Of a DNA stretch of 64,000 nucleotides, positions 1-64,000 are shown piece after piece. Position numbers and translations under genes: made by a program. The stretch is from NCBI RefSeq assembly GCF_008087665.1, contig NZ_CP042912.1:6200001-6264000 (forward strand), read 5' to 3'. The stretch is from Mariniblastus fucicola (GTDB taxonomy: Bacteria > Planctomycetota > Planctomycetia > Pirellulales > Pirellulaceae). The notes beneath the pieces were generated by a model. That model searched no databases. It was not told the origin of the DNA and was given only the letters and a program-made list of their open reading frames with translations. How positions within the stretch are numbered: the first letter of the stretch is position 1; each line of letters begins with the position of its first letter.

Positions 1-596
1 GCGTGCTCCCAGACCGCCCCATCGTTGATGACTTCCACACTGGCCACGCTATGAACGGCCCACATCAGCGACTCAAAACCGAGCTCCAGATCGTTTTTAC
101 GTTCAATTCTTTTACGAGTGTATCGTGCCGAGCGAATGATCCTGGTCATCGCGATCAAGCGTTCTTTTTCCTGATCTCTGGTCGCGATAGTGTTGGCCGC
201 ATCAAACCATTTTCCAATCGAAGGATCGTCACAATAGACCAGATCACGCTTTGCAAAAAAGCTGGCTGAGAACGCCGTACGCGAGGAGCCTTCCACCATG
301 TGCCTGAAGCGTGAACGCGGGATGATCTCTGCGTGAAAGTTGATGCCGTTTTCCACAAACGTCCGATGAGTTCGAACGTCATCACCATCGCTTTTGAGTC
401 GTCGCGAAACACCGTCGGCCTCGATAATCCAAAGCCCAATGGACTCCTTCCACCACATCAGTCCTTCGTCGAAACTGCCCACACGAACCGCGGCCAGAAT
501 GTTACGATCTTCTTCGAGTCGCTCGATAAATGACGCGAGAGCTTTTCCAAGTTGTTGACTGGACTCGGACGGATCAAAGACAGGAAGGGGTGACAT
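1..596 (-). CDS. Nucleotidyltransferase-like protein, 3' end beyond window
   Basis: An open frame starts at the ATG at 594-596, just after a GGAGCGAAAG stretch that can serve as ribosome binding site, and runs without a stop off the left edge (198 codons seen). The protein begins MSPLPVFDPSE. Residues 34-62 contain AAVRVGSFDEG followed by a hydrophobic strand GLWIIEADG. This resembles the GSxxxG...D core of the polymerase-beta-type nucleotidyltransferase fold, as I remember it from planctomycete proteins annotated 'nucleotidyltransferase domain'. The usual SDxDL metal-binding pair is not evident, so catalysis is doubtful. No signal peptide is visible, so it is likely cytoplasmic. Its substrate is unknown. 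It is easily missed because the frame has no stop within the window. Confidence 0.7.
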   Translation of the reverse strand, partial: MSPLPVFDPSESSQQLGKALASFIERLEEDRNILAAVRVGSFDEGLMWWKESIGLWIIEADGVSRRLKSDGDDVRTHRTFVENGINFHAEIIPRSRFRHMVEGSSRTAFSASFFAKRDLVYCDDPSIGKWFDAANTIATRDQEKERLIAMTRIIRSARYTRKRIERKNDLELGFESLMWAVHSVASVEVINDGAVWEH

Positions 597-651
597 TTTC
601 TTTCGCTCCGGGGGATCAAAGAAGTTTAGTCGCTATTGGTCCTGATTACAC

Positions 652-1116
652 CTACAACGTCCATTGACCAACTTGCAAGCCTCGAAGGTTAATGAAATAC
701 AGAACGTCGTCAGGACCAAACGCAAATTCGGTCGTAAACTGGCTTCTCCACCAGCACAGTCGCAACGACCAGTTGGCGTAGCCTTTGGGTGGTGAGCCCA
801 GACGCATCGCAACGATTTTGGCTTCTTGCTTTCCATCGAGAAGCTTCGGAGTCGGTGGTGTATCACGTCTCTTGCGATTGAGGCACTCTTCAAAACCTCG
901 TTCCACGAATCGCTGACGAACATTCTCAACTGTTTGCCGGCGACAACGATACGCCTCGGCGATCTGAACATCAGTCCAGTTCGGACCATCAGCATCCGAC
1001 TGAAGAAGGATTTGTGCTCGGCGAACTTTCTGACTCGTGCCCTTGAGACGTTTGACTATTTCCTCTGCCGCTTGACGTTCGGCTTCCGACAATCGGACGA
1101 TATACTTCTTCTGCAT
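652..1116 (-). pseudogene. IS630-family transposase remnant (N-terminal part only)
   Basis: The first 120 residues read as the N-terminal half of an IS630-type transposase: MQKKYIVRLS start, an RRAQILLQSDADGP segment, the helix-turn-helix WTDVQIAEAYRCRRQTVENVRQ split over residues 47-68, FVERGFEECLNRK, and LDGKQEAKIVAM. After about residue 120 (near base 757) the match stops in mid-motif. The remaining 34 residues do not look like transposase, and the DDE catalytic domain is absent. Full-length relatives are about 340-360 residues, so this is a truncated copy fused to unrelated DNA. I did not find clear terminal inverted repeats. It lies between an edge gene and a sulfatase gene and marks an old insertion and deletion. 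Confidence 0.8.
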
Positions 1117-1402
1117 GGCAACCTCCTTGTGCTGCGTACAGAATCCCGATTTTCAATCTACCGATCAACCCCAATCTTTAGTGCTGACAGAACACTAGCT
1201 TCCGCAATCGATTTTAGGTCGTCGTCAACCATTGGAGCAAACACCTGGTATCGTTGCGGAATACCGGAGTTCAAACACGATAGCGGGAAGCTCACTATAA
1301 TCCGGAACAGGAAGACCGTATATATTTCGTTTTTACGCAAGAGTTCGCGCACGACCATCTGCGACCAAACAATGCAGACGTGCAGGAAAGGTTCGAGTGA
1401 CC

Positions 1403-2908
1403 ATGAAGGCAGCAGGCATCGTGCAACATTTGTTTACCGCCGTTTGGGCGATGATCGTTTTGGTCTCGTCTCCAACTGACAATTGTTTCGCCCAGGAAAA
1501 GCCAAACATCCTGTTCATTGCAATCGATGACCAGAACGATTGGATTGGCTGCATGGACGGCCATCCACAGATCAAGACACCTCACATTGATGGACTTGCG
1601 ACACAAGGCACACTTTTCCTCAACGCCCACTGTCAATCGCCGCTTTGCAATGCGTCACGAACCAGCTTGATGACTGGCTTGCGGCCTTCGACCACTGGAG
1701 TCTACGGACTAGCGCCGACGATTCGCCAGGTGCAAGAATTCAGCGATGTCGTCACATTGCCGCAATACCTGAAGAACAACGGCTATACGACTTACATGGC
1801 CGGCAAAATTTATCACGGCGGCTACGGACGACAGAAAACGCACAACGAGTTTGATTTCGTTGGACCGCCCGCCGAAGTTGGTGCCAAACCCGAAAAGAAA
1901 CTGGTCGAGACACCTTCGCCGCATCCGCTAGTTGACTGGGGAACATTCCCGCATCGCGACGAAGACAAAGGTGACTGGGAAGTTGCGTCATGGGGAGTCG
2001 AAACACTCGACGCGAAACCAAAAGAACCGTTTTTTCTGTCGGTCGGTTTTTTCTTGCCGCATGTCCCCTGCTACGTGACCCAAAAATGGTACGACATGTA
2101 CCCGGAAGAGACGCTTGAGCTTCCGCCGTTTTTGGCTGGTGATCGAAACGATACGCCTCGGTTCTCGTGGTACTTGCATTGGAAACTACCCGAGCCAAGA
2201 CAGGACTTTCTGGTTGAATCCAGCCAATGGAAAAACCTTGTTCGATCCTATTTGGCCAGCACAACTTTCATTGACGCGCAGATTGGCCGTGTACTCGATG
2301 CGCTTGAGCGAAACGACTACGACGACAATACAATCATCGTGCTCTGGTCAGACCACGGATTTCATTTGGGCGAAAAACGGATCACGGGAAAGAACACGTT
2401 GTGGGATCGCAGTACCCGAGTCCCGCTAATTTTCGCTGGACCGGGAATGTTGCAAGGTCAAACTTGCACGCAACCTGCCGAATTGCTCGACATGTACCCG
2501 ACTCTGCTGGAGCTTTGTGGCTTACCGAAAAACGAAGCCTTGGAAGGGCTGAGTTTGATGCCCCAGTTGAAAGATCCAAACACAGTCCGCGAGCGTCCCG
2601 CCATTACGACTCACAACCACGACAATCACGGAATCCGCAGCGAAAACTGGCGCTACATCCAGTACGCCGACGGCAGCGAAGAGCTTTACGACATGCAAGC
2701 CGACCCCAACGAGTGGACCAATCTCATTGGTGACAGCAAGCACGATGCAGTGATCGAGCAACATCGTAGATGGCTGCCAAACGTGAACCAGAAACCAGCT
2801 CCGGGCAGCAAGCATCGTATTTTGACTTTCGAAAACGGCGATGCAATCTGGGAAGGCACGCCGATCGAAGAAGATGACTCGATTCCTGAAATCGCAAATG
2901 GCAAGTGA
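1403..2908 (+). CDS. Sulfatase (iduronate-2-sulfatase-like), secreted
   Basis: This is a formylglycine-dependent sulfatase of the alkaline phosphatase superfamily, about 501 residues. It starts with a signal peptide of about 31 residues ending CFAQ. The metal-binding Asp pair lies in FIAIDDQND (about 42-43). The maturation site is C-N-A-S-R at Cys82, which fits C-x-(P/A)-S-R, with TSLMTG after it. SDHGFHLGEK near residues 316-325 supplies further metal ligands. Order and wording of motifs resemble iduronate-2-sulfatase-type planctomycete enzymes. The likely role is hydrolysis of sulfate esters on polysaccharides in the periplasm, but the substrate cannot be read from sequence. A GTG two codons upstream (1397) is an alternative start. 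AGGAAAGG at 1384-1391 could serve either. No sulfatase-maturing enzyme is in the window. Confidence 0.93.
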   Translation: MKAAGIVQHLFTAVWAMIVLVSSPTDNCFAQEKPNILFIAIDDQNDWIGCMDGHPQIKTPHIDGLATQGTLFLNAHCQSPLCNASRTSLMTGLRPSTTGVYGLAPTIRQVQEFSDVVTLPQYLKNNGYTTYMAGKIYHGGYGRQKTHNEFDFVGPPAEVGAKPEKKLVETPSPHPLVDWGTFPHRDEDKGDWEVASWGVETLDAKPKEPFFLSVGFFLPHVPCYVTQKWYDMYPEETLELPPFLAGDRNDTPRFSWYLHWKLPEPRQDFLVESSQWKNLVRSYLASTTFIDAQIGRVLDALERNDYDDNTIIVLWSDHGFHLGEKRITGKNTLWDRSTRVPLIFAGPGMLQGQTCTQPAELLDMYPTLLELCGLPKNEALEGLSLMPQLKDPNTVRERPAITTHNHDNHGIRSENWRYIQYADGSEELYDMQADPNEWTNLIGDSKHDAVIEQHRRWLPNVNQKPAPGSKHRILTFENGDAIWEGTPIEEDDSIPEIANGK

Positions 2909-3094
2909 TACTGGTTTACTGACTCCATCGTTTGGTGAAGTTTCACAGAATCGACTGAACAAGATTCCACGCCGTGCGTTCTTTCCGCAGCAGGATATTC
3001 TTTGCCGGCTCCCGAATTCTTAACATTGAATGTTTACGATTCGCGCCGTCGAACTTGTCCTTCACGGATCTGAATTTTCAAAGGAAACCATGCT

Positions 3095-3850
3095 ATGAAA
3101 TTGCTCAACCGTTGCCACATTCTGTTGGCTTTGTCGTTTGCTGTACTGGCCGCACCACTGGCGGAAGCACAGACGTTCAGCAAGCCTATTCGCAAGACAT
3201 CAGTCTATTATTCGGAGACTGGATCCCAGCAGCAGTGGGACGAATGGGAGACTCCGGATCCCGACGCAGAAGATTCTGACAGCGAAACAAACCGCAGCTA
3301 CGGACAGTGGCGAAGCGATCTTGAATTCAACAATCCTGACAACTACAGCAGCAACCCTGCCAACATCTGGACTGCCGCTTCGCAAGACTCTGACATCGAT
3401 GCAGCGTCGAAGACTTTCTGGAACTACGGGTATGCTTTGGCTTCGATCTACGTCCAGGGCGACGCCGTTTCTGACGCGGACAGCCGATTCCGTTTTGATT
3501 TCGAAATGACTGACTCAGGTCGCCTGGTTCTGCAAGGCGAAGTTGGCGTCACAAACTTTTACGGCTACGATCAGGCTCGTGATCGCTCGGGCACAGCACG
3601 TGTTGTTGTCCGAGTCATCGACCTCGCGACCAACCAGAACGTGTATCGTAAAGTCGTCAGCATGAGCGATGAAGACGGCGGAGTTTACTACGACAGCTAC
3701 GAATTCGATGACGAAGAAATTGAACTTGAGAGCGGAAACTACCGTCTGGTCGTCAACGCGTTTGCCGATGACGTTGCGGTTTCGGATCAAGTCAACTTCT
3801 CTCTGGCAGTTGCCTACACAGAGCTTGAAGGCTACATCGAGCAGGACTGA
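3095..3850 (+). CDS. Secreted hypothetical protein, acidic
   Basis: 251 residues. The ATG is preceded by AAAGGAAACC at good spacing. A clear signal peptide ends AEA before Gln26. The mature part is rich in Asp, Glu, Ser and Tyr. Its second half alternates hydrophobic and polar residues with a repeated valine-rich pattern (TARVVVRVIDL, YRLVVNAFAD, VNFSLAVAYTEL), which suggests a beta-sandwich. I do not recognise a named family. It is a single-gene unit: it stands alone on the plus strand and is followed by a strong terminator. It is probably a periplasmic or cell-surface protein. Function is unknown. Confidence 0.8.
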   Translation: MKLLNRCHILLALSFAVLAAPLAEAQTFSKPIRKTSVYYSETGSQQQWDEWETPDPDAEDSDSETNRSYGQWRSDLEFNNPDNYSSNPANIWTAASQDSDIDAASKTFWNYGYALASIYVQGDAVSDADSRFRFDFEMTDSGRLVLQGEVGVTNFYGYDQARDRSGTARVVVRVIDLATNQNVYRKVVSMSDEDGGVYYDSYEFDDEEIELESGNYRLVVNAFADDVAVSDQVNFSLAVAYTELEGYIEQD

Positions 3851-3888
3851 TTCTCGTATCAAGCTTCGCAGCTAATCTTCAGCACATC

Positions 3889-3921
3889 AACGGTCGAGCT
3901 TTCATGCTCGGCCGTTTTTAT
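3889..3921 (+). terminator. Rho-independent terminator
   Basis: ACGGTCGAGC and GCTCGGCCGT form a 10-bp stem (one G-U pair) around a 6-base loop, followed by a T run. It lies about 40 bases after the stop of the secreted protein gene and just before the convergent methyltransferase gene. Confidence 0.85.
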
Positions 3922-3927
3922 GCGCCG

Positions 3928-4638
3928 TTACATTTTGCGGTACCAGGAATTGACAGCGGGCTGACCCGTGTAGTTGGGCCCAGCTTCTGGATCGGCGCCC
4001 AGATACTCAAGGGCGAAATCAACGTTGCGAATGCCGTCAGAACGCAACAGTTTCTGCAACGCCGAATAGCTGAATCCCGCATGCCGCAGACCGTCGATCA
4101 GCTCGGAGTCATCGCCGTTTTCCAGTTTCAGGTTGTCGCGATCAAGGTTCGCAGCAAACGTCCCGATTGGCGACAACCACGCAAGAGATCGCTCGATCAG
4201 TTGCAGCTTGTCACCGATGTAGTGCAGCCCGTGCACGCAAGTGATCAGATCGAACTTGCACTGCGGCGGCGGTTGCCACAGCGAAAGTGATGCTTCAACC
4301 AGAGTCAATGAGGCTGACTCATTCGAGTCAAACATGCCCACCAGATCGACGCCGATGATCTCGATCGACAGCGATTCTTTATCGACCTCTGCAGCGGCTT
4401 CAATCAGTGCTTTCCCGGTTCCGCAGCATAGATCCAGCCATTTCGCATTGTCATGCTGCGCCTCCACGTCACGCAGAAATGCCAACGGATCAAATCGCAG
4501 ATCGCGTTCATATCCGTTGCTGCCTCGCAGGTTTCGTTCCCGATTCATATTGCAATTGGCGACGACGTCTGATTCTTCAAGTTCGCTGTCGGAAAGGAGT
4601 TCCATCATTGGTTTCGCAAAAAATTGGCCGGGGATCAC
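3928..4638 (-). CDS. Class I SAM-dependent methyltransferase
   Basis: 236 residues. The SAM-binding loop is WLDLCCGTGKAL at residues 67-78 (motif I), and the acidic residue at the end of strand 2 is Asp98 in IIGVDL. FDLITCVHGLHYIGD further on corresponds to motif IV and the following helix. The protein is cytoplasmic, with no signal peptide or membrane segment. The N-terminal 50 residues, with NLRGSNGYERDLRFDP, suit the helices that cover the substrate site. The substrate is not predictable. It converges on the preceding secreted-protein gene and is divergent from the amidohydrolase gene. The fold is secure and the role is not. Confidence 0.85.
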   Translation of the reverse strand: MIPGQFFAKPMMELLSDSELEESDVVANCNMNRERNLRGSNGYERDLRFDPLAFLRDVEAQHDNAKWLDLCCGTGKALIEAAAEVDKESLSIEIIGVDLVGMFDSNESASLTLVEASLSLWQPPPQCKFDLITCVHGLHYIGDKLQLIERSLAWLSPIGTFAANLDRDNLKLENGDDSELIDGLRHAGFSYSALQKLLRSDGIRNVDFALEYLGADPEAGPNYTGQPAVNSWYRKM

Positions 4639-4718
4639 ACCTGCAATTCTATGCGACCAACTTCGGCTGAGTTAGACTCGGAGAATAGAAATTCTTTTCG
4701 ATCCGCAAAGCCAATCTC

Positions 4719-6005
4719 ATGATTCGAACCATTCTTGTCGTCGTCGCACTTCTGTTTCTGCAAGCCGTTGGCTCCGCGCAAACCGTGATCCATGCTGGCA
4801 AGCTGATCAACGGCAAGGATGGCAAAGTCCACGACGAGATGACGATCGTCATCGGCAAAGGAAAAATCGCGGCGGTCGAAGAAGGCTACCTCGATCCGAC
4901 CGACGATTTGGTGACCGTGATCGATCTCAAAGACCACACCGTCATGCCCGGTCTGATGGACATGCATACGCACCTGATGATGCAGCATCACAAGAAGATT
5001 TACTCTGACAAATTCTTCATGAACGATGCGGACTTTGCACTTCGTTCAACGACCTACGCAAAGAAAACTTTGCTGGCCGGGTTTACAACGGTTCGCGAGC
5101 TGGGTGACAACGGCACCAATTCTGTTTCGCTTCGCAAGGCCATCGACAACGGCTGGATTGTCGGTCCACGAATTTTCACAGCGGGTAAATCGCTGGCAAC
5201 AACTGGCGGTCACGCCGATCCGACCAACGGCATGAAGGGCAGTTTCAAACGCGACGGCACGCCAGTCGATGGAGTCGTCAACGGCGTTGACGATGCTCGC
5301 AAAGCAGTTCGTCAGCGGTACAAAGACGGTGCAGATTTGATCAAGCTAACGGCAACCGGTGGCGTGTTGAGTCTGGCAGTTAACGGTCAGAACCCTCAGT
5401 TCACCAAAGACGAACTTGAAGCGATTGTCGAGATAGCGAAAGACTATGAGATGACCGTCGCCGTACACGCGCACGGCACCGAAGGCATGAAGCGTGCCGT
5501 CCTCGCAGGTGTCAATTCCATCGAACACGGGACTTACATGACGCCCGAAGTGATGGAGTTAATGAAGGAACGCGGGACTTACTACGTGCCGACATTGATG
5601 GCCGGTGACTGGGTCGCCATGAAAGCCAAAGAAGACGATTACTTCCCCGCCGTCGTGCGACCGAAAGCCGCTGCGATTGGGCCAGTGATCATGAAGACCT
5701 TCGCCAAAGCACACGCGTCCGGTGTGAGAATCGCGTTCGGTACCGATTCGGGCGTTTCGCCGCATGGAGAAAACGCTCGCGAGTTTGAACTGATGGTTGC
5801 CGGCGGCATGACGCCGATGCAGGCCATTCAAAGTGCGACGCTGGAGGCGTCAAAATTGCTCCGTATCGAGGACCGTCTGGGAACGATCGAGAAAGGCAAG
5901 CTCGCAGATATCGTCGCTGTCAAAGGTGATCCAATTGAAAACATCTCGCTGATGAAAAACGTTGCTTTTGTGATGAAAGAAGGCACGGTTTTCAAAGACG
6001 AATAG
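4719..6005 (+). CDS. Secreted metal-dependent amidohydrolase (imidazolonepropionase/prolidase-like)
   Basis: 428 residues with a signal peptide ending SAQ at about residue 20. The N-terminal strand [13 protein letters not shown] and the C-terminal [13 protein letters not shown] form the small beta-sandwich typical of the family. Metal ligands include the HxH pair His83/His85 in [10 protein letters not shown]. Lys209 in [10 protein letters not shown] fits the carbamylated lysine. Further His occur in [10 protein letters not shown] and SIEHGTYMT, and the final Asp is in [12 protein letters not shown]. This order matches exported bacterial amidohydrolases related to Xaa-Pro dipeptidases. It probably cleaves a small amide or peptide substrate in the periplasm. 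It is a single gene, divergent from the methyltransferase. Confidence 0.9.
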
Positions 6006-6074
6006 GCGTTGGATTGTCCTGGCATGCGGAGAAGCGACACTGGAAATGTATCGTTGTCCGCCTCTCACGGCCAC

Positions 6075-6890
6075 CTATTCTTTCCATCCGCCTTTGCCGC
6101 CCCCTTTTATCATCCGGGACTTGGCTTTTGGTTTTGCTTTGAACTCGTACGTTTCGCCAAACAATTTCCTGACCGCTTCTTTCTGAGTCGGGCGTAGCGA
6201 CGAGAGTAGTTCCTCACGAGCCTTTTCGCGAAGCTTAGCTATTTCACGTTGGAGCTCTGCTTCGATCTCCTTTTCCTTCGTTCGCAGATTGGCACTTTGA
6301 TCGTCCGTGATTTCGAGATTCGTTTTCACCGGATCTGAAGTTAGGATCTCGACGAAACTCGTTCGCCGAAGCAAACGTTGCATCCGAATCTACTTCAGTC
6401 GCTCGACCTGATGCGGCAGCAAAACATCATTGAGGTCGTTGGTGGCCGATTCACGAATTGACTGAATTTGTGAAATCAAGTTTTCGCGATCTGAAAAATC
6501 AAGACCGCGAATTTGCTCGGCTGCACGTTTTTGAATTTCTGCGTTGAGATCTTGAAGCTGCTCGTACTGGTCGTCCAACATTTCCAAATCCGATCGAACA
6601 TCCGCATCGGCAAGCATGCCAAGCGTACTTCCATCGGCTTCGTATTCAGAAGCCGTCCAGCCAACTGGCTTATTGAGCGCGATGTCGTTGAGCATTGGAA
6701 CCAAAGCCTGCAGTTCCGAGCTGCCACCGTCGCGGTAGGCCGCCTGCTTCACGGCTCCCATGAACTCGCGGTACTCGGACTGCGAGTTGAAAATTCCAAC
6801 AGGCCCCTCATCTTTCTGAGCGGTACAAATCGACCCGAAGACGATGGCGAAAAAGCAAAACATTGAGGCAAAGATAAAACTGAATTTCAC
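6075..6890 (-). pseudogene. Secreted hypothetical protein interrupted by in-frame TAG
   Basis: The gene starts at ATG 6890 with a signal peptide ending CTA before Gln25. It continues as a helical, charged protein for 166 codons, then meets TAG at 6390-6392. The same frame stays open for a further 104 codons to 6075, including a Glu/Lys-rich coiled-coil region (about EKEIEAELQREIAKL) and the tail GGGKGGWKE. The join reads ERLK-stop-IRMQRLLRRTSF. As I remember related planctomycete proteins, HQVERLKQI runs straight through, so one CAG-to-TAG change explains the break. Alternatives are a sequencing error, readthrough, or reinitiation at the ATG at 6381-6383. Function is unknown; the protein is secreted or periplasmic. 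Confidence 0.7.
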
Positions 6891-7157
6891 GTGAAGTGTC
6901 CCTAAATCGTTACCGGTTCAAGCGGCGGCCATTATCAGCACGCAATAGACTCTGTTCAAGAGATTGATGCCGATCATCCAGAGCAAGATCTTTCATTCTA
7001 CGCACCTGCCAACAATTTCTAACGTTTAGAACCAAGTCACAACGAGAATACAATCGCGGATCGAAAGCTTTCAAGTTGGTGGTCCTCTACTTATATTGTG
7101 TAAGCTAACGACGCCGATTCAATTCGGCAGGAGACAACTTGAACGACTGGTCAATCA

Positions 7158-8897
7158 ATGTCATCGATAATCGGAATCGATCTGGGAACTACAAATTCGC
7201 TATGTGCAGTATTTCAGGATGGCGTTCCCAAACTAATCCCAAATGTTCATGGGAAATTCTTGACGCCCTCGGTCGTCGGAATCACTGATGATGGCCAGGT
7301 AACGATCGGCGATACCGCGAAAGAACTGCGAATCACGAAACCGGATCGTTGCGTTTCGTGTTTTAAACGCTGGATGGGGACGGACCGCAAAGTCCAATTG
7401 GGAAAGCGATCCTTTACCGCAACTGAACTTTCAAGCCTGGTCTTGCTGTCGTTAAAGTCCGACGCGGAATCACACCTGAACCAGAAAATCACCGAAGCGG
7501 TCATCACGGTCCCGGCCTACTTCAACGAGAACCAGCGACTGAGCACGAAACAGGCTGGGGAGATGATTGGCCTGAAGGTTCGACGCATCATCAACGAACC
7601 CACCGCAGCCGCACTGACTTACGGCTTTCATGACCGACAAGCTGAAAAGCACTTGATGGTGATCGATCTTGGCGGCGGCACCTTTGATGTGACGCTGATG
7701 GAAATTTTTGAGGGCACGCTGGAGATCATTTCAACCGCGGGTGAAAGTCAGCTTGGTGGTGAAGACTTTACCGATCGGCTGGTGTCGGTTGTTTTACAGC
7801 AGGAAAATTTGCAGCTGGAAACGGCTGAGATGAAATACCCGTTGCGGACGGCTCGGCTGCGACAGGAATGCGAAACAGCCAAACGGGATCTGGCAAAGAA
7901 CGAAAAAGTAAAGATTCGCGTTCCAGACGATAGCGGAAAATACAACGACTCAAAATCATTGTCTCTGACTCGCGAATCGTTCAGCAAGATCTGCCGCAAA
8001 CTGGTCGACCGGCTCAGGAGCCCCATCTCCAAAGCGCTTCGCGATGGCGACCGCAACCCGGACGAAATCGACGACATCATTTTGGTCGGTGGATCAACTC
8101 GGATGGTTCTGTTGAACGAACTGGTGAAAGAATACTTCGACCGCGAACCTCAGATGGACTTCAACCCGGACGAAGTCGTCGCTCTTGGCGCCGCGGTTCA
8201 GGCGGCTTTGATTGCTGACGATCGGGCTGTCGAAGACATGGTGATGACCGACGTTTGTCCTTTCACCTTGGGCGTTGAAGTCGTCAAACAGTTTGGCCAT
8301 CAGGTTGTCGACGGATTCTTTCAACCTGTCATCAACCGCAACACAACGATCCCAGTTTCCAGAGAGGAAGTCTTTTCGACCGTCGCTCCAAACCAAACGG
8401 AAGTGAAACTTCGCGTATTTCAAGGTGAAGGGCGCAAGGTCAAAGACAATCTGGAACTCGGCGAACTTCAGATCGAAGGAATTCCGCCCGGCCCGCCGGG
8501 CCAACCCGTGAACGTTCGATTCACCTACGACATCAATGGGCTGCTGGAAGTCGAAGCCATCATTCCTGAATCAGGCCAACGATTCAGAGTCGTGCTGACG
8601 AACCACTGTAGTTCGATGTCGGACGCGGAAGTCCGACGAGCCGTTGCGGACCTTGAGAAGATAAAATTTTACCCTCGTGACGAACTGCGAAATCAAAGGC
8701 TGGTTCTGTTTTGTGAACGAATGGTCGGAGAAGTCAGCCCATTGCATCGCGATCAACTGGAAGCAGCCATCGACCAGTTCGAACATGCGATGGCGGCCAG
8801 CGACGTGAAGCTGTTCGAAGCGACGCGTTCGCAACTGCTTCAAACGTTGTCGTTTTTGGATATCGAGTATTCCGACGAGGACGATTCCGTTGGCTAA
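7158..8897 (+). CDS. Hsp70-family chaperone (HscC/DnaK-like)
   Basis: 579 residues. The ATPase domain shows the Hsp70 signatures GIDLGTTNS (6-14), VIDLGGGTFDVT (about residue 170) and ILVGGSTRM (about 310). ITVPAYFNENQR and IINEPTAAALTYG are also present. The substrate-binding domain follows, with TPFTLG-like CPFTLGVEVV and NRNTTIPVS. The protein is shorter than DnaK (about 640) and lacks the long C-terminal lid tail, as in the HscC class of specialised Hsp70s. The next two genes overlap and appear co-translated, so this chaperone probably serves the membrane-linked partner proteins that follow. I saw no CIRCE or sigma-32-like promoter. A TATATT box near 7093 may be the -10 element. Confidence 0.92.
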   Translation: MSSIIGIDLGTTNSLCAVFQDGVPKLIPNVHGKFLTPSVVGITDDGQVTIGDTAKELRITKPDRCVSCFKRWMGTDRKVQLGKRSFTATELSSLVLLSLKSDAESHLNQKITEAVITVPAYFNENQRLSTKQAGEMIGLKVRRIINEPTAAALTYGFHDRQAEKHLMVIDLGGGTFDVTLMEIFEGTLEIISTAGESQLGGEDFTDRLVSVVLQQENLQLETAEMKYPLRTARLRQECETAKRDLAKNEKVKIRVPDDSGKYNDSKSLSLTRESFSKICRKLVDRLRSPISKALRDGDRNPDEIDDIILVGGSTRMVLLNELVKEYFDREPQMDFNPDEVVALGAAVQAALIADDRAVEDMVMTDVCPFTLGVEVVKQFGHQVVDGFFQPVINRNTTIPVSREEVFSTVAPNQTEVKLRVFQGEGRKVKDNLELGELQIEGIPPGPPGQPVNVRFTYDINGLLEVEAIIPESGQRFRVVLTNHCSSMSDAEVRRAVADLEKIKFYPRDELRNQRLVLFCERMVGEVSPLHRDQLEAAIDQFEHAMAASDVKLFEATRSQLLQTLSFLDIEYSDEDDSVG

Positions 8898-9627
8898 GCA
8901 ACCTTTGAAAGATCAGCGCAACAAAGCAGGGCCGCAAATCCTCAAACGTAGCGGCATCCAAACGCGCCGTTATCTGGAAAAAGTCCTTGGGCTCAGTCCT
9001 GTAGTTGCGGCGCAGCAGATGGTGGAATTGCGATGGCAATTCTGCGGATTCAACACAGAGGCCGTCAACGAATCTGCGACTGACGATCTTGCGGAACGAC
9101 GCAAATGGAATCGTAAAGAGCTTGAAAAAATCCGATCAGCATTCTGGTTGATTGATCCATCCCAATCGCGTCGGGCGCTGGACGAACTGTTGGTTGATGA
9201 TCTCCCGGAGCTGAAGATCGGCGTCGAACGACTGAAGCTGTTGTCGCATTGCCACAGCGACATGAATGAACTCGCGAAACATTGCAAACGTGACATCAAT
9301 CTGTACAACACGTTTCGGCGACTGGTGATGCTTTCGCCTCGCAAAGCTGGCAGCGTAAAAGAAAAGTATCTCCGATCGCTTGCGTATGCCGAGAACATCG
9401 AGAAAGTTCATCGGATGGTCAAGATGATGCGTACGGAGTTTCCGGAACTTTATGCCATCGAATCAGACTGGTTCACCCAAATCCTGAAGATCAAATCGCG
9501 CCGCCACGATAGCCCTTCAATCGCCAATGGAATCAGCTTTGATCTTGGCATTCCGTCGTGGATGTACGTCGTCACAGCCATCCTTATTGTCCGCGTCCTG
9601 TTCGCTTTTGCACGGATGGCGTTATGA
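8890..9627 (+). CDS. C-terminally membrane-anchored protein of Hsp70 operon
   Basis: 245 residues starting at TTG 8890, with GAGGA eight bases upstream. It overlaps the Hsp70 stop by eight bases, which argues for translational coupling. Residues 1-215 are helical and basic. The last 27 residues (about 219-245) form one hydrophobic membrane segment with almost no tail, so the bulk faces the cytoplasm like a tail-anchored protein. I do not recognise the family. Position between an Hsp70 and a J-like membrane protein suggests an adaptor that brings the chaperone to the membrane, which is an inference from context only. Confidence 0.75.
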   Translation: MAKQPLKDQRNKAGPQILKRSGIQTRRYLEKVLGLSPVVAAQQMVELRWQFCGFNTEAVNESATDDLAERRKWNRKELEKIRSAFWLIDPSQSRRALDELLVDDLPELKIGVERLKLLSHCHSDMNELAKHCKRDINLYNTFRRLVMLSPRKAGSVKEKYLRSLAYAENIEKVHRMVKMMRTEFPELYAIESDWFTQILKIKSRRHDSPSIANGISFDLGIPSWMYVVTAILIVRVLFAFARMAL

Positions 9628-11246
9628 GTACTGATGTTGACTGGTCGTTGCTACCATACCGTGCGAAAGAGTTCTTTGGTCTGCCGAAAGAGTTTGACCG
9701 AAAGACTTTAAAGCGTGCTTACAACAAATTGATCCGGCAATATAAACCGGAAAAGTTTCCTGACGAATTCAAGAAGATTCGAGCCGCCTTTGAGATGCTC
9801 GAAGACGAGCTGCGCTATGGCAAATCATCCATTTCGCCAGTTTCGAGTTTTCAGGAATACGTTTGGCAACCGCCAGAGGAGTCCAAGGCTTCCGCCGCTT
9901 CGGTGCAAACGGCTCCGAGGAAAGCGGCGATCGAGAGACTGAAATCTGAATCTCCTGCAGCGATTTACAGGGACTTCAAATCACAGAGCAACCGTAGCCC
10001 TTATGACTTTTTCGTATTGGCTACGCTTTCCGACATCGTGACGGAAGATCCAACGCTGTATTTCAAATGGTTGTTGACTGGTTTGCAGGAACATCCGAAC
10101 GACCCGGGGTTGGTTTCTCTGATTCAGCATTTCTTCCATCAGGACTTGGACGAAAATTTCCTGAGATCGGCTTTGATGACGACGTCGAAAGTGATCACCA
10201 GCGATCGATTTTATTTCGTAACCGAGAAAGGCTGGCAGCGACTGTTGAGGATCAGCGAATTTGCTCCATTCAAATCAACCTTGGCGCGGTGTGAGTCCAA
10301 CCTGAAAGATCATCGCAACGACAACCAGATTGTGTTTTATGCGGAATTGCTCAAGGCCGCGATTTGGAGAGCAGATCCAGCTTGGGTGCAGGAGAAATTT
10401 GCGTTGCTTGAAGGAAACGCTGGGCGACTCGGACCGCGGTTGGAATACGAGCTGGAGGTCCTCGACCACTTGAGCGCCTATCAAGCCACATCAAGCGAAT
10501 TCACTCGCGGCTGCCCAACTCGGACTGCACTTCACCAAGCGATCGTGGATTACTACTCCCTTGATGAGCAAGAAGGCGATGCGAAGGTCATCGAATGTCA
10601 AAACCAATTGGGAACCGACGCACAGGCCCTGATTCAGACATTCGATGACGACGAAGAATTGGCAGGCTCATCTTTCATGTTGCTCTGGTTCGCAATCAAC
10701 GAAGATGTTTCGCAGCGACACGGATTCAAGACGAACGCCAAATTCCGATCTCGAAAGCATAAACAGGACTACATGAAACGGCTGTACAGTCTGATCGAAG
10801 ACCTGGATGAGACCTGGCATCTTTCAACGCGCCATGTGCTGACCTATTACGCGCTGGTTTGCGGTTCCTATTTGCTGATGATCGTCACACCATTTATTCT
10901 GCTGGCTTCATGGCTGTCGATTGGTGGCGTGATGGCAGCTTGCGTTGTGTTGGCCGTCCTGGGCGTGATCGCGAACAAGGTTTGGATTTTCCCACGAACC
11001 ATAAAGCCTCGGTTTGACCGTCATATCGACAAGACGATTCGCAAGAGCTACCAGGAACACTGGCGAGGCCGATTTGTACAGTTCTTTGAAGCAACAGGTT
11101 CCAACATGAACCAACTGGTTCGCGTCATGGCACACATGATGACGGACGACGACAACTTTCGCGGAGCAACGACATGGCTTCCGGAAATGCTTCACAACGA
11201 CATGGGCCTGTTGATCTATTCGATGTCAGTTCCCTATCGAAGGTAA
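9624..11246 (+). CDS. J-domain-like membrane protein lacking the HPD motif
   Basis: 540 residues from ATG 9624, which overlaps the upstream stop as ATGA. A longer frame upstream exists but lies entirely inside the previous gene. Residues 9-62 look like a J-domain: PYRAKEFFGLP, then KRAYNKLIRQY, then the loop, then FKKIRAAFEMLEDELR. The loop reads KPEKFPDEF where a functional J-domain has HPD. The middle is helical, like a solenoid. Residues about 405-455 contain two membrane segments, followed by about 85 cytoplasmic residues. In family terms it fits the DnaJ-like partners found beside HscC-type Hsp70s. Without the histidine it may bind the Hsp70 but not stimulate its ATPase. Confidence 0.78.
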   Translation: MSTDVDWSLLPYRAKEFFGLPKEFDRKTLKRAYNKLIRQYKPEKFPDEFKKIRAAFEMLEDELRYGKSSISPVSSFQEYVWQPPEESKASAASVQTAPRKAAIERLKSESPAAIYRDFKSQSNRSPYDFFVLATLSDIVTEDPTLYFKWLLTGLQEHPNDPGLVSLIQHFFHQDLDENFLRSALMTTSKVITSDRFYFVTEKGWQRLLRISEFAPFKSTLARCESNLKDHRNDNQIVFYAELLKAAIWRADPAWVQEKFALLEGNAGRLGPRLEYELEVLDHLSAYQATSSEFTRGCPTRTALHQAIVDYYSLDEQEGDAKVIECQNQLGTDAQALIQTFDDDEELAGSSFMLLWFAINEDVSQRHGFKTNAKFRSRKHKQDYMKRLYSLIEDLDETWHLSTRHVLTYYALVCGSYLLMIVTPFILLASWLSIGGVMAACVVLAVLGVIANKVWIFPRTIKPRFDRHIDKTIRKSYQEHWRGRFVQFFEATGSNMNQLVRVMAHMMTDDDNFRGATTWLPEMLHNDMGLLIYSMSVPYRR

Positions 11247-11325
11247 CTTGAAACAACTCAAGATTCTCGGCAAAGCCAGGAAAGCGATCGTGACGAGCTA
11301 CAGAATCAGAGTCGCAGCGACGGCA

Positions 11326-11772
11326 TCAAGTTGAAGCCGCATCGACAACATCGCCCTGGCTTTTTCCTTGCCACCAGGATTCAACTTCGGCTAACAAAGG
11401 ATCAATTGTTCTTTCCTGAATCGAATGTGGAGGATTCCACTCAACCCACTCGTAGCCTTCGTGTTCCGTCGGAACAATCTCGACGTCTTCCAACAACTCT
11501 GCGAGGTAGATAACCAGTTTCTTTTTCTTCTTTGTCTTCTTGTTTTGGACAATGTAGCGTTCCTTGAACTTGAATCCATCTTCGATCTTTAGATGCCGTT
11601 CTTCGATTCCGGTTTCTTCCTGCAGCTCTCGCAACGCACACTGCAGATTGGACTCTCCCTCATCAACGTGTCCCTTGGGAAGGTCCCAGCGTTTGGGATG
11701 CTTCATCAGTAGAATTGAACGTTGTGGTTGCGTCCGATAGATTAAGAAGCCACACGATTTGACTTTTTCCAC
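11326..11772 (-). CDS. Nudix hydrolase
   Basis: 148 residues from a GTG at 11770-11772. AAGGA lies eight bases upstream. The longer frame continues upstream but would overlap the divergent adenosyltransferase gene, so I reject that start. The Nudix box is complete: GHVDEGE, seven residues, then RELQEETGI, fitting Gx5Ex7REUxEExGU. WDLPKGHVDEG and the final VEW near residue 120 resemble diadenosine polyphosphate hydrolases (Ap4A pyrophosphohydrolase type). A Lys run KKTKKKKK sits in the middle. It is likely a cytoplasmic housecleaning pyrophosphohydrolase. The exact substrate cannot be assigned. Confidence 0.85.
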   Translation of the reverse strand: MEKVKSCGFLIYRTQPQRSILLMKHPKRWDLPKGHVDEGESNLQCALRELQEETGIEERHLKIEDGFKFKERYIVQNKKTKKKKKLVIYLAELLEDVEIVPTEHEGYEWVEWNPPHSIQERTIDPLLAEVESWWQGKSQGDVVDAAST

Positions 11773-11801
11773 TGCGGTAATCCTTTTTGCGCCAAAATGC
11801 C

Positions 11802-12395
11802 ATGAAAATTTATACACGTAATGGCGACAAAGGGGAAACCGGACTGCTGGGCGGCGTTCGAGTTCCCAAGTCGAATTTGGTGATCGAAGTTTGCGGAACC
11901 ATCGACGAATGCAACTGTCTGATTGGCTGTTCGATAACGGCATGGAAACATTCAGATCTGGGCTCGCCGGCTGATTCCAATGACGGCACCGATTTGGAAT
12001 CGGTTCTGGCGAAAATTCAAAGTGAACTGTTCGACCTCGGCAGTCGCGTCGCTGCGGCTCTGTCACTGAACCCCCAAACCCAACCTGTTCTAGCGGACGA
12101 ACAGAGCTCGGTTCAACTTGAAAAGTGGATTGACCAGTTTGATGGTCAACTTCCCGCTTTGCAGACCTTCATTTTGCCCGGTGGTTCGCCGGTCGGATCT
12201 CAGTTGCACCTTGCTCGCACCGTTTGTCGTCGCGCCGAACGGAGGCTGGTTTCGCTAATCGAGTCTCAAACCGATCGGGATCTGTCCACTGATCTGGTCT
12301 ACCTGAACCGACTTGGTGACCTGTTGTTTGTGATGGCCCGATACGCCAACCAGATCGGCGGAAGCGTCGAAACACCCTGGACGGCATCCACCTAA
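11802..12395 (+). CDS. PduO-type cob(I)alamin adenosyltransferase
   Basis: 197 residues from ATG 11802. It begins KIYTRNGDKGETGLLGG, the ATP-binding N-terminal signature of PduO-type ATP:cob(I)alamin adenosyltransferases, followed by VCGTIDECNCLIG. The C-terminal half has RTVCRRAERRLV and VYLNRLGDLLFVMAR, which line the corrinoid site of the trimer. It transfers the adenosyl group of ATP to cob(I)alamin to make coenzyme B12. It is divergent from the Nudix gene with only about 30 bases between starts, so the two share a short promoter region. No other cobalamin genes are in the window. Confidence 0.93.
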   Translation: MKIYTRNGDKGETGLLGGVRVPKSNLVIEVCGTIDECNCLIGCSITAWKHSDLGSPADSNDGTDLESVLAKIQSELFDLGSRVAAALSLNPQTQPVLADEQSSVQLEKWIDQFDGQLPALQTFILPGGSPVGSQLHLARTVCRRAERRLVSLIESQTDRDLSTDLVYLNRLGDLLFVMARYANQIGGSVETPWTAST

Positions 12396-12508
12396 GAACG
12401 TATGGTTCCATCACCGTTCGTTTGCCAGACGCTTGTGAGGGTAGATAATTTCTCATCAGCACCGGTCAGCAGGCGATTGGCCCGCGAAAATTCACGAATC
12501 CCCGATGA

Positions 12509-12982
<474 letters not shown>

Positions 12983-13070
12983 CGGACCCCGATCACCATT
13001 GACATACTAACCACGGAATCCTGGAACCGCACGAAAGTCGGACGGAGACCAAACCTTTTATGCGCGGACC

Positions 13071-15764
13071 ATGTCGTCGACCACAGACGGATTTCGAAAA
13101 AGTGTGCTCCAGGCCAAGCAGAATTGGACCGAAGGTCGCGCGAGAATTCATGAGCAACATCAATCTGGCGGGTCAGGTCGGGATATCACCCGACAGATGT
13201 CTGACCTGCTGGATTCGATATTGCTGGAACTCTATGAGGCCATCAAAACGGACCTGTCGCCGAACCTTGAGTCTCGCGTTGCGCTAGTGCTTCTGGGCGG
13301 ATGCGGCCGTCAGGATATCGCTCCGTATTCGGACGTGGACCTGATGGTTCTATATCAGGGACCGATGTCGGATGAACTGCGCGAAGTTTCAAAACGCGTT
13401 TCCCAGGATGTGACCGATGCCGGTTTGCCGCTGGGATACAGTTTGCGGACTCCGCGAGAAGCTTGCAGCATGTCGCTTAAAGATGCTGTGATCTTTTCTT
13501 CAATCACCGAAGCACGCTTTCTCGTCGGAAGTCGACCACTCTACGACAACTTCATCAGTCGATTCCAACGACTGACGAACAAGAACGCGACGAACCTCAC
13601 ACGAGCAATCGTCGAGGCCAGGGAAAAGGAACGGCAGGAGTTTGGCGAAACGGTTTACCTGCTGCGACCGAACATCAAAAAATCACGTGGCGGGCTGAGA
13701 GACATTCATCTGATCCGCTGGCTGGGTTTTGTCCGCTTCGGCGTCACCGACATTCAGGAACTGCTCAAACGAGGCGGTATTTCGACTGCGGACACAAAAC
13801 AGTTGATGGCCTCGCATGAGTTCCTGCTGCGAATCCGCAACGAGATGCATTTCCATGCTGGCAGAGCAAATGATGGGCTGGGCCGCAACGAACAGGTTCG
13901 ACTGGCGGAACTGCTGGGCTACGACGGCGACGATGCGTTGTTGTCCGTCGAGTCATTTATGCGTGACTATTTCCGCAACACCAGCCGAATCACGTACATC
14001 TCCGACCACCTGGTGGCGAAGATGCTCAATCGGAACTCACGCGGTTCTTCGATCGTGCTGAGTCCGCTGCTCACACGGCAAATCGATGAACATTATCGCA
14101 TCACCGGTAGTGAAATCGGCATCACACGCAGCTCGATCAACATTGCCAAACATGATCTGGAGAAAGTTCTGCGTCTGATGCAACTGGCCTGTTTGCATGA
14201 CAAAAAACTACATCACGACACGTGGCTGGCCATTCGCCACGCGATGTTAAAGTTCCCCGACATCAAATTCACTCGCGAAGCCGCCCGTATGTTCATGGCG
14301 CTGCTGTCAAACACCCAGCGGCTTGGCGGTCTGCTGCGGCGGCTGCATGAAACGCAAGTTTTGCATCGCATCATTCCCGGGTTCAAGCACGTTCGTGGGC
14401 TGTTGCAGTTCAACGAATATCACATGTACACCGTCGATGAGCATTCGCTGCGAGCGGTTGAGAATGCGATCGCGTTTGAGCACGACAACTCTGTGCTCGG
14501 CCGGACCTACCGCAACATCAAGGAAAAGAACCTGCTGCATCTGGCGCTGTTGCTGCATGACCTTGGGAAGGGATTTCCTGAAGACCACAGCATCGTCGGC
14601 GAACGCATCGCAGAAGAAGTCGGCGTTCGGCTTGATTTGCCAGACGATGACATCGAGACCATCAAGTTCCTCGTCCGGCACCACTTGCTGATGTCTCACA
14701 TCGCAATGCACCGAAACATCAACGACATGGAACTGGTTGCAGAATTTGCGTCCAAGCTCGGATCCGTGAACATGCTCAACATGCTGTTCATCCTCACTTG
14801 CGCCGACATCTCCGCCGTTGGACCAGGGGTGCTCAATCCGTGGAAGATGCAGCTATTGACCGAGCTTTTCAATCGTTGCACCCTCATTCTGGCCGGCGAT
14901 GGACACGACGATGGTGTCCCAAAGCAAGACCGTCAGCGGGAAGAAATTTGCACCGCGGTCGCCTCCCACGCTGACGACGATCAGGCAAAACAATGGCTAC
15001 TGGAGACCACCGGCAATCTGCCACGGAACTATTTGCTATCTCACAGTCCCAAGGAGATCGCCGCTCGTTTCCTCCCGATTCGCGACTTGAAAGAAGGCGA
15101 ACCTGAGTGCTGGGTCGAGTACGAGGAAGGCCCGTCGGTTTACCGAATTTGCATTGCGAACGTCGACCATCGACGCTCTGGTAGCTTCTACCGAATCACC
15201 GGGTTGCTACCAAGCTTGGGACTCAAGATCCGTTCCGCAGACATCAAGCCGCTGTCGGGACCGATCATGTTTTTCGCGATCCAGTTCCAGGATTCAGAGC
15301 ACCGCGAGGGGCAACTTCCGCAATGGCGAATCGACGAAATCTGTCAGAAAGCGAGAGACACGGTATCTGGAAAGGCAACTGGCCCGCCGAAGTTCCGCAA
15401 GAAATGGGGCGAGGAGGAAACGCTCGCGTTGCAGCTTTCCCGGCCTCCGATCAGTGTGAAAACAAATAACCGCGCGGCCAAACATGCCACGATCATCGAC
15501 GTGTTTGCCTACGACAAACCGGGACTGCTCTACCAAATTTCAAAGAAGATCTATCGGCTGGGCCTCGACGTCACGTACGCCAGAATTTCAACTTACGCCC
15601 ATCAGATTATCGACGTGTTTTACGTCACCGATGAAGACGGGAACAAAATTCGCAACCAGAATCAGCTGCAGATTATCCGCAACGAAATCGTTCGCGCTGT
15701 TACTGATTTTCTGGAACCGGAGCAATCAGATACCGACAGCCCTGCAAGCGAGAATCAGTCATGA
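13071..15764 (+). CDS. glnD: [Protein-PII] uridylyltransferase / uridylyl-removing enzyme
   Basis: 897 residues. The N-terminal nucleotidyltransferase domain has LGGCGRQDIAPYSDVDL (76-91) with the metal pair Asp88/Asp90. The central helical part includes KKSRGGLRDIH. The HD domain has LLLHDLGKG with His496/Asp497 and further His in VRHHLLMSHIAMHR. Two ACT domains follow at about 686-740 and 803-880 (second: VFAYDKPGLLYQIS). The order NT-HD-ACT-ACT is that of GlnD, which adds UMP to P-II when glutamine is low and removes it when glutamine is high. It lies directly after glnB and overlaps the next gene by ATGA. All catalytic motifs look intact, so both activities are expected. Confidence 0.96.
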   Translation: MSSTTDGFRKSVLQAKQNWTEGRARIHEQHQSGGSGRDITRQMSDLLDSILLELYEAIKTDLSPNLESRVALVLLGGCGRQDIAPYSDVDLMVLYQGPMSDELREVSKRVSQDVTDAGLPLGYSLRTPREACSMSLKDAVIFSSITEARFLVGSRPLYDNFISRFQRLTNKNATNLTRAIVEAREKERQEFGETVYLLRPNIKKSRGGLRDIHLIRWLGFVRFGVTDIQELLKRGGISTADTKQLMASHEFLLRIRNEMHFHAGRANDGLGRNEQVRLAELLGYDGDDALLSVESFMRDYFRNTSRITYISDHLVAKMLNRNSRGSSIVLSPLLTRQIDEHYRITGSEIGITRSSINIAKHDLEKVLRLMQLACLHDKKLHHDTWLAIRHAMLKFPDIKFTREAARMFMALLSNTQRLGGLLRRLHETQVLHRIIPGFKHVRGLLQFNEYHMYTVDEHSLRAVENAIAFEHDNSVLGRTYRNIKEKNLLHLALLLHDLGKGFPEDHSIVGERIAEEVGVRLDLPDDDIETIKFLVRHHLLMSHIAMHRNINDMELVAEFASKLGSVNMLNMLFILTCADISAVGPGVLNPWKMQLLTELFNRCTLILAGDGHDDGVPKQDRQREEICTAVASHADDDQAKQWLLETTGNLPRNYLLSHSPKEIAARFLPIRDLKEGEPECWVEYEEGPSVYRICIANVDHRRSGSFYRITGLLPSLGLKIRSADIKPLSGPIMFFAIQFQDSEHREGQLPQWRIDEICQKARDTVSGKATGPPKFRKKWGEEETLALQLSRPPISVKTNNRAAKHATIIDVFAYDKPGLLYQISKKIYRLGLDVTYARISTYAHQIIDVFYVTDEDGNKIRNQNQLQIIRNEIVRAVTDFLEPEQSDTDSPASENQS

Positions 15765-17071
15765 GTTCCGGAGTTGAGAATCGACTGACACGCGGGATCG
15801 TGATCGTTGCGATCGCTTCCATTGCGATGGCTCCCATGTGCTTTTACGGTTGTGGCCCGGAATGGGCCAGATGGGATGCGACTCAGGCGAACATGTATTT
15901 CCGGCAGGGCGAAACAGAAGACGCACTCTATCAGCTTCGCGATGCTATTGGCAAAAGCCCGCGCGACCCGGTGCTGAAACTTACTCTTGCGGAACGTCTG
16001 ATCGACATCGAACAACCGTCCGAAGCCCTTGAGCTTGTCGATGAAGTGTTGCGAGTCTATCCCGACAACTTCAGAGCGGCTCAACTGAGAACGCTGTCTC
16101 TGCAGCACCTTGGCGACTTTACGGCCGCACTCGAAACTCAACTAAATTTCGACAAAAGCCTTGGTTCTTTACGACGATCGGCTCCGCGTCGAAACGAACT
16201 AGCTTACCATCGCGCACTGGCAAAAACCGATTTACCATTGGCGAAAGAAGACATCGAAGTCGCCGTCGAATCGGCAAACCGATCTATAAGCTGGGAGGGA
16301 GACGATCAATTGGACCTTGGCATCAAGGCGACCGTCGTCGCGGCGCTTGTTGCCCGCTGCTGTGACGCGAACAATGAGGCCATCGTCACGATCACTGATC
16401 AACTGGATCTGCTACGTGAACAAATTCGCGACGCCAGTGAGGATTTGACGTCTCATGTCTATTCGCTGACGCAAACCTCGTTCCCTATCCGACAAAACTC
16501 CGGGATTCTGCGACGCCAAAAACGATTGAATGCATTTGAGGAACGGGCAGCGGTGCTGCTTAGCTGTCGCGCGCTGCTGTATCAGGATCTCAAGGAATCG
16601 GCTCACTGCATGGCAGATCGCGTTGAAGTTGATCGCCTTGGTTTTGACAGTGCGAAGATCGCGGCGGACTTCCCGGATGAGAAAACGGCGGTTTTGTTTC
16701 TTGACTACGCCAGTGCTTTTCTCGACACCCGTGGTTACTTGTGCAGCTTGCTGCCATGGCAAAAAGACATCGATCCCCTGAGTTCAAAGAAGAGCAACTT
16801 TGTCTCCAGCTATTCAGATGCGTTGCGTGATTTGAACGTCGCGATTCTCTGTAGCAAAGTGAACAGGCAGTCTTTCGACAGTTCGCTCCGAAATTCGCTG
16901 GAACTGCATCGGAACAAGGCTCGTGAACTGAAACGTCTGACTCGGCAATCTGCGGTTCTGCTCTACCATCGCCAAACGCTGCATCAACGAGCCGGTGAAA
17001 TCGAATGGGCAAAACGGGACAAGCAGCTAATTCTCGACCTCGGACACAAACCGGGGCCCGGCCTGTTTTAG
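15761..17071 (+). CDS. TPR-like protein coupled to glnD
   Basis: 436 residues. The ATG overlaps the glnD stop (ATGA). Residues 12-31 form a hydrophobic signal-anchor with FYGC, a poor match to a lipobox, so it may be a membrane-anchored or lipoprotein-like periplasmic protein. Residues about 36-130 show tetratricopeptide-like helix pairs: ANMYFRQGETEDALYQLRDAI, PVLKLTLAERLIDIE and ALELVDEVLRVYPDN (shown in parts). The rest is helical with no family I recognise. Coupling to glnD may mean only shared transcription. A direct role in nitrogen control is not shown by sequence. Confidence 0.78.
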   Translation: MSSGVENRLTRGIVIVAIASIAMAPMCFYGCGPEWARWDATQANMYFRQGETEDALYQLRDAIGKSPRDPVLKLTLAERLIDIEQPSEALELVDEVLRVYPDNFRAAQLRTLSLQHLGDFTAALETQLNFDKSLGSLRRSAPRRNELAYHRALAKTDLPLAKEDIEVAVESANRSISWEGDDQLDLGIKATVVAALVARCCDANNEAIVTITDQLDLLREQIRDASEDLTSHVYSLTQTSFPIRQNSGILRRQKRLNAFEERAAVLLSCRALLYQDLKESAHCMADRVEVDRLGFDSAKIAADFPDEKTAVLFLDYASAFLDTRGYLCSLLPWQKDIDPLSSKKSNFVSSYSDALRDLNVAILCSKVNRQSFDSSLRNSLELHRNKARELKRLTRQSAVLLYHRQTLHQRAGEIEWAKRDKQLILDLGHKPGPGLF

Positions 17072-17269
17072 CCTGCATTTGTCGGCCGCCGTTCCCGGCA
17101 GGGAGTCATGATTCGGGCGAATTGACAGGATAATCATCCGATTCGGTACGACCGTACCCAAGGTGTCCTCGATGTGCGATTGTTGGACGCATTCCTTCTG
17201 CGGTCCTCAAAAATATCCTAACCTTCATAGAGGGATCAGTTTCTTACATCGATTTTCCAGGTACGTTCA

Positions 17270-17443
17270 ATGACTCCTATGTCACGATTTATCAATGGCC
17301 TCTCGGATCTGATAACAGACACCGCGGGAGCTACTTTCGACATGTTCGAGCGGATGGATACCGTTCAGCTTGCGACATTGTCGATCTGTGTTTTGGTCGT
17401 TGCCGGCATGTGCCTTCGGGGCAATCCGGTACGCGGAGCCTAA
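17270..17443 (+). CDS. Small membrane protein, 57 residues
   Basis: A short frame below usual size limits: ATG 17270 to TAA 17441-17443. It reads MTPMSRFING, then a polar helix with TDTAGATFDMFERMD, then one hydrophobic segment at about residues 33-48 (QLATLSICVLVVAGMCL) and a short basic end RGNPVRGA. It stands alone between the TPR gene and a strong terminator, which closes its transcript. That arrangement and the well-formed membrane segment support a real gene. There is no close Shine-Dalgarno sequence apart from CAGGTAC just upstream. Function is unknown. Confidence 0.6.
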   Translation: MTPMSRFINGLSDLITDTAGATFDMFERMDTVQLATLSICVLVVAGMCLRGNPVRGA

Positions 17444-17474
17444 ACAATTGCAGAAGCGTAGTGTGTAAACAAAG

Positions 17475-17510
17475 AAAGCTCGCTGGCCATTCGGGTCAGC
17501 GAGCTTTTTC
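17475..17510. terminator. Bidirectional rho-independent terminator
   Basis: AAGCTCGCTGGCC pairs with GGGTCAGCGAGCTT around ATTC, followed by TTTTT on the plus strand. The complementary strand has TTTCTTTG after the stem. It separates the small plus-strand gene from convergent mscL and probably serves both. Confidence 0.88.
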
Positions 17511-17532
17511 TATTTCATACCGTGTGTTTGGC

Positions 17533-17943
17533 TTATCGTTTTGCCAATGAGTCACGGATCTCGGTGAGCAAGACAACTTCGTCAGATGGCGGTGTTTCTT
17601 CTTCGGCTTTTTTCATCCACCTACTGGCAACCTTCAACGCAATAAAGATGACGAAAGCAAGAATCGAAAAGTTGATGACTTCCTGAATAAACGAGCCAAC
17701 TCCGATTTCTGCCTGAACCATCTTGGTAACGCCGTCGACTTCTTTCTCAATTTCGGTGCCGATCGGAATCGTCCAACCGGACATGTCACCGACTTTGACG
17801 ATGCTGGCAACTAACGGCATGATGATGTGGTCAATGAAAGACTTAACCATTGCTGCAACTGCGGTGCCCATGACCAGACCGACGGCCATGTCAATCAGAT
17901 TGCCTTTGAATGCGAACTCTTTGAAGTCAGAAATAAAGCTCAT
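17533..17943 (-). CDS. mscL: Large-conductance mechanosensitive channel
   Basis: 136 residues, normal family length. The N-terminal helix FISDFKEFAFKGNLIDMAVG leads into TM1 (about 16-45, with GLVMGTAVAAMV lining the pore). A periplasmic loop at about 50-80 follows, then TM2 (about 82-107) and a charged cytoplasmic helix VVLLTEIRDSLAKR. The pentameric channel opens under membrane tension and releases solutes during hypo-osmotic shock. The start ATG is preceded by AGGAGAAAAA. It is a single gene. Identification is secure. Confidence 0.97.
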   Translation of the reverse strand: MSFISDFKEFAFKGNLIDMAVGLVMGTAVAAMVKSFIDHIIMPLVASIVKVGDMSGWTIPIGTEIEKEVDGVTKMVQAEIGVGSFIQEVINFSILAFVIFIALKVASRWMKKAEEETPPSDEVVLLTEIRDSLAKR

Positions 17944-18152
17944 TTTTTCTCCTGAATGGAAGGTGGTAATTTGGAAGGAGCGGGATTATAGGCACGCGAT
18001 GTTCAACAATCCACTAAATGTCTTTCGCTTCCTACATAAGCGCGCATTGCCAGCGTGGCAACGATGATCGGCGTCAAATCAGGATGATTGGGCAAGCGTT
18101 TACATCGCCCACTCTGCTAGACACTTTGCGCGCTGCCTTGGCGAACGCTTCG

Positions 18153-19604
18153 CTATGCATTTTCAATCAGCCGAACCAGCGAGCGGACCATGCAACCGCT
18201 CGCGCCGCCGTCGATCCATTTCTTCGGTTTTTCCGCAAAGCTTGGACCGGCGATATCGAGATGCACCCAGGGCACATCCTGCACGAACTCCTCAAGGAAC
18301 TTGCCCGCAGTGATCGCTCCTCCCCAACGGTTGCCACCCGTGTTCTTGATGTCTGCGATCGGGCTTTTGATTTGCTCCGCGAATTCTTCAAACATTGGCA
18401 GTGGCCAAACGGCTTCACCGCATTCGTTTGCGGCGGACGCGACCTGATCCGACCAGTCGTCATCGTTCGTCATCAGCCCGACAGTATCGAGCCCCAGCGC
18501 GACCACGCAAGCACCGGTCAGTGTCGCCAGATCCACGATCCGGTCTACGCCGTTTTCGATGGCAACGTCCAGCGTATCAGCCAGAACCAGCCGGCCTTCT
18601 GCGTCGGTGTTGTGGACTTCGATGGTCTTTCCGCTGCGAGCGGTCAGCACGTCACCAAGTCGAAAGCTGTCTCCGGCGATCATGTTTTCAGCCAGCCCGA
18701 CAAAGCCAAAGACGTTTTGCTTGACGCCCAACTCAGCAATCGCCTTCATCGCGCCAACAACCGTCGCGGCTCCTGCCATGTCGCACTTCATATCCAACAT
18801 GCTGGCCGACGGTTTGAGCGAAAGCCCGCCCGAATCGAACGTTACGCCTTTTCCGACCAACCCGATCGGAGCATCACCTTCGGCGCCGCCGTTGTATCGC
18901 ATGATCACCAAACGTGACTGTCGCGTTGAAGCGCGGCCAACGGCAAGCAGTGCTCCGCATCGCTCGCGCTCGAGCCGCTCTTCGTCCCAGACCTCGACCT
19001 CGAAGCCCGATTCGGCTCCTGTTTTTACGATCTGATCAGCAAACGATTCCGGATACAAATCGCTCGCTGGCAAGTTCACCAAATGCCGGGTGAGTTTGAC
19101 GCTCTCGCCAAGCACCCTGCCCTGGTCGATGGCTTCGCTGGAAACGGATTCCGATTTTGAGATCGAGACGGACTCGATCGGGAACAATTTCTTCTTTTCG
19201 AGGAACAGATCCTGGCCAACGCAACCGTTGAGCAATCCGCTGACAAATTCGTCCACTTTGGGAACGTCCACGAACGTCGCGATATGCTCGCGAGCTTTCC
19301 CAGCCAGCGATTTTGCGATCACGCCACCGATTCGTGTGGAAAACGCTGCGTCAGATTGTCCCTGTTGCCCAAGCCCGACCACCAGAGCTACCGGTGCCTT
19401 GATTCCTGACGGCGCCAGCATCATCGTCGCCTGGTAGCGGTCCGCAGAGACTTCCTCAAGTTCGATCATCCGCGAAAGCCCACCGCCGATCGCGTCGTCC
19501 AGTTGCTTCGCCGGTCCTTCCAGCGGTTCATCTTTCCAGATACCAACGACGACAGCATCGGCTTCCACTTCAACGACCGACGAATCTGTAAACTCAATTT
19601 TCAT
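18153..19604 (-). CDS. pepA: Leucyl aminopeptidase (M17 family)
   Basis: 483 residues. The C-terminal catalytic domain carries the family signature NTDAEGRL at 332-339. The Zn/Mn-binding Lys and Asp lie in VGKGVTFDSGGLSLKPS and MKCDMAGAA. The N-terminal domain is the alpha/beta DNA-binding-like or regulatory domain common to PepA. The enzyme forms a cytoplasmic hexamer that removes N-terminal residues from peptides. It is divergent from the UbiD-family gene, with 84 bases between the two starts. All metal-binding residues I can place are present. Confidence 0.95.
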   Translation of the reverse strand: MKIEFTDSSVVEVEADAVVVGIWKDEPLEGPAKQLDDAIGGGLSRMIELEEVSADRYQATMMLAPSGIKAPVALVVGLGQQGQSDAAFSTRIGGVIAKSLAGKAREHIATFVDVPKVDEFVSGLLNGCVGQDLFLEKKKLFPIESVSISKSESVSSEAIDQGRVLGESVKLTRHLVNLPASDLYPESFADQIVKTGAESGFEVEVWDEERLERERCGALLAVGRASTRQSRLVIMRYNGGAEGDAPIGLVGKGVTFDSGGLSLKPSASMLDMKCDMAGAATVVGAMKAIAELGVKQNVFGFVGLAENMIAGDSFRLGDVLTARSGKTIEVHNTDAEGRLVLADTLDVAIENGVDRIVDLATLTGACVVALGLDTVGLMTNDDDWSDQVASAANECGEAVWPLPMFEEFAEQIKSPIADIKNTGGNRWGGAITAGKFLEEFVQDVPWVHLDIAGPSFAEKPKKWIDGGASGCMVRSLVRLIENA

Positions 19605-19688
19605 GTCTTGCCTTGTTTCACAGTGACTTTTGAATCACAAATGTAACAGGATTCTGCACACTGAACACTTCTCTGCGAACACTTCATC

Positions 19689-21536
19689 ATGGGCTATCGT
19701 TTTCTTTCCGAATGCACCGACGACCTCGAAAAGCACGACCATCTGGTTCGCGTTGATGAAGAAGTCGACCCAAATCTGGAGATGGCGGAGATCCATCGTC
19801 GAGTCTACGCATCGGGCGGGCCAGCCATGTTGTTCACGAACGTGAAAGGCTGCCGTTTTCCGATGGTGTCGAATCTGTTCGGGACTCTCGAACGAGCCCG
19901 TTTCATTTTCCGCGATACATTCGAGAATGTGCAGCGAGCGATTCAGCTGAAGGTTGCTCCCGAAGCAGCGTTGAAAAATCCGCTCAAGTACTGGAAGGCT
20001 CCCTTCATCGCGTGGCAGATGCAACCCAGGAAAGCCCGCCGCGGCGCCGTGATGAAGAACAGCATTTCGCTGCCCGAACTTCCGCAGCTTAAATGTTGGC
20101 CCGACGACGGTGGCGCTTTTGTCACGCTGCCGCAAGTCTACAGCGAGGACGTCCGTTCGCCCGGATTGATGAAATCCAACATGGGCATGTATCGAGTCCA
20201 GCTTTCGGGCAATGATTACGATCCGCAATCCCAGGTCGGGCTGCACTATCAGATCCACCGCGGCATCGGCGTGCAACATCAAGCCGCCATCGACGCCGGC
20301 AAGCCCTTTCGCGTCAACGTGTTCGTCGGCGGCAATCCTGCGATGACGGTCGCAGCTGTGATGCCGCTGCCGGAGGGGATGAGCGAGCTAACTTTCGCGG
20401 GCGCTCTGGCCGGACACCGAATCCCGATGGTCAACATCGGAGAGTGCTCGTCAATCTACGCCAACGCTGACTTTGTCATTTCAGGAATGGTGGATCCCGA
20501 AAGGCAAATGCCAGAAGGCCCCTTCGGCGATCATCTGGGCTACTACAGTTTGACACACGAATTCCCGGTACTCAACGTCGACAAAGTTTGGCATCGCGAT
20601 GGCGCGATCTGGCCTTTCACTGTCGTCGGTCGTCCGCCACAAGAAGACACTGTCTTCGGCGAGCTGATTCACGAACTGACGGCTCCGGTGATTCCGACGG
20701 TCCTGCCCGGCGTCCGCGGCGTCAACGCGGTCGATGCTTCTGGCGTGCATCCACTGCTGCTGGCGATCGGCAGCGAACGTTACGTTCCGTGGCAAAAGAC
20801 TTCGGCCCCGCAGGAACTGCTTACGCAAGCGAACGCAATTTTGGGCCAAGGCCAGATGAGTCTCGCAAAGTATTTGTGGATCATCGACGAGAAATGCGAT
20901 CCGGACCTGAACATCGATGACATCGAATCGTTTTTCGTTCGAATGCTCGAGCGAGTCGACTGGCAACGCGACTTACATTTCCAAACCAGGACAACCATCG
21001 ACACGCTGGACTATTCCGGCAGCGGCATGAACTCGGGCAGCAAACTTGTCGTCGCAGCAGTCGGCGACGCGATTCGAAAACTGCCGACTGAATCTCCGAC
21101 TGATTTGCAACTTCCGCCCGGATTCAGCGATCCACAAGTTTGCATTCCGGGAGTGTTGGCAGTTCGTGCCCCAACGTTTGAGCCTGAAGATGGAAAAGCT
21201 CGAACGGATCCACATTTGCGGCGATTTTGCAAGTCATTCCTGGCTCGCGATTCGATCTGCAATTTCCCACTGATCCTGCTGGTCGACGACAGCCCGTTCG
21301 TCGCCGCGACGTTGAACAATTTCCTGTGGGCGACCTTCACTCGCAGTAATCCCGCAACCGACGTTGATGGCATTGCCGCCTGGACCGAACACCGTCATTG
21401 GGGCTGCGACGGATCACTGGTGATCGACGCCCGCGTAAAGCCATTTCACGCCCCGCCACTGATTGAAGATCCCGCGATCACCAAACGGATCGATGCGATG
21501 GCCGCGCGAGGCGGTGTGCTTTCGAAGTGGCTGTAG
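19689..21536 (+). CDS. UbiD-family (prenylated-FMN) decarboxylase
   Basis: 615 residues. The UbiD hallmark PEGPFGDHLGYY is at residues 275-286 (Glu276). In the family this supplies the catalytic Glu and sits beside the prenylated-FMN site. GMYRVQ...QVGLHYQIHRGIG is the Mn/K and cofactor-binding region. The protein is longer than E. coli UbiD (about 497) and nearer to the size of planctomycete menaquinone/aryl-acid decarboxylase-like members. It probably decarboxylates an aromatic or unsaturated acid. Menaquinone biosynthesis is possible, but no mqn/men genes are adjacent. The UbiX-type partner that makes the cofactor is not in this window. Confidence 0.9.
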   Translation: MGYRFLSECTDDLEKHDHLVRVDEEVDPNLEMAEIHRRVYASGGPAMLFTNVKGCRFPMVSNLFGTLERARFIFRDTFENVQRAIQLKVAPEAALKNPLKYWKAPFIAWQMQPRKARRGAVMKNSISLPELPQLKCWPDDGGAFVTLPQVYSEDVRSPGLMKSNMGMYRVQLSGNDYDPQSQVGLHYQIHRGIGVQHQAAIDAGKPFRVNVFVGGNPAMTVAAVMPLPEGMSELTFAGALAGHRIPMVNIGECSSIYANADFVISGMVDPERQMPEGPFGDHLGYYSLTHEFPVLNVDKVWHRDGAIWPFTVVGRPPQEDTVFGELIHELTAPVIPTVLPGVRGVNAVDASGVHPLLLAIGSERYVPWQKTSAPQELLTQANAILGQGQMSLAKYLWIIDEKCDPDLNIDDIESFFVRMLERVDWQRDLHFQTRTTIDTLDYSGSGMNSGSKLVVAAVGDAIRKLPTESPTDLQLPPGFSDPQVCIPGVLAVRAPTFEPEDGKARTDPHLRRFCKSFLARDSICNFPLILLVDDSPFVAATLNNFLWATFTRSNPATDVDGIAAWTEHRHWGCDGSLVIDARVKPFHAPPLIEDPAITKRIDAMAARGGVLSKWL

Positions 21537-21572
21537 GCCATGCAAAGAATACGCAACCATTTTTGCTTGAAC

Positions 21573-23255
21573 TCAATTCCGAATGACGACTCTTCGGCTC
21601 GGAAATTTCTTCTTCATTGCTTTGATTTCCTGATCGTTGAATTTAGAGCCAGTGATTGTGAGATCGGACAGCCCCAGTTTCCATATCAGCTCTTCAAATT
21701 GATCTGAAGTAGTCGAGTTTTGCTCGATCGTCAAAGCATGAATCGATTCAGGCAATTGCATCGCCCCAGAAAATTCCAGCTCAAATCCTGTCGCATCGAC
21801 AACAGTCAGTTTGGGACATTGTTGCGCAATCCAAACTGCCGTGTCACTGGAATCGAATCGGCCAAAAACAATAACGCGCGTCTTGGGGAATACGGGTCGA
21901 AACTTCTCAGCAAACGCCATGTCGATTTTGGTTGCGGTTCTGGAGAGATCCAGGGTCCCGCTTGAAAAATGCGAACCCTGCCATTCAATTTCCCGACGCC
22001 GTTTAGTGCGGATTTCAGCGATCCTATCAGGAATCAAACTGGTAGCGACCATGTATCCACCCTTCAGCTTTCGTTCGATGGTCGCAGCCGGAAATTTGGC
22101 CTTCAACCTTTCAAGTTCTTCAGCGGTTGTCAGAAAACCGCATTCAATTTTGTCAATCGTCGACGGCAAGTTCATCAGATCGTCTATCAAATATTGGTCT
22201 CCGGTCAGATTGACTTTCTTTAGATTGGGACAGCAATCGATCAGATCAACCGCACGCGGCAAGTTGTCATTATGCATCTTCGAATCGATTCTCAGTTCTT
22301 CAATTGACGGCAGTGTCACGTTTGGTTTTCTGATACGTGACTCATACGATTCTGTTTCGTTCGGCTTGGGCGACGTTGGCGTTTGAGCAGGCGGCAAAAC
22401 CTTGACAAAACCGCTGGAACTCGGTGGAATCGAGTCGAACTGCATCACATATTTGATTTCGATTGTTTCGAGCTGGGTGAGTTCTCCAAGAAGTTCAATT
22501 TGAGGCAGCGATGGATCTCCTTCAATTTCCAAATCTCGCACATATGGAAGAGCACCAATTGCATCCACGTGTTTAGCATTGAGATTTGAAATAGTAATCG
22601 AAACCTTTTGATAATGTCGGCATGCTCCCAGCCATTCAGAATCGCCAGCGAGCCTTCTGAGAAATTCTGGACCGGACCACGCGGGATTGGACAGCGAAAA
22701 TCCATGAATCTGATTCGTTTCCCTGTGTGAAATATCTCTGTGATGTTGCAAGTTGGCCAACGCAAGACTCGCCAAAGCGAAAACAAGCACGACGTCCAGC
22801 AGGTTAAACTTGAATCCATTTCGCCAACGTCGCTTACACGTGACAAACACCACAACCATGATACTGATTGCAACGGACATATTGACCAGCAGCGCCATCC
22901 AGTCGGTTGACGTTGGCTGGACCGAGAACAACCATCCGTCACGCCCATCCGAGCTGAATCTTGGCCCGCCGCCCCGAAACTCTCGCATCAATTCAGTGAA
23001 ATCCTCGGCCATTGGAACTGGCTTCGGCTCCGACTTGAGCCATGTCATCGGCCACCCGTGGTCGAAGGCGTTCGTCGTCACTGATGGACCATTCGGCGGC
23101 CAGATCTCTCTCCAGGAATATGGATCCGGGACGCCGCGAATGTTCATGACAAGCAATGAGATGGCGAAAACCGAAGTTGCGAACCATGCAAAAAGCGAAA
23201 CCGCACGCTTTGGCTTTGTGGATTCAGAGACTTCAATTGTTTCCGATTGCCCCAT
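21573..23255 (-). CDS. Membrane protein with leucine-rich-repeat-like C-terminal region
   Basis: 560 residues. Three predicted membrane segments lie at about 18-39, 118-140 and 151-169, with a periplasmic loop between the first two. From about residue 190 on, strands recur with spaced leucines: PYVRDLEIEGD, LTQLETIEIKYV, PSIEELRIDSK, CPNLKKVNLTGD, CPKLTVVDATG and LSDLTITGSKF. This is the irregular LRR pattern common in planctomycete proteins. The last repeat ends DQEIKAMKKKFPSRRV. The gene looks more A+T-rich than its neighbours, though I have not counted. It is probably a surface or membrane sensor or binding protein. No family name is certain. Confidence 0.78.
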   Translation of the reverse strand: MGQSETIEVSESTKPKRAVSLFAWFATSVFAISLLVMNIRGVPDPYSWREIWPPNGPSVTTNAFDHGWPMTWLKSEPKPVPMAEDFTELMREFRGGGPRFSSDGRDGWLFSVQPTSTDWMALLVNMSVAISIMVVVFVTCKRRWRNGFKFNLLDVVLVFALASLALANLQHHRDISHRETNQIHGFSLSNPAWSGPEFLRRLAGDSEWLGACRHYQKVSITISNLNAKHVDAIGALPYVRDLEIEGDPSLPQIELLGELTQLETIEIKYVMQFDSIPPSSSGFVKVLPPAQTPTSPKPNETESYESRIRKPNVTLPSIEELRIDSKMHNDNLPRAVDLIDCCPNLKKVNLTGDQYLIDDLMNLPSTIDKIECGFLTTAEELERLKAKFPAATIERKLKGGYMVATSLIPDRIAEIRTKRRREIEWQGSHFSSGTLDLSRTATKIDMAFAEKFRPVFPKTRVIVFGRFDSSDTAVWIAQQCPKLTVVDATGFELEFSGAMQLPESIHALTIEQNSTTSDQFEELIWKLGLSDLTITGSKFNDQEIKAMKKKFPSRRVVIRN

Positions 23256-23454
23256 GGAACATTGTCAGTTTGGCGAAAAAAAGTTTCAACGCGGTCTGCT
23301 TAAAGTAACACAGCGGTCGCGACTGTGGACGCGCGGCGAATTCTGATTCGTGATCTTTTTCGGTAGTTGCACAGCCAACGGTGGTTCCCCTTTGCACGAT
23401 TGAGCCGCGATGCCGCGCATTGAAGCGAGAGCGACAATCTCCCACAACGTCCCC

Positions 23455-24840
23455 TCAATCGCGAGGTCTAACACGTTGGGTGGATGAACCATCGTCGTTC
23501 ACAATTATTTCGATGTCTTCGTGTATCGGTTCGCTCACTTCGATACCCTCTACCTTGTCATCCGAAATCGAAAACGTCCAACCTTCTCGCAAATAGGTGA
23601 CCCGATCGTTCATTAGATCCGGCTCGCCATACGCCGCGATGACTTCCGGCAATGTTGAGCCAATCCGAATCCCCTCCGGAGTCTGGCCCGCGAAATCATG
23701 AACCGAAGGCCCAGTGCGTCGCTGACTGAAGCAGCGAATCGTCGTAATACCGTGCTCCGAGTTGATTCCGATCTCCAAACCCAACGAGTTGTACTTCAAA
23801 TACTCGAAACCCTGTCTTGGCTGATCGCTTCCCGGCAAACTGAATGGAGCGTATTTGCGACGCTGGGCAGGCTCGCCAAGAAACTCGATCACCGAATCGG
23901 CGTCTGCGCCAAACGGCACGGGCCCGATACCGATCGTTGGTGACACGACCAGCAAATCCGCATCGGCTGGAGGTGGCTCGAGAGCGACATGTTCGACGGT
24001 GTAGCCTTCCGGCGCCTCAAGGGCGAATTGGGACATATCCATCCCTCCATCAAATACAAAGTTCGAGAAGACCTCGCGAAAGCCAGTTTCCTCCTGCATG
24101 TATTCCATGCGTACCGGCAAGTTGGTCTCGACGTCGACGTAGACTTTGAACTCTCGCTCGCCCATCAAGACCTCGAAAGAATGGACCGGCTTGCCATCGA
24201 AAGTCGTCGGCCCGAGATCCTGAGTCGCGCGTTCGGGAATATTTCGAAACTTTTCAATCCACCGATTGCGTCGCGCCACCGACTCTTCGTCAGGGCTGAC
24301 TTCATAAAATGTCGCCTTGCGAGACTTGTGATCGACTATCATTCTTAGATTCTCATTCCAGTTTGAAATCTGCAGACCATTCGCGACGGTCCCTTCGCCG
24401 ACTTTAATTTGCTCGGAACGCGTAAGCCCCGATTCGACGATGCTTACGTTTGTCTCCCAGGCATCACCATTGGCGTGGTAGTCAAAAACGGAATAGGAGA
24501 CTGACCGGACTTCCTCAAGAGCCGCCTGCACTTTCGCAAACGCCGACTGACTGGACTGGGGCCATAAAAGCAGAGCCGCCAGAACAACAGCGGCTGCAGC
24601 GATAACAAAAAGGCGAGATCGAGAAAGCCAGCCAGAACTTTTAGCTGCTGAAGCCTGTCTGACGGCAGACCACGGAACCGATTTTCCGTCAGCATGCAAT
24701 GACGTCGACGGCAACGGGCCCAGCGGAGGGTCAGGAAAATCAGGCACTTCCTCCTGCCGGATCCCCTTTAACGTTTGCTTCAACAGATCATCTGATCTGT
24801 CGAGATCGTCGTCGTTCGTCTTGAGATAGTTTTTGTTCAT
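23455..24840 (-). CDS. Anti-sigma-factor-like one-pass membrane protein
   Basis: 461 residues. Its ATG overlaps the stop of the ECF sigma gene (ATGA), the usual arrangement of a sigma/anti-sigma pair. Residues 1-75 are polar and face the cytoplasm, and residues 77-93 are a membrane helix rich in Ala and Leu. The exported part (about 100-290) alternates beta strands and resembles the LolA/RseB-like fold, as in FDGKPVHSFEVLMGE followed by YVDVETNLPVRMEYM. The C-terminal 150 residues contain a repeated IGIGPVPFGADADSVIEFLGEP / GIRIGSTLPEVIAAYGEP theme (shown in parts). It probably senses an envelope signal and holds the sigma factor. The zinc-binding HxxxCxxC motif of ZAS-type anti-sigmas is absent. 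Confidence 0.75.
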   Translation of the reverse strand: MNKNYLKTNDDDLDRSDDLLKQTLKGIRQEEVPDFPDPPLGPLPSTSLHADGKSVPWSAVRQASAAKSSGWLSRSRLFVIAAAAVVLAALLLWPQSSQSAFAKVQAALEEVRSVSYSVFDYHANGDAWETNVSIVESGLTRSEQIKVGEGTVANGLQISNWNENLRMIVDHKSRKATFYEVSPDEESVARRNRWIEKFRNIPERATQDLGPTTFDGKPVHSFEVLMGEREFKVYVDVETNLPVRMEYMQEETGFREVFSNFVFDGGMDMSQFALEAPEGYTVEHVALEPPPADADLLVVSPTIGIGPVPFGADADSVIEFLGEPAQRRKYAPFSLPGSDQPRQGFEYLKYNSLGLEIGINSEHGITTIRCFSQRRTGPSVHDFAGQTPEGIRIGSTLPEVIAAYGEPDLMNDRVTYLREGWTFSISDDKVEGIEVSEPIHEDIEIIVNDDGSSTQRVRPRD

Positions 24841-25367
24841 TGTTCGCTCCTGGCTGATCGCGTTTGTGGTTGAAGATCAGATAACGCCTTTCGAACACGA
24901 GGTTTAGCGCGGTGGATCAAAACTCCGACGGCGCTTTGTTCGAGATCCATTTGCTGGGCGATTTCCAAATAGCTCATTTGCTCCACGAATCGCAGCCAGA
25001 AAGCTTCAGCCTGCAACGCGGGTAATGAACCGAGTTCCGAGCGAAGTCGCGCTTTCAACTCTTCCAACTCAAGCGACGCGGCATTGGACTGGTCGACTCG
25101 TGAAACCAGATCGATATCTGGAGTTTCGCTGACCAACGCCTTCGATCGGGTTCGTGCCCGAAGCCGATCGAGTCCACGGCGGACGGCCAGCCAACGCAGG
25201 TAACCTGGCCAATTGTCTACGTGCCTGGTCTTGCTTTGCTCGAAAGCTTCCAACATTACGTCCTGGTAACAGTCCAACGATTCGGAGTGCGAACGCAAAA
25301 TCCGATACACCGCGGTCCAAACAAGTGGACCATGCGATTTCGTTATTTCACTCCAGTCGTGCGACAT
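24837..25367 (-). CDS. ECF-type RNA polymerase sigma factor
   Basis: 176 residues. Region 2 is at about 8-75: VWTAVYRILRSHSESLDCYQDV, then WPGYLRWLAVRRGLDRLR, the -10-binding and strand-opening helix (shown in parts). Region 4 is at about 113-165: LPALQAEAFWLRFVEQMSYLEIA, then SAVGVLIHRAKPRVRKAL, the -35-binding helix-turn-helix (shown in parts). There is no extra domain. The downstream overlapping gene is a one-pass membrane protein of anti-sigma type. Target promoters are not known. Autoregulation is common for such pairs, but I could not identify a matching promoter upstream. Confidence 0.92.
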   Translation of the reverse strand: MSHDWSEITKSHGPLVWTAVYRILRSHSESLDCYQDVMLEAFEQSKTRHVDNWPGYLRWLAVRRGLDRLRARTRSKALVSETPDIDLVSRVDQSNAASLELEELKARLRSELGSLPALQAEAFWLRFVEQMSYLEIAQQMDLEQSAVGVLIHRAKPRVRKALSDLQPQTRSARSEQ

Positions 25368-25478
25368 ACTTCATCCTGAAACAGACACCTCATGATCTAA
25401 AAAGACTGACGACTGAGAGTAGCCGAATATTTCAATAAACCACAAAATCGGTGAAATCGAGTTGAAGTTGCCAATCTG

Positions 25479-26000
25479 CTACTTCTTCGACTGCCCAATT
25501 GCCTGATTCAAAAAATGCTTCACCAAGCGGCCTTTGATTGTCTGATGCTCAATCAACTGCTCGGCAACCAACTGGATGGCTTTCTCGTGAACTTCATCGC
25601 CAAGAATGTATTCGGTTTTGTCGAGCAAACGGCGATGTAGCTTCTCCAGCTGTCGTTCTGTATTGGCGCGGGTTCCCAGCAACTGGTCAATCGCTCTCAA
25701 GTCCGATGCAGCCCCGCGCTGGCAATACGAACCCGTGAACTGGGACTCCGCGACCATGCCGGCGAACAAAATCAGAACTTCATCTTCCAGCCAATCCTGC
25801 GTCGCTTTGCTGCGTCCCTGCTGCAACTTTACAGCTCCAAGACGCACGCCACCCGTTTGGATTTTGGCCGGAACAATGGTTGCCTTCTGGATCGTTCTTC
25901 CTAACGAAACCGCCATCACGGCATGTCCGGCTTCGTGGTAAGCCGTCGCCATCAAAGCCGCGGCCGCCGGGGAGTCTTCCTTGTTGTTGCCAGGGTTCAT
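25479..26000 (-). CDS. Stand-alone M41-type zinc peptidase domain protein
   Basis: 173 residues from ATG 25998-26000. A longer frame upstream overlaps the neighbouring gene region and has no merit. The zinc site is HEAGH in TAYHEAGHAVMAV (residues about 20-26). RGAASDLRAIDQLL carries the third-ligand Asp position of the FtsH peptidase, and the C-terminal helices (DEVHEKAIQLVAEQL) match the end of that domain. FtsH itself has two membrane helices and an AAA ATPase domain first, and both are missing here. It therefore looks like the peptidase half alone, cytoplasmic. Whether it works without an ATPase partner is unknown. Confidence 0.8.
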   Translation of the reverse strand: MNPGNNKEDSPAAAALMATAYHEAGHAVMAVSLGRTIQKATIVPAKIQTGGVRLGAVKLQQGRSKATQDWLEDEVLILFAGMVAESQFTGSYCQRGAASDLRAIDQLLGTRANTERQLEKLHRRLLDKTEYILGDEVHEKAIQLVAEQLIEHQTIKGRLVKHFLNQAIGQSKK

Positions 26001-26041
26001 GCCACTATTATACGGTCTGCCACGGCCGATCTTGAGCGCAA

Positions 26042-27394
26042 CTATTTCCTGTCGCCGGTCGCATTCATTGGCGCCCGCGCGATCACAGTGTCGCCCTTTC
26101 CTTCCGCGTCGGCCACGCTTTGAACCGTCCACAGATCCAGCCCGTTGCCGCCGTCGACGGCACAACCGCTGTAGTCACCCCAGGGCCCGCCAGCAGTTGC
26201 GGCCAAGCCTTCGCCGATTGAAACCATGTCGCGAAGCGTGCCTTTCGGATCAACACTTTTGCGAAACGCAAAACGTGGACTGACGAAAATGTCGGGGCCG
26301 GCTTCCTGAAAGCCCACGATCAGATCTTCCTGTGCGTTGACGGCGACAGAACTTTGGATGAAGCTGCGTTTCGGATCGCTGATCACACCAGACTGAACCG
26401 ACGTCCCGTCGAGCTTGACTTGATGCCACATCACGGCAGCACGACCGTCGAGATTGAGACCTCGGGAAAACCACAGACATCCGTTTTGCAGCACCACGTT
26501 CTTGGGATTGCGATCTCCAGAAGCCACCGTTTTGTCCGTGCCGGGCTGCGGAGATTTCGGCGGGTAGTGGCGGTATTCGAAATCGTGTTTGGCCGACGTT
26601 ATCTGCGTCGCCACCGGATTTCCGTCATCGCCAGCGGTGACTTTGGTGATGATCATTTTCTTCGGTTGCAGCTTGAAGAAGTACAAGCCGTCGTCAACAT
26701 CCTGATTGGCAACCGGATGCCCAAAGCTGCCTTTGAAATGGAATGCTTCCGCGGGAAGTCCGGCTTTGCATTTGTCCATCGACATCACGATTGTTTTGTT
26801 TTCTCCGCCAGGAAAGCCGTATCCAATCCAACGCTTGCTGTAGCCGATCGCTCCGCCGTCCACGCCGTCAGGAATCGAGACGCCGTAGGTGTTCCAGGCC
26901 TTCGTCGGATCGTCCGTTTCCGAAACGGAGATGTTGACCGGTTTGCGTTTGGCTTTGTCCCAATACACCCACAAGTCAAACAGGAACACTCCGTTGTTGG
27001 CGTCGTAGTGAAGTTTCGGATCGATACCACCTTCGAATCCGTTTTGCGAAACGCCATCGATGAAGTTGCCTTCTTTGTCAAAGATCGTGAATCCGCCATT
27101 CGTTCCGTGCACCACATGATTCGGCCCGACGGCGACTTGCGGATCAACCTGGCGGTCTCCATCGGTCGCACCGTTGAACACAAGAAACCCGTTGACCATC
27201 CGGGGAGCAGGTTCGACCTTGCGTTGGCGTTTGACTTTCGCGTGAAGGCTCTCGATCCGGGATGGCTCGATGGTCTCAACTCGCGCCGGTTTTATGACGG
27301 TCGAACTGTCTGCAATCTGCTGTGCTTGCAACGCCGGAACAGAACACAGAACGATGCCAAGAAAACAGAACGGACGCATGGATCGATGAAGCAT
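26042..27394 (-). CDS. Secreted hypothetical protein (propeller-like)
   Basis: 450 residues from the ATG at 27392-27394, with GGGAG four bases upstream. A signal peptide ends ALQA before Gln25. The mature part opens with a charged stretch and then NGFLVFNGATDGDRQVDPQ split over the next segment. Repeated Gly/Asp/Trp-containing strands follow (VVHGTNGGFTIFD, NGVFLFDLWVYWDK, GCLWFSRGLNLDG, GGPWGDYSGCAVDG). It suggests a beta-propeller-like exported protein. I do not recognise a catalytic motif. It is divergent from the xylanase gene, with a 274-base space that should hold both promoters. Confidence 0.78.
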   Translation of the reverse strand: MLHRSMRPFCFLGIVLCSVPALQAQQIADSSTVIKPARVETIEPSRIESLHAKVKRQRKVEPAPRMVNGFLVFNGATDGDRQVDPQVAVGPNHVVHGTNGGFTIFDKEGNFIDGVSQNGFEGGIDPKLHYDANNGVFLFDLWVYWDKAKRKPVNISVSETDDPTKAWNTYGVSIPDGVDGGAIGYSKRWIGYGFPGGENKTIVMSMDKCKAGLPAEAFHFKGSFGHPVANQDVDDGLYFFKLQPKKMIITKVTAGDDGNPVATQITSAKHDFEYRHYPPKSPQPGTDKTVASGDRNPKNVVLQNGCLWFSRGLNLDGRAAVMWHQVKLDGTSVQSGVISDPKRSFIQSSVAVNAQEDLIVGFQEAGPDIFVSPRFAFRKSVDPKGTLRDMVSIGEGLAATAGGPWGDYSGCAVDGGNGLDLWTVQSVADAEGKGDTVIARAPMNATGDRK

Positions 27395-27668
27395 TGGACT
27401 CCCGGGAGTGAAGGTTTGTCGCTGCGGCAATTCCGCGAGCAATGGTGTGGAACCGGCTGGGCTGCCGGAAAGACCGGTGTTTCCGAATTGGGATCCGGAT
27501 TGGACAAGGATTTCACGGAAAGCGGGCTCGGAACTATTTATTCAACGATAGAAAAAATTAAGAGGAACCTTGGTAATTTGCGACACAATTGCTGTAAACT
27601 CAGGTTCAAGTCCAATAGCCCCTCTTTACGGCGGGCAAACTTAAGCTGTGATATTCGTGGGGTGATTA

Positions 27669-28856
27669 ATGTCTCGTTACGCTGTCTGTTTTCTCGTCGT
27701 GTTTCTGCTGGGCAATTGGCTCAATAGCGCCGACATGTTTGGCCAGGAATCTGCCGTCACCGAAGGCAAGAACGATGGCGATGGGACTGCTGCGACTGCG
27801 GTGCTTTCCCTGAAAGAAGCCGCCGGCGATCGGTTCAAGATCGGAGTCGGTGTTGGGCATGCGGTGCTGCAGCGAGAAAAAGACGCGGAGTTGATCAGGC
27901 AACAGTTCAGCATCCTCACGCCCGAGAACTGCATGAAGCCGCAAGGGATTCATCCGGCCGAAGACCAATGGAATTTCGGCAATACGGATCGGTTCTTTAA
28001 CTTCGCCCGCACGAACAATCTGGAAGTCGTCGGCCACTGTCTTGTGTGGGCCAAAGACGATCGCACGGACGAGTGGATGATGACGGAGTCCAATGGCGAT
28101 CCGTTGACGCGTGAGACTTTGCTGAAGCGAATCGAAGATCACATCACCGCGTTGGCCGAACGGTATGGCGACGCGGTGACGATGTGGGACGTGGTCAACG
28201 AAGCGATCGGCGACAGCAACGAAGGCTTGCTGCGAGATTCGATTTATTCGCGCACTGCGGGAATGGACTTTATTGTGACGGCCTTCAAAACGATTCGCGA
28301 AAAGGATCCGGATGCTCTGCTGATTTACAACGACTACAACGGCCACAAACCTGAGAAACGCAAGAAGCTGATTGAGCTGCTGACGAAACTGAAAGAAGCC
28401 GGCGCTCCGGTCGACGCTTACGGGATGCAGGGGCATTTTGAATTGGGTGACGATTCGCTGGATCAACTTCGTGAGACGTTTGATGAACTGAGAAAGCTGA
28501 ACATCAAAGTCGTCGTTTCGGAGTTGGACATCGACGTCGTGAAGCGCGGCAAATGGTGGTCCGAGGGCGGCAAGTATCGCGAAGAACTGGCGACGTTTGA
28601 TCCTTACAAAAACGGATTGCCGAAAGACATCGAGCAGCAGCAAACCGAACAGTACGTGAAACTGTTCGAGCTGTTCAACGAGTACAGCGACATTATCGAA
28701 CGTGTCTCTTTCTGGAACGTTCACGACGGCGAAAGTTGGCTCAACACGTTTCCCTGGAACAGAACGAACTACCCGCTGCTGTTTGACCGGCAGCGACAGC
28801 CGAAACCGATGCTCAGCGAAGTGATCAAGACGCTCAACGCTCCAGCAAAAAAGTAA
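27669..28856 (+). CDS. Endo-1,4-beta-xylanase, glycoside hydrolase family 10
   Basis: 395 residues with a signal peptide of about 25 residues ending near MFGQES. Family 10 features are in order: KIGVGVGHAVL, the FTPENCMK-like LTPENCMK, HCLVWAKD, the acid/base Glu178 in WDVVNEA, IYNDYNG, GMQGHFELGD, and the nucleophile Glu285 in VSELDID. WNVHDGESWLN follows near the end. Such enzymes hydrolyse internal beta-1,4 bonds of xylan with retention of configuration. It is followed 51 bases later by a secreted esterase, a common partner for removing acyl groups from xylan. No carbohydrate-binding module is attached. Confidence 0.94.
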   Translation: MSRYAVCFLVVFLLGNWLNSADMFGQESAVTEGKNDGDGTAATAVLSLKEAAGDRFKIGVGVGHAVLQREKDAELIRQQFSILTPENCMKPQGIHPAEDQWNFGNTDRFFNFARTNNLEVVGHCLVWAKDDRTDEWMMTESNGDPLTRETLLKRIEDHITALAERYGDAVTMWDVVNEAIGDSNEGLLRDSIYSRTAGMDFIVTAFKTIREKDPDALLIYNDYNGHKPEKRKKLIELLTKLKEAGAPVDAYGMQGHFELGDDSLDQLRETFDELRKLNIKVVVSELDIDVVKRGKWWSEGGKYREELATFDPYKNGLPKDIEQQQTEQYVKLFELFNEYSDIIERVSFWNVHDGESWLNTFPWNRTNYPLLFDRQRQPKPMLSEVIKTLNAPAKK

Positions 28857-28907
28857 GTTGGCGTTCGGCTCGCCAGTTTGAATCACCATTACCGTGCGAG
28901 AACTCTG

Positions 28908-30263
28908 ATGAACCGAAATACGTTTCTGGCGCTAGTGATTGCCATGGCAGTCCTTTCGCCGCAAGTGACTGACGCTAACGCGCAGGACAAAGTCGAGCGG
29001 CGACAGCCGAAGCCTGAAGTTCGATACGAACTCGGTGCGGATTCGCTGAAGAACAATGATGTTCCTCAAGGTCGCCTGGAAGGCCCGCATCTTTTTCACA
29101 GCGACATCATCGAAAACACCGTGCGTCAGTATTGGGTTTTCGTGCCGGCTCAATACGATAAAGACAAACCTGCCAACGTGCTGGTTTTTCAGGACGGCGC
29201 CCGCACGATGAATCCCAATGGAGTCATCCGGGCGCAGAACGTTTTGGAAAACCTGATCGCCAAAAAACAGATTCCGGTAACCGTCGGGATCTTCATCACG
29301 CCGGGTCAGCGCGGTGACGCGTTCCCGGACAGCATCGGTTTCGGCAACCCGAACAATCGCGACCGCGAGTACGATGTGCTGGACGACAAATACGCTCGCT
29401 TCATCGTCGAAGAGATGCTGCCGGAAGTCGGCAAGAAGTACAACCTTTCCAAGGATCGAGCCGACCGTGCGATTGGCGGTTCGAGCAGCGGAGGCATCTG
29501 CGCGTTCACGGTCGCGTGGCAAAAGCCGGAAGAGTTCCGCAACGTGATCAGCTTCATCGGAAGCTTCACCAACATTCACGGCGGCCACGTTTATCCCGAT
29601 CTGGTTCTCGAAGCCGAAAAGAAAGACATCCGCATCTTTTTGCAGGACGGCGTCAATGATTTGCGACGTCCGGACAACCTTGAACGTGACTGGCATATTC
29701 AAAACCAAAAAATGGTGGCTGCGTTTGAGGAAAAAGGCTACGACATGGCCTACGTGTTCGGAGAAGGCGGGCACTCGGACGATCACGGCGGCGCGATGTT
29801 GCCGTTGATGCTTCGTTGGGTTTGGCGAGACCACCCGGACGTCGAAGACAAAACGGACGGTGACAAACTGGTGGCGATGGCGAAAGCGATGAAGCCGAAA
29901 GTCACCGATCCATTTCCAGGATTTGATGCTAGCGCAGAGGTTGATCCGAGCGGCGTTTACGAATGGTCGGGCCGTATGGGTCGAACCAGAATGGCTTCGA
30001 CGTTGAAGGTCAAAAACGACGGCGGGAAAATCACAGGCACGCTTGAGACCGAACGAGATGGCGAGGTCACAACCGCGGACATTATGAATCCGACACTCGA
30101 AGGCAACAAACTGGGCTTCGACATCGAACGCGAGTTCAACAATCGCGAAATGAAGATCACCTATCAGGGCATTGTCCACGGTGACAAAATCGTCGGCTGG
30201 CAAAGTTTCAACTTCCGCGGACAGGATCGTGATCGTGGTTGGGAAGCGAAAAAGGCAAAGTAA
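28908..30263 (+). CDS. Secreted esterase (CE1/enterochelin-esterase-like)
   Basis: 451 residues from ATG 28908. An ATG ten codons upstream would put polar residues before the signal peptide, so I prefer the internal one. The signal peptide ends DANA before Gln26. An alpha/beta hydrolase fold follows, with YWVFVPAQYDKDKPANVLVF, the nucleophile Ser193 in GGSSSGG, and His in GHSDDHGG near residue 290. The last 100 residues form a separate beta domain (VYEWSGRMGRTRMAS...). It probably removes acyl or feruloyl groups from hemicellulose in the periplasm, as the xylanase neighbour suggests. A role on other esters cannot be excluded. Confidence 0.85.
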   Translation: MNRNTFLALVIAMAVLSPQVTDANAQDKVERRQPKPEVRYELGADSLKNNDVPQGRLEGPHLFHSDIIENTVRQYWVFVPAQYDKDKPANVLVFQDGARTMNPNGVIRAQNVLENLIAKKQIPVTVGIFITPGQRGDAFPDSIGFGNPNNRDREYDVLDDKYARFIVEEMLPEVGKKYNLSKDRADRAIGGSSSGGICAFTVAWQKPEEFRNVISFIGSFTNIHGGHVYPDLVLEAEKKDIRIFLQDGVNDLRRPDNLERDWHIQNQKMVAAFEEKGYDMAYVFGEGGHSDDHGGAMLPLMLRWVWRDHPDVEDKTDGDKLVAMAKAMKPKVTDPFPGFDASAEVDPSGVYEWSGRMGRTRMASTLKVKNDGGKITGTLETERDGEVTTADIMNPTLEGNKLGFDIEREFNNREMKITYQGIVHGDKIVGWQSFNFRGQDRDRGWEAKKAK

Positions 30264-30266
30264 ACC

Positions 30267-32852
30267 ATGCGAAACGAATCGAAGACAATCTGGTTCTATC
30301 TACTGTGCGTTTCGCTGACTGCGATCTGTTGCACGCCTCTGCCTGCAAATGCGCAGATCGAGTTGAGCGAAACCGTTGAATCGATCATGGAGAGTCGCTG
30401 TTTCGATTGCCACGCGGGTGGCGGTGAAGAAGGCGGTGTTTCGTTCGACGAACTTGGTGAGATGAAGCCGGAAGAATCTCGCGAGCTTTGGCATCGCGTG
30501 CTCAAGCAGGTACGAACGGGCTTGATGCCACCGCCGCAGGATTACGATCCGCTGGAAGCCGACGAGAAACAGGAACTCGAATCGTGGATCATCACAGAAG
30601 CTTTGGGGCTCGATCCGGACAAGCCATTACCGGGCAAAGTCACCGTTCGCCGGCTTAATCGCGTCGAATACCGCAACACAATTCGTGACTTGTTGGGCTA
30701 CGACTACAACACGGCGATGAACTTTCCGGCTGACGACACGGGGCATGGGTTCGACAACATTGGCGAAGTCCTCTCGGTATCGCCGCTGCTGCTGGAGAAG
30801 TATTTCAACGCAGCGAGGGAGATCATCGCCAGCACCGTGCCGACGACTTCAAAGATCGTTCGCGAACAAGTCTACGCGGGATCGAATTTTCGTTTCGACG
30901 AGAAAGCCGAACTTGCGACGACCGCGCCCGGCGATATTTTAAGTTTGCTGTACTACAACGACGCGACGGCTCGCACGAAGATCGAAGTTGACATTCCCGG
31001 CGACTATCAGATCGTGCTGAACATGCGTGGCATGGAGAGCTACGTCGACAACGTTTTTGATCTCAACAGTTGCGAGTTCACGTTCACGTTTGATGGCGAG
31101 GTACTGCATCACAAAGAATACGTGCGACAGGGTGGCAAGCGACATTCGCTCGCCTTTGACCGAACGCTTGACGCCGGCGAGCACGAAATGGTGCTGACGA
31201 TCAAACCGACGTCGGAAGAAGATCAGGTTCGGAAACTGCGGCTCGACATCCGCGACGTGACGTTGCGCGGCCCGTTGGCGGAAGAGCATTACGTCAAACC
31301 GAAAGGCTACGAAAGCTTTTTCCCCAAAGACGTGCCTGCCGATCAGGCGGGGCAGAAAACGTATGCGGCCGAATTGCTTCGCCCCTTTGCAACAAAAGCT
31401 TTCCGTCGCCCTGCCGATGATCGAACGGTAGAGCGGCTGGTTTCGCTGGCGATGCAGTCACCTGCCAATGGCGATTCGTTTGAGTCGGGAATTGCGAAAG
31501 CGATGACGGCCGTGCTGGCTTCGCCGCGATTCATTTTTCGCGAAGAGTTTACGAAGGAAGACGACGATTCCGATTTTCCGTTGATCGATGAGTTCGCGTT
31601 GGCTTCTCGACTGTCTTTTTTCCTCTGGTCGTCCATGCCGGATGACGAGTTGATGCGCCTCGCGGAACAAGGCAAGCTACGCGAGAAACTCGACTCGCAA
31701 ATCGAACGGATGTTGGCCGACGACCGATCGAAGAATTTGGTTCAGAATTTTGTCGGCCAATGGCTGCAGGCTCGAGCGATTGAATCCATCCCAATCAACT
31801 CGCGTGCAATCGCTCGTCGCGAACAGAAACCTGATCCCGAAGCCGATCGCCAACGAAATCGTTTCTTTGAATTGGCCCGCAAAGGCGATGATCGAACTGA
31901 GGAAGAAGAAAAGGAGTTCAAAGACGCGGGACGTGATTTCCGCCGGCGATCGCGTCGTGGCAACAGAAACCGGGTTCGCTTCGACGATTCGATTCGCCGT
32001 GCGATGAAACGCGAAACGGAAATGCACTTCGACTACATTCTCAAAAACGATCGCAGTTTGCTGGAACTGATCGACGCGGACTATGCGTTCCTCAACGAAG
32101 ACCTGGCAAAGTTCTACAAAATCGAAGGACTTGAACCGATCGAAGGCCGTCAGTTGAAGTACGTACAACTCCCCGAAGACAGTATTCGCGGCGGGATTCT
32201 GACACAGGGAACTTTCCTGGCAGTGACCTCCAATCCGGATCGGACGTCGCCTGTGAAGCGGGGGCTGTTTGTGCTGGAAAACATCCTGGCGACGCCTGTC
32301 GCTGCTCCGCCGCCAGATATTCCGTCGCTTGAGGACGCTGAAGGTGACGACCCGAACGTGAAGCTGAGCTTGCGGAAAACGTTAGCCATTCACCGCGAGA
32401 ATCCGGCCTGTAGCTCATGTCACAATCGCATGGACCCGCTGGGGCTGGCGTTGGAAAACTTCAATCCAATGGGGCAGTTCCGAGAATCCGAATTCGGTCA
32501 GCCGATTCAAACCGAAGGCGAGCTGGCAACTGGAGAGGCGTTCACCAACATTCGCGAATTGAAAAAAGTGCTGGTCAACGACAAGCGTGACGATATCTAT
32601 CGATGCGTGACAGAAAAAATGATGACTTACGCCCTCGGGCGAAACATTGAATACCACGATACGCCGCTGATCGATCAACTGGTGCAAAAGCTCAATGATA
32701 ACGATGGCAAAGCGATCACTTTGCTGACTGAAATCATTCACTCGCCGGCCTTCCAACGGACGTCGCGAATTGATACCGCAGACGACGACTCGCTTTCGGC
32801 AACCGAATCCAAACAGAAATTACAATTTGTTTCAAGTGAAACCAATGAATAA
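30267..32852 (+). CDS. DUF1587/1592/1588/1585 protein with two c-heme motifs
   Basis: 861 residues with a signal peptide cut at about 29/30 (ANA-Q). A planctomycete cytochrome-like N-terminus carries C-F-D-C-H at 45-49, a c-type heme motif. The family core follows: LNRVEYRNTIRDLLGYD (DUF1587), FRREELFA-like RPFATKAFRRPADD (DUF1592), and GGILTQGTFLAVTSNPDRTSPV in parts (DUF1588). A second C-S-S-C-H at 715-719 lies in the NRMDPLGLALENF segment, and DUF1585 ends the protein. This large family is nearly confined to planctomycetes and relatives and is paired with DUF1552 proteins, as here. It is exported and its function is unknown; periplasmic electron transfer is a guess from the heme motifs. 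A charged insertion (EEEEKEFKDAGRDF) sits mid-protein. Confidence 0.93.
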   Translation: MRNESKTIWFYLLCVSLTAICCTPLPANAQIELSETVESIMESRCFDCHAGGGEEGGVSFDELGEMKPEESRELWHRVLKQVRTGLMPPPQDYDPLEADEKQELESWIITEALGLDPDKPLPGKVTVRRLNRVEYRNTIRDLLGYDYNTAMNFPADDTGHGFDNIGEVLSVSPLLLEKYFNAAREIIASTVPTTSKIVREQVYAGSNFRFDEKAELATTAPGDILSLLYYNDATARTKIEVDIPGDYQIVLNMRGMESYVDNVFDLNSCEFTFTFDGEVLHHKEYVRQGGKRHSLAFDRTLDAGEHEMVLTIKPTSEEDQVRKLRLDIRDVTLRGPLAEEHYVKPKGYESFFPKDVPADQAGQKTYAAELLRPFATKAFRRPADDRTVERLVSLAMQSPANGDSFESGIAKAMTAVLASPRFIFREEFTKEDDDSDFPLIDEFALASRLSFFLWSSMPDDELMRLAEQGKLREKLDSQIERMLADDRSKNLVQNFVGQWLQARAIESIPINSRAIARREQKPDPEADRQRNRFFELARKGDDRTEEEEKEFKDAGRDFRRRSRRGNRNRVRFDDSIRRAMKRETEMHFDYILKNDRSLLELIDADYAFLNEDLAKFYKIEGLEPIEGRQLKYVQLPEDSIRGGILTQGTFLAVTSNPDRTSPVKRGLFVLENILATPVAAPPPDIPSLEDAEGDDPNVKLSLRKTLAIHRENPACSSCHNRMDPLGLALENFNPMGQFRESEFGQPIQTEGELATGEAFTNIRELKKVLVNDKRDDIYRCVTEKMMTYALGRNIEYHDTPLIDQLVQKLNDNDGKAITLLTEIIHSPAFQRTSRIDTADDDSLSATESKQKLQFVSSETNE

Positions 32853-34206
32853 CTCCAGACGAAATTTTCTTCGTGGGCTGGGAGCCTGTGTAGCATTGCC
32901 AGCGATGCAATCGATGATGGCTCGTCCGTTGATCGGAGCCGTCGGAGGCGTTGGCGCTGCTCCGATCGCAACGACAGCAACCGGTGCTCCATTGCGGACG
33001 GCGTTTCTGTCCTTTCCCAACGGCGCGATCCCAAATTCGTGGTGGCCAGACGAAACAGGCAAGAACTACGCGATCTCGGAAACGCTCAAGCCGCTTGATT
33101 CGATGCGCGATTCGTTTCAGTTGCTTAAAGGGCTGGACATGGAAGTCGCCGAAGGCAAGCAGGACGGTGGTGGCGACCACGCTCGCGGCAACGGAACTTT
33201 CCTGACCGGCGTCCGTCTCAACAAAAGTGCGACTGATATTCGCGCCGGCGTTTCGATCGACCAGATCATCGCCAACGGAGTCAGCGGGCAGACTCGATTC
33301 CCTTCACTGGAACTTGCCTCCGATCCGGTTCGTCAGGCAAGTGGTTGTGACTCAGGGTATTCATGTGCGTATCAGTACAACATTTCGTGGAAGTCCGAAT
33401 CGACACCGATGGCGACGGAGAACAATCCGCGGCTGGTATTCGAGCGGCTTTTTGGAGCCGGGAATCCTGGGCAACGAGTCAAAAATCTGCAGCAGCGGCG
33501 TGAAGAGCAACGAAGCATTCTGGATTTCGTGATGGAAGACACGCGATCGATGACTCGGCGACTGCAGCGATCCGACAAGCAGAAACTTGACGAGTACCTT
33601 TCGGGCGTTCGGGAGCTGGAACGTCGAATCCAGAAAGCCGAATCGTTTGGCGACCCCAAAGATCCTGGCATCGAGACACCGGTTGGCATTCCGCCGTCTC
33701 ACACGGAATACGTGAACCTGATGTACGACTTGATGGTGTTGGCGTTCCAGACGGATTCGACACGAGTCTGCTCTTTGATGCTCGGTCACGACGGTGATAA
33801 CCGCTCTTACGATTTCATTGGGATTTCTGAAGGCCATCACGATTTGAGCCATCACCAGAACAAAGAGGACCGCGTTGAAAAAGTGAAGCAAATTGATTTG
33901 TGGTACGTCCAACAGTTTGCGAAGTTTCTGCAGAAGCTGGAAAACACAAAAGACGTGGACGGCAATTCAATTCTGCACAACTCGATGGTGCTTTTCGGAA
34001 GCGGCAACGCCGACGGAAACCGGCATACCCATTCCGATTTGCCGATCGTTCTTGCCGGTAGCGGCGGAGGCCGGTTGACTCCGGGACGGTTCGTTGATCA
34101 CAAAAGTAAGCCGCTTTCCAATCTTTACGTGACCCTTGCCCAGCAAATGGGGGTTGAATCACTGGAACGGTTTGGCGACTCCACGGGTGCCATTTCCGAC
34201 ATTTGA
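32845..34206 (+). CDS. DUF1552 protein, Tat-exported
   Basis: 453 residues from ATG 32845, overlapping the upstream stop by eight bases. The N-terminus NNSRRNFLRGLG is a twin-arginine signal, followed by the hydrophobic ACVALPAMQSMM. The body matches the DUF1552 family: FLSFPNGAIPNSWWPD, NGTFLTG, SIDQIIAN, SCAYQYNISWKS, LMLGHDGDNRSYDFIGI and HHDLSHHQN. These proteins are related to the DUF1501/phosphatase-like superfamily and always travel with DUF1592 proteins. Tat export implies folding, possibly cofactor insertion, before secretion. It is most likely a partner of the preceding protein. Function is unknown. Confidence 0.93.
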   Translation: MNNSRRNFLRGLGACVALPAMQSMMARPLIGAVGGVGAAPIATTATGAPLRTAFLSFPNGAIPNSWWPDETGKNYAISETLKPLDSMRDSFQLLKGLDMEVAEGKQDGGGDHARGNGTFLTGVRLNKSATDIRAGVSIDQIIANGVSGQTRFPSLELASDPVRQASGCDSGYSCAYQYNISWKSESTPMATENNPRLVFERLFGAGNPGQRVKNLQQRREEQRSILDFVMEDTRSMTRRLQRSDKQKLDEYLSGVRELERRIQKAESFGDPKDPGIETPVGIPPSHTEYVNLMYDLMVLAFQTDSTRVCSLMLGHDGDNRSYDFIGISEGHHDLSHHQNKEDRVEKVKQIDLWYVQQFAKFLQKLENTKDVDGNSILHNSMVLFGSGNADGNRHTHSDLPIVLAGSGGGRLTPGRFVDHKSKPLSNLYVTLAQQMGVESLERFGDSTGAISDI

Positions 34207-34255
34207 TTTTGAACACATTTCGCCCCCCCAATTTGCACGGACTATCGGTGACTTC

Positions 34256-35620
34256 ATGAAACAAATCCTCTCAATCGCTTTGCTTCTGATCGTCGGCATC
34301 ACAGTCTCTGCCCAGGAAGCGGAAAACAACTGGCATCAGTTCCGCGGACCGACTGGAAATGGCGTTTCGGCGAACGCAACGCCACCGATTTCGTGGAAGC
34401 CCGCAGACGCGAAATGGAAAACGGAAATCCCGGGCAGCGGACTTTCGAGCCCGGTTGTCTGGAACGACAAAATCATCATGCTGACTTCGGTGAAGACCGA
34501 TCGCGTGAAGGAGGGTGCTGAAGCGGCACCCGCCCAGGAAGAGACTCGCCCGGATCAAGGCCGTGGCGGACGTGGAGGCCGAGGCGGTCGCCGTGGAAGA
34601 CGACAAAGCCCACCGCCATCCAACTACCATGATTTTTTCGTTGTCTGCGTGAGTCGAGATGACGGAAGTGAACTCTGGAAAACCAAGGTCAATAGTGAAG
34701 TGCCGCATGAATCGCATCACGGCACAAATTCGTTTGCTTCTGGCTCACCCGTCACCGACGGCAGCCACATCTGGGCGTCGTTCAGTTCGTTTGGCGTGTT
34801 CTGCCTGGACATGGACGGCAAAGTTGTCTGGGATCGTCAGCTTGGCAAAATGAAAACGCGAAACTCATTCGGAGAAGGTGCTTCCCCGGCAGTTCATGGC
34901 GATACTCTGGTCGTCAACTGGGACCATGAAGGCCAATCTTTCATCGAAGCCATGAATGCGAAGACCGGGAAAACGATTTGGAAGAAAGACCGCGACGAAC
35001 AGACTTCGTGGTCAACGCCGGTAATCGTTGAGCACGACGGCAAAGTCCAGGTGATCACCAACGGTGCCAAGCGAGTCCGCAGCTACAACCTGGCCAACGG
35101 CGATGTGATCTGGGAATGCGGCGGACAAACCGGCAATCCGATTCCGACGCCGATGGTGATCGATGATATGGCCGTTTGCATGACGGGTTTTCGCCAGAAC
35201 GCTGCGATGGGGATTCCATTGTCGAGCGAAGGCGACATCACGGATTCGGAGCAGGTCGTTTGGAGTCGCCGTGATATCGGGCCTTACGTTCCGACAGGCG
35301 TGCTCTACAAAGGCACCGTTTACTCAACCAAAGGCAGCGATGCGATCCTGACTGCGATCGATGCCAAGACCGGCGACACGGTGATCAAAGCCACTCGCTT
35401 GAGCGGGATTCGCAGCCTGTATTCATCCATGGTTGCAGCCAACGATCACATTTACGTGACAGGACGAAACGGTATGACGTTGGTTCTCAAACATGGTGAC
35501 AAACTTGACATCGTTGCCTCGAATGATCTGGGGGAAGAGGTCGATGCCACGCCAGCAATCGTCGACAACCAGATCTTTATTCGCGGACACCAGAATCTGT
35601 ACTGCTTTGAGAAGCAGTAA
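34256..35620 (+). CDS. Secreted PQQ-like beta-propeller protein
   Basis: 454 residues from ATG 34256. The upstream extension of the frame is inside the DUF1552 gene. The signal peptide ends VSA before Gln20. WHQFRGPTGNGVS at the start of the mature part and repeated blades (DDGSELWKTKV, MDGKVVWDRQ, KTGKTIWKKDRD, NGDVIWECGGQ) show the PQQ-binding-like propeller of the WD40/PQQ type. A run of Arg-Gly repeats (RGGRGGRGGRRGRR) at about residues 103-117 interrupts the first blades. Many planctomycete members lack enzyme activity, and the metal/PQQ-binding residues cannot be assessed here. It follows the DUF1592-DUF1552 pair by 49 bases. Confidence 0.87.
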   Translation: MKQILSIALLLIVGITVSAQEAENNWHQFRGPTGNGVSANATPPISWKPADAKWKTEIPGSGLSSPVVWNDKIIMLTSVKTDRVKEGAEAAPAQEETRPDQGRGGRGGRGGRRGRRQSPPPSNYHDFFVVCVSRDDGSELWKTKVNSEVPHESHHGTNSFASGSPVTDGSHIWASFSSFGVFCLDMDGKVVWDRQLGKMKTRNSFGEGASPAVHGDTLVVNWDHEGQSFIEAMNAKTGKTIWKKDRDEQTSWSTPVIVEHDGKVQVITNGAKRVRSYNLANGDVIWECGGQTGNPIPTPMVIDDMAVCMTGFRQNAAMGIPLSSEGDITDSEQVVWSRRDIGPYVPTGVLYKGTVYSTKGSDAILTAIDAKTGDTVIKATRLSGIRSLYSSMVAANDHIYVTGRNGMTLVLKHGDKLDIVASNDLGEEVDATPAIVDNQIFIRGHQNLYCFEKQ

Positions 35621-35742
35621 AACCAACAGCGGGTGACGGTGGTTGTTCGATACAAACCAAGAGCACAATCCAAAGCTTAACGTTCTCAAAACATTCACAG
35701 GTTACGATCTGACAAACAAGACACTCTTCAGATCGAAACATC

Positions 35743-38355
35743 ATGAACAATCGACTTGCTTTTCTTTCCGTGGTCGTCGCTGTATTTTGCGTCACGGCCA
35801 TTGCACCGAACCGCCTGGCTCAGGCTCAGGAAAATACGCCCGAAACTCCGTTGCGAGCGATCAATGAGATTGATGAGTCGCGAGTGGTGTCGAAATCGAT
35901 ACTGCCGACGGGCAATCTCATCAAGCCAGCTGGCAAGTCGGTTGAGTTTTACGGCCGGCCCAACGATCTCGCGTTGACGTCGGACCGAAAATGGTTGCTG
36001 GTGAAAGACTGGAAAGCACTTCGCGTGTTTGATGCCGCGTCGATGGAGCTCAAGCAAACCGTTGCCAGCCCGGGAAACGCATCGCTACACGGAATCGATG
36101 TGACGTCTCGAGGCGAAGTTCTGTTTACGAATGCCAAACGCGAGGTTCATGTCTTCAAGAATTCGGCGAACGACGCTGATGCGCCAAAATTTGAACTCGA
36201 TCGATCGATCCAACTTCCGTCCGATTGCTTTCCCTGCGGCGTGACGTCTGCGGCGGACGGGAAGATGGCCTATGTTTGCCTGTCGAAGAAGAATTCGCTG
36301 GCTGTGATCGATCTTGAGGCCAATGAAGTCACGAAAGAGATCCCGGTTGGCATCGCGCCTTTCGATGTCGAAATCGGAACCGATCAACTGCTTTACGTTT
36401 CCAATCTTGGCGGCCGACTCCCAATCGATGGCGACAAAACGGCTCCTTCTGCGGGCTCCGACGTCGTCGTCGACAAGCGTGGGGTCGCGAGCACTGGAAC
36501 AGTCTCGATCGTTTCACTGGAAACGCTGGAGGTCACGAAATCCGTCGATACCGGGCGACATCCTTCGATCCTGCTTCCGCTGGAAAAATCGGTTCTGGTT
36601 TGCAATACCAACGAAGATTCCGTCAGCCAGATCACGGACGAAGGTCCCGTGAAAGCCATCAATGTGAAGCCCGATTCGCGTCTTCCGTTTGGTTCAATGC
36701 CCAACGGATTGGCGTCAACCGAAGATGGGCAGACCGTCTTTGTCGCGCTGGCAGGGAACAATGCCATCTCCGTGCTGGATCGCAAAACGCTCGACACGCA
36801 ACCGGCGTCGGGGCTGATCCCAACGGGCTGGTATCCGGTCAGCGTCGTTTGCGATGAATCGAACCTGTACGTTGCCAACATCAAAGGGATTGGATCGCGA
36901 TCAGAGCGGCGTCCGCCAGAGAAAGGTCGCAACTCGCACGACCATCGTGGTTCGGTGCAAAAGATTGCTATTTCGGACATCCGGGATAAAGCAACACTGG
37001 AAACATGGTCCAAAACCGTTGCGGAGAACGCTCACTTTCCACAGATTCTGCGTACCCAATCGATCGCCGAGAGCTCCGATGTCGCCCCGGTTCCCGTGCC
37101 AAAAAAACTTGGTCAACCGAGCGTTTTCAAGCACGTGGTCTATGTCATCAAAGAGAATCGGACTTTCGACCAGGTCTTCGGCGATATCCCGGAAGCCCGA
37201 TCGGAACCCGGGCTGTGCATCTTTCCTGAAAAAGTGACGCCAAACCATCACGCGCTCGCGAAACGATTCGGGCTGTTGGACAACTATTACTGCAACGGAG
37301 TCCTGTCGGCCGATGGCCACTCATGGGCCACCGAAGGAAACGTCACGCCTTATCTTGAGAGAGCGTTTGGTGGGTTCGCACGCAGTTATACTTTCGGCAA
37401 CGACCCAATCACGTATTCCGCTTCCGGATTCATCTGGGATCGATTCCTCGATGCAGGCCTTTCGTTTCGAAATTTTGGCGAAATGAACTACTCCACACCG
37501 CCCGAAGGCATGAAGTATCAGGAAGTGTTCGCGGAGTTTGAAGCCGGCAAAGACACAAAGTTCGCCCAGAACATTGGCGTCGAACGGTTGCGAGGCTACT
37601 CAAGTCCGGACTATCCGGGATGGAACATGCTGATCCCCGATGTCGTGCGGATGAACCGCTTTCTGAAAGAGTTCCGCGAATTCGAAGCCAAAGGAACGTT
37701 GCCGAACCTGACGCTCATCTATCTTCCTCAGGATCATCTCGGTGGAGGCGTCACGAGTAACGCTCATATGGCGGACAACGATTTGGCGCTTGGACAACTG
37801 GTTGAAGCAATTTCGAATTCAAAGTTTTGGGACGATACCCTGATCGTCGTCAACGAAGACGATCCGCAGAACGGATACGATCATATCGACGGCCACCGAA
37901 GCCTGTGCCTGGTGATCAGTGCGTACAGTCAACCAGGAATCAACCACAGTTTCTACAATCAAACTTCGGTACTGCGAACTGCGTTGCACCTGTTTGGACT
38001 GCCGCCGTTGAATCAGAAAGATGCGGCAATGCCGTTGATGGAAGACTGCTTTGCGGCGACGAAAGTCAACGCGAAACCCTACAAGGCGATCGCGGCCAAC
38101 TATCCTTTGAACGAAACGCCCAAGCCAAAGTCAGAGCAGTCGAACACGGAGAAAAAGTGGCGATCGATTCTGGCAACCGTTCCGATTCAGCGAACCGGAA
38201 TGAAAACGGAAACGGACGAAGACAATCTGAACCGTTTCGTTTGGCATGAAGTGAAGGGTTGGGAAACGCCCTACCCGACTGACTTCTCGGGTGCACATGG
38301 CAAAGGCCTGTCGTCGCTTGGTCTGGTGATCGACGAGGACGCTGACGAGGACTAA
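35743..38355 (+). CDS. YncE-type propeller fused to phosphoesterase domain, secreted
   Basis: 870 residues, signal peptide ending AQA before Gln29. Residues about 50-430 are a seven-bladed propeller of the YncE/surface-antigen type (DLALTSDRKWLLVKD, KMAYVCLSKKNSLAVID, LYVSNLGGRLP, MPNGLASTEDGQTVFVA). From about residue 463, VVYVIKENRTFDQVFGD begins a phosphoesterase (phospholipase-C-like, alkaline phosphatase superfamily) domain. NGVLSADGHSWATEG, PQDHLGGG and VVNEDDPQNGYDHIDGHRS supply metal-binding Asp and His. The fusion is known in bacteria and its substrate is not established. It is probably the last gene of the plus-strand block that starts at the xylanase. Confidence 0.88.
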   Translation: MNNRLAFLSVVVAVFCVTAIAPNRLAQAQENTPETPLRAINEIDESRVVSKSILPTGNLIKPAGKSVEFYGRPNDLALTSDRKWLLVKDWKALRVFDAASMELKQTVASPGNASLHGIDVTSRGEVLFTNAKREVHVFKNSANDADAPKFELDRSIQLPSDCFPCGVTSAADGKMAYVCLSKKNSLAVIDLEANEVTKEIPVGIAPFDVEIGTDQLLYVSNLGGRLPIDGDKTAPSAGSDVVVDKRGVASTGTVSIVSLETLEVTKSVDTGRHPSILLPLEKSVLVCNTNEDSVSQITDEGPVKAINVKPDSRLPFGSMPNGLASTEDGQTVFVALAGNNAISVLDRKTLDTQPASGLIPTGWYPVSVVCDESNLYVANIKGIGSRSERRPPEKGRNSHDHRGSVQKIAISDIRDKATLETWSKTVAENAHFPQILRTQSIAESSDVAPVPVPKKLGQPSVFKHVVYVIKENRTFDQVFGDIPEARSEPGLCIFPEKVTPNHHALAKRFGLLDNYYCNGVLSADGHSWATEGNVTPYLERAFGGFARSYTFGNDPITYSASGFIWDRFLDAGLSFRNFGEMNYSTPPEGMKYQEVFAEFEAGKDTKFAQNIGVERLRGYSSPDYPGWNMLIPDVVRMNRFLKEFREFEAKGTLPNLTLIYLPQDHLGGGVTSNAHMADNDLALGQLVEAISNSKFWDDTLIVVNEDDPQNGYDHIDGHRSLCLVISAYSQPGINHSFYNQTSVLRTALHLFGLPPLNQKDAAMPLMEDCFAATKVNAKPYKAIAANYPLNETPKPKSEQSNTEKKWRSILATVPIQRTGMKTETDEDNLNRFVWHEVKGWETPYPTDFSGAHGKGLSSLGLVIDEDADED

Positions 38356-38433
38356 AAGTTGCCGCCACGTTGACTGAATAGGCAACCACGCAAGATCCAG
38401 AGAGCTCTCAACGAGGCCTGGCGGCCGGCGAGC

Positions 38434-39018
38434 CTACTTCAGTTTCGCACATTGTTTATAGCGGTAGCACCCGACGACATGATCGTTCACCAGACCGGTG
38501 GCTTGCATGTGAGCGTACATGATCGTGCTGCCAACGAACTTGAAGCCACGCTTTTTCAAGTCCTTGCTGAGCGCGTCCGATTCCTCGCTGGTGGCGGGCA
38601 CCTCTTTCATCGTCTTCCACTTGTTCTGCCTTGGCGAACCGTCGACAAAGCGCCAAATGTAATCGTCAAAGCTACCGAACTGGTCCTGAATTTTCAGGAA
38701 TTGCCTCGCATTGGTGACCGCCGAATTGACCTTCAAGCGATTGCGGATGATGCCCGGATTCTCGAGCAGTTTGGCGATTCTTTTGTCCGTGAAACGAGCA
38801 ACTTTGGCTGGATCGAAATTCGCGAACGCTTTGCGGTAGCCTTCGCGTTTATTGAGCACCGTCGACCAACTGAGCCCAGCCTGAGCACCTTCGAGAATGA
38901 GGAACTCGAACTGGGTTTGATCATCGTGAACCGGTACGCCCCATTCCGTATCGTGGTATTCGACATAGAGATCGTTGCCAGAAAGGCACCAGTCACAGCG
39001 CGTTTTTGGTTTTGCCAT
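38434..39018 (-). CDS. tag: DNA-3-methyladenine glycosylase I
   Basis: 194 residues. The start RCDWCLSGNDLYVEYHDTEWG (in parts) holds the zinc ligand Cys and His, and the C-terminal ligands are in NDHVVGCYRY. The catalytic-pocket Glu lies in FLILEGAQAGLSW. NPGIIRNRLKVNSAVTNA and GFKFVGSTIMYAHMQATG are family landmarks. The enzyme removes 3-methyladenine from alkylated DNA by hydrolysing the glycosidic bond. It is the last gene of a six-gene minus-strand run, 110 bases after the AIM24-like gene. No other repair gene is nearby, so co-transcription may be accidental. Confidence 0.95.
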   Translation of the reverse strand: MAKPKTRCDWCLSGNDLYVEYHDTEWGVPVHDDQTQFEFLILEGAQAGLSWSTVLNKREGYRKAFANFDPAKVARFTDKRIAKLLENPGIIRNRLKVNSAVTNARQFLKIQDQFGSFDDYIWRFVDGSPRQNKWKTMKEVPATSEESDALSKDLKKRGFKFVGSTIMYAHMQATGLVNDHVVGCYRYKQCAKLK

Positions 39019-39128
39019 GGCGAACCGTTTTCATCGCAATACGGAAGGTCTCCACCGTGAGCATGGACAAACGCAATGGAGTTCACGGCGGAGAGAAAAA
39101 CACGGTGCAGACCACCGTGCTACCATGC

Positions 39129-40106
39129 CTAAAACCCGTCGCCGTCTAGCAGGTTACCAAGTCCGCCCAGAACCGAACCTTCGCCTTTGCCGCGACCGAC
39201 CGCTCCAACCAGACGCTGAGCCAGACGACTGAACGGCAAGCTCTGCAGCCAAACGCGACCATGACCGCGAAGCGTTGCCAAGAACATACCTTCGCCGCCG
39301 AACACCATGCTCTTCAGGTTACCTGCTCGCTCGATGCTGTATTCGATGTGCGGCTCAAACGCCACCAGGCAGCCCGTATCGACGCGAAGCGTTTCGCCTT
39401 TAAGCTCTTTCTCAATCACGGTCCCACCGGCATGGATGCAAGCCAACCCGTCACCGACGAGCTTTTGCAAAATGAAACCTTCGCCGCCGAACAGGCCAGC
39501 GCCAAACTTCTTGTTGAAAGCGATGGTGACTTTCGTGCCAAGTGCCGCACAGAGAAAGGCGTCTTTTTGGCAAAGCAAATCATTCCCTGCAATCGTCGCC
39601 ATATCGATCGGAATGATCTTGCCCGGATAGGGCGCCGCAAAGGCAACGTGGCTTTTACCGGCGCCCGTGTGAGTGAAGTGAGTCATAAACAACGACTCGC
39701 CCGTGATCGCACGCTTTCCAACGTCGAGCATCTTGCCGAAGAATCCCTTGTCCGGCTCGGAGCCATCGCCCATCTTGGTTTCGAAGTTGATGCCTTCTTC
39801 CATAAAGTTCATGGCACCGGCTTCGGCGATAACCGTTTCGCCAGGATCAAGTTCGACGATCACCATCTGCATATCGTCGCCAACGATCTGATAGTCCAGC
39901 TCGTGACAGCGACGCGCTCCGCCTTTATGCGGTGGCTGGGGCGTTCCGCCGGGAGGCGAATAAGCTCCCGCTGCAGCAGTGGGAACGGCTCCGACGGTCG
40001 GAACCAACATCGTGTTGTTGCATCCGGGACAGCGGACTTCTTTGCCGGCAAGTTCAGGTGGCGCAGCGAGCGCCTTTCCACATGAGCAGTTGAAATTGAT
40101 TGACAT
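39129..40106 (-). CDS. AIM24/TIGR00266-family protein with N-terminal zinc ribbon
   Basis: 325 residues from ATG 40104-40106. A start 22 codons earlier is possible, but its codons are not conserved-looking and the CXC motif suits this one. Residues 6-30 contain CSCGK...VRCPGC, a four-Cys zinc ribbon. A Pro/Gly-rich linker follows, then the AIM24 domain: [26 protein letters not shown] (in parts), [17 protein letters not shown], and [14 protein letters not shown]. The family is widespread and related to TIGR00266. It is a beta-rich, probably oligomeric protein of unknown function, named after a yeast mitochondrial gene. The ribbon is an addition to the usual single domain. Confidence 0.85.
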
Positions 40107-40188
40107 GGCACCGAAGAAAAAGGATTGGAAAAAGTGGTCCTGTTCAGGGATCGTACCCAAACGAAAGGACACTTGTTTGAAATTTCCT

Positions 40189-41265
40189 CTAATCCTGACT
40201 TTGTACTTTCTGCAGTCGCTCTTTAAGGGCTTTGCCGGTTTCTTCGCCCAGCCAACTCAGAACGTTGTCGCACCACATCGCATCATGCTGTGATTGATTG
40301 ATAACTCCCCGCTGCACACAAAGATCCAGAAGTTTGCCAGGATACGACGATTGAGATTCGCTCTCCATTTCGCCCAGCGGATAGGGATCGTCCAGCCCGA
40401 CGAAAATACTGTTGGTGCCTCCGCGTTTGACCATCAGATCAAGCGAATCAACGTCGTGGACGAGCGTATCGAAAAAGATGTTCGGATGTCCAACGGCGGA
40501 TCGGGGATGAACCTTGCCTTCGAACAAATCCGGCCGCCCGTCGAACCCCTGAATGCGGCGGCCAAGACTGATGTGAGCCAGTTGGCCTCCGTGAGCAAAG
40601 CAGGTTCGGATGTTGGGGAATTTTTCGTGGTAGCCATTGAGCGTATAAAAGTGGTACGCATCGGCGCACTGAGCCAGCATCCACACCAGGTGAAATCGCC
40701 AGCTAACATTTTCCAGCTTGATGAACTTTTCGCCATCGTATGGGTGAACTTCTACAGCCAGCCCGAGGTCATTGGCACACTCCAGCAGTGGCTCGGTTTC
40801 TTTCTCAAAGATCGTTCGCCACACACCGATTGTGTCCATGTAATGCGTTGGCAGACAGAGCACTTTCAGACCAAGCTCGTTGACGCAGCGTTCGATTTCC
40901 CAAATGGCTCCCTGGACGAATCCCGCATGCACCACAAAGCCACACGTGAATCGGTCTCCATGATCGCGCTGCACGTCAGCGTTGAAATCGTTCTGAAATC
41001 GGAGCACCTTTTTCATGTCGGTGATCCGCAGCCCGTTCCCGTACAGCTGCGAGAGGTTCAGGATGACCGCATGATCGATCTTGTTGCGGTCCATCCATTC
41101 GAGCTTTTCTTCCAGAAAGAAACTGGAGTCCGTCACCGGTCGCTTCCAGCCTTTCTGCAGCATGTAGCGGCGATCCTTGTCGATCCAGAAGATCTCGTTG
41201 TCTCGCATGAAGTCCGGAATCTGTTCCGGGTAAGGCAGCAAATGCGAATGGCCGTTGATTCTCAT
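40189..41265 (-). CDS. ACMSD-like amidohydrolase (2-amino-3-carboxymuconate-6-semialdehyde decarboxylase)
   Basis: 358 residues from ATG 41263-41265. Earlier in-frame ATGs (to 41334) would add residues before the metal motif that the family lacks. [12 protein letters not shown] carries the HxH metal pair near the N-terminus. [10 protein letters not shown] holds the mid-protein His, CFAHGG a later His, and [12 protein letters not shown] corresponds to the family's G-x-D-x-P-x-PLGE, with the metal-binding Asp. ACMSD converts the unstable 2-amino-3-carboxymuconate semialdehyde to aminomuconate semialdehyde. This steers 3-hydroxyanthranilate toward catabolism instead of quinolinate. The two preceding genes make its substrate. 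Confidence 0.87.
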
Positions 41266-41367
41266 CGAGTTGCCTGTGGTTTGATCAAGTTTGTCGTTCT
41301 GGCCAGCCATCATACGCGAAACGTTAACGTCCACCGCGTTTGCTTCACGCTGGAAGACACTGTAACA

Positions 41368-42642
41368 CTATGAAACAATCCCCTTCAACGTCGCCACGAA
41401 TCGATGCACGTCTTCGAACGAGTTATACAACGGCACCGGAGCGGCGCGAATCACGTTCGGCTCCCGCCAGTCAGTATCGGTTCCCGCGGCCTCAAGCTGT
41501 TGGTGAATCCGTTTGCCTGGAACATCGCCGGTCGCGATTTCGATCGACAGCTGACAGCCACGCTGATGCGGCGTCCGAGGCGTGATAATGTTGACTCGGT
41601 CACCAAGCTCTTCGTTCAGCAGCGCCTCGAAGTAGCCCGTTAACCTGATCGATTTTTCACGAAGCGGACTTATCCCTCCCGCATCGTCGAACACCTGCAA
41701 CGATGCCAGGATCGCAGCCAGCGACAGAATCGGCGGGTTACTCAACTGCCATCCTTCGGCCGTTGGAATCGGATCAAATCGGTTCTCCATCTGAAACCGG
41801 GTGGACTTGTCGTGGCCCCACCAGCCAGCCATCCGCGGCATGGACTTGTCCGTCGCATGACGCTCATGAACGAAGCAACCACCGACGGCGCCCGGACCAC
41901 TGTTCAAATATTTGTAGTTGCACCAAACCGCGAAATCGACATCCCAACCGTGCAACGCCAGCGGCACGTTGCCAACGGCATGAGCCAGATCGAAACCGAC
42001 GGAAACGTTGTAGCGATGCGCGACTGCCGTGATGCGTTTCATGTCCAACAACTGCCCGGTGTAGTATTGGACTCCGGGCAGCAACACCAGCGCCAACGAA
42101 TCGCGATTCTGTTCGATCAGGTCACAAATTGCGTCCTCCGAAAGCAACTCCGTTTCCGCACCGTGCTTGGCGGTAACGATCGAATCCCTGGGCTCAAAGC
42201 CATGCAGCTTGATTTGCGACTCGACGGCCTGGTAGTCCGAGGGAAACGCATGGGACTCGATCAGGATTTTGTGTCGAGTTTTCGTCGGCCGATAAAAAGT
42301 CGTCATCATCAGATGCAAGTTCACCGTCAGCGTATTCATGACGACGACTTCGGTGTCCTGAGCGCCGACGATCCTCGCCATCATCGGCGTGAGGAACTCA
42401 TGAAAGGGCAGCCACGGGCGATCGGATTCGAAATGGCCTCGCACGCCCAACCGTTGCCATTTTTCCAGCTCTTCGGTGACGATCGAGGCCACGTTTTTCG
42501 GCTGCAGCCCCAGCGAGTTGCCGACGAGGTATAGCTGCTGCTTTCCGTCGGATTCCGGAATCCAGAATCGGTCACGGAATGAGGCCAGCGGATCGGCAGC
42601 GTCGAGTGCGAGGGCGTGTTCGGTGGAAGTGTCGATGGTCAT
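41368..42642 (-). CDS. kynU: Kynureninase
   Basis: 424 residues, a PLP enzyme of fold type I. LVGNSLGLQP at the start, the phosphate-binding region TLTVNLHLMM, FDLAHAVGNVPL with the PLP-pyridine Asp, and the Schiff-base lysine Lys244 in WCNYKYLNSGPG all match kynureninase. FYRPTKTRHKILIESHAFPSDYQAVESQ (in parts) is also typical. The enzyme cleaves kynurenine or 3-hydroxykynurenine to anthranilate or 3-hydroxyanthranilate plus alanine. It is 94 bases downstream of the dioxygenase gene that consumes 3-hydroxyanthranilate. Cytoplasmic. Confidence 0.96.
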   Translation of the reverse strand: MTIDTSTEHALALDAADPLASFRDRFWIPESDGKQQLYLVGNSLGLQPKNVASIVTEELEKWQRLGVRGHFESDRPWLPFHEFLTPMMARIVGAQDTEVVVMNTLTVNLHLMMTTFYRPTKTRHKILIESHAFPSDYQAVESQIKLHGFEPRDSIVTAKHGAETELLSEDAICDLIEQNRDSLALVLLPGVQYYTGQLLDMKRITAVAHRYNVSVGFDLAHAVGNVPLALHGWDVDFAVWCNYKYLNSGPGAVGGCFVHERHATDKSMPRMAGWWGHDKSTRFQMENRFDPIPTAEGWQLSNPPILSLAAILASLQVFDDAGGISPLREKSIRLTGYFEALLNEELGDRVNIITPRTPHQRGCQLSIEIATGDVPGKRIHQQLEAAGTDTDWREPNVIRAAPVPLYNSFEDVHRFVATLKGIVS

Positions 42643-42653
42643 GGCAGTTTGTC

Positions 42654-42728
42654 GCAGGCGAGTCTGGTCAAAGCAGGCGAGTCTGTCTCAGACTCGTTTT
42701 TCATGCATATCAGTCTGGGGAAAGACTG
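42654..42728. repeat. Direct and inverted repeat block between nbaC and kynU
   Basis: The 13-base direct repeat GCAGGCGAGTCTG occurs at 42654-42666 and 42673-42685. The second copy's CGAGTCTG pairs with CAGACTCG at 42689-42696 (8 bp, TCT loop) and is followed by TTTTT on the plus strand. A third stem, CAGTC with GACTG, sits at 42711-42728. In the minus-strand transcript it would form hairpins between the two genes. I know of no named family it fits. Confidence 0.6.
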
Positions 42729-42736
42729 ACCTACTT

Positions 42737-43291
42737 CTACGCAGGCTGAGCGTCTTCGATTCGAAACTCGCCGGCTCTCTCGACAACCGTTTTGCAAACC
42801 GGACAGGTGCGAACTTTCTCCGGGCCGTTCCAGAAGTTGTCCATGACTTTGTGCAAATCTTCGTCGATGTGCTTGAGTCGAAACTCTGCTTCGTGCACCA
42901 GATGCTCGTCGTTGTTGCAGTACCACTGCAGTTTGTCGACGCTGCCTTCGGGACGAGGAAACTCAACGATCAAACCAAGCGTATCATCAGGTCGCTGTGG
43001 TCGATGCGGAACATGCGCCGGCAAGAGCCACATTTCACCTTCGCGGATCACGACATCGTGCGGCGGACTTCCGTCGAGCGGCCTGATCCGGACGGCGATG
43101 TCGCCTTTGAGTTGGTAAAACAATTCCTCGGTGACGTTAACGTGGTAATCGTTTCGCGTGTTGGGCCCCATCGAAACGAAGACGATCACATCGTTCGCTT
43201 CTTTGTAGAACTGCTTGTTCATCACCGGGACTTTGAATTCGTCCTTGTGATCTTCGATCCACTTCATCAAGTTGAATGGAGGCGATGCCAT
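42737..43291 (-). CDS. nbaC: 3-Hydroxyanthranilate 3,4-dioxygenase
   Basis: 184 residues of the cupin fold. FVSMGPNTRNDYHVN and VTEELFYQLKGD contain the His and Glu iron ligands, and LLPAHVPHRPQRP the third (His). The C-terminal part has the rubredoxin-like iron site: a CPVC pair near residue 160 is intact, but the first pair reads CNND, so only three of the four Cys are present. Human-type enzymes lack this site altogether, so activity is plausible. The enzyme opens the ring of 3-hydroxyanthranilate to form 2-amino-3-carboxymuconate semialdehyde. The start is 14 bases after the stop of the PH-domain gene. Confidence 0.94.
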   Translation of the reverse strand: MASPPFNLMKWIEDHKDEFKVPVMNKQFYKEANDVIVFVSMGPNTRNDYHVNVTEELFYQLKGDIAVRIRPLDGSPPHDVVIREGEMWLLPAHVPHRPQRPDDTLGLIVEFPRPEGSVDKLQWYCNNDEHLVHEAEFRLKHIDEDLHKVMDNFWNGPEKVRTCPVCKTVVERAGEFRIEDAQPA

Positions 43292-43305
43292 GATGGTTCC
43301 AGGTA

Positions 43306-43860
43306 TCAGGATTGGTTGTCAAGTTTGTTTTCGATGTTCCGCATTGTGTCGCGGATCTCAGTCAACAATTGTACCGTTTGGTCGTTCGAAGTCACCGCGG
43401 AGGCGACTGTAACCGAATCAGATGGGCCGCTGTTCGCCAAAGTCACGGTGTCCCGTTGAGCCAGAACCAGATCTCGGAACGCTCGCCCATCCTTGATCCC
43501 GGTTAGCTGGACCAGCGACGAGCCTGACGAGTTTCCAGCGGTCTCGACTGAGAGGGCTTCGATGTCGAAGTATCGCATGATCGGTCCCTGGACAATTCCA
43601 AGATCGGTGATGCGATCAAGCGGAACGGTTTTTTCGATCTTCGTGAAGATGCCTTTGGAGACCTTCAGCGATTTGTCGGTCAACGTGCAGCGGTGAGAGG
43701 CCAGGTACTTTCGTGTGAAGAATTTTCCAATGATGATCCAGAATGGCAAGGCAACAAGACCAATCACGGTCACGATGCAAAGCAGGATTCCGTTGAGCAA
43801 CCAGTAGGTTGTCACTGCGTCATTGAATTCAGCGTCTTTGATGATTGTGTCGTTGCTCAT
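43306..43860 (-). CDS. Bacterial PH-domain membrane protein
   Basis: 184 residues from ATG 43858-43860. The frame extends farther but collides with the divergent gene. One hydrophobic region at about 18-46 (WLLNGILLCIVTVIGLVALPFW) acts as one or two membrane segments. The bacterial PH domain (YdbS/DUF304 type) follows: YLASHRCTLTDKSLKVSKGIF (in parts), TVPLDRITDLGIVQGP, and FDIEALSVETAG. The last 45 residues are a linker and a short amphipathic helix. It is the first gene of the minus-strand block with the kynurenine genes. It belongs to a membrane-linked family of unknown function, and any link to tryptophan catabolism is positional. Confidence 0.78.
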   Translation of the reverse strand: MSNDTIIKDAEFNDAVTTYWLLNGILLCIVTVIGLVALPFWIIIGKFFTRKYLASHRCTLTDKSLKVSKGIFTKIEKTVPLDRITDLGIVQGPIMRYFDIEALSVETAGNSSGSSLVQLTGIKDGRAFRDLVLAQRDTVTLANSGPSDSVTVASAVTSNDQTVQLLTEIRDTMRNIENKLDNQS

Positions 43861-43983
43861 AGGGGCATTGTAGCCTCGCGAGCGCAGTCGGTGCAAACGA
43901 GCCATCGAGGCATGCCACAGGCGTCTGCCAAACGACGATACAATATCAGGAGCACTCTGACCGAACTGATTGAAACAGCTCCA

Positions 43984-44595
43984 ATGCCGACCGGCCGACA
44001 ACCTCAACCAACGTTTCGAGACGGCCGATGGATCACCGCTGGCACCGCTTTGGGGGCCGCCTTGATTTCGGCGGCCTGTTTTTCGGGCGCTTTTACGTCG
44101 TTCGAAATGAATGAAGCGAACTGGAAAGCCGTTTTGTTGGCAAGAATGACGTTCACTTTCCTGACCGTGTTTGGCGGGATCTTTGCGATAGCCGCCGGGA
44201 TTCTAAAACCACTGCGAATGTTGTTGGGCGTCGGCGCGGTCGCGGGTTTGATTGCCACAGCGTTTGTATTTTACCCGTGCGGCATTCAGTATCTCGCAGG
44301 ACCAGAAGTTCACATGGGCGAAATCAGTCAAGTCAACATCCCGGCAGAGCAATTAATTTACCGAATGCTCCCGGAATCGAAGACTGTTTCATCCGAACGC
44401 AAGCAACTTCCGGTTCAAGTTCACTTGCGACCCGGCGATGGCAAGCGGTACATCATCAAAGCTTATCTTCGCGACCTGAAAGATTCTGGTCTTGGAACAG
44501 CGACGCCAAACGGACGATGGAGGATCGTTTCACTGCCTTATCTGGAACGCATTCTTTCCGCAGAGCAAGCATCGCCGGCGCACACGAATCCGTAA
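43984..44595 (+). CDS. Small membrane protein, three predicted segments
   Basis: 203 residues from ATG 43984. Longer frames upstream overlap the divergent PH-domain gene. Membrane segments are predicted at about 16-38, 53-73 and 76-98. The remaining 100 residues face out, with an ordered beta-rich tail (LPVQVHLRPGDGKRYIIKAYL, in parts). I do not recognise the family. It converges on the HEAT-repeat gene, with 17 bases between the two stops. Function is unknown. Confidence 0.72.
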   Translation: MPTGRQPQPTFRDGRWITAGTALGAALISAACFSGAFTSFEMNEANWKAVLLARMTFTFLTVFGGIFAIAAGILKPLRMLLGVGAVAGLIATAFVFYPCGIQYLAGPEVHMGEISQVNIPAEQLIYRMLPESKTVSSERKQLPVQVHLRPGDGKRYIIKAYLRDLKDSGLGTATPNGRWRIVSLPYLERILSAEQASPAHTNP

Positions 44596-44612
44596 CTGGC
44601 CCTCGGAAAAGT

Positions 44613-46880
44613 TTATCGTCGCGAACGCTTGCGGCGTGCTTCGATGACATCGAGCACGCGGCCGAGAACCTTTTGCGTTTCGGCTGGCTGAGATTCGCTG
44701 GCGTTGTAACGTTCGTACTGCAGTTGAATCTCGCGAGTCGTCAGCATTGTGCCACCACGCTTGACGGCGGACTCAAAAGCATCGGCAACCAACTCGCGAG
44801 CTTCGATCGGTAGATCGCCTTGCGAGACAAAACCAAGCATCGCTCGTTGGGCGACGGCGGTTGGCTGAGTGGCGAGGATCTTTGCGGCCGAACTGGTGAA
44901 CTCGGGATGATAGAGCAAGTCCAACAGCTGTTTCTGATGGGCACCGAAATGATAAAAATCCAACTCAGGGTCAGTCGTCGCGCCCTCTAACCACTGCACG
45001 GCACGAGCAGCATGTCGGTAGCGATCATCGCTGCTGACGTTCCAGGGAGACTGTTGATCTTCGAGCTGATCCAACTGCGACGCAATCGCGCCCGAATCGA
45101 GACTGATTGGGAAAGTCAACAATCGGTCGATGCCTTCGGTATAGCGGACTGATCTAATCAAATGATTTGCGTCGCGAGCCAACAATCCGATTGGCATACG
45201 TCGAGTCTTCCAGTGGCTGCGAAGCTGTTGAACCAGTTCGCGATGTTCGGGACGGCGAAGCGTGTCGCTGACAATCAGCATCGCGACGTCGGGATCGGAA
45301 GTTACCTTCTCAAAGAATTCCTGGCTGGAAGTCGCCGCCATGCTGCTCCAGCCGCGAGGTCCTGTCGACGTCGCCCAGGCCTGAGCCACTTCGTTGCGGA
45401 TATGGCCAACAGCACATTTTCGATTGAAGCGACTGGACGCCAAAAAGGCACCCAATTCCGCGACATAGCTACAGCCCGCGTAAGCCGTTTTTGGATTGAT
45501 CTCTGCGATAGCATCAAATGCCGCGAACTGAAGATGGCGATCGCCGACGAGAATCGCGTTGACCAACGGACGACGCTCGGCACCCACAACCTGTGAATCC
45601 GATCCAATTTGTTTCAGGACTTCGCAAGCCGCCGTGGCCGCGGGGATCAAATCCAGATCGATGGCTTCGACCAACAACCGCTCAATCTCTACCGCGTCGA
45701 TGTTTTCAGCTTGCTCCAGCAATTCGTCGACGTTGATTTGCTGCGATGCACCGACCCGCCGCTTGCGAAACTCCAACTGGGACAACAAATGCAATTCCCG
45801 GTTTCGCGTGTTTGTCGGATCAATTTCGAAAAGCGTTCGGGCCAGTTCAGCAGCACGCAGACGAGCCGCAACGCTTGACTCCACTTCGACGACTTCGAGC
45901 TTTCCGGAATCGTCGTTCCAACTCCAGACGTCGACCGTGCCGACCAGGCTTTCGGCAGATTCGCGGCGGCCTTCCAGGAATCCTTCGACGCGACTCCTGA
46001 GTCGTGATTCGGCATCCGACCGAGCCGGAGCACGACCGCTTTTGGACAAATGAAACGACGCGAGCTCGCGAAAGGGCGATTGAGTTTGTAGAGATAGCGA
46101 CTGCCGCAACAGCATATCCACCGCCTGGTTTGACTCCAGTTTTGCCAGCCCACGAATGGCTTCGATCCGCACAGCAGGCTCGTTCGATTCAGCGGCTCCC
46201 AAAAGCGGGCCGACAGCGGATTCACCGAAGGCATACAGAGCGCCACGCATCGCCGGAAAGTCGTCTTCGCGATTCTGATCGGCAAACGTTTCGATGACTC
46301 GAGCCACGCCCTTTTTGCCAACGCGATTCAGCTTCGCGAACGCTTCCCCGCGAGCATACTCGTCGTCGCTAGCCAGCTGGTCAATCAACACAGCCACACG
46401 TTCATCCGAGTTCGCCCAACTGGACGCCGCCTTGAAAACCTTGACGGCCGTTTCTCGCCCCAGAGGCTGTAGATCTTTCGCCCGAGCGATTTCGTAAAAC
46501 AGATCAGGCCCGACGGATCGATTGAGCTCGTAACTCGCTTCGCCATCAAGCTCAAGAGAGGCCAGCGAATCAAGATACTCACTAGCGACGTCGAAACGCT
46601 CAATGTCAATCATCAGCCCGATAGCTTTTGCCAACTCGATGGCGGTCGTCGGATTGGATTGGGCAACGGAACGAACCAGCAACTCTTCCGTATTCTCGAT
46701 CCGAACAACGCGCTCGTCCGTACCCAGACGAATGATGCCCTGACGGTCACGAGTGGCTTCGTCTCTGATGACGGTGGCATCATCCTGAGCGAAGATGGAG
46801 GTGGTTGGAGACGCAATCAACAGCGCAGCAGCGATCAAAATTTTGAATCGGAGGGAACGACTGAATAATTGCATAATCAT
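44613..46880 (-). CDS. Secreted HEAT-repeat protein
   Basis: 755 residues from ATG 46878-46880. No Shine-Dalgarno sequence is visible, and 46874 is an alternative. A signal peptide ends FAQ at about 33. Helical repeats run through the protein. Near residue 190 the classic HEAT pattern appears as DEYARGEAFAKLNRVGKKGVARVIE (in parts), then MRGALYAFGESAVGPLLGAAES and VRIEAIRGLAKLES. Later repeats are more degenerate. It is exported, so probably a periplasmic scaffold or binding protein. No enzyme motif is seen. It is monocistronic, with a 181-base upstream space that separates it from argH. Confidence 0.82.
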   Translation of the reverse strand: MIMQLFSRSLRFKILIAAALLIASPTTSIFAQDDATVIRDEATRDRQGIIRLGTDERVVRIENTEELLVRSVAQSNPTTAIELAKAIGLMIDIERFDVASEYLDSLASLELDGEASYELNRSVGPDLFYEIARAKDLQPLGRETAVKVFKAASSWANSDERVAVLIDQLASDDEYARGEAFAKLNRVGKKGVARVIETFADQNREDDFPAMRGALYAFGESAVGPLLGAAESNEPAVRIEAIRGLAKLESNQAVDMLLRQSLSLQTQSPFRELASFHLSKSGRAPARSDAESRLRSRVEGFLEGRRESAESLVGTVDVWSWNDDSGKLEVVEVESSVAARLRAAELARTLFEIDPTNTRNRELHLLSQLEFRKRRVGASQQINVDELLEQAENIDAVEIERLLVEAIDLDLIPAATAACEVLKQIGSDSQVVGAERRPLVNAILVGDRHLQFAAFDAIAEINPKTAYAGCSYVAELGAFLASSRFNRKCAVGHIRNEVAQAWATSTGPRGWSSMAATSSQEFFEKVTSDPDVAMLIVSDTLRRPEHRELVQQLRSHWKTRRMPIGLLARDANHLIRSVRYTEGIDRLLTFPISLDSGAIASQLDQLEDQQSPWNVSSDDRYRHAARAVQWLEGATTDPELDFYHFGAHQKQLLDLLYHPEFTSSAAKILATQPTAVAQRAMLGFVSQGDLPIEARELVADAFESAVKRGGTMLTTREIQLQYERYNASESQPAETQKVLGRVLDVIEARRKRSRR

Positions 46881-47061
46881 GACCAGAGGAGATCGTCCAG
46901 ATCGACCGCCATACATGAGGGGCTGGAGCGGTGGACCCGATTGTACTTGCTGCGTTGCCGTTGTCGTCTGTGAATCAACAAAAATGACAGGTCGCTCGGC
47001 CTGTACCTCAGACCAAACGATTTTCCGATCCAGAGACTGGCTGGACCATTTCGAACGTGTT

Positions 47062-48477
47062 TTAGACAGGTTTCAAACGTGTTTTCCACCTTTGAACCTG
47101 CGCCTCTACCCTCGTTGGAGCCGTCGAGCCGTAGCTCTGGAACGCGGCGACCGCATTGGCGACTCCCAGTACAGAGTAAACCGACTCGTCCAAGCTGGCG
47201 TCAAAAGATTGAAAATCCTCGACGGCCAATTGGGAAAGTGTGACGGTTTTTTCGGTTGCGAGCTTTACCAGACCGCCGATCAGATGATGAGCCTTCCGCT
47301 GCGGCGTACCACGCTTGATCAGGAACTCCATCAGCGTCGTCGCGTCGAGGAATCCTCGTTCCAGGCGGCTCTCGATCGACTCGCGTTTTAGCCTCGCTCC
47401 AGCAACCAGCGGAGCCGCGACTTCCAGACAGCCCTCGATCGTATCGATGGCTTCGAAGAAAGGCCGTTTGTCTTCCTGCAAATCGCGGTTGTATGCCAGC
47501 GGCAAGCCCTTCGTCAGCACCAGCAGCGTCTGCAGCGAGCCAATCACCCGAGCCGATTTGCCTCGAGTCAACTCCAGCACATCCGGATTGATTTTCTGGG
47601 GCATGATCGACGAACCGGTACAGAATTCGTGCGGCAACGAGATAAAATCGAACTCGACGGTCGACCACAAAATCCACTCTTCGGCCCAACCGCTCAAGTG
47701 GATACCGATCGTCGAAAGACAGAAACAGGTTTCCAGCAAATAGTCCCGATCGCTGGACGAATCGATGCTGTTTTCGACCACGCCCTCAAACCCGAGCCGA
47801 CGGGCGCTGTTGTCGCGATCAATGTTCAGCGTCGTGCCGGCCAACGCAGCGGTTCCCAGGCTGCACAAGTTGACTCGTTTGCGGCAATCGGCCAAACGGT
47901 CGCGATCTCGCTGAAATTTTTCGATGTAAGCCAGCCAATAGTGCGGTGCGACAACAGGTTGGGCTCGTTGCAAATGCGTGTAAGCCGGCAGAATGACTTC
48001 GGCGTCGAGCTCGCAGCGGCAGAGGAAAGCCGACTGTAAATCTTTCAGCGCCGCATCGATTCGATCAATCGCGTCGCGAACCCACAATCTCATGTCGGTC
48101 GAAACCTGATCGTTGCGGCTGCGGCCTGTGTGCAATTTGCGTCCGACGTCGCCAAGCTTGTCGATCAAAGCCTGCTCGATATTCATGTGAATGTCTTCGA
48201 GTTCCGGACGCAGGGGAAAACTGCCTTCGTCCAGCTGCGACTTAATCTCGGTCAAGCCAGCGATAATCTGCTGGCACTCTTCCGCCGTCAAAATGTCCTG
48301 ATCAGCGAGCATTTGTGCGTGCGCGATACTGCCAGCGATATCCTGCCGATAAAGTCGGTGATCAAAACTGATACTTTCGGTGAACCGCTCGACACGTCGG
48401 TCGACAGCGGCATCAAATGCGCCACTGCGGCTGGGACTGGCTGCGGAATCTGGGTTGGGCTGGTCGGTTTGGGACAA
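47062..48477 (-). CDS. argH: Argininosuccinate lyase
   Basis: 471 residues, near the family's usual 460, from a TTG at 48475-48477 with AGAGG five bases upstream. The frame runs further, but the extra residues are Arg-rich and unlike ArgH. The fumarase/ASL signature is [29 protein letters not shown], with the substrate-binding Arg and Asn, is also present, along with THLQRAQPV. It releases arginine and fumarate from argininosuccinate, the last step of arginine synthesis. It is not next to other arg genes. The carB gene, which makes the carbamoyl phosphate precursor, is 1.1 kb away on the opposite strand, but the two are not an operon. Confidence 0.95.
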
Positions 48478-48680
48478 AGTGACCTCTCGGATGTCTTGAG
48501 CGTTACGCGAAAATCGTAGCCTGAATCGTAGCCTGAAGTGCGGGCGAAAAATTCCTGTGCGCAGATTCGGCAGCTTGCCGTAAAATCGTAGCAAACCTGA
48601 CCATTCCCGAAAGGTTCAGACTCGCGGACCCTTCAGGCGATACAATAACGACCGACTTTTTCTCTCACGGTAATCCCGAC

Positions 48681-49391
48681 ATGGCCAAATCTCAAATCTC
48701 TTTATCAGCCCTGTTCGCGATCGCGATCATTACTCTGGTTTCTTCGGCTGCTCTCGCGGCTCCGCAAGACGACGTTTTTAAACGTCCGGGCGAAGAAACC
48801 AAAAAGAACGACACCACTGAGAGCCAGGCCTCGGAAACGGCCCAGCCCAAATCGACGGCTCCGACTTCGATAACGAAAGAGTCATCGGCGTCCATCGAAC
48901 AGCAGAGCGATGGCTGGTTCACGATCGTCGATGATGCCTCAATGGTTGAACTCCGATTCCCTGGCGATCCGTCTTACAAGGAGATCACGTTCTCACCGGT
49001 CGCGGGCCGACCCGCCGTCGTCAACCATCTGTATAACACGCTGATCAACAAGGAAATCTCCGTCGACTATTCGTGGATGGAACTCCACGAATCCCCGACC
49101 GGCAAACAGCTCAACGACGCGCTCGATGGTGCTGTTAAAGGAGCCGTTGTGAACGTGTTCGGACAGCTGGACGTGATGACGAAAATCAAGTCCGGAAAAG
49201 TCCCGGGCCGCGAGTTCAGTTTCACTTTCCCGATCCAGACTCCGGATGGAAAGACGCATATGCTGTCTGGCAAGTCACGGATTTTCATCAAGGACAATCG
49301 TCAGTTCCAGCTGAACGTGATCGTGCCTCAGGGCAAAGAAGACGATACTCTGACCAAGAAACTGTTTGAATCGTTCATGATCCGCATGTAG
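48681..49391 (+). CDS. Secreted hypothetical protein
   Basis: 236 residues, with a clear signal peptide ending ALA (about 26). The next 55 residues are Ser/Thr/Lys/Glu-rich and look disordered (KKNDTTESQASETAQ). The C-terminal 150 residues form one compact domain with FTIVDDASMVELRFPGD, GAVKGAVVNVFGQLD, and LFESFMIRM at the end. It resembles small planctomycete secreted domains, without a name I can give. Upstream, TACAAT at 48641-48646 is a plausible -10 box. It shares a 203-base divergent region with argH. Function is unknown. Confidence 0.78.
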   Translation: MAKSQISLSALFAIAIITLVSSAALAAPQDDVFKRPGEETKKNDTTESQASETAQPKSTAPTSITKESSASIEQQSDGWFTIVDDASMVELRFPGDPSYKEITFSPVAGRPAVVNHLYNTLINKEISVDYSWMELHESPTGKQLNDALDGAVKGAVVNVFGQLDVMTKIKSGKVPGREFSFTFPIQTPDGKTHMLSGKSRIFIKDNRQFQLNVIVPQGKEDDTLTKKLFESFMIRM

Positions 49392-49533
49392 CCGATTGCT
49401 CAGGGTGGCACCGGCTTTCCGCCGTTGTCCACATCCGCGACCCTTGCCAATCCCGGCAAACTCGATCCACCCGAAGTTCTCGGCTCAAAATCTGGCTCCG
49501 CCCATTGAAGAAAGGCGCTGTCTACTGGTACCC

Positions 49534-49555
49534 TTGGGAAATTTTATTTTCCCAA
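49534..49555 (+). promoter_or_regulatory. Hairpin in carB leader
   Basis: TTGGGAAA pairs with TTTCCCAA over a TTTTAT loop (8 bp), 46 bases before the carB GTG. There is no trailing T run, so it is not an ordinary terminator. It could be an mRNA stabilising or regulatory stem, or an end structure of the preceding gene. Confidence 0.4.
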
Positions 49556-49601
49556 CGAGAGAGCGAATTATCGCTGCTCAAAGCCCCACGGGACTGCTCG
49601 A

Positions 49602-52600
49602 GTGCCACGTCGCGACGATATCAAAAAGATCCTGCTAATCGGATCCGGGCCAATCATCATTGGCCAAGCCTGTGAATTTGACTATTCGGGAACCCAGGCC
49701 TGCAAAGCGCTTCGGGAAGAAGGCTATGAAGTTGTCCTGGTGAATTCCAATCCGGCCACGATCATGACCGATCCGGAAGTCGCCGATCGGACTTACATCG
49801 AACCGCTGCAATGGGAGATCATCGAAAAGATCATCGAGAAAGAGCGTCCGTGTGCGCTGCTTCCGACCCTCGGTGGACAGACTTCACTGAACCTGGCTCT
49901 TCGACTGCACGAAAACGGCGTGCTCGAAAAGTACAACGTCGAAATGATCGGTGCCAAGGCCGATGTGATCGACAAAGCAGAAAACCGCGACCGGTTCCAG
50001 AAAGCAATGCGAGCCTGTGGACTCGACATCTGCCGCGGCGAAACCGTCAAGGATGTCGAACACGCCAAACGCGTCCTCGAAGAAGTCGGCCTTCCCACCC
50101 TGATCCGTCCAAGCTTCACGATGGGAGGCAGCGGCAACGCGATCGCCTACAACCGTGACGAGTTCGAAGTTCTTGTCCGCCGTGGCATCGATCTTTCACC
50201 GACCAATGAAGTGCTGATCGAAGAATCCATCATCGGCTGGAAAGAGTACGAGATGGAAGTGATGCGTGATTTCGATGACAACGTCGTGATCATTTGCGCG
50301 ATCGAGAACCTGGACCCGATGGGGATCCACACGGGTGACTCGATTACCGTCGCGCCAGCACAGACGCTGTCGGATAAAGAGTACCAGCGGATGCGTGATG
50401 CGTCGGTCGACATCATGCGTGAGATCGGCGTCGAAACGGGCGGTTCCAACGTTCAGTTCGCTGTCGATCCAAAAACCGGGCGGATGATCGTGATCGAAAT
50501 GAACCCACGTGTCAGTCGCTCAAGTGCACTCGCGTCAAAGGCCACCGGTTTCCCGATCGCCAAGATTGCTGCCAAGCTTGCCGTTGGGTACAGCCTCTGG
50601 GAGTTGCCAAACGATATCACGCAGAAAACGAAAGCCTGTTTCGAGCCGACGATCGATTATGTCGTCACCAAAATCCCGCGTTTCACTTTCGAGAAGTTCC
50701 CCGAAGCCGATCATACGCTGACGACTCAGATGAAGAGCGTCGGCGAAACGATGGCGATCGGACGGACGTTTAAAGAGTCGTTCCAGAAAGCGCTCCGCGG
50801 TCTCGAAACGGGGCACTTTGGATTCGGCTGTGACAAGAAAGATGTCTTCGACACGGAAGACTTTCCGGATCTGGACGAAATCAAGTCGAAGCTGATGGTT
50901 CCCAACGCGGAACGTGTTTTCTACATTCGCTACGCTCTCAAACACGGCATGACGGCGGAAGAAGTTTTCGAACTGACGAACATCGACCCGTGGTTCCTGC
51001 ATCATCTTGTCGGCATCGTGGACATCGAGAACGAACTTCGCGCTTCGTCACTGAGCGAAATTGAACAGCCGTTGATGCGTCGGGCAAAGCAAGCCGGTTT
51101 TTGCGATCGCCAGATGTCGCATATTTGGGGCACCAGCGAAATCGCTGTTCGGAATCGCCGTAAAGAGCTTGGCGTTATCCCAACCTACAAATCGGTTGAT
51201 ACGTGTGCGGCCGAGTTCGAAGCCTACACGCCGTACTTCTATTCGACTTACGAACAGGAAAACGAAACGCCTCCCAAGGGCGACAAGAAACGCGTCATCG
51301 TGCTCGGCGGCGGTCCCAACCGCATCGGTCAGGGAATTGAGTTCGACTATTGCTGCTGCCACGCAAGTTTTGCGCTTCGCGAGATGGGCATCGAGTCGAT
51401 CATGGTCAACTCGAATCCGGAAACTGTCAGTACGGACTACGACACCAGCGATTTGCTGTTTTTCGAACCGCTGACGGTCGAAGACGTTCTGAACATTTGC
51501 GACGATGTACAACCTGATGGCGTGATCGTTCAGTTCGGTGGCCAGACGCCGCTGAACCTTGCGAGGGCGCTTTCGGATGCCGGCGTGCCGATCATCGGAA
51601 CCAGCGTCGATACGATCGAAGCCGCAGAGGATCGCGAAAAGTTCCAGAAACTGCTGCATGAGCTGGATCTTAAACAGCCCGCCAACGGCATGGCCAACGA
51701 CATGCCGAATGCTCGAAAAGTCGTCGCCGAAGTCGGCTATCCGGTTCTGGTCCGTCCCAGCTTTGTGCTTGGCGGTCGCGCGATGGAGATCTGTTACGAC
51801 AAAGCCCAGTTCGAGCGATTCGTGCTGGAGGCGTTCATCGTTTCTGGCGGACAGCCCGTTCTGATCGACAGCTTCCTCGAAGAGGCCATCGAAGTTGACG
51901 TCGACTGTATCGCTGACGGCGACGACGTGATTATCGCAGGGGTCATGGAACATATCGAAGAGGCCGGCGTCCACTCCGGCGATTCCGCGTGCTCGATTCC
52001 ACCGTATTCGCTGCCCGAGGAAACGATTGCAGAAATTCGCCGTGCCACGATCGCAATGGCCAGGCGACTGAACGTCGTCGGGCTGATGAACGTGCAATTT
52101 GCGGTCAAGAAAGACAAGGAATCTGGCCAGAACACGGTCTATGTTCTGGAAGTCAATCCACGCGGAAGCCGTACCGTGCCGTTCGTCGCCAAAGCCACCG
52201 GCGTTCCGGTCGCCAACATCGCGGCAAAGGTCATGGCTGGCGAAAAACTGAAGTCGCTCGGAATCACCAAGGACTTGACGCCGCACGATTACAGCGTCAA
52301 GGAAAGCGTGTTCCCGTTCCGCAAGTTCGCGGGCGTAGACATCGTGCTGGGACCGGAGATGCGCAGTACCGGGGAAGTGATGGGCGTTAGCAGTCAGTTC
52401 CCTGTCGCGTTTGCGAAATCGCAACTGGCTTCTGGTGTCGAGATTCCGGAAGGCGGAACGGTCTTCATTAGCGTCCGCGGGGTACACAAAGAACGTGTCG
52501 TCGAAGTCGCCAAAAAGCTTCGCGGGTTGGGCTACAAACTGATCGCGACACCAGGAACGGCTCAACGTCTGCAGGAATCCGGTATCGAAGCAGAGCCGAT

Positions 52601-52853
52601 CAAGAAGCTTCGGGACGGCAGTCCGAACCTGTTGGACCGGATGAAGGATGAAGAAGTGGATTTGATCCTGAATACGCCCAACGGTAAAGGCGCTCGGACC
52701 GATGAAGGAATTATCCGCGCGGCGGCCGTTCAACATGGCGTCCCATGCATCACAACGATCCAGGCCGTTGAAGTCCTTGTCGATTCACTGGTCGTGATGC
52801 AGAAAGAATCGATGTCTGTCGAGTCGCTGCAGGAACGCTACTCGAAATCGTAG
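49602..52853 (+). CDS. carB: Carbamoyl-phosphate synthase, large subunit
   Basis: 1083 residues, the normal length, starting at GTG 49602 with [18 protein letters not shown]. Two homologous halves each show the ATP-grasp P-loop-like [13 protein letters not shown] / [14 protein letters not shown] and [14 protein letters not shown] / [14 protein letters not shown]. The C-terminal MGS-like regulatory domain (residues about 930-1070) has [27 protein letters not shown] and GVPCITTIQ. With the glutaminase CarA, not in this window, it makes carbamoyl phosphate for arginine and pyrimidine synthesis. Catalytic regions look complete. The gene is followed by a good terminator. Confidence 0.97.
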
Positions 52854-52904
52854 AGCAACTCCCAATCGGATATCCACGATTTCAAGCCAGGAATTCCTGA
52901 CACG

Positions 52905-52942
52905 AAAAAAGCCGACCTGTTCCCAGGTCGGCTTTCGTCTTT
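52905..52942 (+). terminator. Rho-independent terminator after carB
   Basis: AAAGCCGACCTG and CAGGTCGGCTTT form a 12-bp stem around TTCC, followed by CGTCTTTC. The stem begins 54 bases after the carB stop and lies between carB and a convergent secreted-protein gene. Its T-rich tail is moderate. Confidence 0.85.
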
Positions 52943-52960
52943 CAATATCGCAATTGCGTT

Positions 52961-54082
52961 CTACTGAGTTGCGTAGTAGGCGTGCAGCCAGGCAAGCCGA
53001 TAGGCCAGCGTCGCGACGACTTCGTTGTCAAAGTCTTCATCAATGATGCTGCCCAGTTCGGCATAGTCTTCTGCACGATCAATGAAGCACTGGCTTCCGC
53101 CGTTTTCGATGGCATAGGCGATTTCGTGATCGACAATGCACTCAAGAACTGCGACCAGTTCGTCGATCAGAAGATCTGCTTCGGGAGTATCAACCCATTC
53201 GAGATAGCACACTGCGTAGGCCGCTCCGATGAACATCGATCCACCGTATCGCGACAGACGATTTCCGCTCGGTTGCTCCCAAAAGCAGTCGTTCTGCATC
53301 CAGTTAACGCAATCAAGTGATCCCTGTGCATAGTATGCTTCGCAATCGGTAAGCGTAGCAACGTACGATTCAAGACTCGCTTCCACGAGCGCCAATTGAT
53401 CAAAGCAACTCACCGGGGATGGGTCACAGCCATCACCGAAGGAAAGCTGGCCGTCCCCGACGATGCCCGTCGGCGACACTGTTCCCGTCGCCGATCTTTC
53501 GATGGCAAACTCAAAACGCGTTACGTTGAGTCCCTCAGTGTTTTGCCAACCAAACGTGGAGGGGACGGCTGCCCCTGCAGCATCGGTTGCGTTGGGCAAT
53601 GGAATCGAGGCGACAAGTGTCTCACCATCGTATGCGTTGAAGGAAACAGTTGCGTCACTTTCTGTAGACAGGTATTTGAAACAGATACCTTCCAACGGTC
53701 CCAACGCGGTCGTATTCGGCGTGAAGACGGCGGGCCGTCCGTCGCCTGCGTCATCGAAAAAGGTGCCGGCAGAAAACGGAGAAGTTTCCGAACGAAAAAC
53801 GGAAACGGCAGCAGGGTCGTTACCGTCCTGGGAAACCTCTCCCCAAACGAGGGACTGAGGGGAGGGAACCGGGCCAAAAAAGTTGGCAGAAATCTGATTG
53901 CCGTCGAAATCTACGAACGATTCGAAGTCATCATCGAGAACGCTACCGCAGACAGCAGCGGCCCATGCATCGCAGTCTGTAAAGGTTTCGCCTTGGGCAA
54001 AAATTAATGCCGGGGCAGCGGCGAAAACAGCCATGGCGGTTGCTGCAACCCGAAATGGATTGAGGAAGGTGTGTAAACTCAC
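52961..54082 (-). CDS. Secreted Cys-rich hypothetical protein
   Basis: 373 residues from GTG 54080-54082, with AGGAG seven bases upstream. The signal peptide ends IFA before Gln30. The mature part has about a dozen Cys (FTDCDAWAAAVCGS, GICFKY, GDGCDPSPVSCFDQ, DCEAYYAQGSLDCVN, DCFWEQ, VCYLEW, LECIVD, SQCFIDR), suggesting several disulfide bonds in the periplasm or outside. The N-terminal half is beta-rich with an FESFVDFDGNQISANFFG segment. The C-terminal half is helical (ADLLIDELVAVLECIVDHE, in parts). No known family is recognised. Confidence 0.8.
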   Translation of the reverse strand: MSLHTFLNPFRVAATAMAVFAAAPALIFAQGETFTDCDAWAAAVCGSVLDDDFESFVDFDGNQISANFFGPVPSPQSLVWGEVSQDGNDPAAVSVFRSETSPFSAGTFFDDAGDGRPAVFTPNTTALGPLEGICFKYLSTESDATVSFNAYDGETLVASIPLPNATDAAGAAVPSTFGWQNTEGLNVTRFEFAIERSATGTVSPTGIVGDGQLSFGDGCDPSPVSCFDQLALVEASLESYVATLTDCEAYYAQGSLDCVNWMQNDCFWEQPSGNRLSRYGGSMFIGAAYAVCYLEWVDTPEADLLIDELVAVLECIVDHEIAYAIENGGSQCFIDRAEDYAELGSIIDEDFDNEVVATLAYRLAWLHAYYATQ

Positions 54083-54336
54083 GTCGCATCTCCTGGATCT
54101 TAATAAGAAGGATGGATATCGATGTGAATTCTCATTCGCAAAAAACGCGAATCAAGATACGTTTGGCGTGGAAAACGCCCTGGCAGAATGTCCGACGGTC
54201 ATTTTGGCCTTAATTCCCTGCAGAATTCGGGTTTCATGGCAAAAAAGTAAATCGCGAAAAAATTCCGGATTCTTCGCACGACGTTCCAAAAACGGCACGA
54301 AAATGGATTTAGAAAGCGTGACCAATATCGATCTGA

Positions 54337-55410
54337 CTATTGGCTCACCCGGACCAATGAAAAGTTTCGCACTGTTATTTTCGCCGCTTGCGCGCCAATC
54401 ACAAAGCCAATGCGATTCTTGTTCCTGACAACATCGGATGCCCAAAAAGTGAACTCATACGTTTCAAATTTGTTCGCCGGGTAAATCTCTTTATAGAATC
54501 CGATGCTGTGCCAGTCGTCTTCGTTAATTGATGCCTGGACACCGACCATGGCATCATCATTGTCAGCCTTGATTTCGAAGCTGACCTTGTATTCCGCACC
54601 GTCTTCCAGATCCAGGCCCGTCTGGTAAGTCTGCACGTGCCAGTTTGCACCCCCCGCGTGAGTTACGTCGAATACAATCGATTCCCCATCGGCACTGATG
54701 GATCCTTTGCCTTTTTCAAACTGCTCGAAAGTCCATGCGTCCACTTCGTTTGTCGGCTTGAGCAGATTTTCCGAAGATCGCTTGATGCGAATGTTGCGAT
54801 ACTCCATTTTGCCTCGGTCGCCTTCGACTCCAATCGGGCCTTCGGCGGGAACTTTGAATTTCTCCTCGAGGACTTCTCCATTGCAAGTGCAACGGGCTGT
54901 TTCGCCACTGACAACGACGATCAATTCGTTCCAGTCATTGGGCTTAAACTTCTTGAGATCCTTGTACGGTCCGGTGTTGGGATAGTCCCGACATTGAAGC
55001 TGGTGACCGCGGATGAAGACGCCGCTGTCCGCGTTGTTGGCGGCCCGAAACTCCAGACGCAGCTCAAAATCGCCTTTGACGACCGCGTCCGAGTACAACA
55101 TCTGGACTTTGCGACTTTCAGGCGGAACGGTTACGACCAGAATACTGTCCTGGGCAACGAAACGACCGTCGTCGGACTTCAACTTGCCATCAAAGTTGAC
55201 TTTCGTTTCAACGATCGGCCAGGCCGGCGCGTTCGGATCGGCCTTCTTCCAGCCGGCGCGACCTTTCTTTTGAGCTTCCGTAGTTGGCAGGTAGCTCCAC
55301 CCTGTCAGATCCTTGCCATTGAAGAGGCTTTCGTAGCCGTCAGTTTGCGCGGAAGCACAAGCCGTTGAAAACAGCGTCAGAAATACGAACGCCAGTCGAA
55401 GTAATTTCAC
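54337..55410 (-). CDS. DUF1080 (LamG-like) secreted protein with extra C-terminal domain
   Basis: 357 residues. The signal region MKLLRLAFVFLTLFSTACASAQ could be cut at 21/22 (ASA-Q), though TAC might serve as a weak lipobox. The DUF1080/3-keto-disaccharide hydrolase domain (about 25-210) has SLFNGKDLTGWSY, KGDFELRLEFRAANNADSGVFIRG (in parts), NDWNELIVVVSG and GPIGVEGDRGKMEYRNIRIK (in parts). A second beta domain (about 220-357) resembles a carbohydrate-binding module: WTFEQFEKGKGSISADG, then NWHVQTYQTGLDLEDG. It is an exported putative sugar hydrolase or carbohydrate-binding protein of a family expanded in planctomycetes. Catalytic role and substrate are open. Confidence 0.85.
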   Translation of the reverse strand: MKLLRLAFVFLTLFSTACASAQTDGYESLFNGKDLTGWSYLPTTEAQKKGRAGWKKADPNAPAWPIVETKVNFDGKLKSDDGRFVAQDSILVVTVPPESRKVQMLYSDAVVKGDFELRLEFRAANNADSGVFIRGHQLQCRDYPNTGPYKDLKKFKPNDWNELIVVVSGETARCTCNGEVLEEKFKVPAEGPIGVEGDRGKMEYRNIRIKRSSENLLKPTNEVDAWTFEQFEKGKGSISADGESIVFDVTHAGGANWHVQTYQTGLDLEDGAEYKVSFEIKADNDDAMVGVQASINEDDWHSIGFYKEIYPANKFETYEFTFWASDVVRNKNRIGFVIGAQAAKITVRNFSLVRVSQ

Positions 55411-55578
55411 GTGTCATCCCAATTTAAAGTTCTATCCCGGAGTCATCTTAAATCGTGAGAATTCATTTTGCAAAACGACACTATGCGCGTACGGCATGAC
55501 AAACCGTGAAGTCTGTGAATGACGAACCGAACGGGAAACGCTGGCTTTTGCCGGTCGAACTGGCAGCCGAAAGATCGT

Positions 55579-56940
55579 TTAGCCCAAACCAACCAGCTGT
55601 TCGCCGACATTGTCGATGGCTTCAAGAGCGATTTCCATGTACTCCGGGCTGTCCTCGCGAAGCAACTCTTCGACATGAGTTTTCGGATCGTCCAACCACT
55701 TGGTGAACGCCGCTGCAAACAGGTTCACAAACTCATAGTCGCAAACTTGCAGGCTGCGCACGAAACTGCGATTGATCGCCGGGATCAAGTGATCAGAGAC
55801 CGAACCGAGCGACGACAGCGCCGACAACCCCGCGTAGATCACGTGCTTCATTTTGCTACCGAGCATTTCGCCAGCTGTTTGCAAAGTGCGATCATCCAAC
55901 TGCCCCAGCCGCGTTAATGCACACATGGCTTTTGCCCGGACGACGTGGTCACGATGTTGAGTAAGAAACCGTAGCTCTTCGACGACTGTCTCGCCAACGT
56001 CGACAACCTGCTCGGACGCAGAAATCGCGTTGAGCAATACAGGTTCACTGTCCGATCGCAATTTGTTCGCCAGCGCGGCTTGCGTTTCGGCTATCGCCGT
56101 ATCATCGTTTTGCAGGTGACGCACGGCAATGATTTGCGTGGAAAGCGACTTGCTATCCGTCATCTCCAACCACTTGCCTTGCGGCTGATCCAATAGCTTC
56201 GCGCTGGTCTTCGGCTGAAAGAATGAATCGCCTGTTTTGTTCAGGAACTTGAGCGACTTGAGCATCGTTCGCTTGAGTTCAGGCTCCAGGCCTTCCGACC
56301 AAAGCGGCGTTTTTTCGTCGCGAGTCCAGGCAACGATCGCGTTGGCATAGACGACGCCTTGCGAGTCAAGAAACGGTCGCGGGATCATTCGCCATTGAGT
56401 CGTGTCCCAGAAACTCGGACTCTGGGAAACGAAATCGAGGTTGCTTTGCAGCACACCCAACCCGGTCGCGATCACCGCCAGATCGACGAACTCGGGAAAG
56501 TGAGCGTAGGCGTATTTGTGGGCGTGCAAGAGATCGCTGACAACACCATGGACCAACGCTGCGATAGCGAGATCCGGTTCGGATCGAAGATCGCTCTTGA
56601 GCGTGATCACCCGTTCGCTGTCGTTCTTGAATTCATACTCGTTCGGCAGACCGCCGAGACCTTCGCAGGTGCCGCCGCCTCAGCCACCGCCGCCGCATTT
56701 TTCCTGCGGCTCGATCGCGACACGGACCTGCAAACCACCCACGCTGTGCGAGAGATGTTTTCCGGCGAACGCAACGATCTCCTCTGGCGTTTTGCCTTGC
56801 AGGTCACGCAGCTGATCGGATCGAAGAACCGGCAATCGCATTCGTTCGAAGCCAATCGATTCGGCGATCTCCTGAAGATGAAACTCGAGCCGTGCTTTCT
56901 CGTGGTCGCCGAGATTGGGTTTGGGTTTGAAGAAGACCAT
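55579..56940 (-). CDS. HEAT-like protein with in-frame TGA; candidate selenoprotein
   Basis: The ATG is at 56938-56940 with GGAAAG four bases upstream. The frame is open for 86 codons, meets TGA at 56680-56682, and stays open for 366 codons to 55579. If the TGA encodes selenocysteine, the protein has 453 residues with Sec87 in K-C-GGGG-U-GGG-T-C. The N-terminal 86 residues (helical, then QVRVAIEPQEKC) are not a family I recognise. After residue 110 helical repeats with ELRFLTQHRDHVVRAKAMCALTRLG (in parts) look HEAT-like. A Cys-to-Sec swap between two flanking Cys is typical of redox selenoproteins. Ancestral TGC, TGG or GGA changed to TGA, or a sequence error, is the alternative. It has no signal peptide, and its role is unknown. 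Confidence 0.65.
56638..56682 (-). promoter_or_regulatory. Candidate bacterial SECIS element
   Basis: Reading the minus strand from the TGA (56682-56680), 27 bases follow. Then comes the loop GGUCU (56652-56648), closed by the perfect 5-bp stem UCGGC/GCCGA (56657-56653 with 56647-56643). A short CU/AG pairing may extend it across a two-base bulge. Bacterial SECIS elements in published surveys place the apical loop about 16-37 bases after UGA, with a G in the first loop positions. The E. coli fdhF loop AGGUCU is similar. This is a sequence match and not proof. A competing ACCU-GCGA-AGGU hairpin lies upstream. Confidence 0.5.
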
Positions 56941-57213
56941 GTAACTTTCCGAATTGGTGTGAACCGAAGAGGCTTCAAAACTGAACAAAATTCAGGACAA
57001 AAGCGACGTCAACTTAGCTGAAACGTGATCAAAACGCAGCGCGAATCCTGACTGTAGATTCGTCATTCGATTTGGCGTATTACCCGGCCTATCGGACCGG
57101 CAGCGTGGATTTCAACAGAAAACCATGAATTCTTTGTCCCCAAACGCGTCGTTTATGACAGTAGTGGTGTTCAACAATCGAGTTTCCGAATTCGTTTCCC
57201 CAGGGCGTCGTTC

Positions 57214-57759
57214 GTGGATCAGAAGGCACACAAAGCATTTGAAATTTTGGCTCGCGAGAATTCGCGAATGCTGTTGGTTTATCTGCGAAGTCTCGTTCGC
57301 GACGAATCGGCGGTGGACGACCTGTTCCAGGAAGCCATGGTTGTCGCCTGGAAACGGCTCGACGAATGTGACCTCGATAGGCCATTCGGTCCGTGGCTCA
57401 GAGGTATTGCGTCGCGACTGGTGCTGGCGCACTATCGAAAGCAAAAGTCTTTACCCGTCGTCGTGCAAGAAGCCGTACTCAATGTCGTTGATCGACATTT
57501 CAGGAACATCAATCTGTTGGCAGGCGATACATGGGACGACAAGGTGGCGGCGTTGCGTGAGTGCATTGATGCGTTGCCCGAAAAGCACAAAGTCACGATC
57601 AGAGGAAAGTATTTTGAAGGCCTGTCGGTAGCTGGCGTCGCGGAACGGTTCGATGTGACGATCGAAGCTTGCAAGAAGCGTATGCAGCGAGGTCGTACGA
57701 TGCTGGCAGCGTGCCTGAAATCGAAAGGCGTGCTTTCAGCATCGGAGGCAGAACTGTGA
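57214..57759 (+). CDS. ECF-type RNA polymerase sigma factor
   Basis: 181 residues from GTG 57214. Region 2 (about 18-85) has LLVYLRSLVRDESAVDDLFQEAM (in parts), then WLRGIASRLVLAHYRK. Region 4 (about 120-170) has LPEKHKVTIRGKYFEGLSVAGVA and EACKKRMQRGRTML, the helix-turn-helix (shown in parts). It belongs to the planctomycete-rich ECF group typically found with a one-pass anti-sigma gene, and that gene starts inside its stop codon. The target regulon is unknown; the following genes are the obvious candidates. A weak AGGGCG lies about ten bases upstream of the GTG. Confidence 0.9.
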   Translation: MDQKAHKAFEILARENSRMLLVYLRSLVRDESAVDDLFQEAMVVAWKRLDECDLDRPFGPWLRGIASRLVLAHYRKQKSLPVVVQEAVLNVVDRHFRNINLLAGDTWDDKVAALRECIDALPEKHKVTIRGKYFEGLSVAGVAERFDVTIEACKKRMQRGRTMLAACLKSKGVLSASEAEL

Positions 57760-58793
57760 GCGATCCGGCAAACAATCGGGTTAATGACCTGCTTTCCGCC
57801 TGGCACGACGGCCCGGCAAACGCCACGGAGTTTGGCGACAAACGGCTGCTTGATGAAGCAAGCCAATCCGTTGCTGATTCGCTGTTGGTCCATGGTCTAC
57901 TGATGGATGCCGGCCGACGAGAAGCCGACCGTGCTGAAGATCGCGTTGGTTCTGTGATGAGCCACATCGATTCCGGGTTCGCCAGTGAGGCTTCTCATCC
58001 GATCCTTGCCAACACTCGACAGCCACGACGTCGCCAGTTTGCGATCCTGACATGGTCCGTGGCGATCGCGACCGTGGTGATGCTGATGTTTGTCTTTTCC
58101 AGCCCCGACCAGAGCGTTTCATCTGCGATGGAGTCGCTTGAGAAAATCGTCGAAGCCGCCTCCAAGAAAATCGACCGGACGTACTCGGTTCGCCTGGTCG
58201 AGGAATACGCCCGTGGTCAACGACCTGGCAACCTTCCTGCGGATCTCCGATCCCGAAAAGCGAAAGACCAGATCGACGGGGCGACGCTATACGTTCGCGG
58301 CGCCAATCAATACGTGATGACGACCATGTTGGATTCAGGAGAAAAGCGAACCATCGGTTGCGACGGATCGCAGAGTTGGGCGATGCGAGAAAACGGCCCA
58401 GTTCATGTCAGCTCTGACATCGAACGGTTTCGAGGCGGATTGCCTGGAGGGCAGCAGGACATACCGTTCCTGAACCTTCAGAATCATCTGTCGCAATTGC
58501 AAACTGGCTATGAAATTGAAATGGGTAAGCAACAGGAAACCGTAGCCGGCGTCGTCCTTTCCCAACTGATTGGAGCCCGTAAGTCTCGTGACGTTCGCGG
58601 CCCCAAGCAGATTGAAATCTGGTTCGACTCAAGCACTGGAACCGTGCATCAAATGTTGCTTGACGGACTTCCGCGAGGCCGCGGTGGCCCCAAGAGCGTC
58701 ATGCTGGAACTGACAGACCTGTCCCGGCTGCCCGATGGCTTCTTTTCTCATACTTCCCATCATGAACCCGGTCGGAGAATCAAGAGTGACTAG
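57756..58793 (+). CDS. Anti-sigma-like one-pass membrane protein
   Basis: 345 residues from GTG 57756, overlapping the sigma stop as GTGA. A longer frame to 57669 runs inside the sigma gene. Residues 1-90 are cytoplasmic and acidic, with a helical region LLSAWHDGPANATEF then SQSVADSLLVHGLLM that fits a sigma-binding domain. A membrane helix is at about 94-113. The exported half (about 120-345) is beta-rich with ATLYVRGANQYVMTTML, GSQSWAMRENGPVHV and ENEMGKQQETVAG-like features, and may sense a ligand. No zinc motif is visible. Likely role: holding the ECF factor at the membrane until a signal arrives. Confidence 0.78.
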   Translation: MSDPANNRVNDLLSAWHDGPANATEFGDKRLLDEASQSVADSLLVHGLLMDAGRREADRAEDRVGSVMSHIDSGFASEASHPILANTRQPRRRQFAILTWSVAIATVVMLMFVFSSPDQSVSSAMESLEKIVEAASKKIDRTYSVRLVEEYARGQRPGNLPADLRSRKAKDQIDGATLYVRGANQYVMTTMLDSGEKRTIGCDGSQSWAMRENGPVHVSSDIERFRGGLPGGQQDIPFLNLQNHLSQLQTGYEIEMGKQQETVAGVVLSQLIGARKSRDVRGPKQIEIWFDSSTGTVHQMLLDGLPRGRGGPKSVMLELTDLSRLPDGFFSHTSHHEPGRRIKSD

Positions 58794-60312
58794 AGCCAGT
58801 TCCAAAACTCGCAGGCGAACGCTTCGACTTTGCAGGTGCAGCTATGTCATCGCAATACTGTTGGCGATCGTGGCATCAGATGTTGCGGCAGCCCAAAACA
58901 GACGTGGCGAACGCGACAATCGCGGCAATCGCGGCGGCAGTCGCCTTGGCGGCTACAAAACGCCTCCGCCGGCCAACAAAGTTCCGCACCACCCATTCAA
59001 TGTTCTGGTCGGCAGGCTCACCGGAGAAAGCGCGACGATTCGCGTGCTGTTCCATCACGACACAGAAGTCCATTTGCGCTATGGCGAGCAGTCCGGACAG
59101 TACTCCAACGAGACGAAAGTTCACCGATTGAGCAAAGGCGAACCATTCGATTTCGTTGTCGGTTCGCTCAAAAAGAACACTCGCTATTTTTATCAAATTG
59201 CGTATCTGTTGGATGGCAAAACGTTGGAGAGTGACGAATTCAAATTTCATACGCAGCGTTCGGCCGACAGTCCTTTCGTATTCACCGTTCAAGCCGATTC
59301 CCATTTGGACGAAAATACCAGCGGCGACGTTTATCTGCGGACACTCGGTAATGCTCTCAGCGATCAGCCGGACTTCCACTTTGCTCTCGGCGATACGTTT
59401 ATGACCGGGAAGTACGTCCAGCCGGAACTTTCCGAACCGCAATATCTTGCTCAACGATACTACCTCGGGCAGCTTTGCCATTCGGCCGGTTTGTATTTTG
59501 CACTCGGAAACCATGACGGCGAATCTGGTAACCGCGGATCAAATGTATGGGCCACAAGCACACGCAAGAAGTACATCCCCAACCCGTTTCCCAACGACTT
59601 CTATTCGGGCAACGAACGGAGCGAAAAGAATGTCGGCTTGCCAGAGAACTACTACCAGTTCGAATGGGGAAACTGCCAGTTCATCGTGCTCGATCCGTTT
59701 CGACACACCACCATTCGGCGACGCGGCGGATCGACCGACAACTGGAACTGGACGCTCGGTGAAGATCAGTATCGCTGGCTGAAGCGTTCATTGGAAACGA
59801 GCGATGCGGATCTGAGATTCGTTTTCCTGCACCACCTGGTCGGAGGCAGCGAACGCAACCAGCGCGGCGGCGCCGAAGCGGCAGCGTTTTGGGAGTGGGG
59901 AGGACAGGGTGAATCGGGCGAAGATGATTTTTCCAAACAACGTCCAAACTGGGCCAAACCGATCCATCAATTGTTGGTGGACCATGGAGTCGATGTCGTC
60001 TTCCATGGACACGATCACATGTTCATCAAACAGGATCTCGACGGGATCGTTTACCAGCTGGTTCCGCAACCAGGCCATCCTCGTTCTGGCACCAGAAGCG
60101 CTAAAGAGTACGGCTATCTCAGCGGTGACATTCAGGGCAGCAGCGGCCACATCAGGGTACGAGTCAAAGATGGCTCCGCTCGCGTCGACTACGTTCGGGC
60201 CTATTTGCCAGCGGCAGAACGCGGAAGCCGTCGTAACGGCGACACAAGCTATTCCTACATGCTGTCCACGAAGTCTTCATCAGGAAAACCATCAACCGAG
60301 CCCAAACAATGA
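58786..60312 (+). CDS. Secreted metallophosphoesterase
   Basis: 508 residues from GTG 58786, with GGAG eight bases upstream. It overlaps the anti-sigma gene by eight bases. A membrane/signal segment spans about 19-36 and ends VAAAQ. An Arg/Gly-rich stretch (RRGERDNRGNRGGSRLGG) follows. The N-terminal purple-acid-phosphatase-type Ig-like domain (PFNVLVGRLTGESATIRVLF, in parts) precedes the catalytic domain. Metal-binding motifs are in order: ADSHLDE, ALGDTF, GNHDGES, HHLVGG and FHGHDHMF. It probably hydrolyses phosphate mono- or diesters in the periplasm. It is followed by an ATGA-overlapping gene, so it belongs to the sigma-factor unit. Confidence 0.9.
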   Translation: MTRASSKTRRRTLRLCRCSYVIAILLAIVASDVAAAQNRRGERDNRGNRGGSRLGGYKTPPPANKVPHHPFNVLVGRLTGESATIRVLFHHDTEVHLRYGEQSGQYSNETKVHRLSKGEPFDFVVGSLKKNTRYFYQIAYLLDGKTLESDEFKFHTQRSADSPFVFTVQADSHLDENTSGDVYLRTLGNALSDQPDFHFALGDTFMTGKYVQPELSEPQYLAQRYYLGQLCHSAGLYFALGNHDGESGNRGSNVWATSTRKKYIPNPFPNDFYSGNERSEKNVGLPENYYQFEWGNCQFIVLDPFRHTTIRRRGGSTDNWNWTLGEDQYRWLKRSLETSDADLRFVFLHHLVGGSERNQRGGAEAAAFWEWGGQGESGEDDFSKQRPNWAKPIHQLLVDHGVDVVFHGHDHMFIKQDLDGIVYQLVPQPGHPRSGTRSAKEYGYLSGDIQGSSGHIRVRVKDGSARVDYVRAYLPAAERGSRRNGDTSYSYMLSTKSSSGKPSTEPKQ

Positions 60313-61049
60313 TTAGAAAATACAATCTGTTTTCCGTCGCTATCGCGATCACCATCCTCGCGATCTCTGCGGCCTCACCGGCCCTCTCGCAGCAAACTCA
60401 AACGAATCACGCAAACCAGCCGACGCACAAGCCCCGCATCAGCGACACGATCATGGCGAACGTCTATGCAGACAATTCGTTCAAGCTGTACATCAATGGG
60501 GAGCTGGTCGCAGTGGACTCGATCGCGTTCATTCCGCACAACGTCGTGTCAGTAGACATTTTGCCTGCGTATCCGATGACGATCGCTGTCATGGGTATCG
60601 ACAACGCTGATCCTGAAACGGGAATGGAGTACGCCAATACGAATATTGGCGACGGTGGTTTCATTCTGAAGCTGGGTGACGGCACGGTCACCAATGCGAC
60701 GTGGAAAGCGAAGAAGTTTTCTTGGGGACCGGTTGATGGCGACACCAGGAATCCCAAAGTCGAGAGCATTCCAGTGCCCGAGAACTGGTACGCGACTGAC
60801 TACGACGACAGCCAGTGGCCTAACGCGAAAGAGTTTACTGAACAGGAGGTTGGACCAAAGGCTCCCTTTTTCGAACATGACTTCGAGGGTGCAACATTTA
60901 TCTGGTCGGACGATGTGAAGCTCGACAATCTCGTGCTCTTTCGAACGGTCGTCAAGTCTCCACCTGACGGCAAAGTCCGCTCTGATTTTCGCGGCCTAAC
61001 CGATGTGGTTCCGCAAAAACCGGAGGGACGTGGGCGGCGAAAGCGGTAG
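60309..61049 (+). CDS. Secreted hypothetical protein of the YHYH/metallophosphoesterase unit
   Basis: 246 residues; ATG overlaps the previous stop (ATGA). A signal peptide ends ALSQ at about 27. MANVYADNSFKLYINGEL, DILPAYPMTIAVMG and IGDGGFILKLGDGT show a beta-sandwich, carbohydrate-binding-like domain of the type found in exported planctomycete proteins. WYATDYDDSQWPNA is a second region of the same kind. The basic tail ends GRGRRKR. Position between a phosphoesterase and a YHYH protein suggests a shared extracellular task. No catalytic residues are evident. Confidence 0.78.
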   Translation: MIRKYNLFSVAIAITILAISAASPALSQQTQTNHANQPTHKPRISDTIMANVYADNSFKLYINGELVAVDSIAFIPHNVVSVDILPAYPMTIAVMGIDNADPETGMEYANTNIGDGGFILKLGDGTVTNATWKAKKFSWGPVDGDTRNPKVESIPVPENWYATDYDDSQWPNAKEFTEQEVGPKAPFFEHDFEGATFIWSDDVKLDNLVLFRTVVKSPPDGKVRSDFRGLTDVVPQKPEGRGRRKR

Positions 61050-61105
61050 TCATTGCGATTCTATCAACTCAACAGGCAACTTAACTTGAACCAAAAGATG
61101 ATCCC

Positions 61106-63064
61106 ATGAAGTCAACTTCAACGAATCGCCATCAAGGATCGACTGCCGGTCGACCGGTGAACCAACAAAGTCGCCCGGAGTCGTGCAGCATGCCCCGGAG
61201 CGAACCATTTCACATCGCCTCCAGTTCCGCAGCGCTACCTCACGGTATTCCGCAGCGGAAACGGCAAGACCGCGACGCAGTTTGTGTATCGCGATTTGAT
61301 GTCAATGGATCGACTCTCTGTGCGATTCCGGGCCACCTTGTTGATCGCCTTTTCAAGCTGGCATTTCCCGTCATGGTCTTGCTGGTCGTGTTCCTGATTT
61401 CGTCGAAGTTCGCGAGCGCTCACGAAGGTCATTCGCATACTCCTTCTGTAAGGATGCAGGAAAAAATCGTCGAGCTCAACACGCAGTCTTCCAGCCTCCG
61501 GTTCGCCGCTTTCCAAAGGAAAGAATCAACAGCCCAACCGGAGCTTGCAAAACTGTTCGAGCCGTTCGCGGAGAAGGTCGACGTTCGATTTGATCGCGAC
61601 AATTTGTATGTAGAATCCAACGGCATGCCGGATCATCCCATGATGGTCGGCATCACCGCTTGGCAGCAGCAAGTTCCGTTGCCACAGAACTACACAGGTG
61701 AAAACGCCTGGCGAATTCCTCTGAATCCGGTTCCCGCAAAGAATCCGATGTCAGCAAAGTCGCATTTTTTTCGTGGAGCCATTGCGTTGGCTGCCAACGG
61801 CGTTCCGATTTTCAATCCGATCAAGAACGACGGCAAGACCGACACGCTGCTTGCCGGTGAACTCGATCAATGGGGAGGCCACTGCGGACGTGCCGACGAC
61901 TACCACTACCATATCGCCCCAGTGCATCTTGAGAAAATTGTTGGCGAAGGCAACCCTGTCGCCGTGGCACTCGATGGTTATCCGATATACGGCTACAACG
62001 ATCCAAATGGCAAACCGCCGACGAATCTTGACTGGCTCAACGGTCACGAAGGTCCAGACGGAAATTACCACTACCACGCCACGAAAACGTATCCCTACCT
62101 CAACGGCGGATTCTACGGAGAAGTCACCGAACGCGAAGGCCAAGTCGACCCTCAACCACGAACAGCAGGAGTCCGGCCGGCGCTTCGCGGGCTCAGAGGC
62201 GCAAGAATCAATGGCTACGAAAACCCGGAACCCGGTCGTCACATCGTACGATACGAAGTCAACGGCGAAGAACATTCGATTGACTACACCGTTGAAGAAA
62301 ACGGATCGGCAACGTTCAAGTTCATTTCCCCCAACAGCACGACGACGGAAACCTATGAACCGCGGCAACGGGAGAATCGCCGTGGTGAAAGGAACAGTGA
62401 TCGGGGCGCAAATTCGCCTGCGAACGAACCACGTGGCGAGCGAGGTCCTCGCAGAAACGGTCGAGGCAACGAAGGCGATTCGCTCGTGCGAGCTCTCGAT
62501 TCCGATCGAAGCGGGGCGATCGAAGCAGACGAAATCGAAAAAGCTGCTTTGGCGTTGCAGTCAATGGACCGCAACGGCGATGGAGAGATCAGTCGCGAGG
62601 AATTGCGTGGCGACGACGAAAGAGGCGAGAGACGCAGTCGACAACGTGGCGATGGTCAAGGCAGTCAACGCGATCGCGGGCGAGCAAACGGTTCACGCGG
62701 TCCTCGGCCTGACGACGGACCACGCCAACCGTGGATTTTGGTGCACGCTGGAGAGATCGACCTCAATGCGGACAACGTCATTGCTCGCGATGAAATCGTC
62801 GGTGAAGCCACGAAAGCTTTCGCCAGCTTCGATGTCAACAACGATGGCCAACTGAACACTGAGGAGCTTGGCATTCGCGGCGGATCAAAATCGGCAATGG
62901 CTGGCTTTTTGAAAGGACATTCAAAAGAGATCGACCGCGATGGAAACGGCGTCCTTAGCAAAGCCGAAGTCATCAACAATGCCGAGAGAATGTTCAACAA
63001 AATGGACCGGGACAGTGACGACCAGATATCCGCAAGCGAAATGGAGGCTGCCAAACGTCGCTGA
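61106..63064 (+). CDS. YHYH-domain protein with EF-hand repeats, secreted
   Basis: 652 residues from ATG 61106. The export signal is late (about 84-105, LAFPVMVLLVVFLISSKFA), so translation may start farther in, for instance near 61373. The YHYH domain spans about 170-350, with DDYHYHIAPVHLEK, then YPIYGYND, then GNYHYHATKTYPYLNGG. The final third holds about six EF-hand loops (DSDRSGAIEADE, DRNGDGEISREE, DLNADNVIARDE, DVNNDGQLNTEE, DRDGNGVLSKAE, DRDSDDQISASE), predicting calcium binding. Arg/Gly/Asn-rich linkers separate the two halves. It is probably a calcium-binding surface or periplasmic protein. The YHYH function is not established. Confidence 0.85.
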   Translation: MKSTSTNRHQGSTAGRPVNQQSRPESCSMPRSEPFHIASSSAALPHGIPQRKRQDRDAVCVSRFDVNGSTLCAIPGHLVDRLFKLAFPVMVLLVVFLISSKFASAHEGHSHTPSVRMQEKIVELNTQSSSLRFAAFQRKESTAQPELAKLFEPFAEKVDVRFDRDNLYVESNGMPDHPMMVGITAWQQQVPLPQNYTGENAWRIPLNPVPAKNPMSAKSHFFRGAIALAANGVPIFNPIKNDGKTDTLLAGELDQWGGHCGRADDYHYHIAPVHLEKIVGEGNPVAVALDGYPIYGYNDPNGKPPTNLDWLNGHEGPDGNYHYHATKTYPYLNGGFYGEVTEREGQVDPQPRTAGVRPALRGLRGARINGYENPEPGRHIVRYEVNGEEHSIDYTVEENGSATFKFISPNSTTTETYEPRQRENRRGERNSDRGANSPANEPRGERGPRRNGRGNEGDSLVRALDSDRSGAIEADEIEKAALALQSMDRNGDGEISREELRGDDERGERRSRQRGDGQGSQRDRGRANGSRGPRPDDGPRQPWILVHAGEIDLNADNVIARDEIVGEATKAFASFDVNNDGQLNTEELGIRGGSKSAMAGFLKGHSKEIDRDGNGVLSKAEVINNAERMFNKMDRDSDDQISASEMEAAKRR

Positions 63065-63246
63065 CCGAACGCGCTTCCCCAAGCCGCGAACTTGCGAGCA
63101 TTCATCCGCCGCAGCCACGACAGTGTAAATTCGCGTCGTGGCGACCGATGATCTTGCAAACTTCCGACGCCGCGTAAAAGATAGCCTTGGCGAAGGCAAC
63201 GATTGCTCATGCCTTTTGCCTTTGCATTACAGCACGAGTTTGCACC

Positions 63247-63987
63247 ATGTTTTCAAACACTCCCTTCCTCCAATCGCCCAAACTGATCTTTCACGGCACG
63301 TACCACAAAATGGGTACGGTTTGGATGATGCGAGTGCTGGAGAAAGTCGCCGCTCACTGGAAACTTTGCTTGCAAAAATCCAACGAACACGGCGACTCAT
63401 TGAACGCCGGCACGGATATCCTGTTCGCCAACCATTCGCATCTGGATCTGCAGCAGCTGGGTGACTTCGCGGGCTCGCACATGATCCGCGACCCACGGGA
63501 CTGCGTCGTGTCGGGATACTTCTATCACCTGTGGACCGAGGAAGCGTGGGCTCGTCAGCCACAGCCCCGTTTCGACGGTCGTTCCTACCAGCAACACCTC
63601 CAAAGCCTGAATCAATCCGATGGTTTGGCGGAAGAGATCAGGCAGTTTTGCCGCTACGCCAAAACCTATTCGTTGCGTGAATGGGACTATGACGACGAAC
63701 GAATTTTCGAAATCAAATATGAAGATCTGCTAGCCGATGAGCAGGCTGTTTTCACGAAGCTGTTCGAGCATTACGGATTCTCTGAGCGTGCGGTGCAGAA
63801 AGCCATTAAACTCGCGGAACAATGCAGTTTTGAGAAAGTCTCTGGGCGAGTCGTTGGACAATCGGACGCGAAAAGCCATCTCCGCAGCGGACGTCCCGGA
63901 CAGTGGAAAGATGTACTTTCGGAGCGACATCTTGAACTGATCGAAGACTCGTTTGGAGACTTGATCCGGCAGATGGGCTACATTTGA
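63247..63987 (+). CDS. Sulfotransferase-domain protein
   Basis: 246 residues from ATG 63247. A longer frame to 63187 lacks a better signal. The PAPS-binding 5'-phosphosulfate loop is seen as LIFHGTYHKMGTVWM (13-27), and the 3'-phosphate-binding MIRDPRDCVVSGYF is at about 79-92. The end, with GRPGQWKDVLSE and DLIRQMGY, matches the family C-terminus, where GxxGxWK contacts the nucleotide. It transfers sulfate from PAPS to an unknown acceptor, and is cytoplasmic. It lies 182 bases after the YHYH gene, so it may be a separate unit. The window also holds a sulfatase, the opposite activity, 62 kb away. The gene is complete, ending 14 bases before the window end. Confidence 0.88.
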   Translation: MFSNTPFLQSPKLIFHGTYHKMGTVWMMRVLEKVAAHWKLCLQKSNEHGDSLNAGTDILFANHSHLDLQQLGDFAGSHMIRDPRDCVVSGYFYHLWTEEAWARQPQPRFDGRSYQQHLQSLNQSDGLAEEIRQFCRYAKTYSLREWDYDDERIFEIKYEDLLADEQAVFTKLFEHYGFSERAVQKAIKLAEQCSFEKVSGRVVGQSDAKSHLRSGRPGQWKDVLSERHLELIEDSFGDLIRQMGYI

Positions 63988-64000
63988 CGTCGCCTTCGCG

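Follow-up and report, generated by a model that had tools for sequence, protein, structure and literature searches.

Organization of the locus

The window (the whole 64,000-nucleotide stretch of the Mariniblastus fucicola genome analysed here) carries on its minus strand a probable selenoprotein gene of 453 codons plus a stop codon (55579..56940), the extent of which is matched by full-length homologues. The gene starts with an ATG at 56940 and is open for 86 codons, at which point there is an in-frame TGA (codon 87; 56680..56682) that we take as a selenocysteine (Sec) codon, followed by 366 open codons and a TAA terminator (55579-55581), a layout that agrees with an earlier note made from the sequence alone. 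The TGA lies in a glycine-rich segment (residues 82-92, CGGGGUGGGTC; 56665..56697), which that note had described as a loop between two cysteines. The motif C-GGGG-*-GGG-T-C is indeed present around the TGA, but its first cysteine is kept in only 24 of 33 homologues with a TGA at this position (the TGA forms; see below), compared with 31 of 33 for the second. C92 is also present in all eight homologues with a cysteine codon in place of the TGA (the Cys forms). Downstream of the TGA there is a hairpin of the bacterial SECIS type (56643..56657, minus strand), and the predicted product consists of an N-terminal zincin-like domain, in which the glycine-rich segment lies, and C-terminal HEAT repeats.

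No conserved operon partner was found when the ORFs of at least 100 aa in the right end of the window (44001-64000) were compared with 17 flanking loci; the matches are to the gene itself and to ORFs that are antisense to it or overlap its edges. Among the 17 loci themselves, four or five Mariniblastus relatives have common neighbours, and further matches occur sporadically, in three to five loci and at differing distances. The flanking genes are thus not conserved, and the genomic context gives no clue to function or substrate. We note that the window also encodes a protein of 767 residues that matches HEAT weakly (44613-46916, minus strand; E 0.00013, below the gathering score) and a 652-residue protein with a YHYH domain and EF-hand motifs (61106-63064, plus strand).

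Conservation of the TGA codon

A search of 40 genomes, including this one, with TGA read as Sec identified a full-length homologue in 22 of the 24 other genomes of the same genus, each with exactly one in-frame TGA; two genomes of the genus (G010 and G014) gave no match. The TGA is at the same column in all 23 genus homologues, the other 22 of which are 40-77% identical to the protein described here, and the segment GG-U-GGG is invariant in the 23-row alignment. The same gene ends with a TGA terminator in 10 of the 23, which argues that TGA remains a stop codon in these organisms and has not been generally recoded. A profile search of 296 genomes of the order (again including this one) gave 12 full-length matches and another 20 that are shorter and weaker. 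Seven of the 12 contain one TGA (three from this genus and four from two other genera) and five have no stop. One of these other genera (g22) has both forms, with TGA in G137, G141 and G276 and Cys in G282. When the species-genome collection was scanned with a pattern, 30 loci emerged: 28 full-length relatives (24 TGA, 4 Cys) and two distant ones.

After removal of copies, the comparison set contains 41 full-length members including this one, 33 TGA forms and 8 Cys forms, and ten of the TGA forms lie beyond the 23 genus homologues. Left out were L075 (a copy of L044), L084 (a copy of L041), 17 loci duplicating genomes already counted, and L094 and L095, which are distant paralogues. The alignment at position 87 that the earlier note had proposed thus gives TGA in 33 members and a cysteine codon (TGC or TGT) in eight, and never Gly or Trp. 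Five of the eight Cys forms have an additional cysteine directly before that at the Sec column. The 33 TGA forms align across codon 87 in one conserved reading frame, and the two sides of the UGA show like divergence at each codon position (0.41/0.29/0.62 upstream and 0.40/0.28/0.63 downstream). The family is spread through the Pirellulaceae; no homologue was found in phages, or in plasmids searched with the residues after the UGA only.

In a quick tree with a midpoint root, in which L033 is on a long branch, the Cys forms are a single clade (SH-aLRT 99) nested in the TGA forms, with moderate support of 81 and 93 at the two deeper forks. The simplest reading of this topology is that a single Sec-to-Cys change accounts for the Cys clade.

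The SECIS-like hairpin

The hairpin has the sequence UCGGC[GGUCU]GCCGA, with a perfect 5 bp stem formed by 56657-56653 and 56647-56643 and an apical GGUCU loop at 56652-56648; the distance from the TGA to the loop is 27 bases, as the earlier note had it. That note likened the loop to that of E. coli fdhF, AGGUCU. In most relatives the stem is 6 bp, the sixth, outer pair forming in 29 of the 31 distinct rows of TGA forms and not in this sequence itself; the loop is 5 nt and the spacing 27. Counting both strands, the window has 2,357 TGA triplets, 814 of which are followed by a SECIS-like hairpin of one kind or another with 5 bp or more, so that a hairpin by itself is weak evidence. The exact stem and loop geometry follows just one of the 2,357, that of codon 87, the pattern having been drawn from that same hairpin. 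What raises the hairpin and the TGA above chance is the conservation of the column (TGA in 23/23 within the genus, and TGA or Cys in 41/41).

The TGA forms can be aligned without gaps through this region, giving 31 distinct rows and, for six pairs, 186 cells. Of these cells 97.8% are paired, compared with 24.2-49.5% when the pattern is slid by one to three columns, and three of the six pairs have changes on both sides. One example is the stem of L041 and L083, CCCAGC[GGUCU]GUUGGG, which in others is CUCGGC[GGUCU]GCCGGG. None of 500 shuffles reached the observed percentage paired or the covariation score; for the number of two-sided pairs and the number of pair types, the observed values were reached in 14 and 19 of 500 respectively, and the shuffles ignore relatedness. 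There are departures among the TGA forms, with a C-A mismatch in the stem of L022 and L023. In the eight Cys forms 75% of the cells are paired, two inner pairs are broken in seven and four sequences, and no pair has two-sided changes. Two Cys forms are exceptions: in L076 the stem is intact and the loop has changed to GGACU, and in L042 the loop is still GGUCU on a stem that is broken. The hairpin thus covaries in the TGA forms and decays in the Cys forms.

At fourfold sites in hairpin columns +9, +10 and +12, the fraction of same-residue pairs that differ is 0.36, 0.0 and 0.33, compared with a reference median of 0.70 over 84 columns, and synonymous constraint is equally strong at the two glycine codons just before the UGA, outside the hairpin (0.36 and 0.32). 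A bacterial SECIS, as described in passages of PMC13188914, has a G within the two leading loop positions and lies 16-37 nt downstream of the UGA, and the loop, spacing and G position seen here fit that model as given there. The published free-energy limit is -7.5 kcal/mol, and the hairpin folds at -7.8 kcal/mol as 17 nt and -8.2 kcal/mol as 22 nt. When the bare 17 nt are folded, 22 of the 33 TGA forms meet this limit and 11 are weaker (L022 and L023 reach only -2.6 kcal/mol), and two of the eight Cys forms (L076 and L077) also pass. The folding check that the earlier note had suggested did not favour the hairpin on a longer stretch: for the 53 nt from the UGA the lowest-energy structure is a different one (z -0.54).

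Selenocysteine machinery

The selenium genes that the earlier note would have looked for are present in this genome, with selA at 555 bits, selB at 356, selD at 265 and a tRNA-Sec of 70 bits with the anticodon UCA. Outside the genus, all four of the TGA-form genomes have selA, selB, selD and tRNA-Sec over the cut-offs, with tRNA-Sec scores of 68-73 bits in these four and this one, and for selA, selB and selD the five Cys-form genomes have weaker matches at most, none of which reaches its cut-off; this comparison covers the genomes other than those of three Cys-form loci (L076, L077 and L081) and of six further TGA-form loci. A tRNA-Sec search of the Cys-form genomes at E 0.001 gave matches of 49-50 bits in three of the five (G279, G220 and G293) to the model, the cut-off of which is 47, with the other two below it. 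These three were rejected because ARAGORN reads the loci as tRNA-Ser (anticodon UGA); it reads the loci of this genome and of G240 as tRNA-Sec (UCA). That tRNA-Ser(UGA) genes can exceed the Rfam tRNA-Sec cut-off makes this threshold an unreliable guide by itself in these bacteria. Outside the genus the Sec machinery therefore goes with the TGA form, in four of four genomes compared with none of five with the Cys form.

Within the genus the picture is less complete: among the 22 other members that carry the gene, selA is over the cut-off in 16 and selB in 19. The six with selA below the cut-off (G002, G003, G004, G019, G022 and G024), three of which also lack a selB match over it (G002, G004 and G024), are all drafts that are 71-92% complete; tRNA-Sec was found in G002, G003 and G019 and not in G004 or G024. 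Conversely, G010 and G014 have selA, selB, selD and tRNA-Sec over the cut-offs and no match to the gene, which reflects either loss or an assembly gap.

Three other observations were made in these searches. There are SelA-like proteins of 194-297 bits, two of them over the selA cut-off, in G285, G040, G121 and G030, genomes in which selB stays under its cut-off, and these may be paralogues of SelA that serve a different role. In G024, L106 matches selD at 358 bits with one in-frame TGA, and probably encodes a Sec-form SelD. In the 11 other genomes with selD over the cut-off, the best match falls within a frame that is open for 726-773 aa, which may point to a fusion.

Domains of the predicted protein

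The earlier note had called the protein HEAT-like, and HEAT repeats are indeed found in its C-terminal part (residues ~279-445; 55606..56106), where there are matches to Pfam HEAT_2 and to PDB alphaRep/HEAT profiles and helical repeats in the model. With E up to 1, HEAT_2 matches 22 of the 23 genus members, the best at 9.5e-8; this protein alone scores 16.8 bits, under the gathering score of 27.7. An AlphaFold2 model of the full-length protein has a mean pLDDT of 88.0 and a pTM of 0.85, and HEAT/ARM-type proteins are among its best 50 matches in a fold search.

The N-terminal domain (residues 1-240; 56221..56940) is predicted to be zincin-like, both from a profile match to an HExxH-bearing paralogue and from the models. 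Positions 3-238 of profile A4, which has 26 rows including one HExxH-bearing paralogue, match such a paralogue (L097) with E 1.4e-31, and a Sec-free planctomycete protein (L096) matches over 3-445 with E 6.5e-52. The zincin-like assignment rests on paralogues; a fold search of the domain model against PDB gave nothing significant (best E 0.52), with zincins (3e11, M32 carboxypeptidase and ACE2) appearing only at E 0.85 and above. The position of the zincin HExxH motif is degenerate here (residues 131-135, HGVVS; 56536..56550, by alignment of the TGA forms), and no HExxH is present in the first 260 residues of any of the 41 members. Among the 33 TGA forms, position 132 is never Glu and position 135 is variable, with His in one; D136 and E150 are kept in all, position 153 is Asp or Glu in all, and H131 is kept in 24. 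As the HExxH zinc site is absent, we regard the protein, from its sequence, as a probable relative of zincin-like proteins and not as a peptidase.

The glycine-rich loop with the predicted Sec lies between predicted strands 70-74 and 100-104, ahead of the helix (122-140) that occupies the place of the former HExxH motif. It is predicted to be disordered, with pLDDT under 50 for residues 82-91 in the full-length model and for residues 80-94 in a 245-residue model of the N-terminal domain (pLDDT 82.5).

The Sec-free paralogues appear to belong to a broad planctomycete family of predicted zincin-like proteins (L048-L062 and L096-L104), in which the domain is found alone (~250 aa) or in longer proteins with HEAT repeats. 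HExxH is present in 12 of 18 examined and absent in six. A Pfam scan of one standalone member gave no domain match. The distant paralogue L095 has HExxH, together with a SprT-like match of E 0.0024 that is below the gathering score.

Interpretation of the in-frame TGA

Insertion of Sec at codon 87 is, from these sequence comparisons, very highly probable, since the conserved frame, the Sec/Cys exchange, the co-occurrence of the machinery and a hairpin with covariation in the TGA forms and decay in the Cys forms all support it. Misreading of the TGA by a near-cognate tRNA as Trp or Gly, with the selenium machinery serving other genes, would also keep both halves of the protein under selection, and the TGA does sit in a run of glycine codons. 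The relatives with another codon at this column nonetheless all have Cys (8/8) and never Trp or Gly, and neither the behaviour of the hairpin nor the distribution of the machinery (4/4 TGA-form and 0/5 Cys-form genomes outside the genus) is what such readthrough would predict; we consider it very unlikely. Two genes, one for an 86-residue protein and a downstream cistron with an internal start such as the GTG at 56610, from which an ORF spans 55579-56610, would be an exceedingly improbable arrangement: over the 79 codons after the UGA no column has a start-like codon in more than 14 of the 33 homologues, glycine codons adjoin the UGA on both sides in all 33, and the Cys forms run straight through the column. 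A nonsense mutation or sequencing error in a pseudogene would account for a frame broken by a TGA, and yet is scarcely conceivable given that all 23 genus homologues, which come from separate assemblies, have this TGA, that the other 22 share 40-77% identity with this one and that both halves are conserved.

We therefore return to Sec insertion, for which the proposed mechanism is that UGA 87 would be decoded as Sec by tRNA-Sec and SelB, directed by the downstream hairpin with its GGUCU-type loop 27 bases past the UGA. The Sec residue would be on a flexible glycine-rich arm of a zincin-type domain without HExxH, and the absence of that motif suggests that the chemistry would be carried by the selenolate. 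This would react with a peroxide, a disulfide or another electrophile on a partner, with C92 (UxxxxC) as the likely resolving residue to which it would most probably be joined in a selenylsulfide, and the C-terminal HEAT repeats would hold the partner. The loss of C92 in 2/33 and of C82 in 9/33 TGA forms speaks against an obligatory selenylsulfide. This functional picture of a mobile selenolate arm, a C92 partner and a HEAT-held client draws on the structural models and is tentative, with somewhat less than an even chance of being right; the overall explanation, that the gene encodes a selenoprotein with hairpin-directed Sec at position 87, is highly probable.

An unlikely variant, although one deserving some weight, is that the protein is a selenoprotein whose Sec, instead of being a free redox arm, is a metal ligand in a remodelled zincin site that it would share with C92, H131, E150 or others of the retained residues. 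The retention of E150, D136 and an acidic residue at 153 in every TGA form and of H131 in 24 of 33 would suit it, as would the models, in which the Sec loop adjoins the sheet preceding the former HExxH helix, whereas the near absence of His at position 135 (1/33), the second His of the motif, and the predicted disorder of the loop argue for the mobile arm. How the arm arose is more doubtful than the arm itself. A zincin-like scaffold may have exchanged its HExxH zinc site for a Sec arm, with HEAT repeats presenting a client and a later clade losing the machinery and changing Sec to Cys. However, six of the 18 Sec-free paralogues also lack HExxH, so that the loss of the motif does not go hand in hand with the gain of Sec and the idea of a direct swap is weakened. 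If the swap were true, this would be a selenoenzyme of a new structural class.

Whatever the chemistry of its product, such a gene would be split by gene calling that treats TGA as a stop. The closely related Sec and Cys forms, which divide along with the machinery, provide a natural experiment both on what selenium adds to a protein and on the decay of a SECIS element once it is unneeded.

Comparison with known systems

The earlier note had suggested that Sec may lie in a family not known to use selenium. This holds, by description, against the 2026 inventory of 119 bacterial selenoprotein families and subfamilies (PMC13188914, Table 1): in the entries as given there none is described as HEAT or zincin-like and none lists GG-U-GGG, the comparison being one of descriptions only. 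No such family is mentioned in passages of PMC1242214, PMC1794560, PMC12013277, PMC5029168 and PMC2398784, those of the last not extending to its GOS_A, and NCBIfam models gave no convincing match to the 23 genus members (the best, a fumarate reductase model, has E 0.0059). According to a passage of PMC4807772, the Rhodopirellula relative P2 has genes to decode Sec. Within these parts of the open-licence PMC literature the selenoprotein family appears to be new, and Table S9 of PMC4807772 may list it unnamed.

In other respects the gene is like the bacterial selenoproteins described in passages of PMC13188914, with an in-frame UGA, a downstream hairpin, Cys homologues and the Sec machinery in the genome. 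It differs in its scaffold, which combines a zincin-like domain without HExxH with HEAT repeats, a combination for which the inventory, as its entries are worded, has no counterpart. The similarity to HEAT_2 proteins (PF13646) is confined to residues ~279-445, which match HEAT profiles and HEAT/ARM-like structures, and here the HEAT part follows a Sec-bearing N-terminal domain. The N-terminal domain is homologous to that of the Sec-free planctomycete zincin-like proteins (L097, L095 and L096), one of which (L095) likewise joins this domain to Pfam HEAT repeats in a two-part architecture, but the glycine-rich Sec loop is absent from all of those aligned. SelD also has Sec in an N-terminal flexible loop, as noted in a passage of PMC13188914, and this is an analogy only, no SelD model being among the NCBIfam matches of the family. 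Thioredoxin-like selenoproteins differ from it in the spacing of Sec and Cys: UxxC and CxxU are absent here, and the motif C-GGGG-U-GGG-T-C is at once CxxxxU and UxxxxC.
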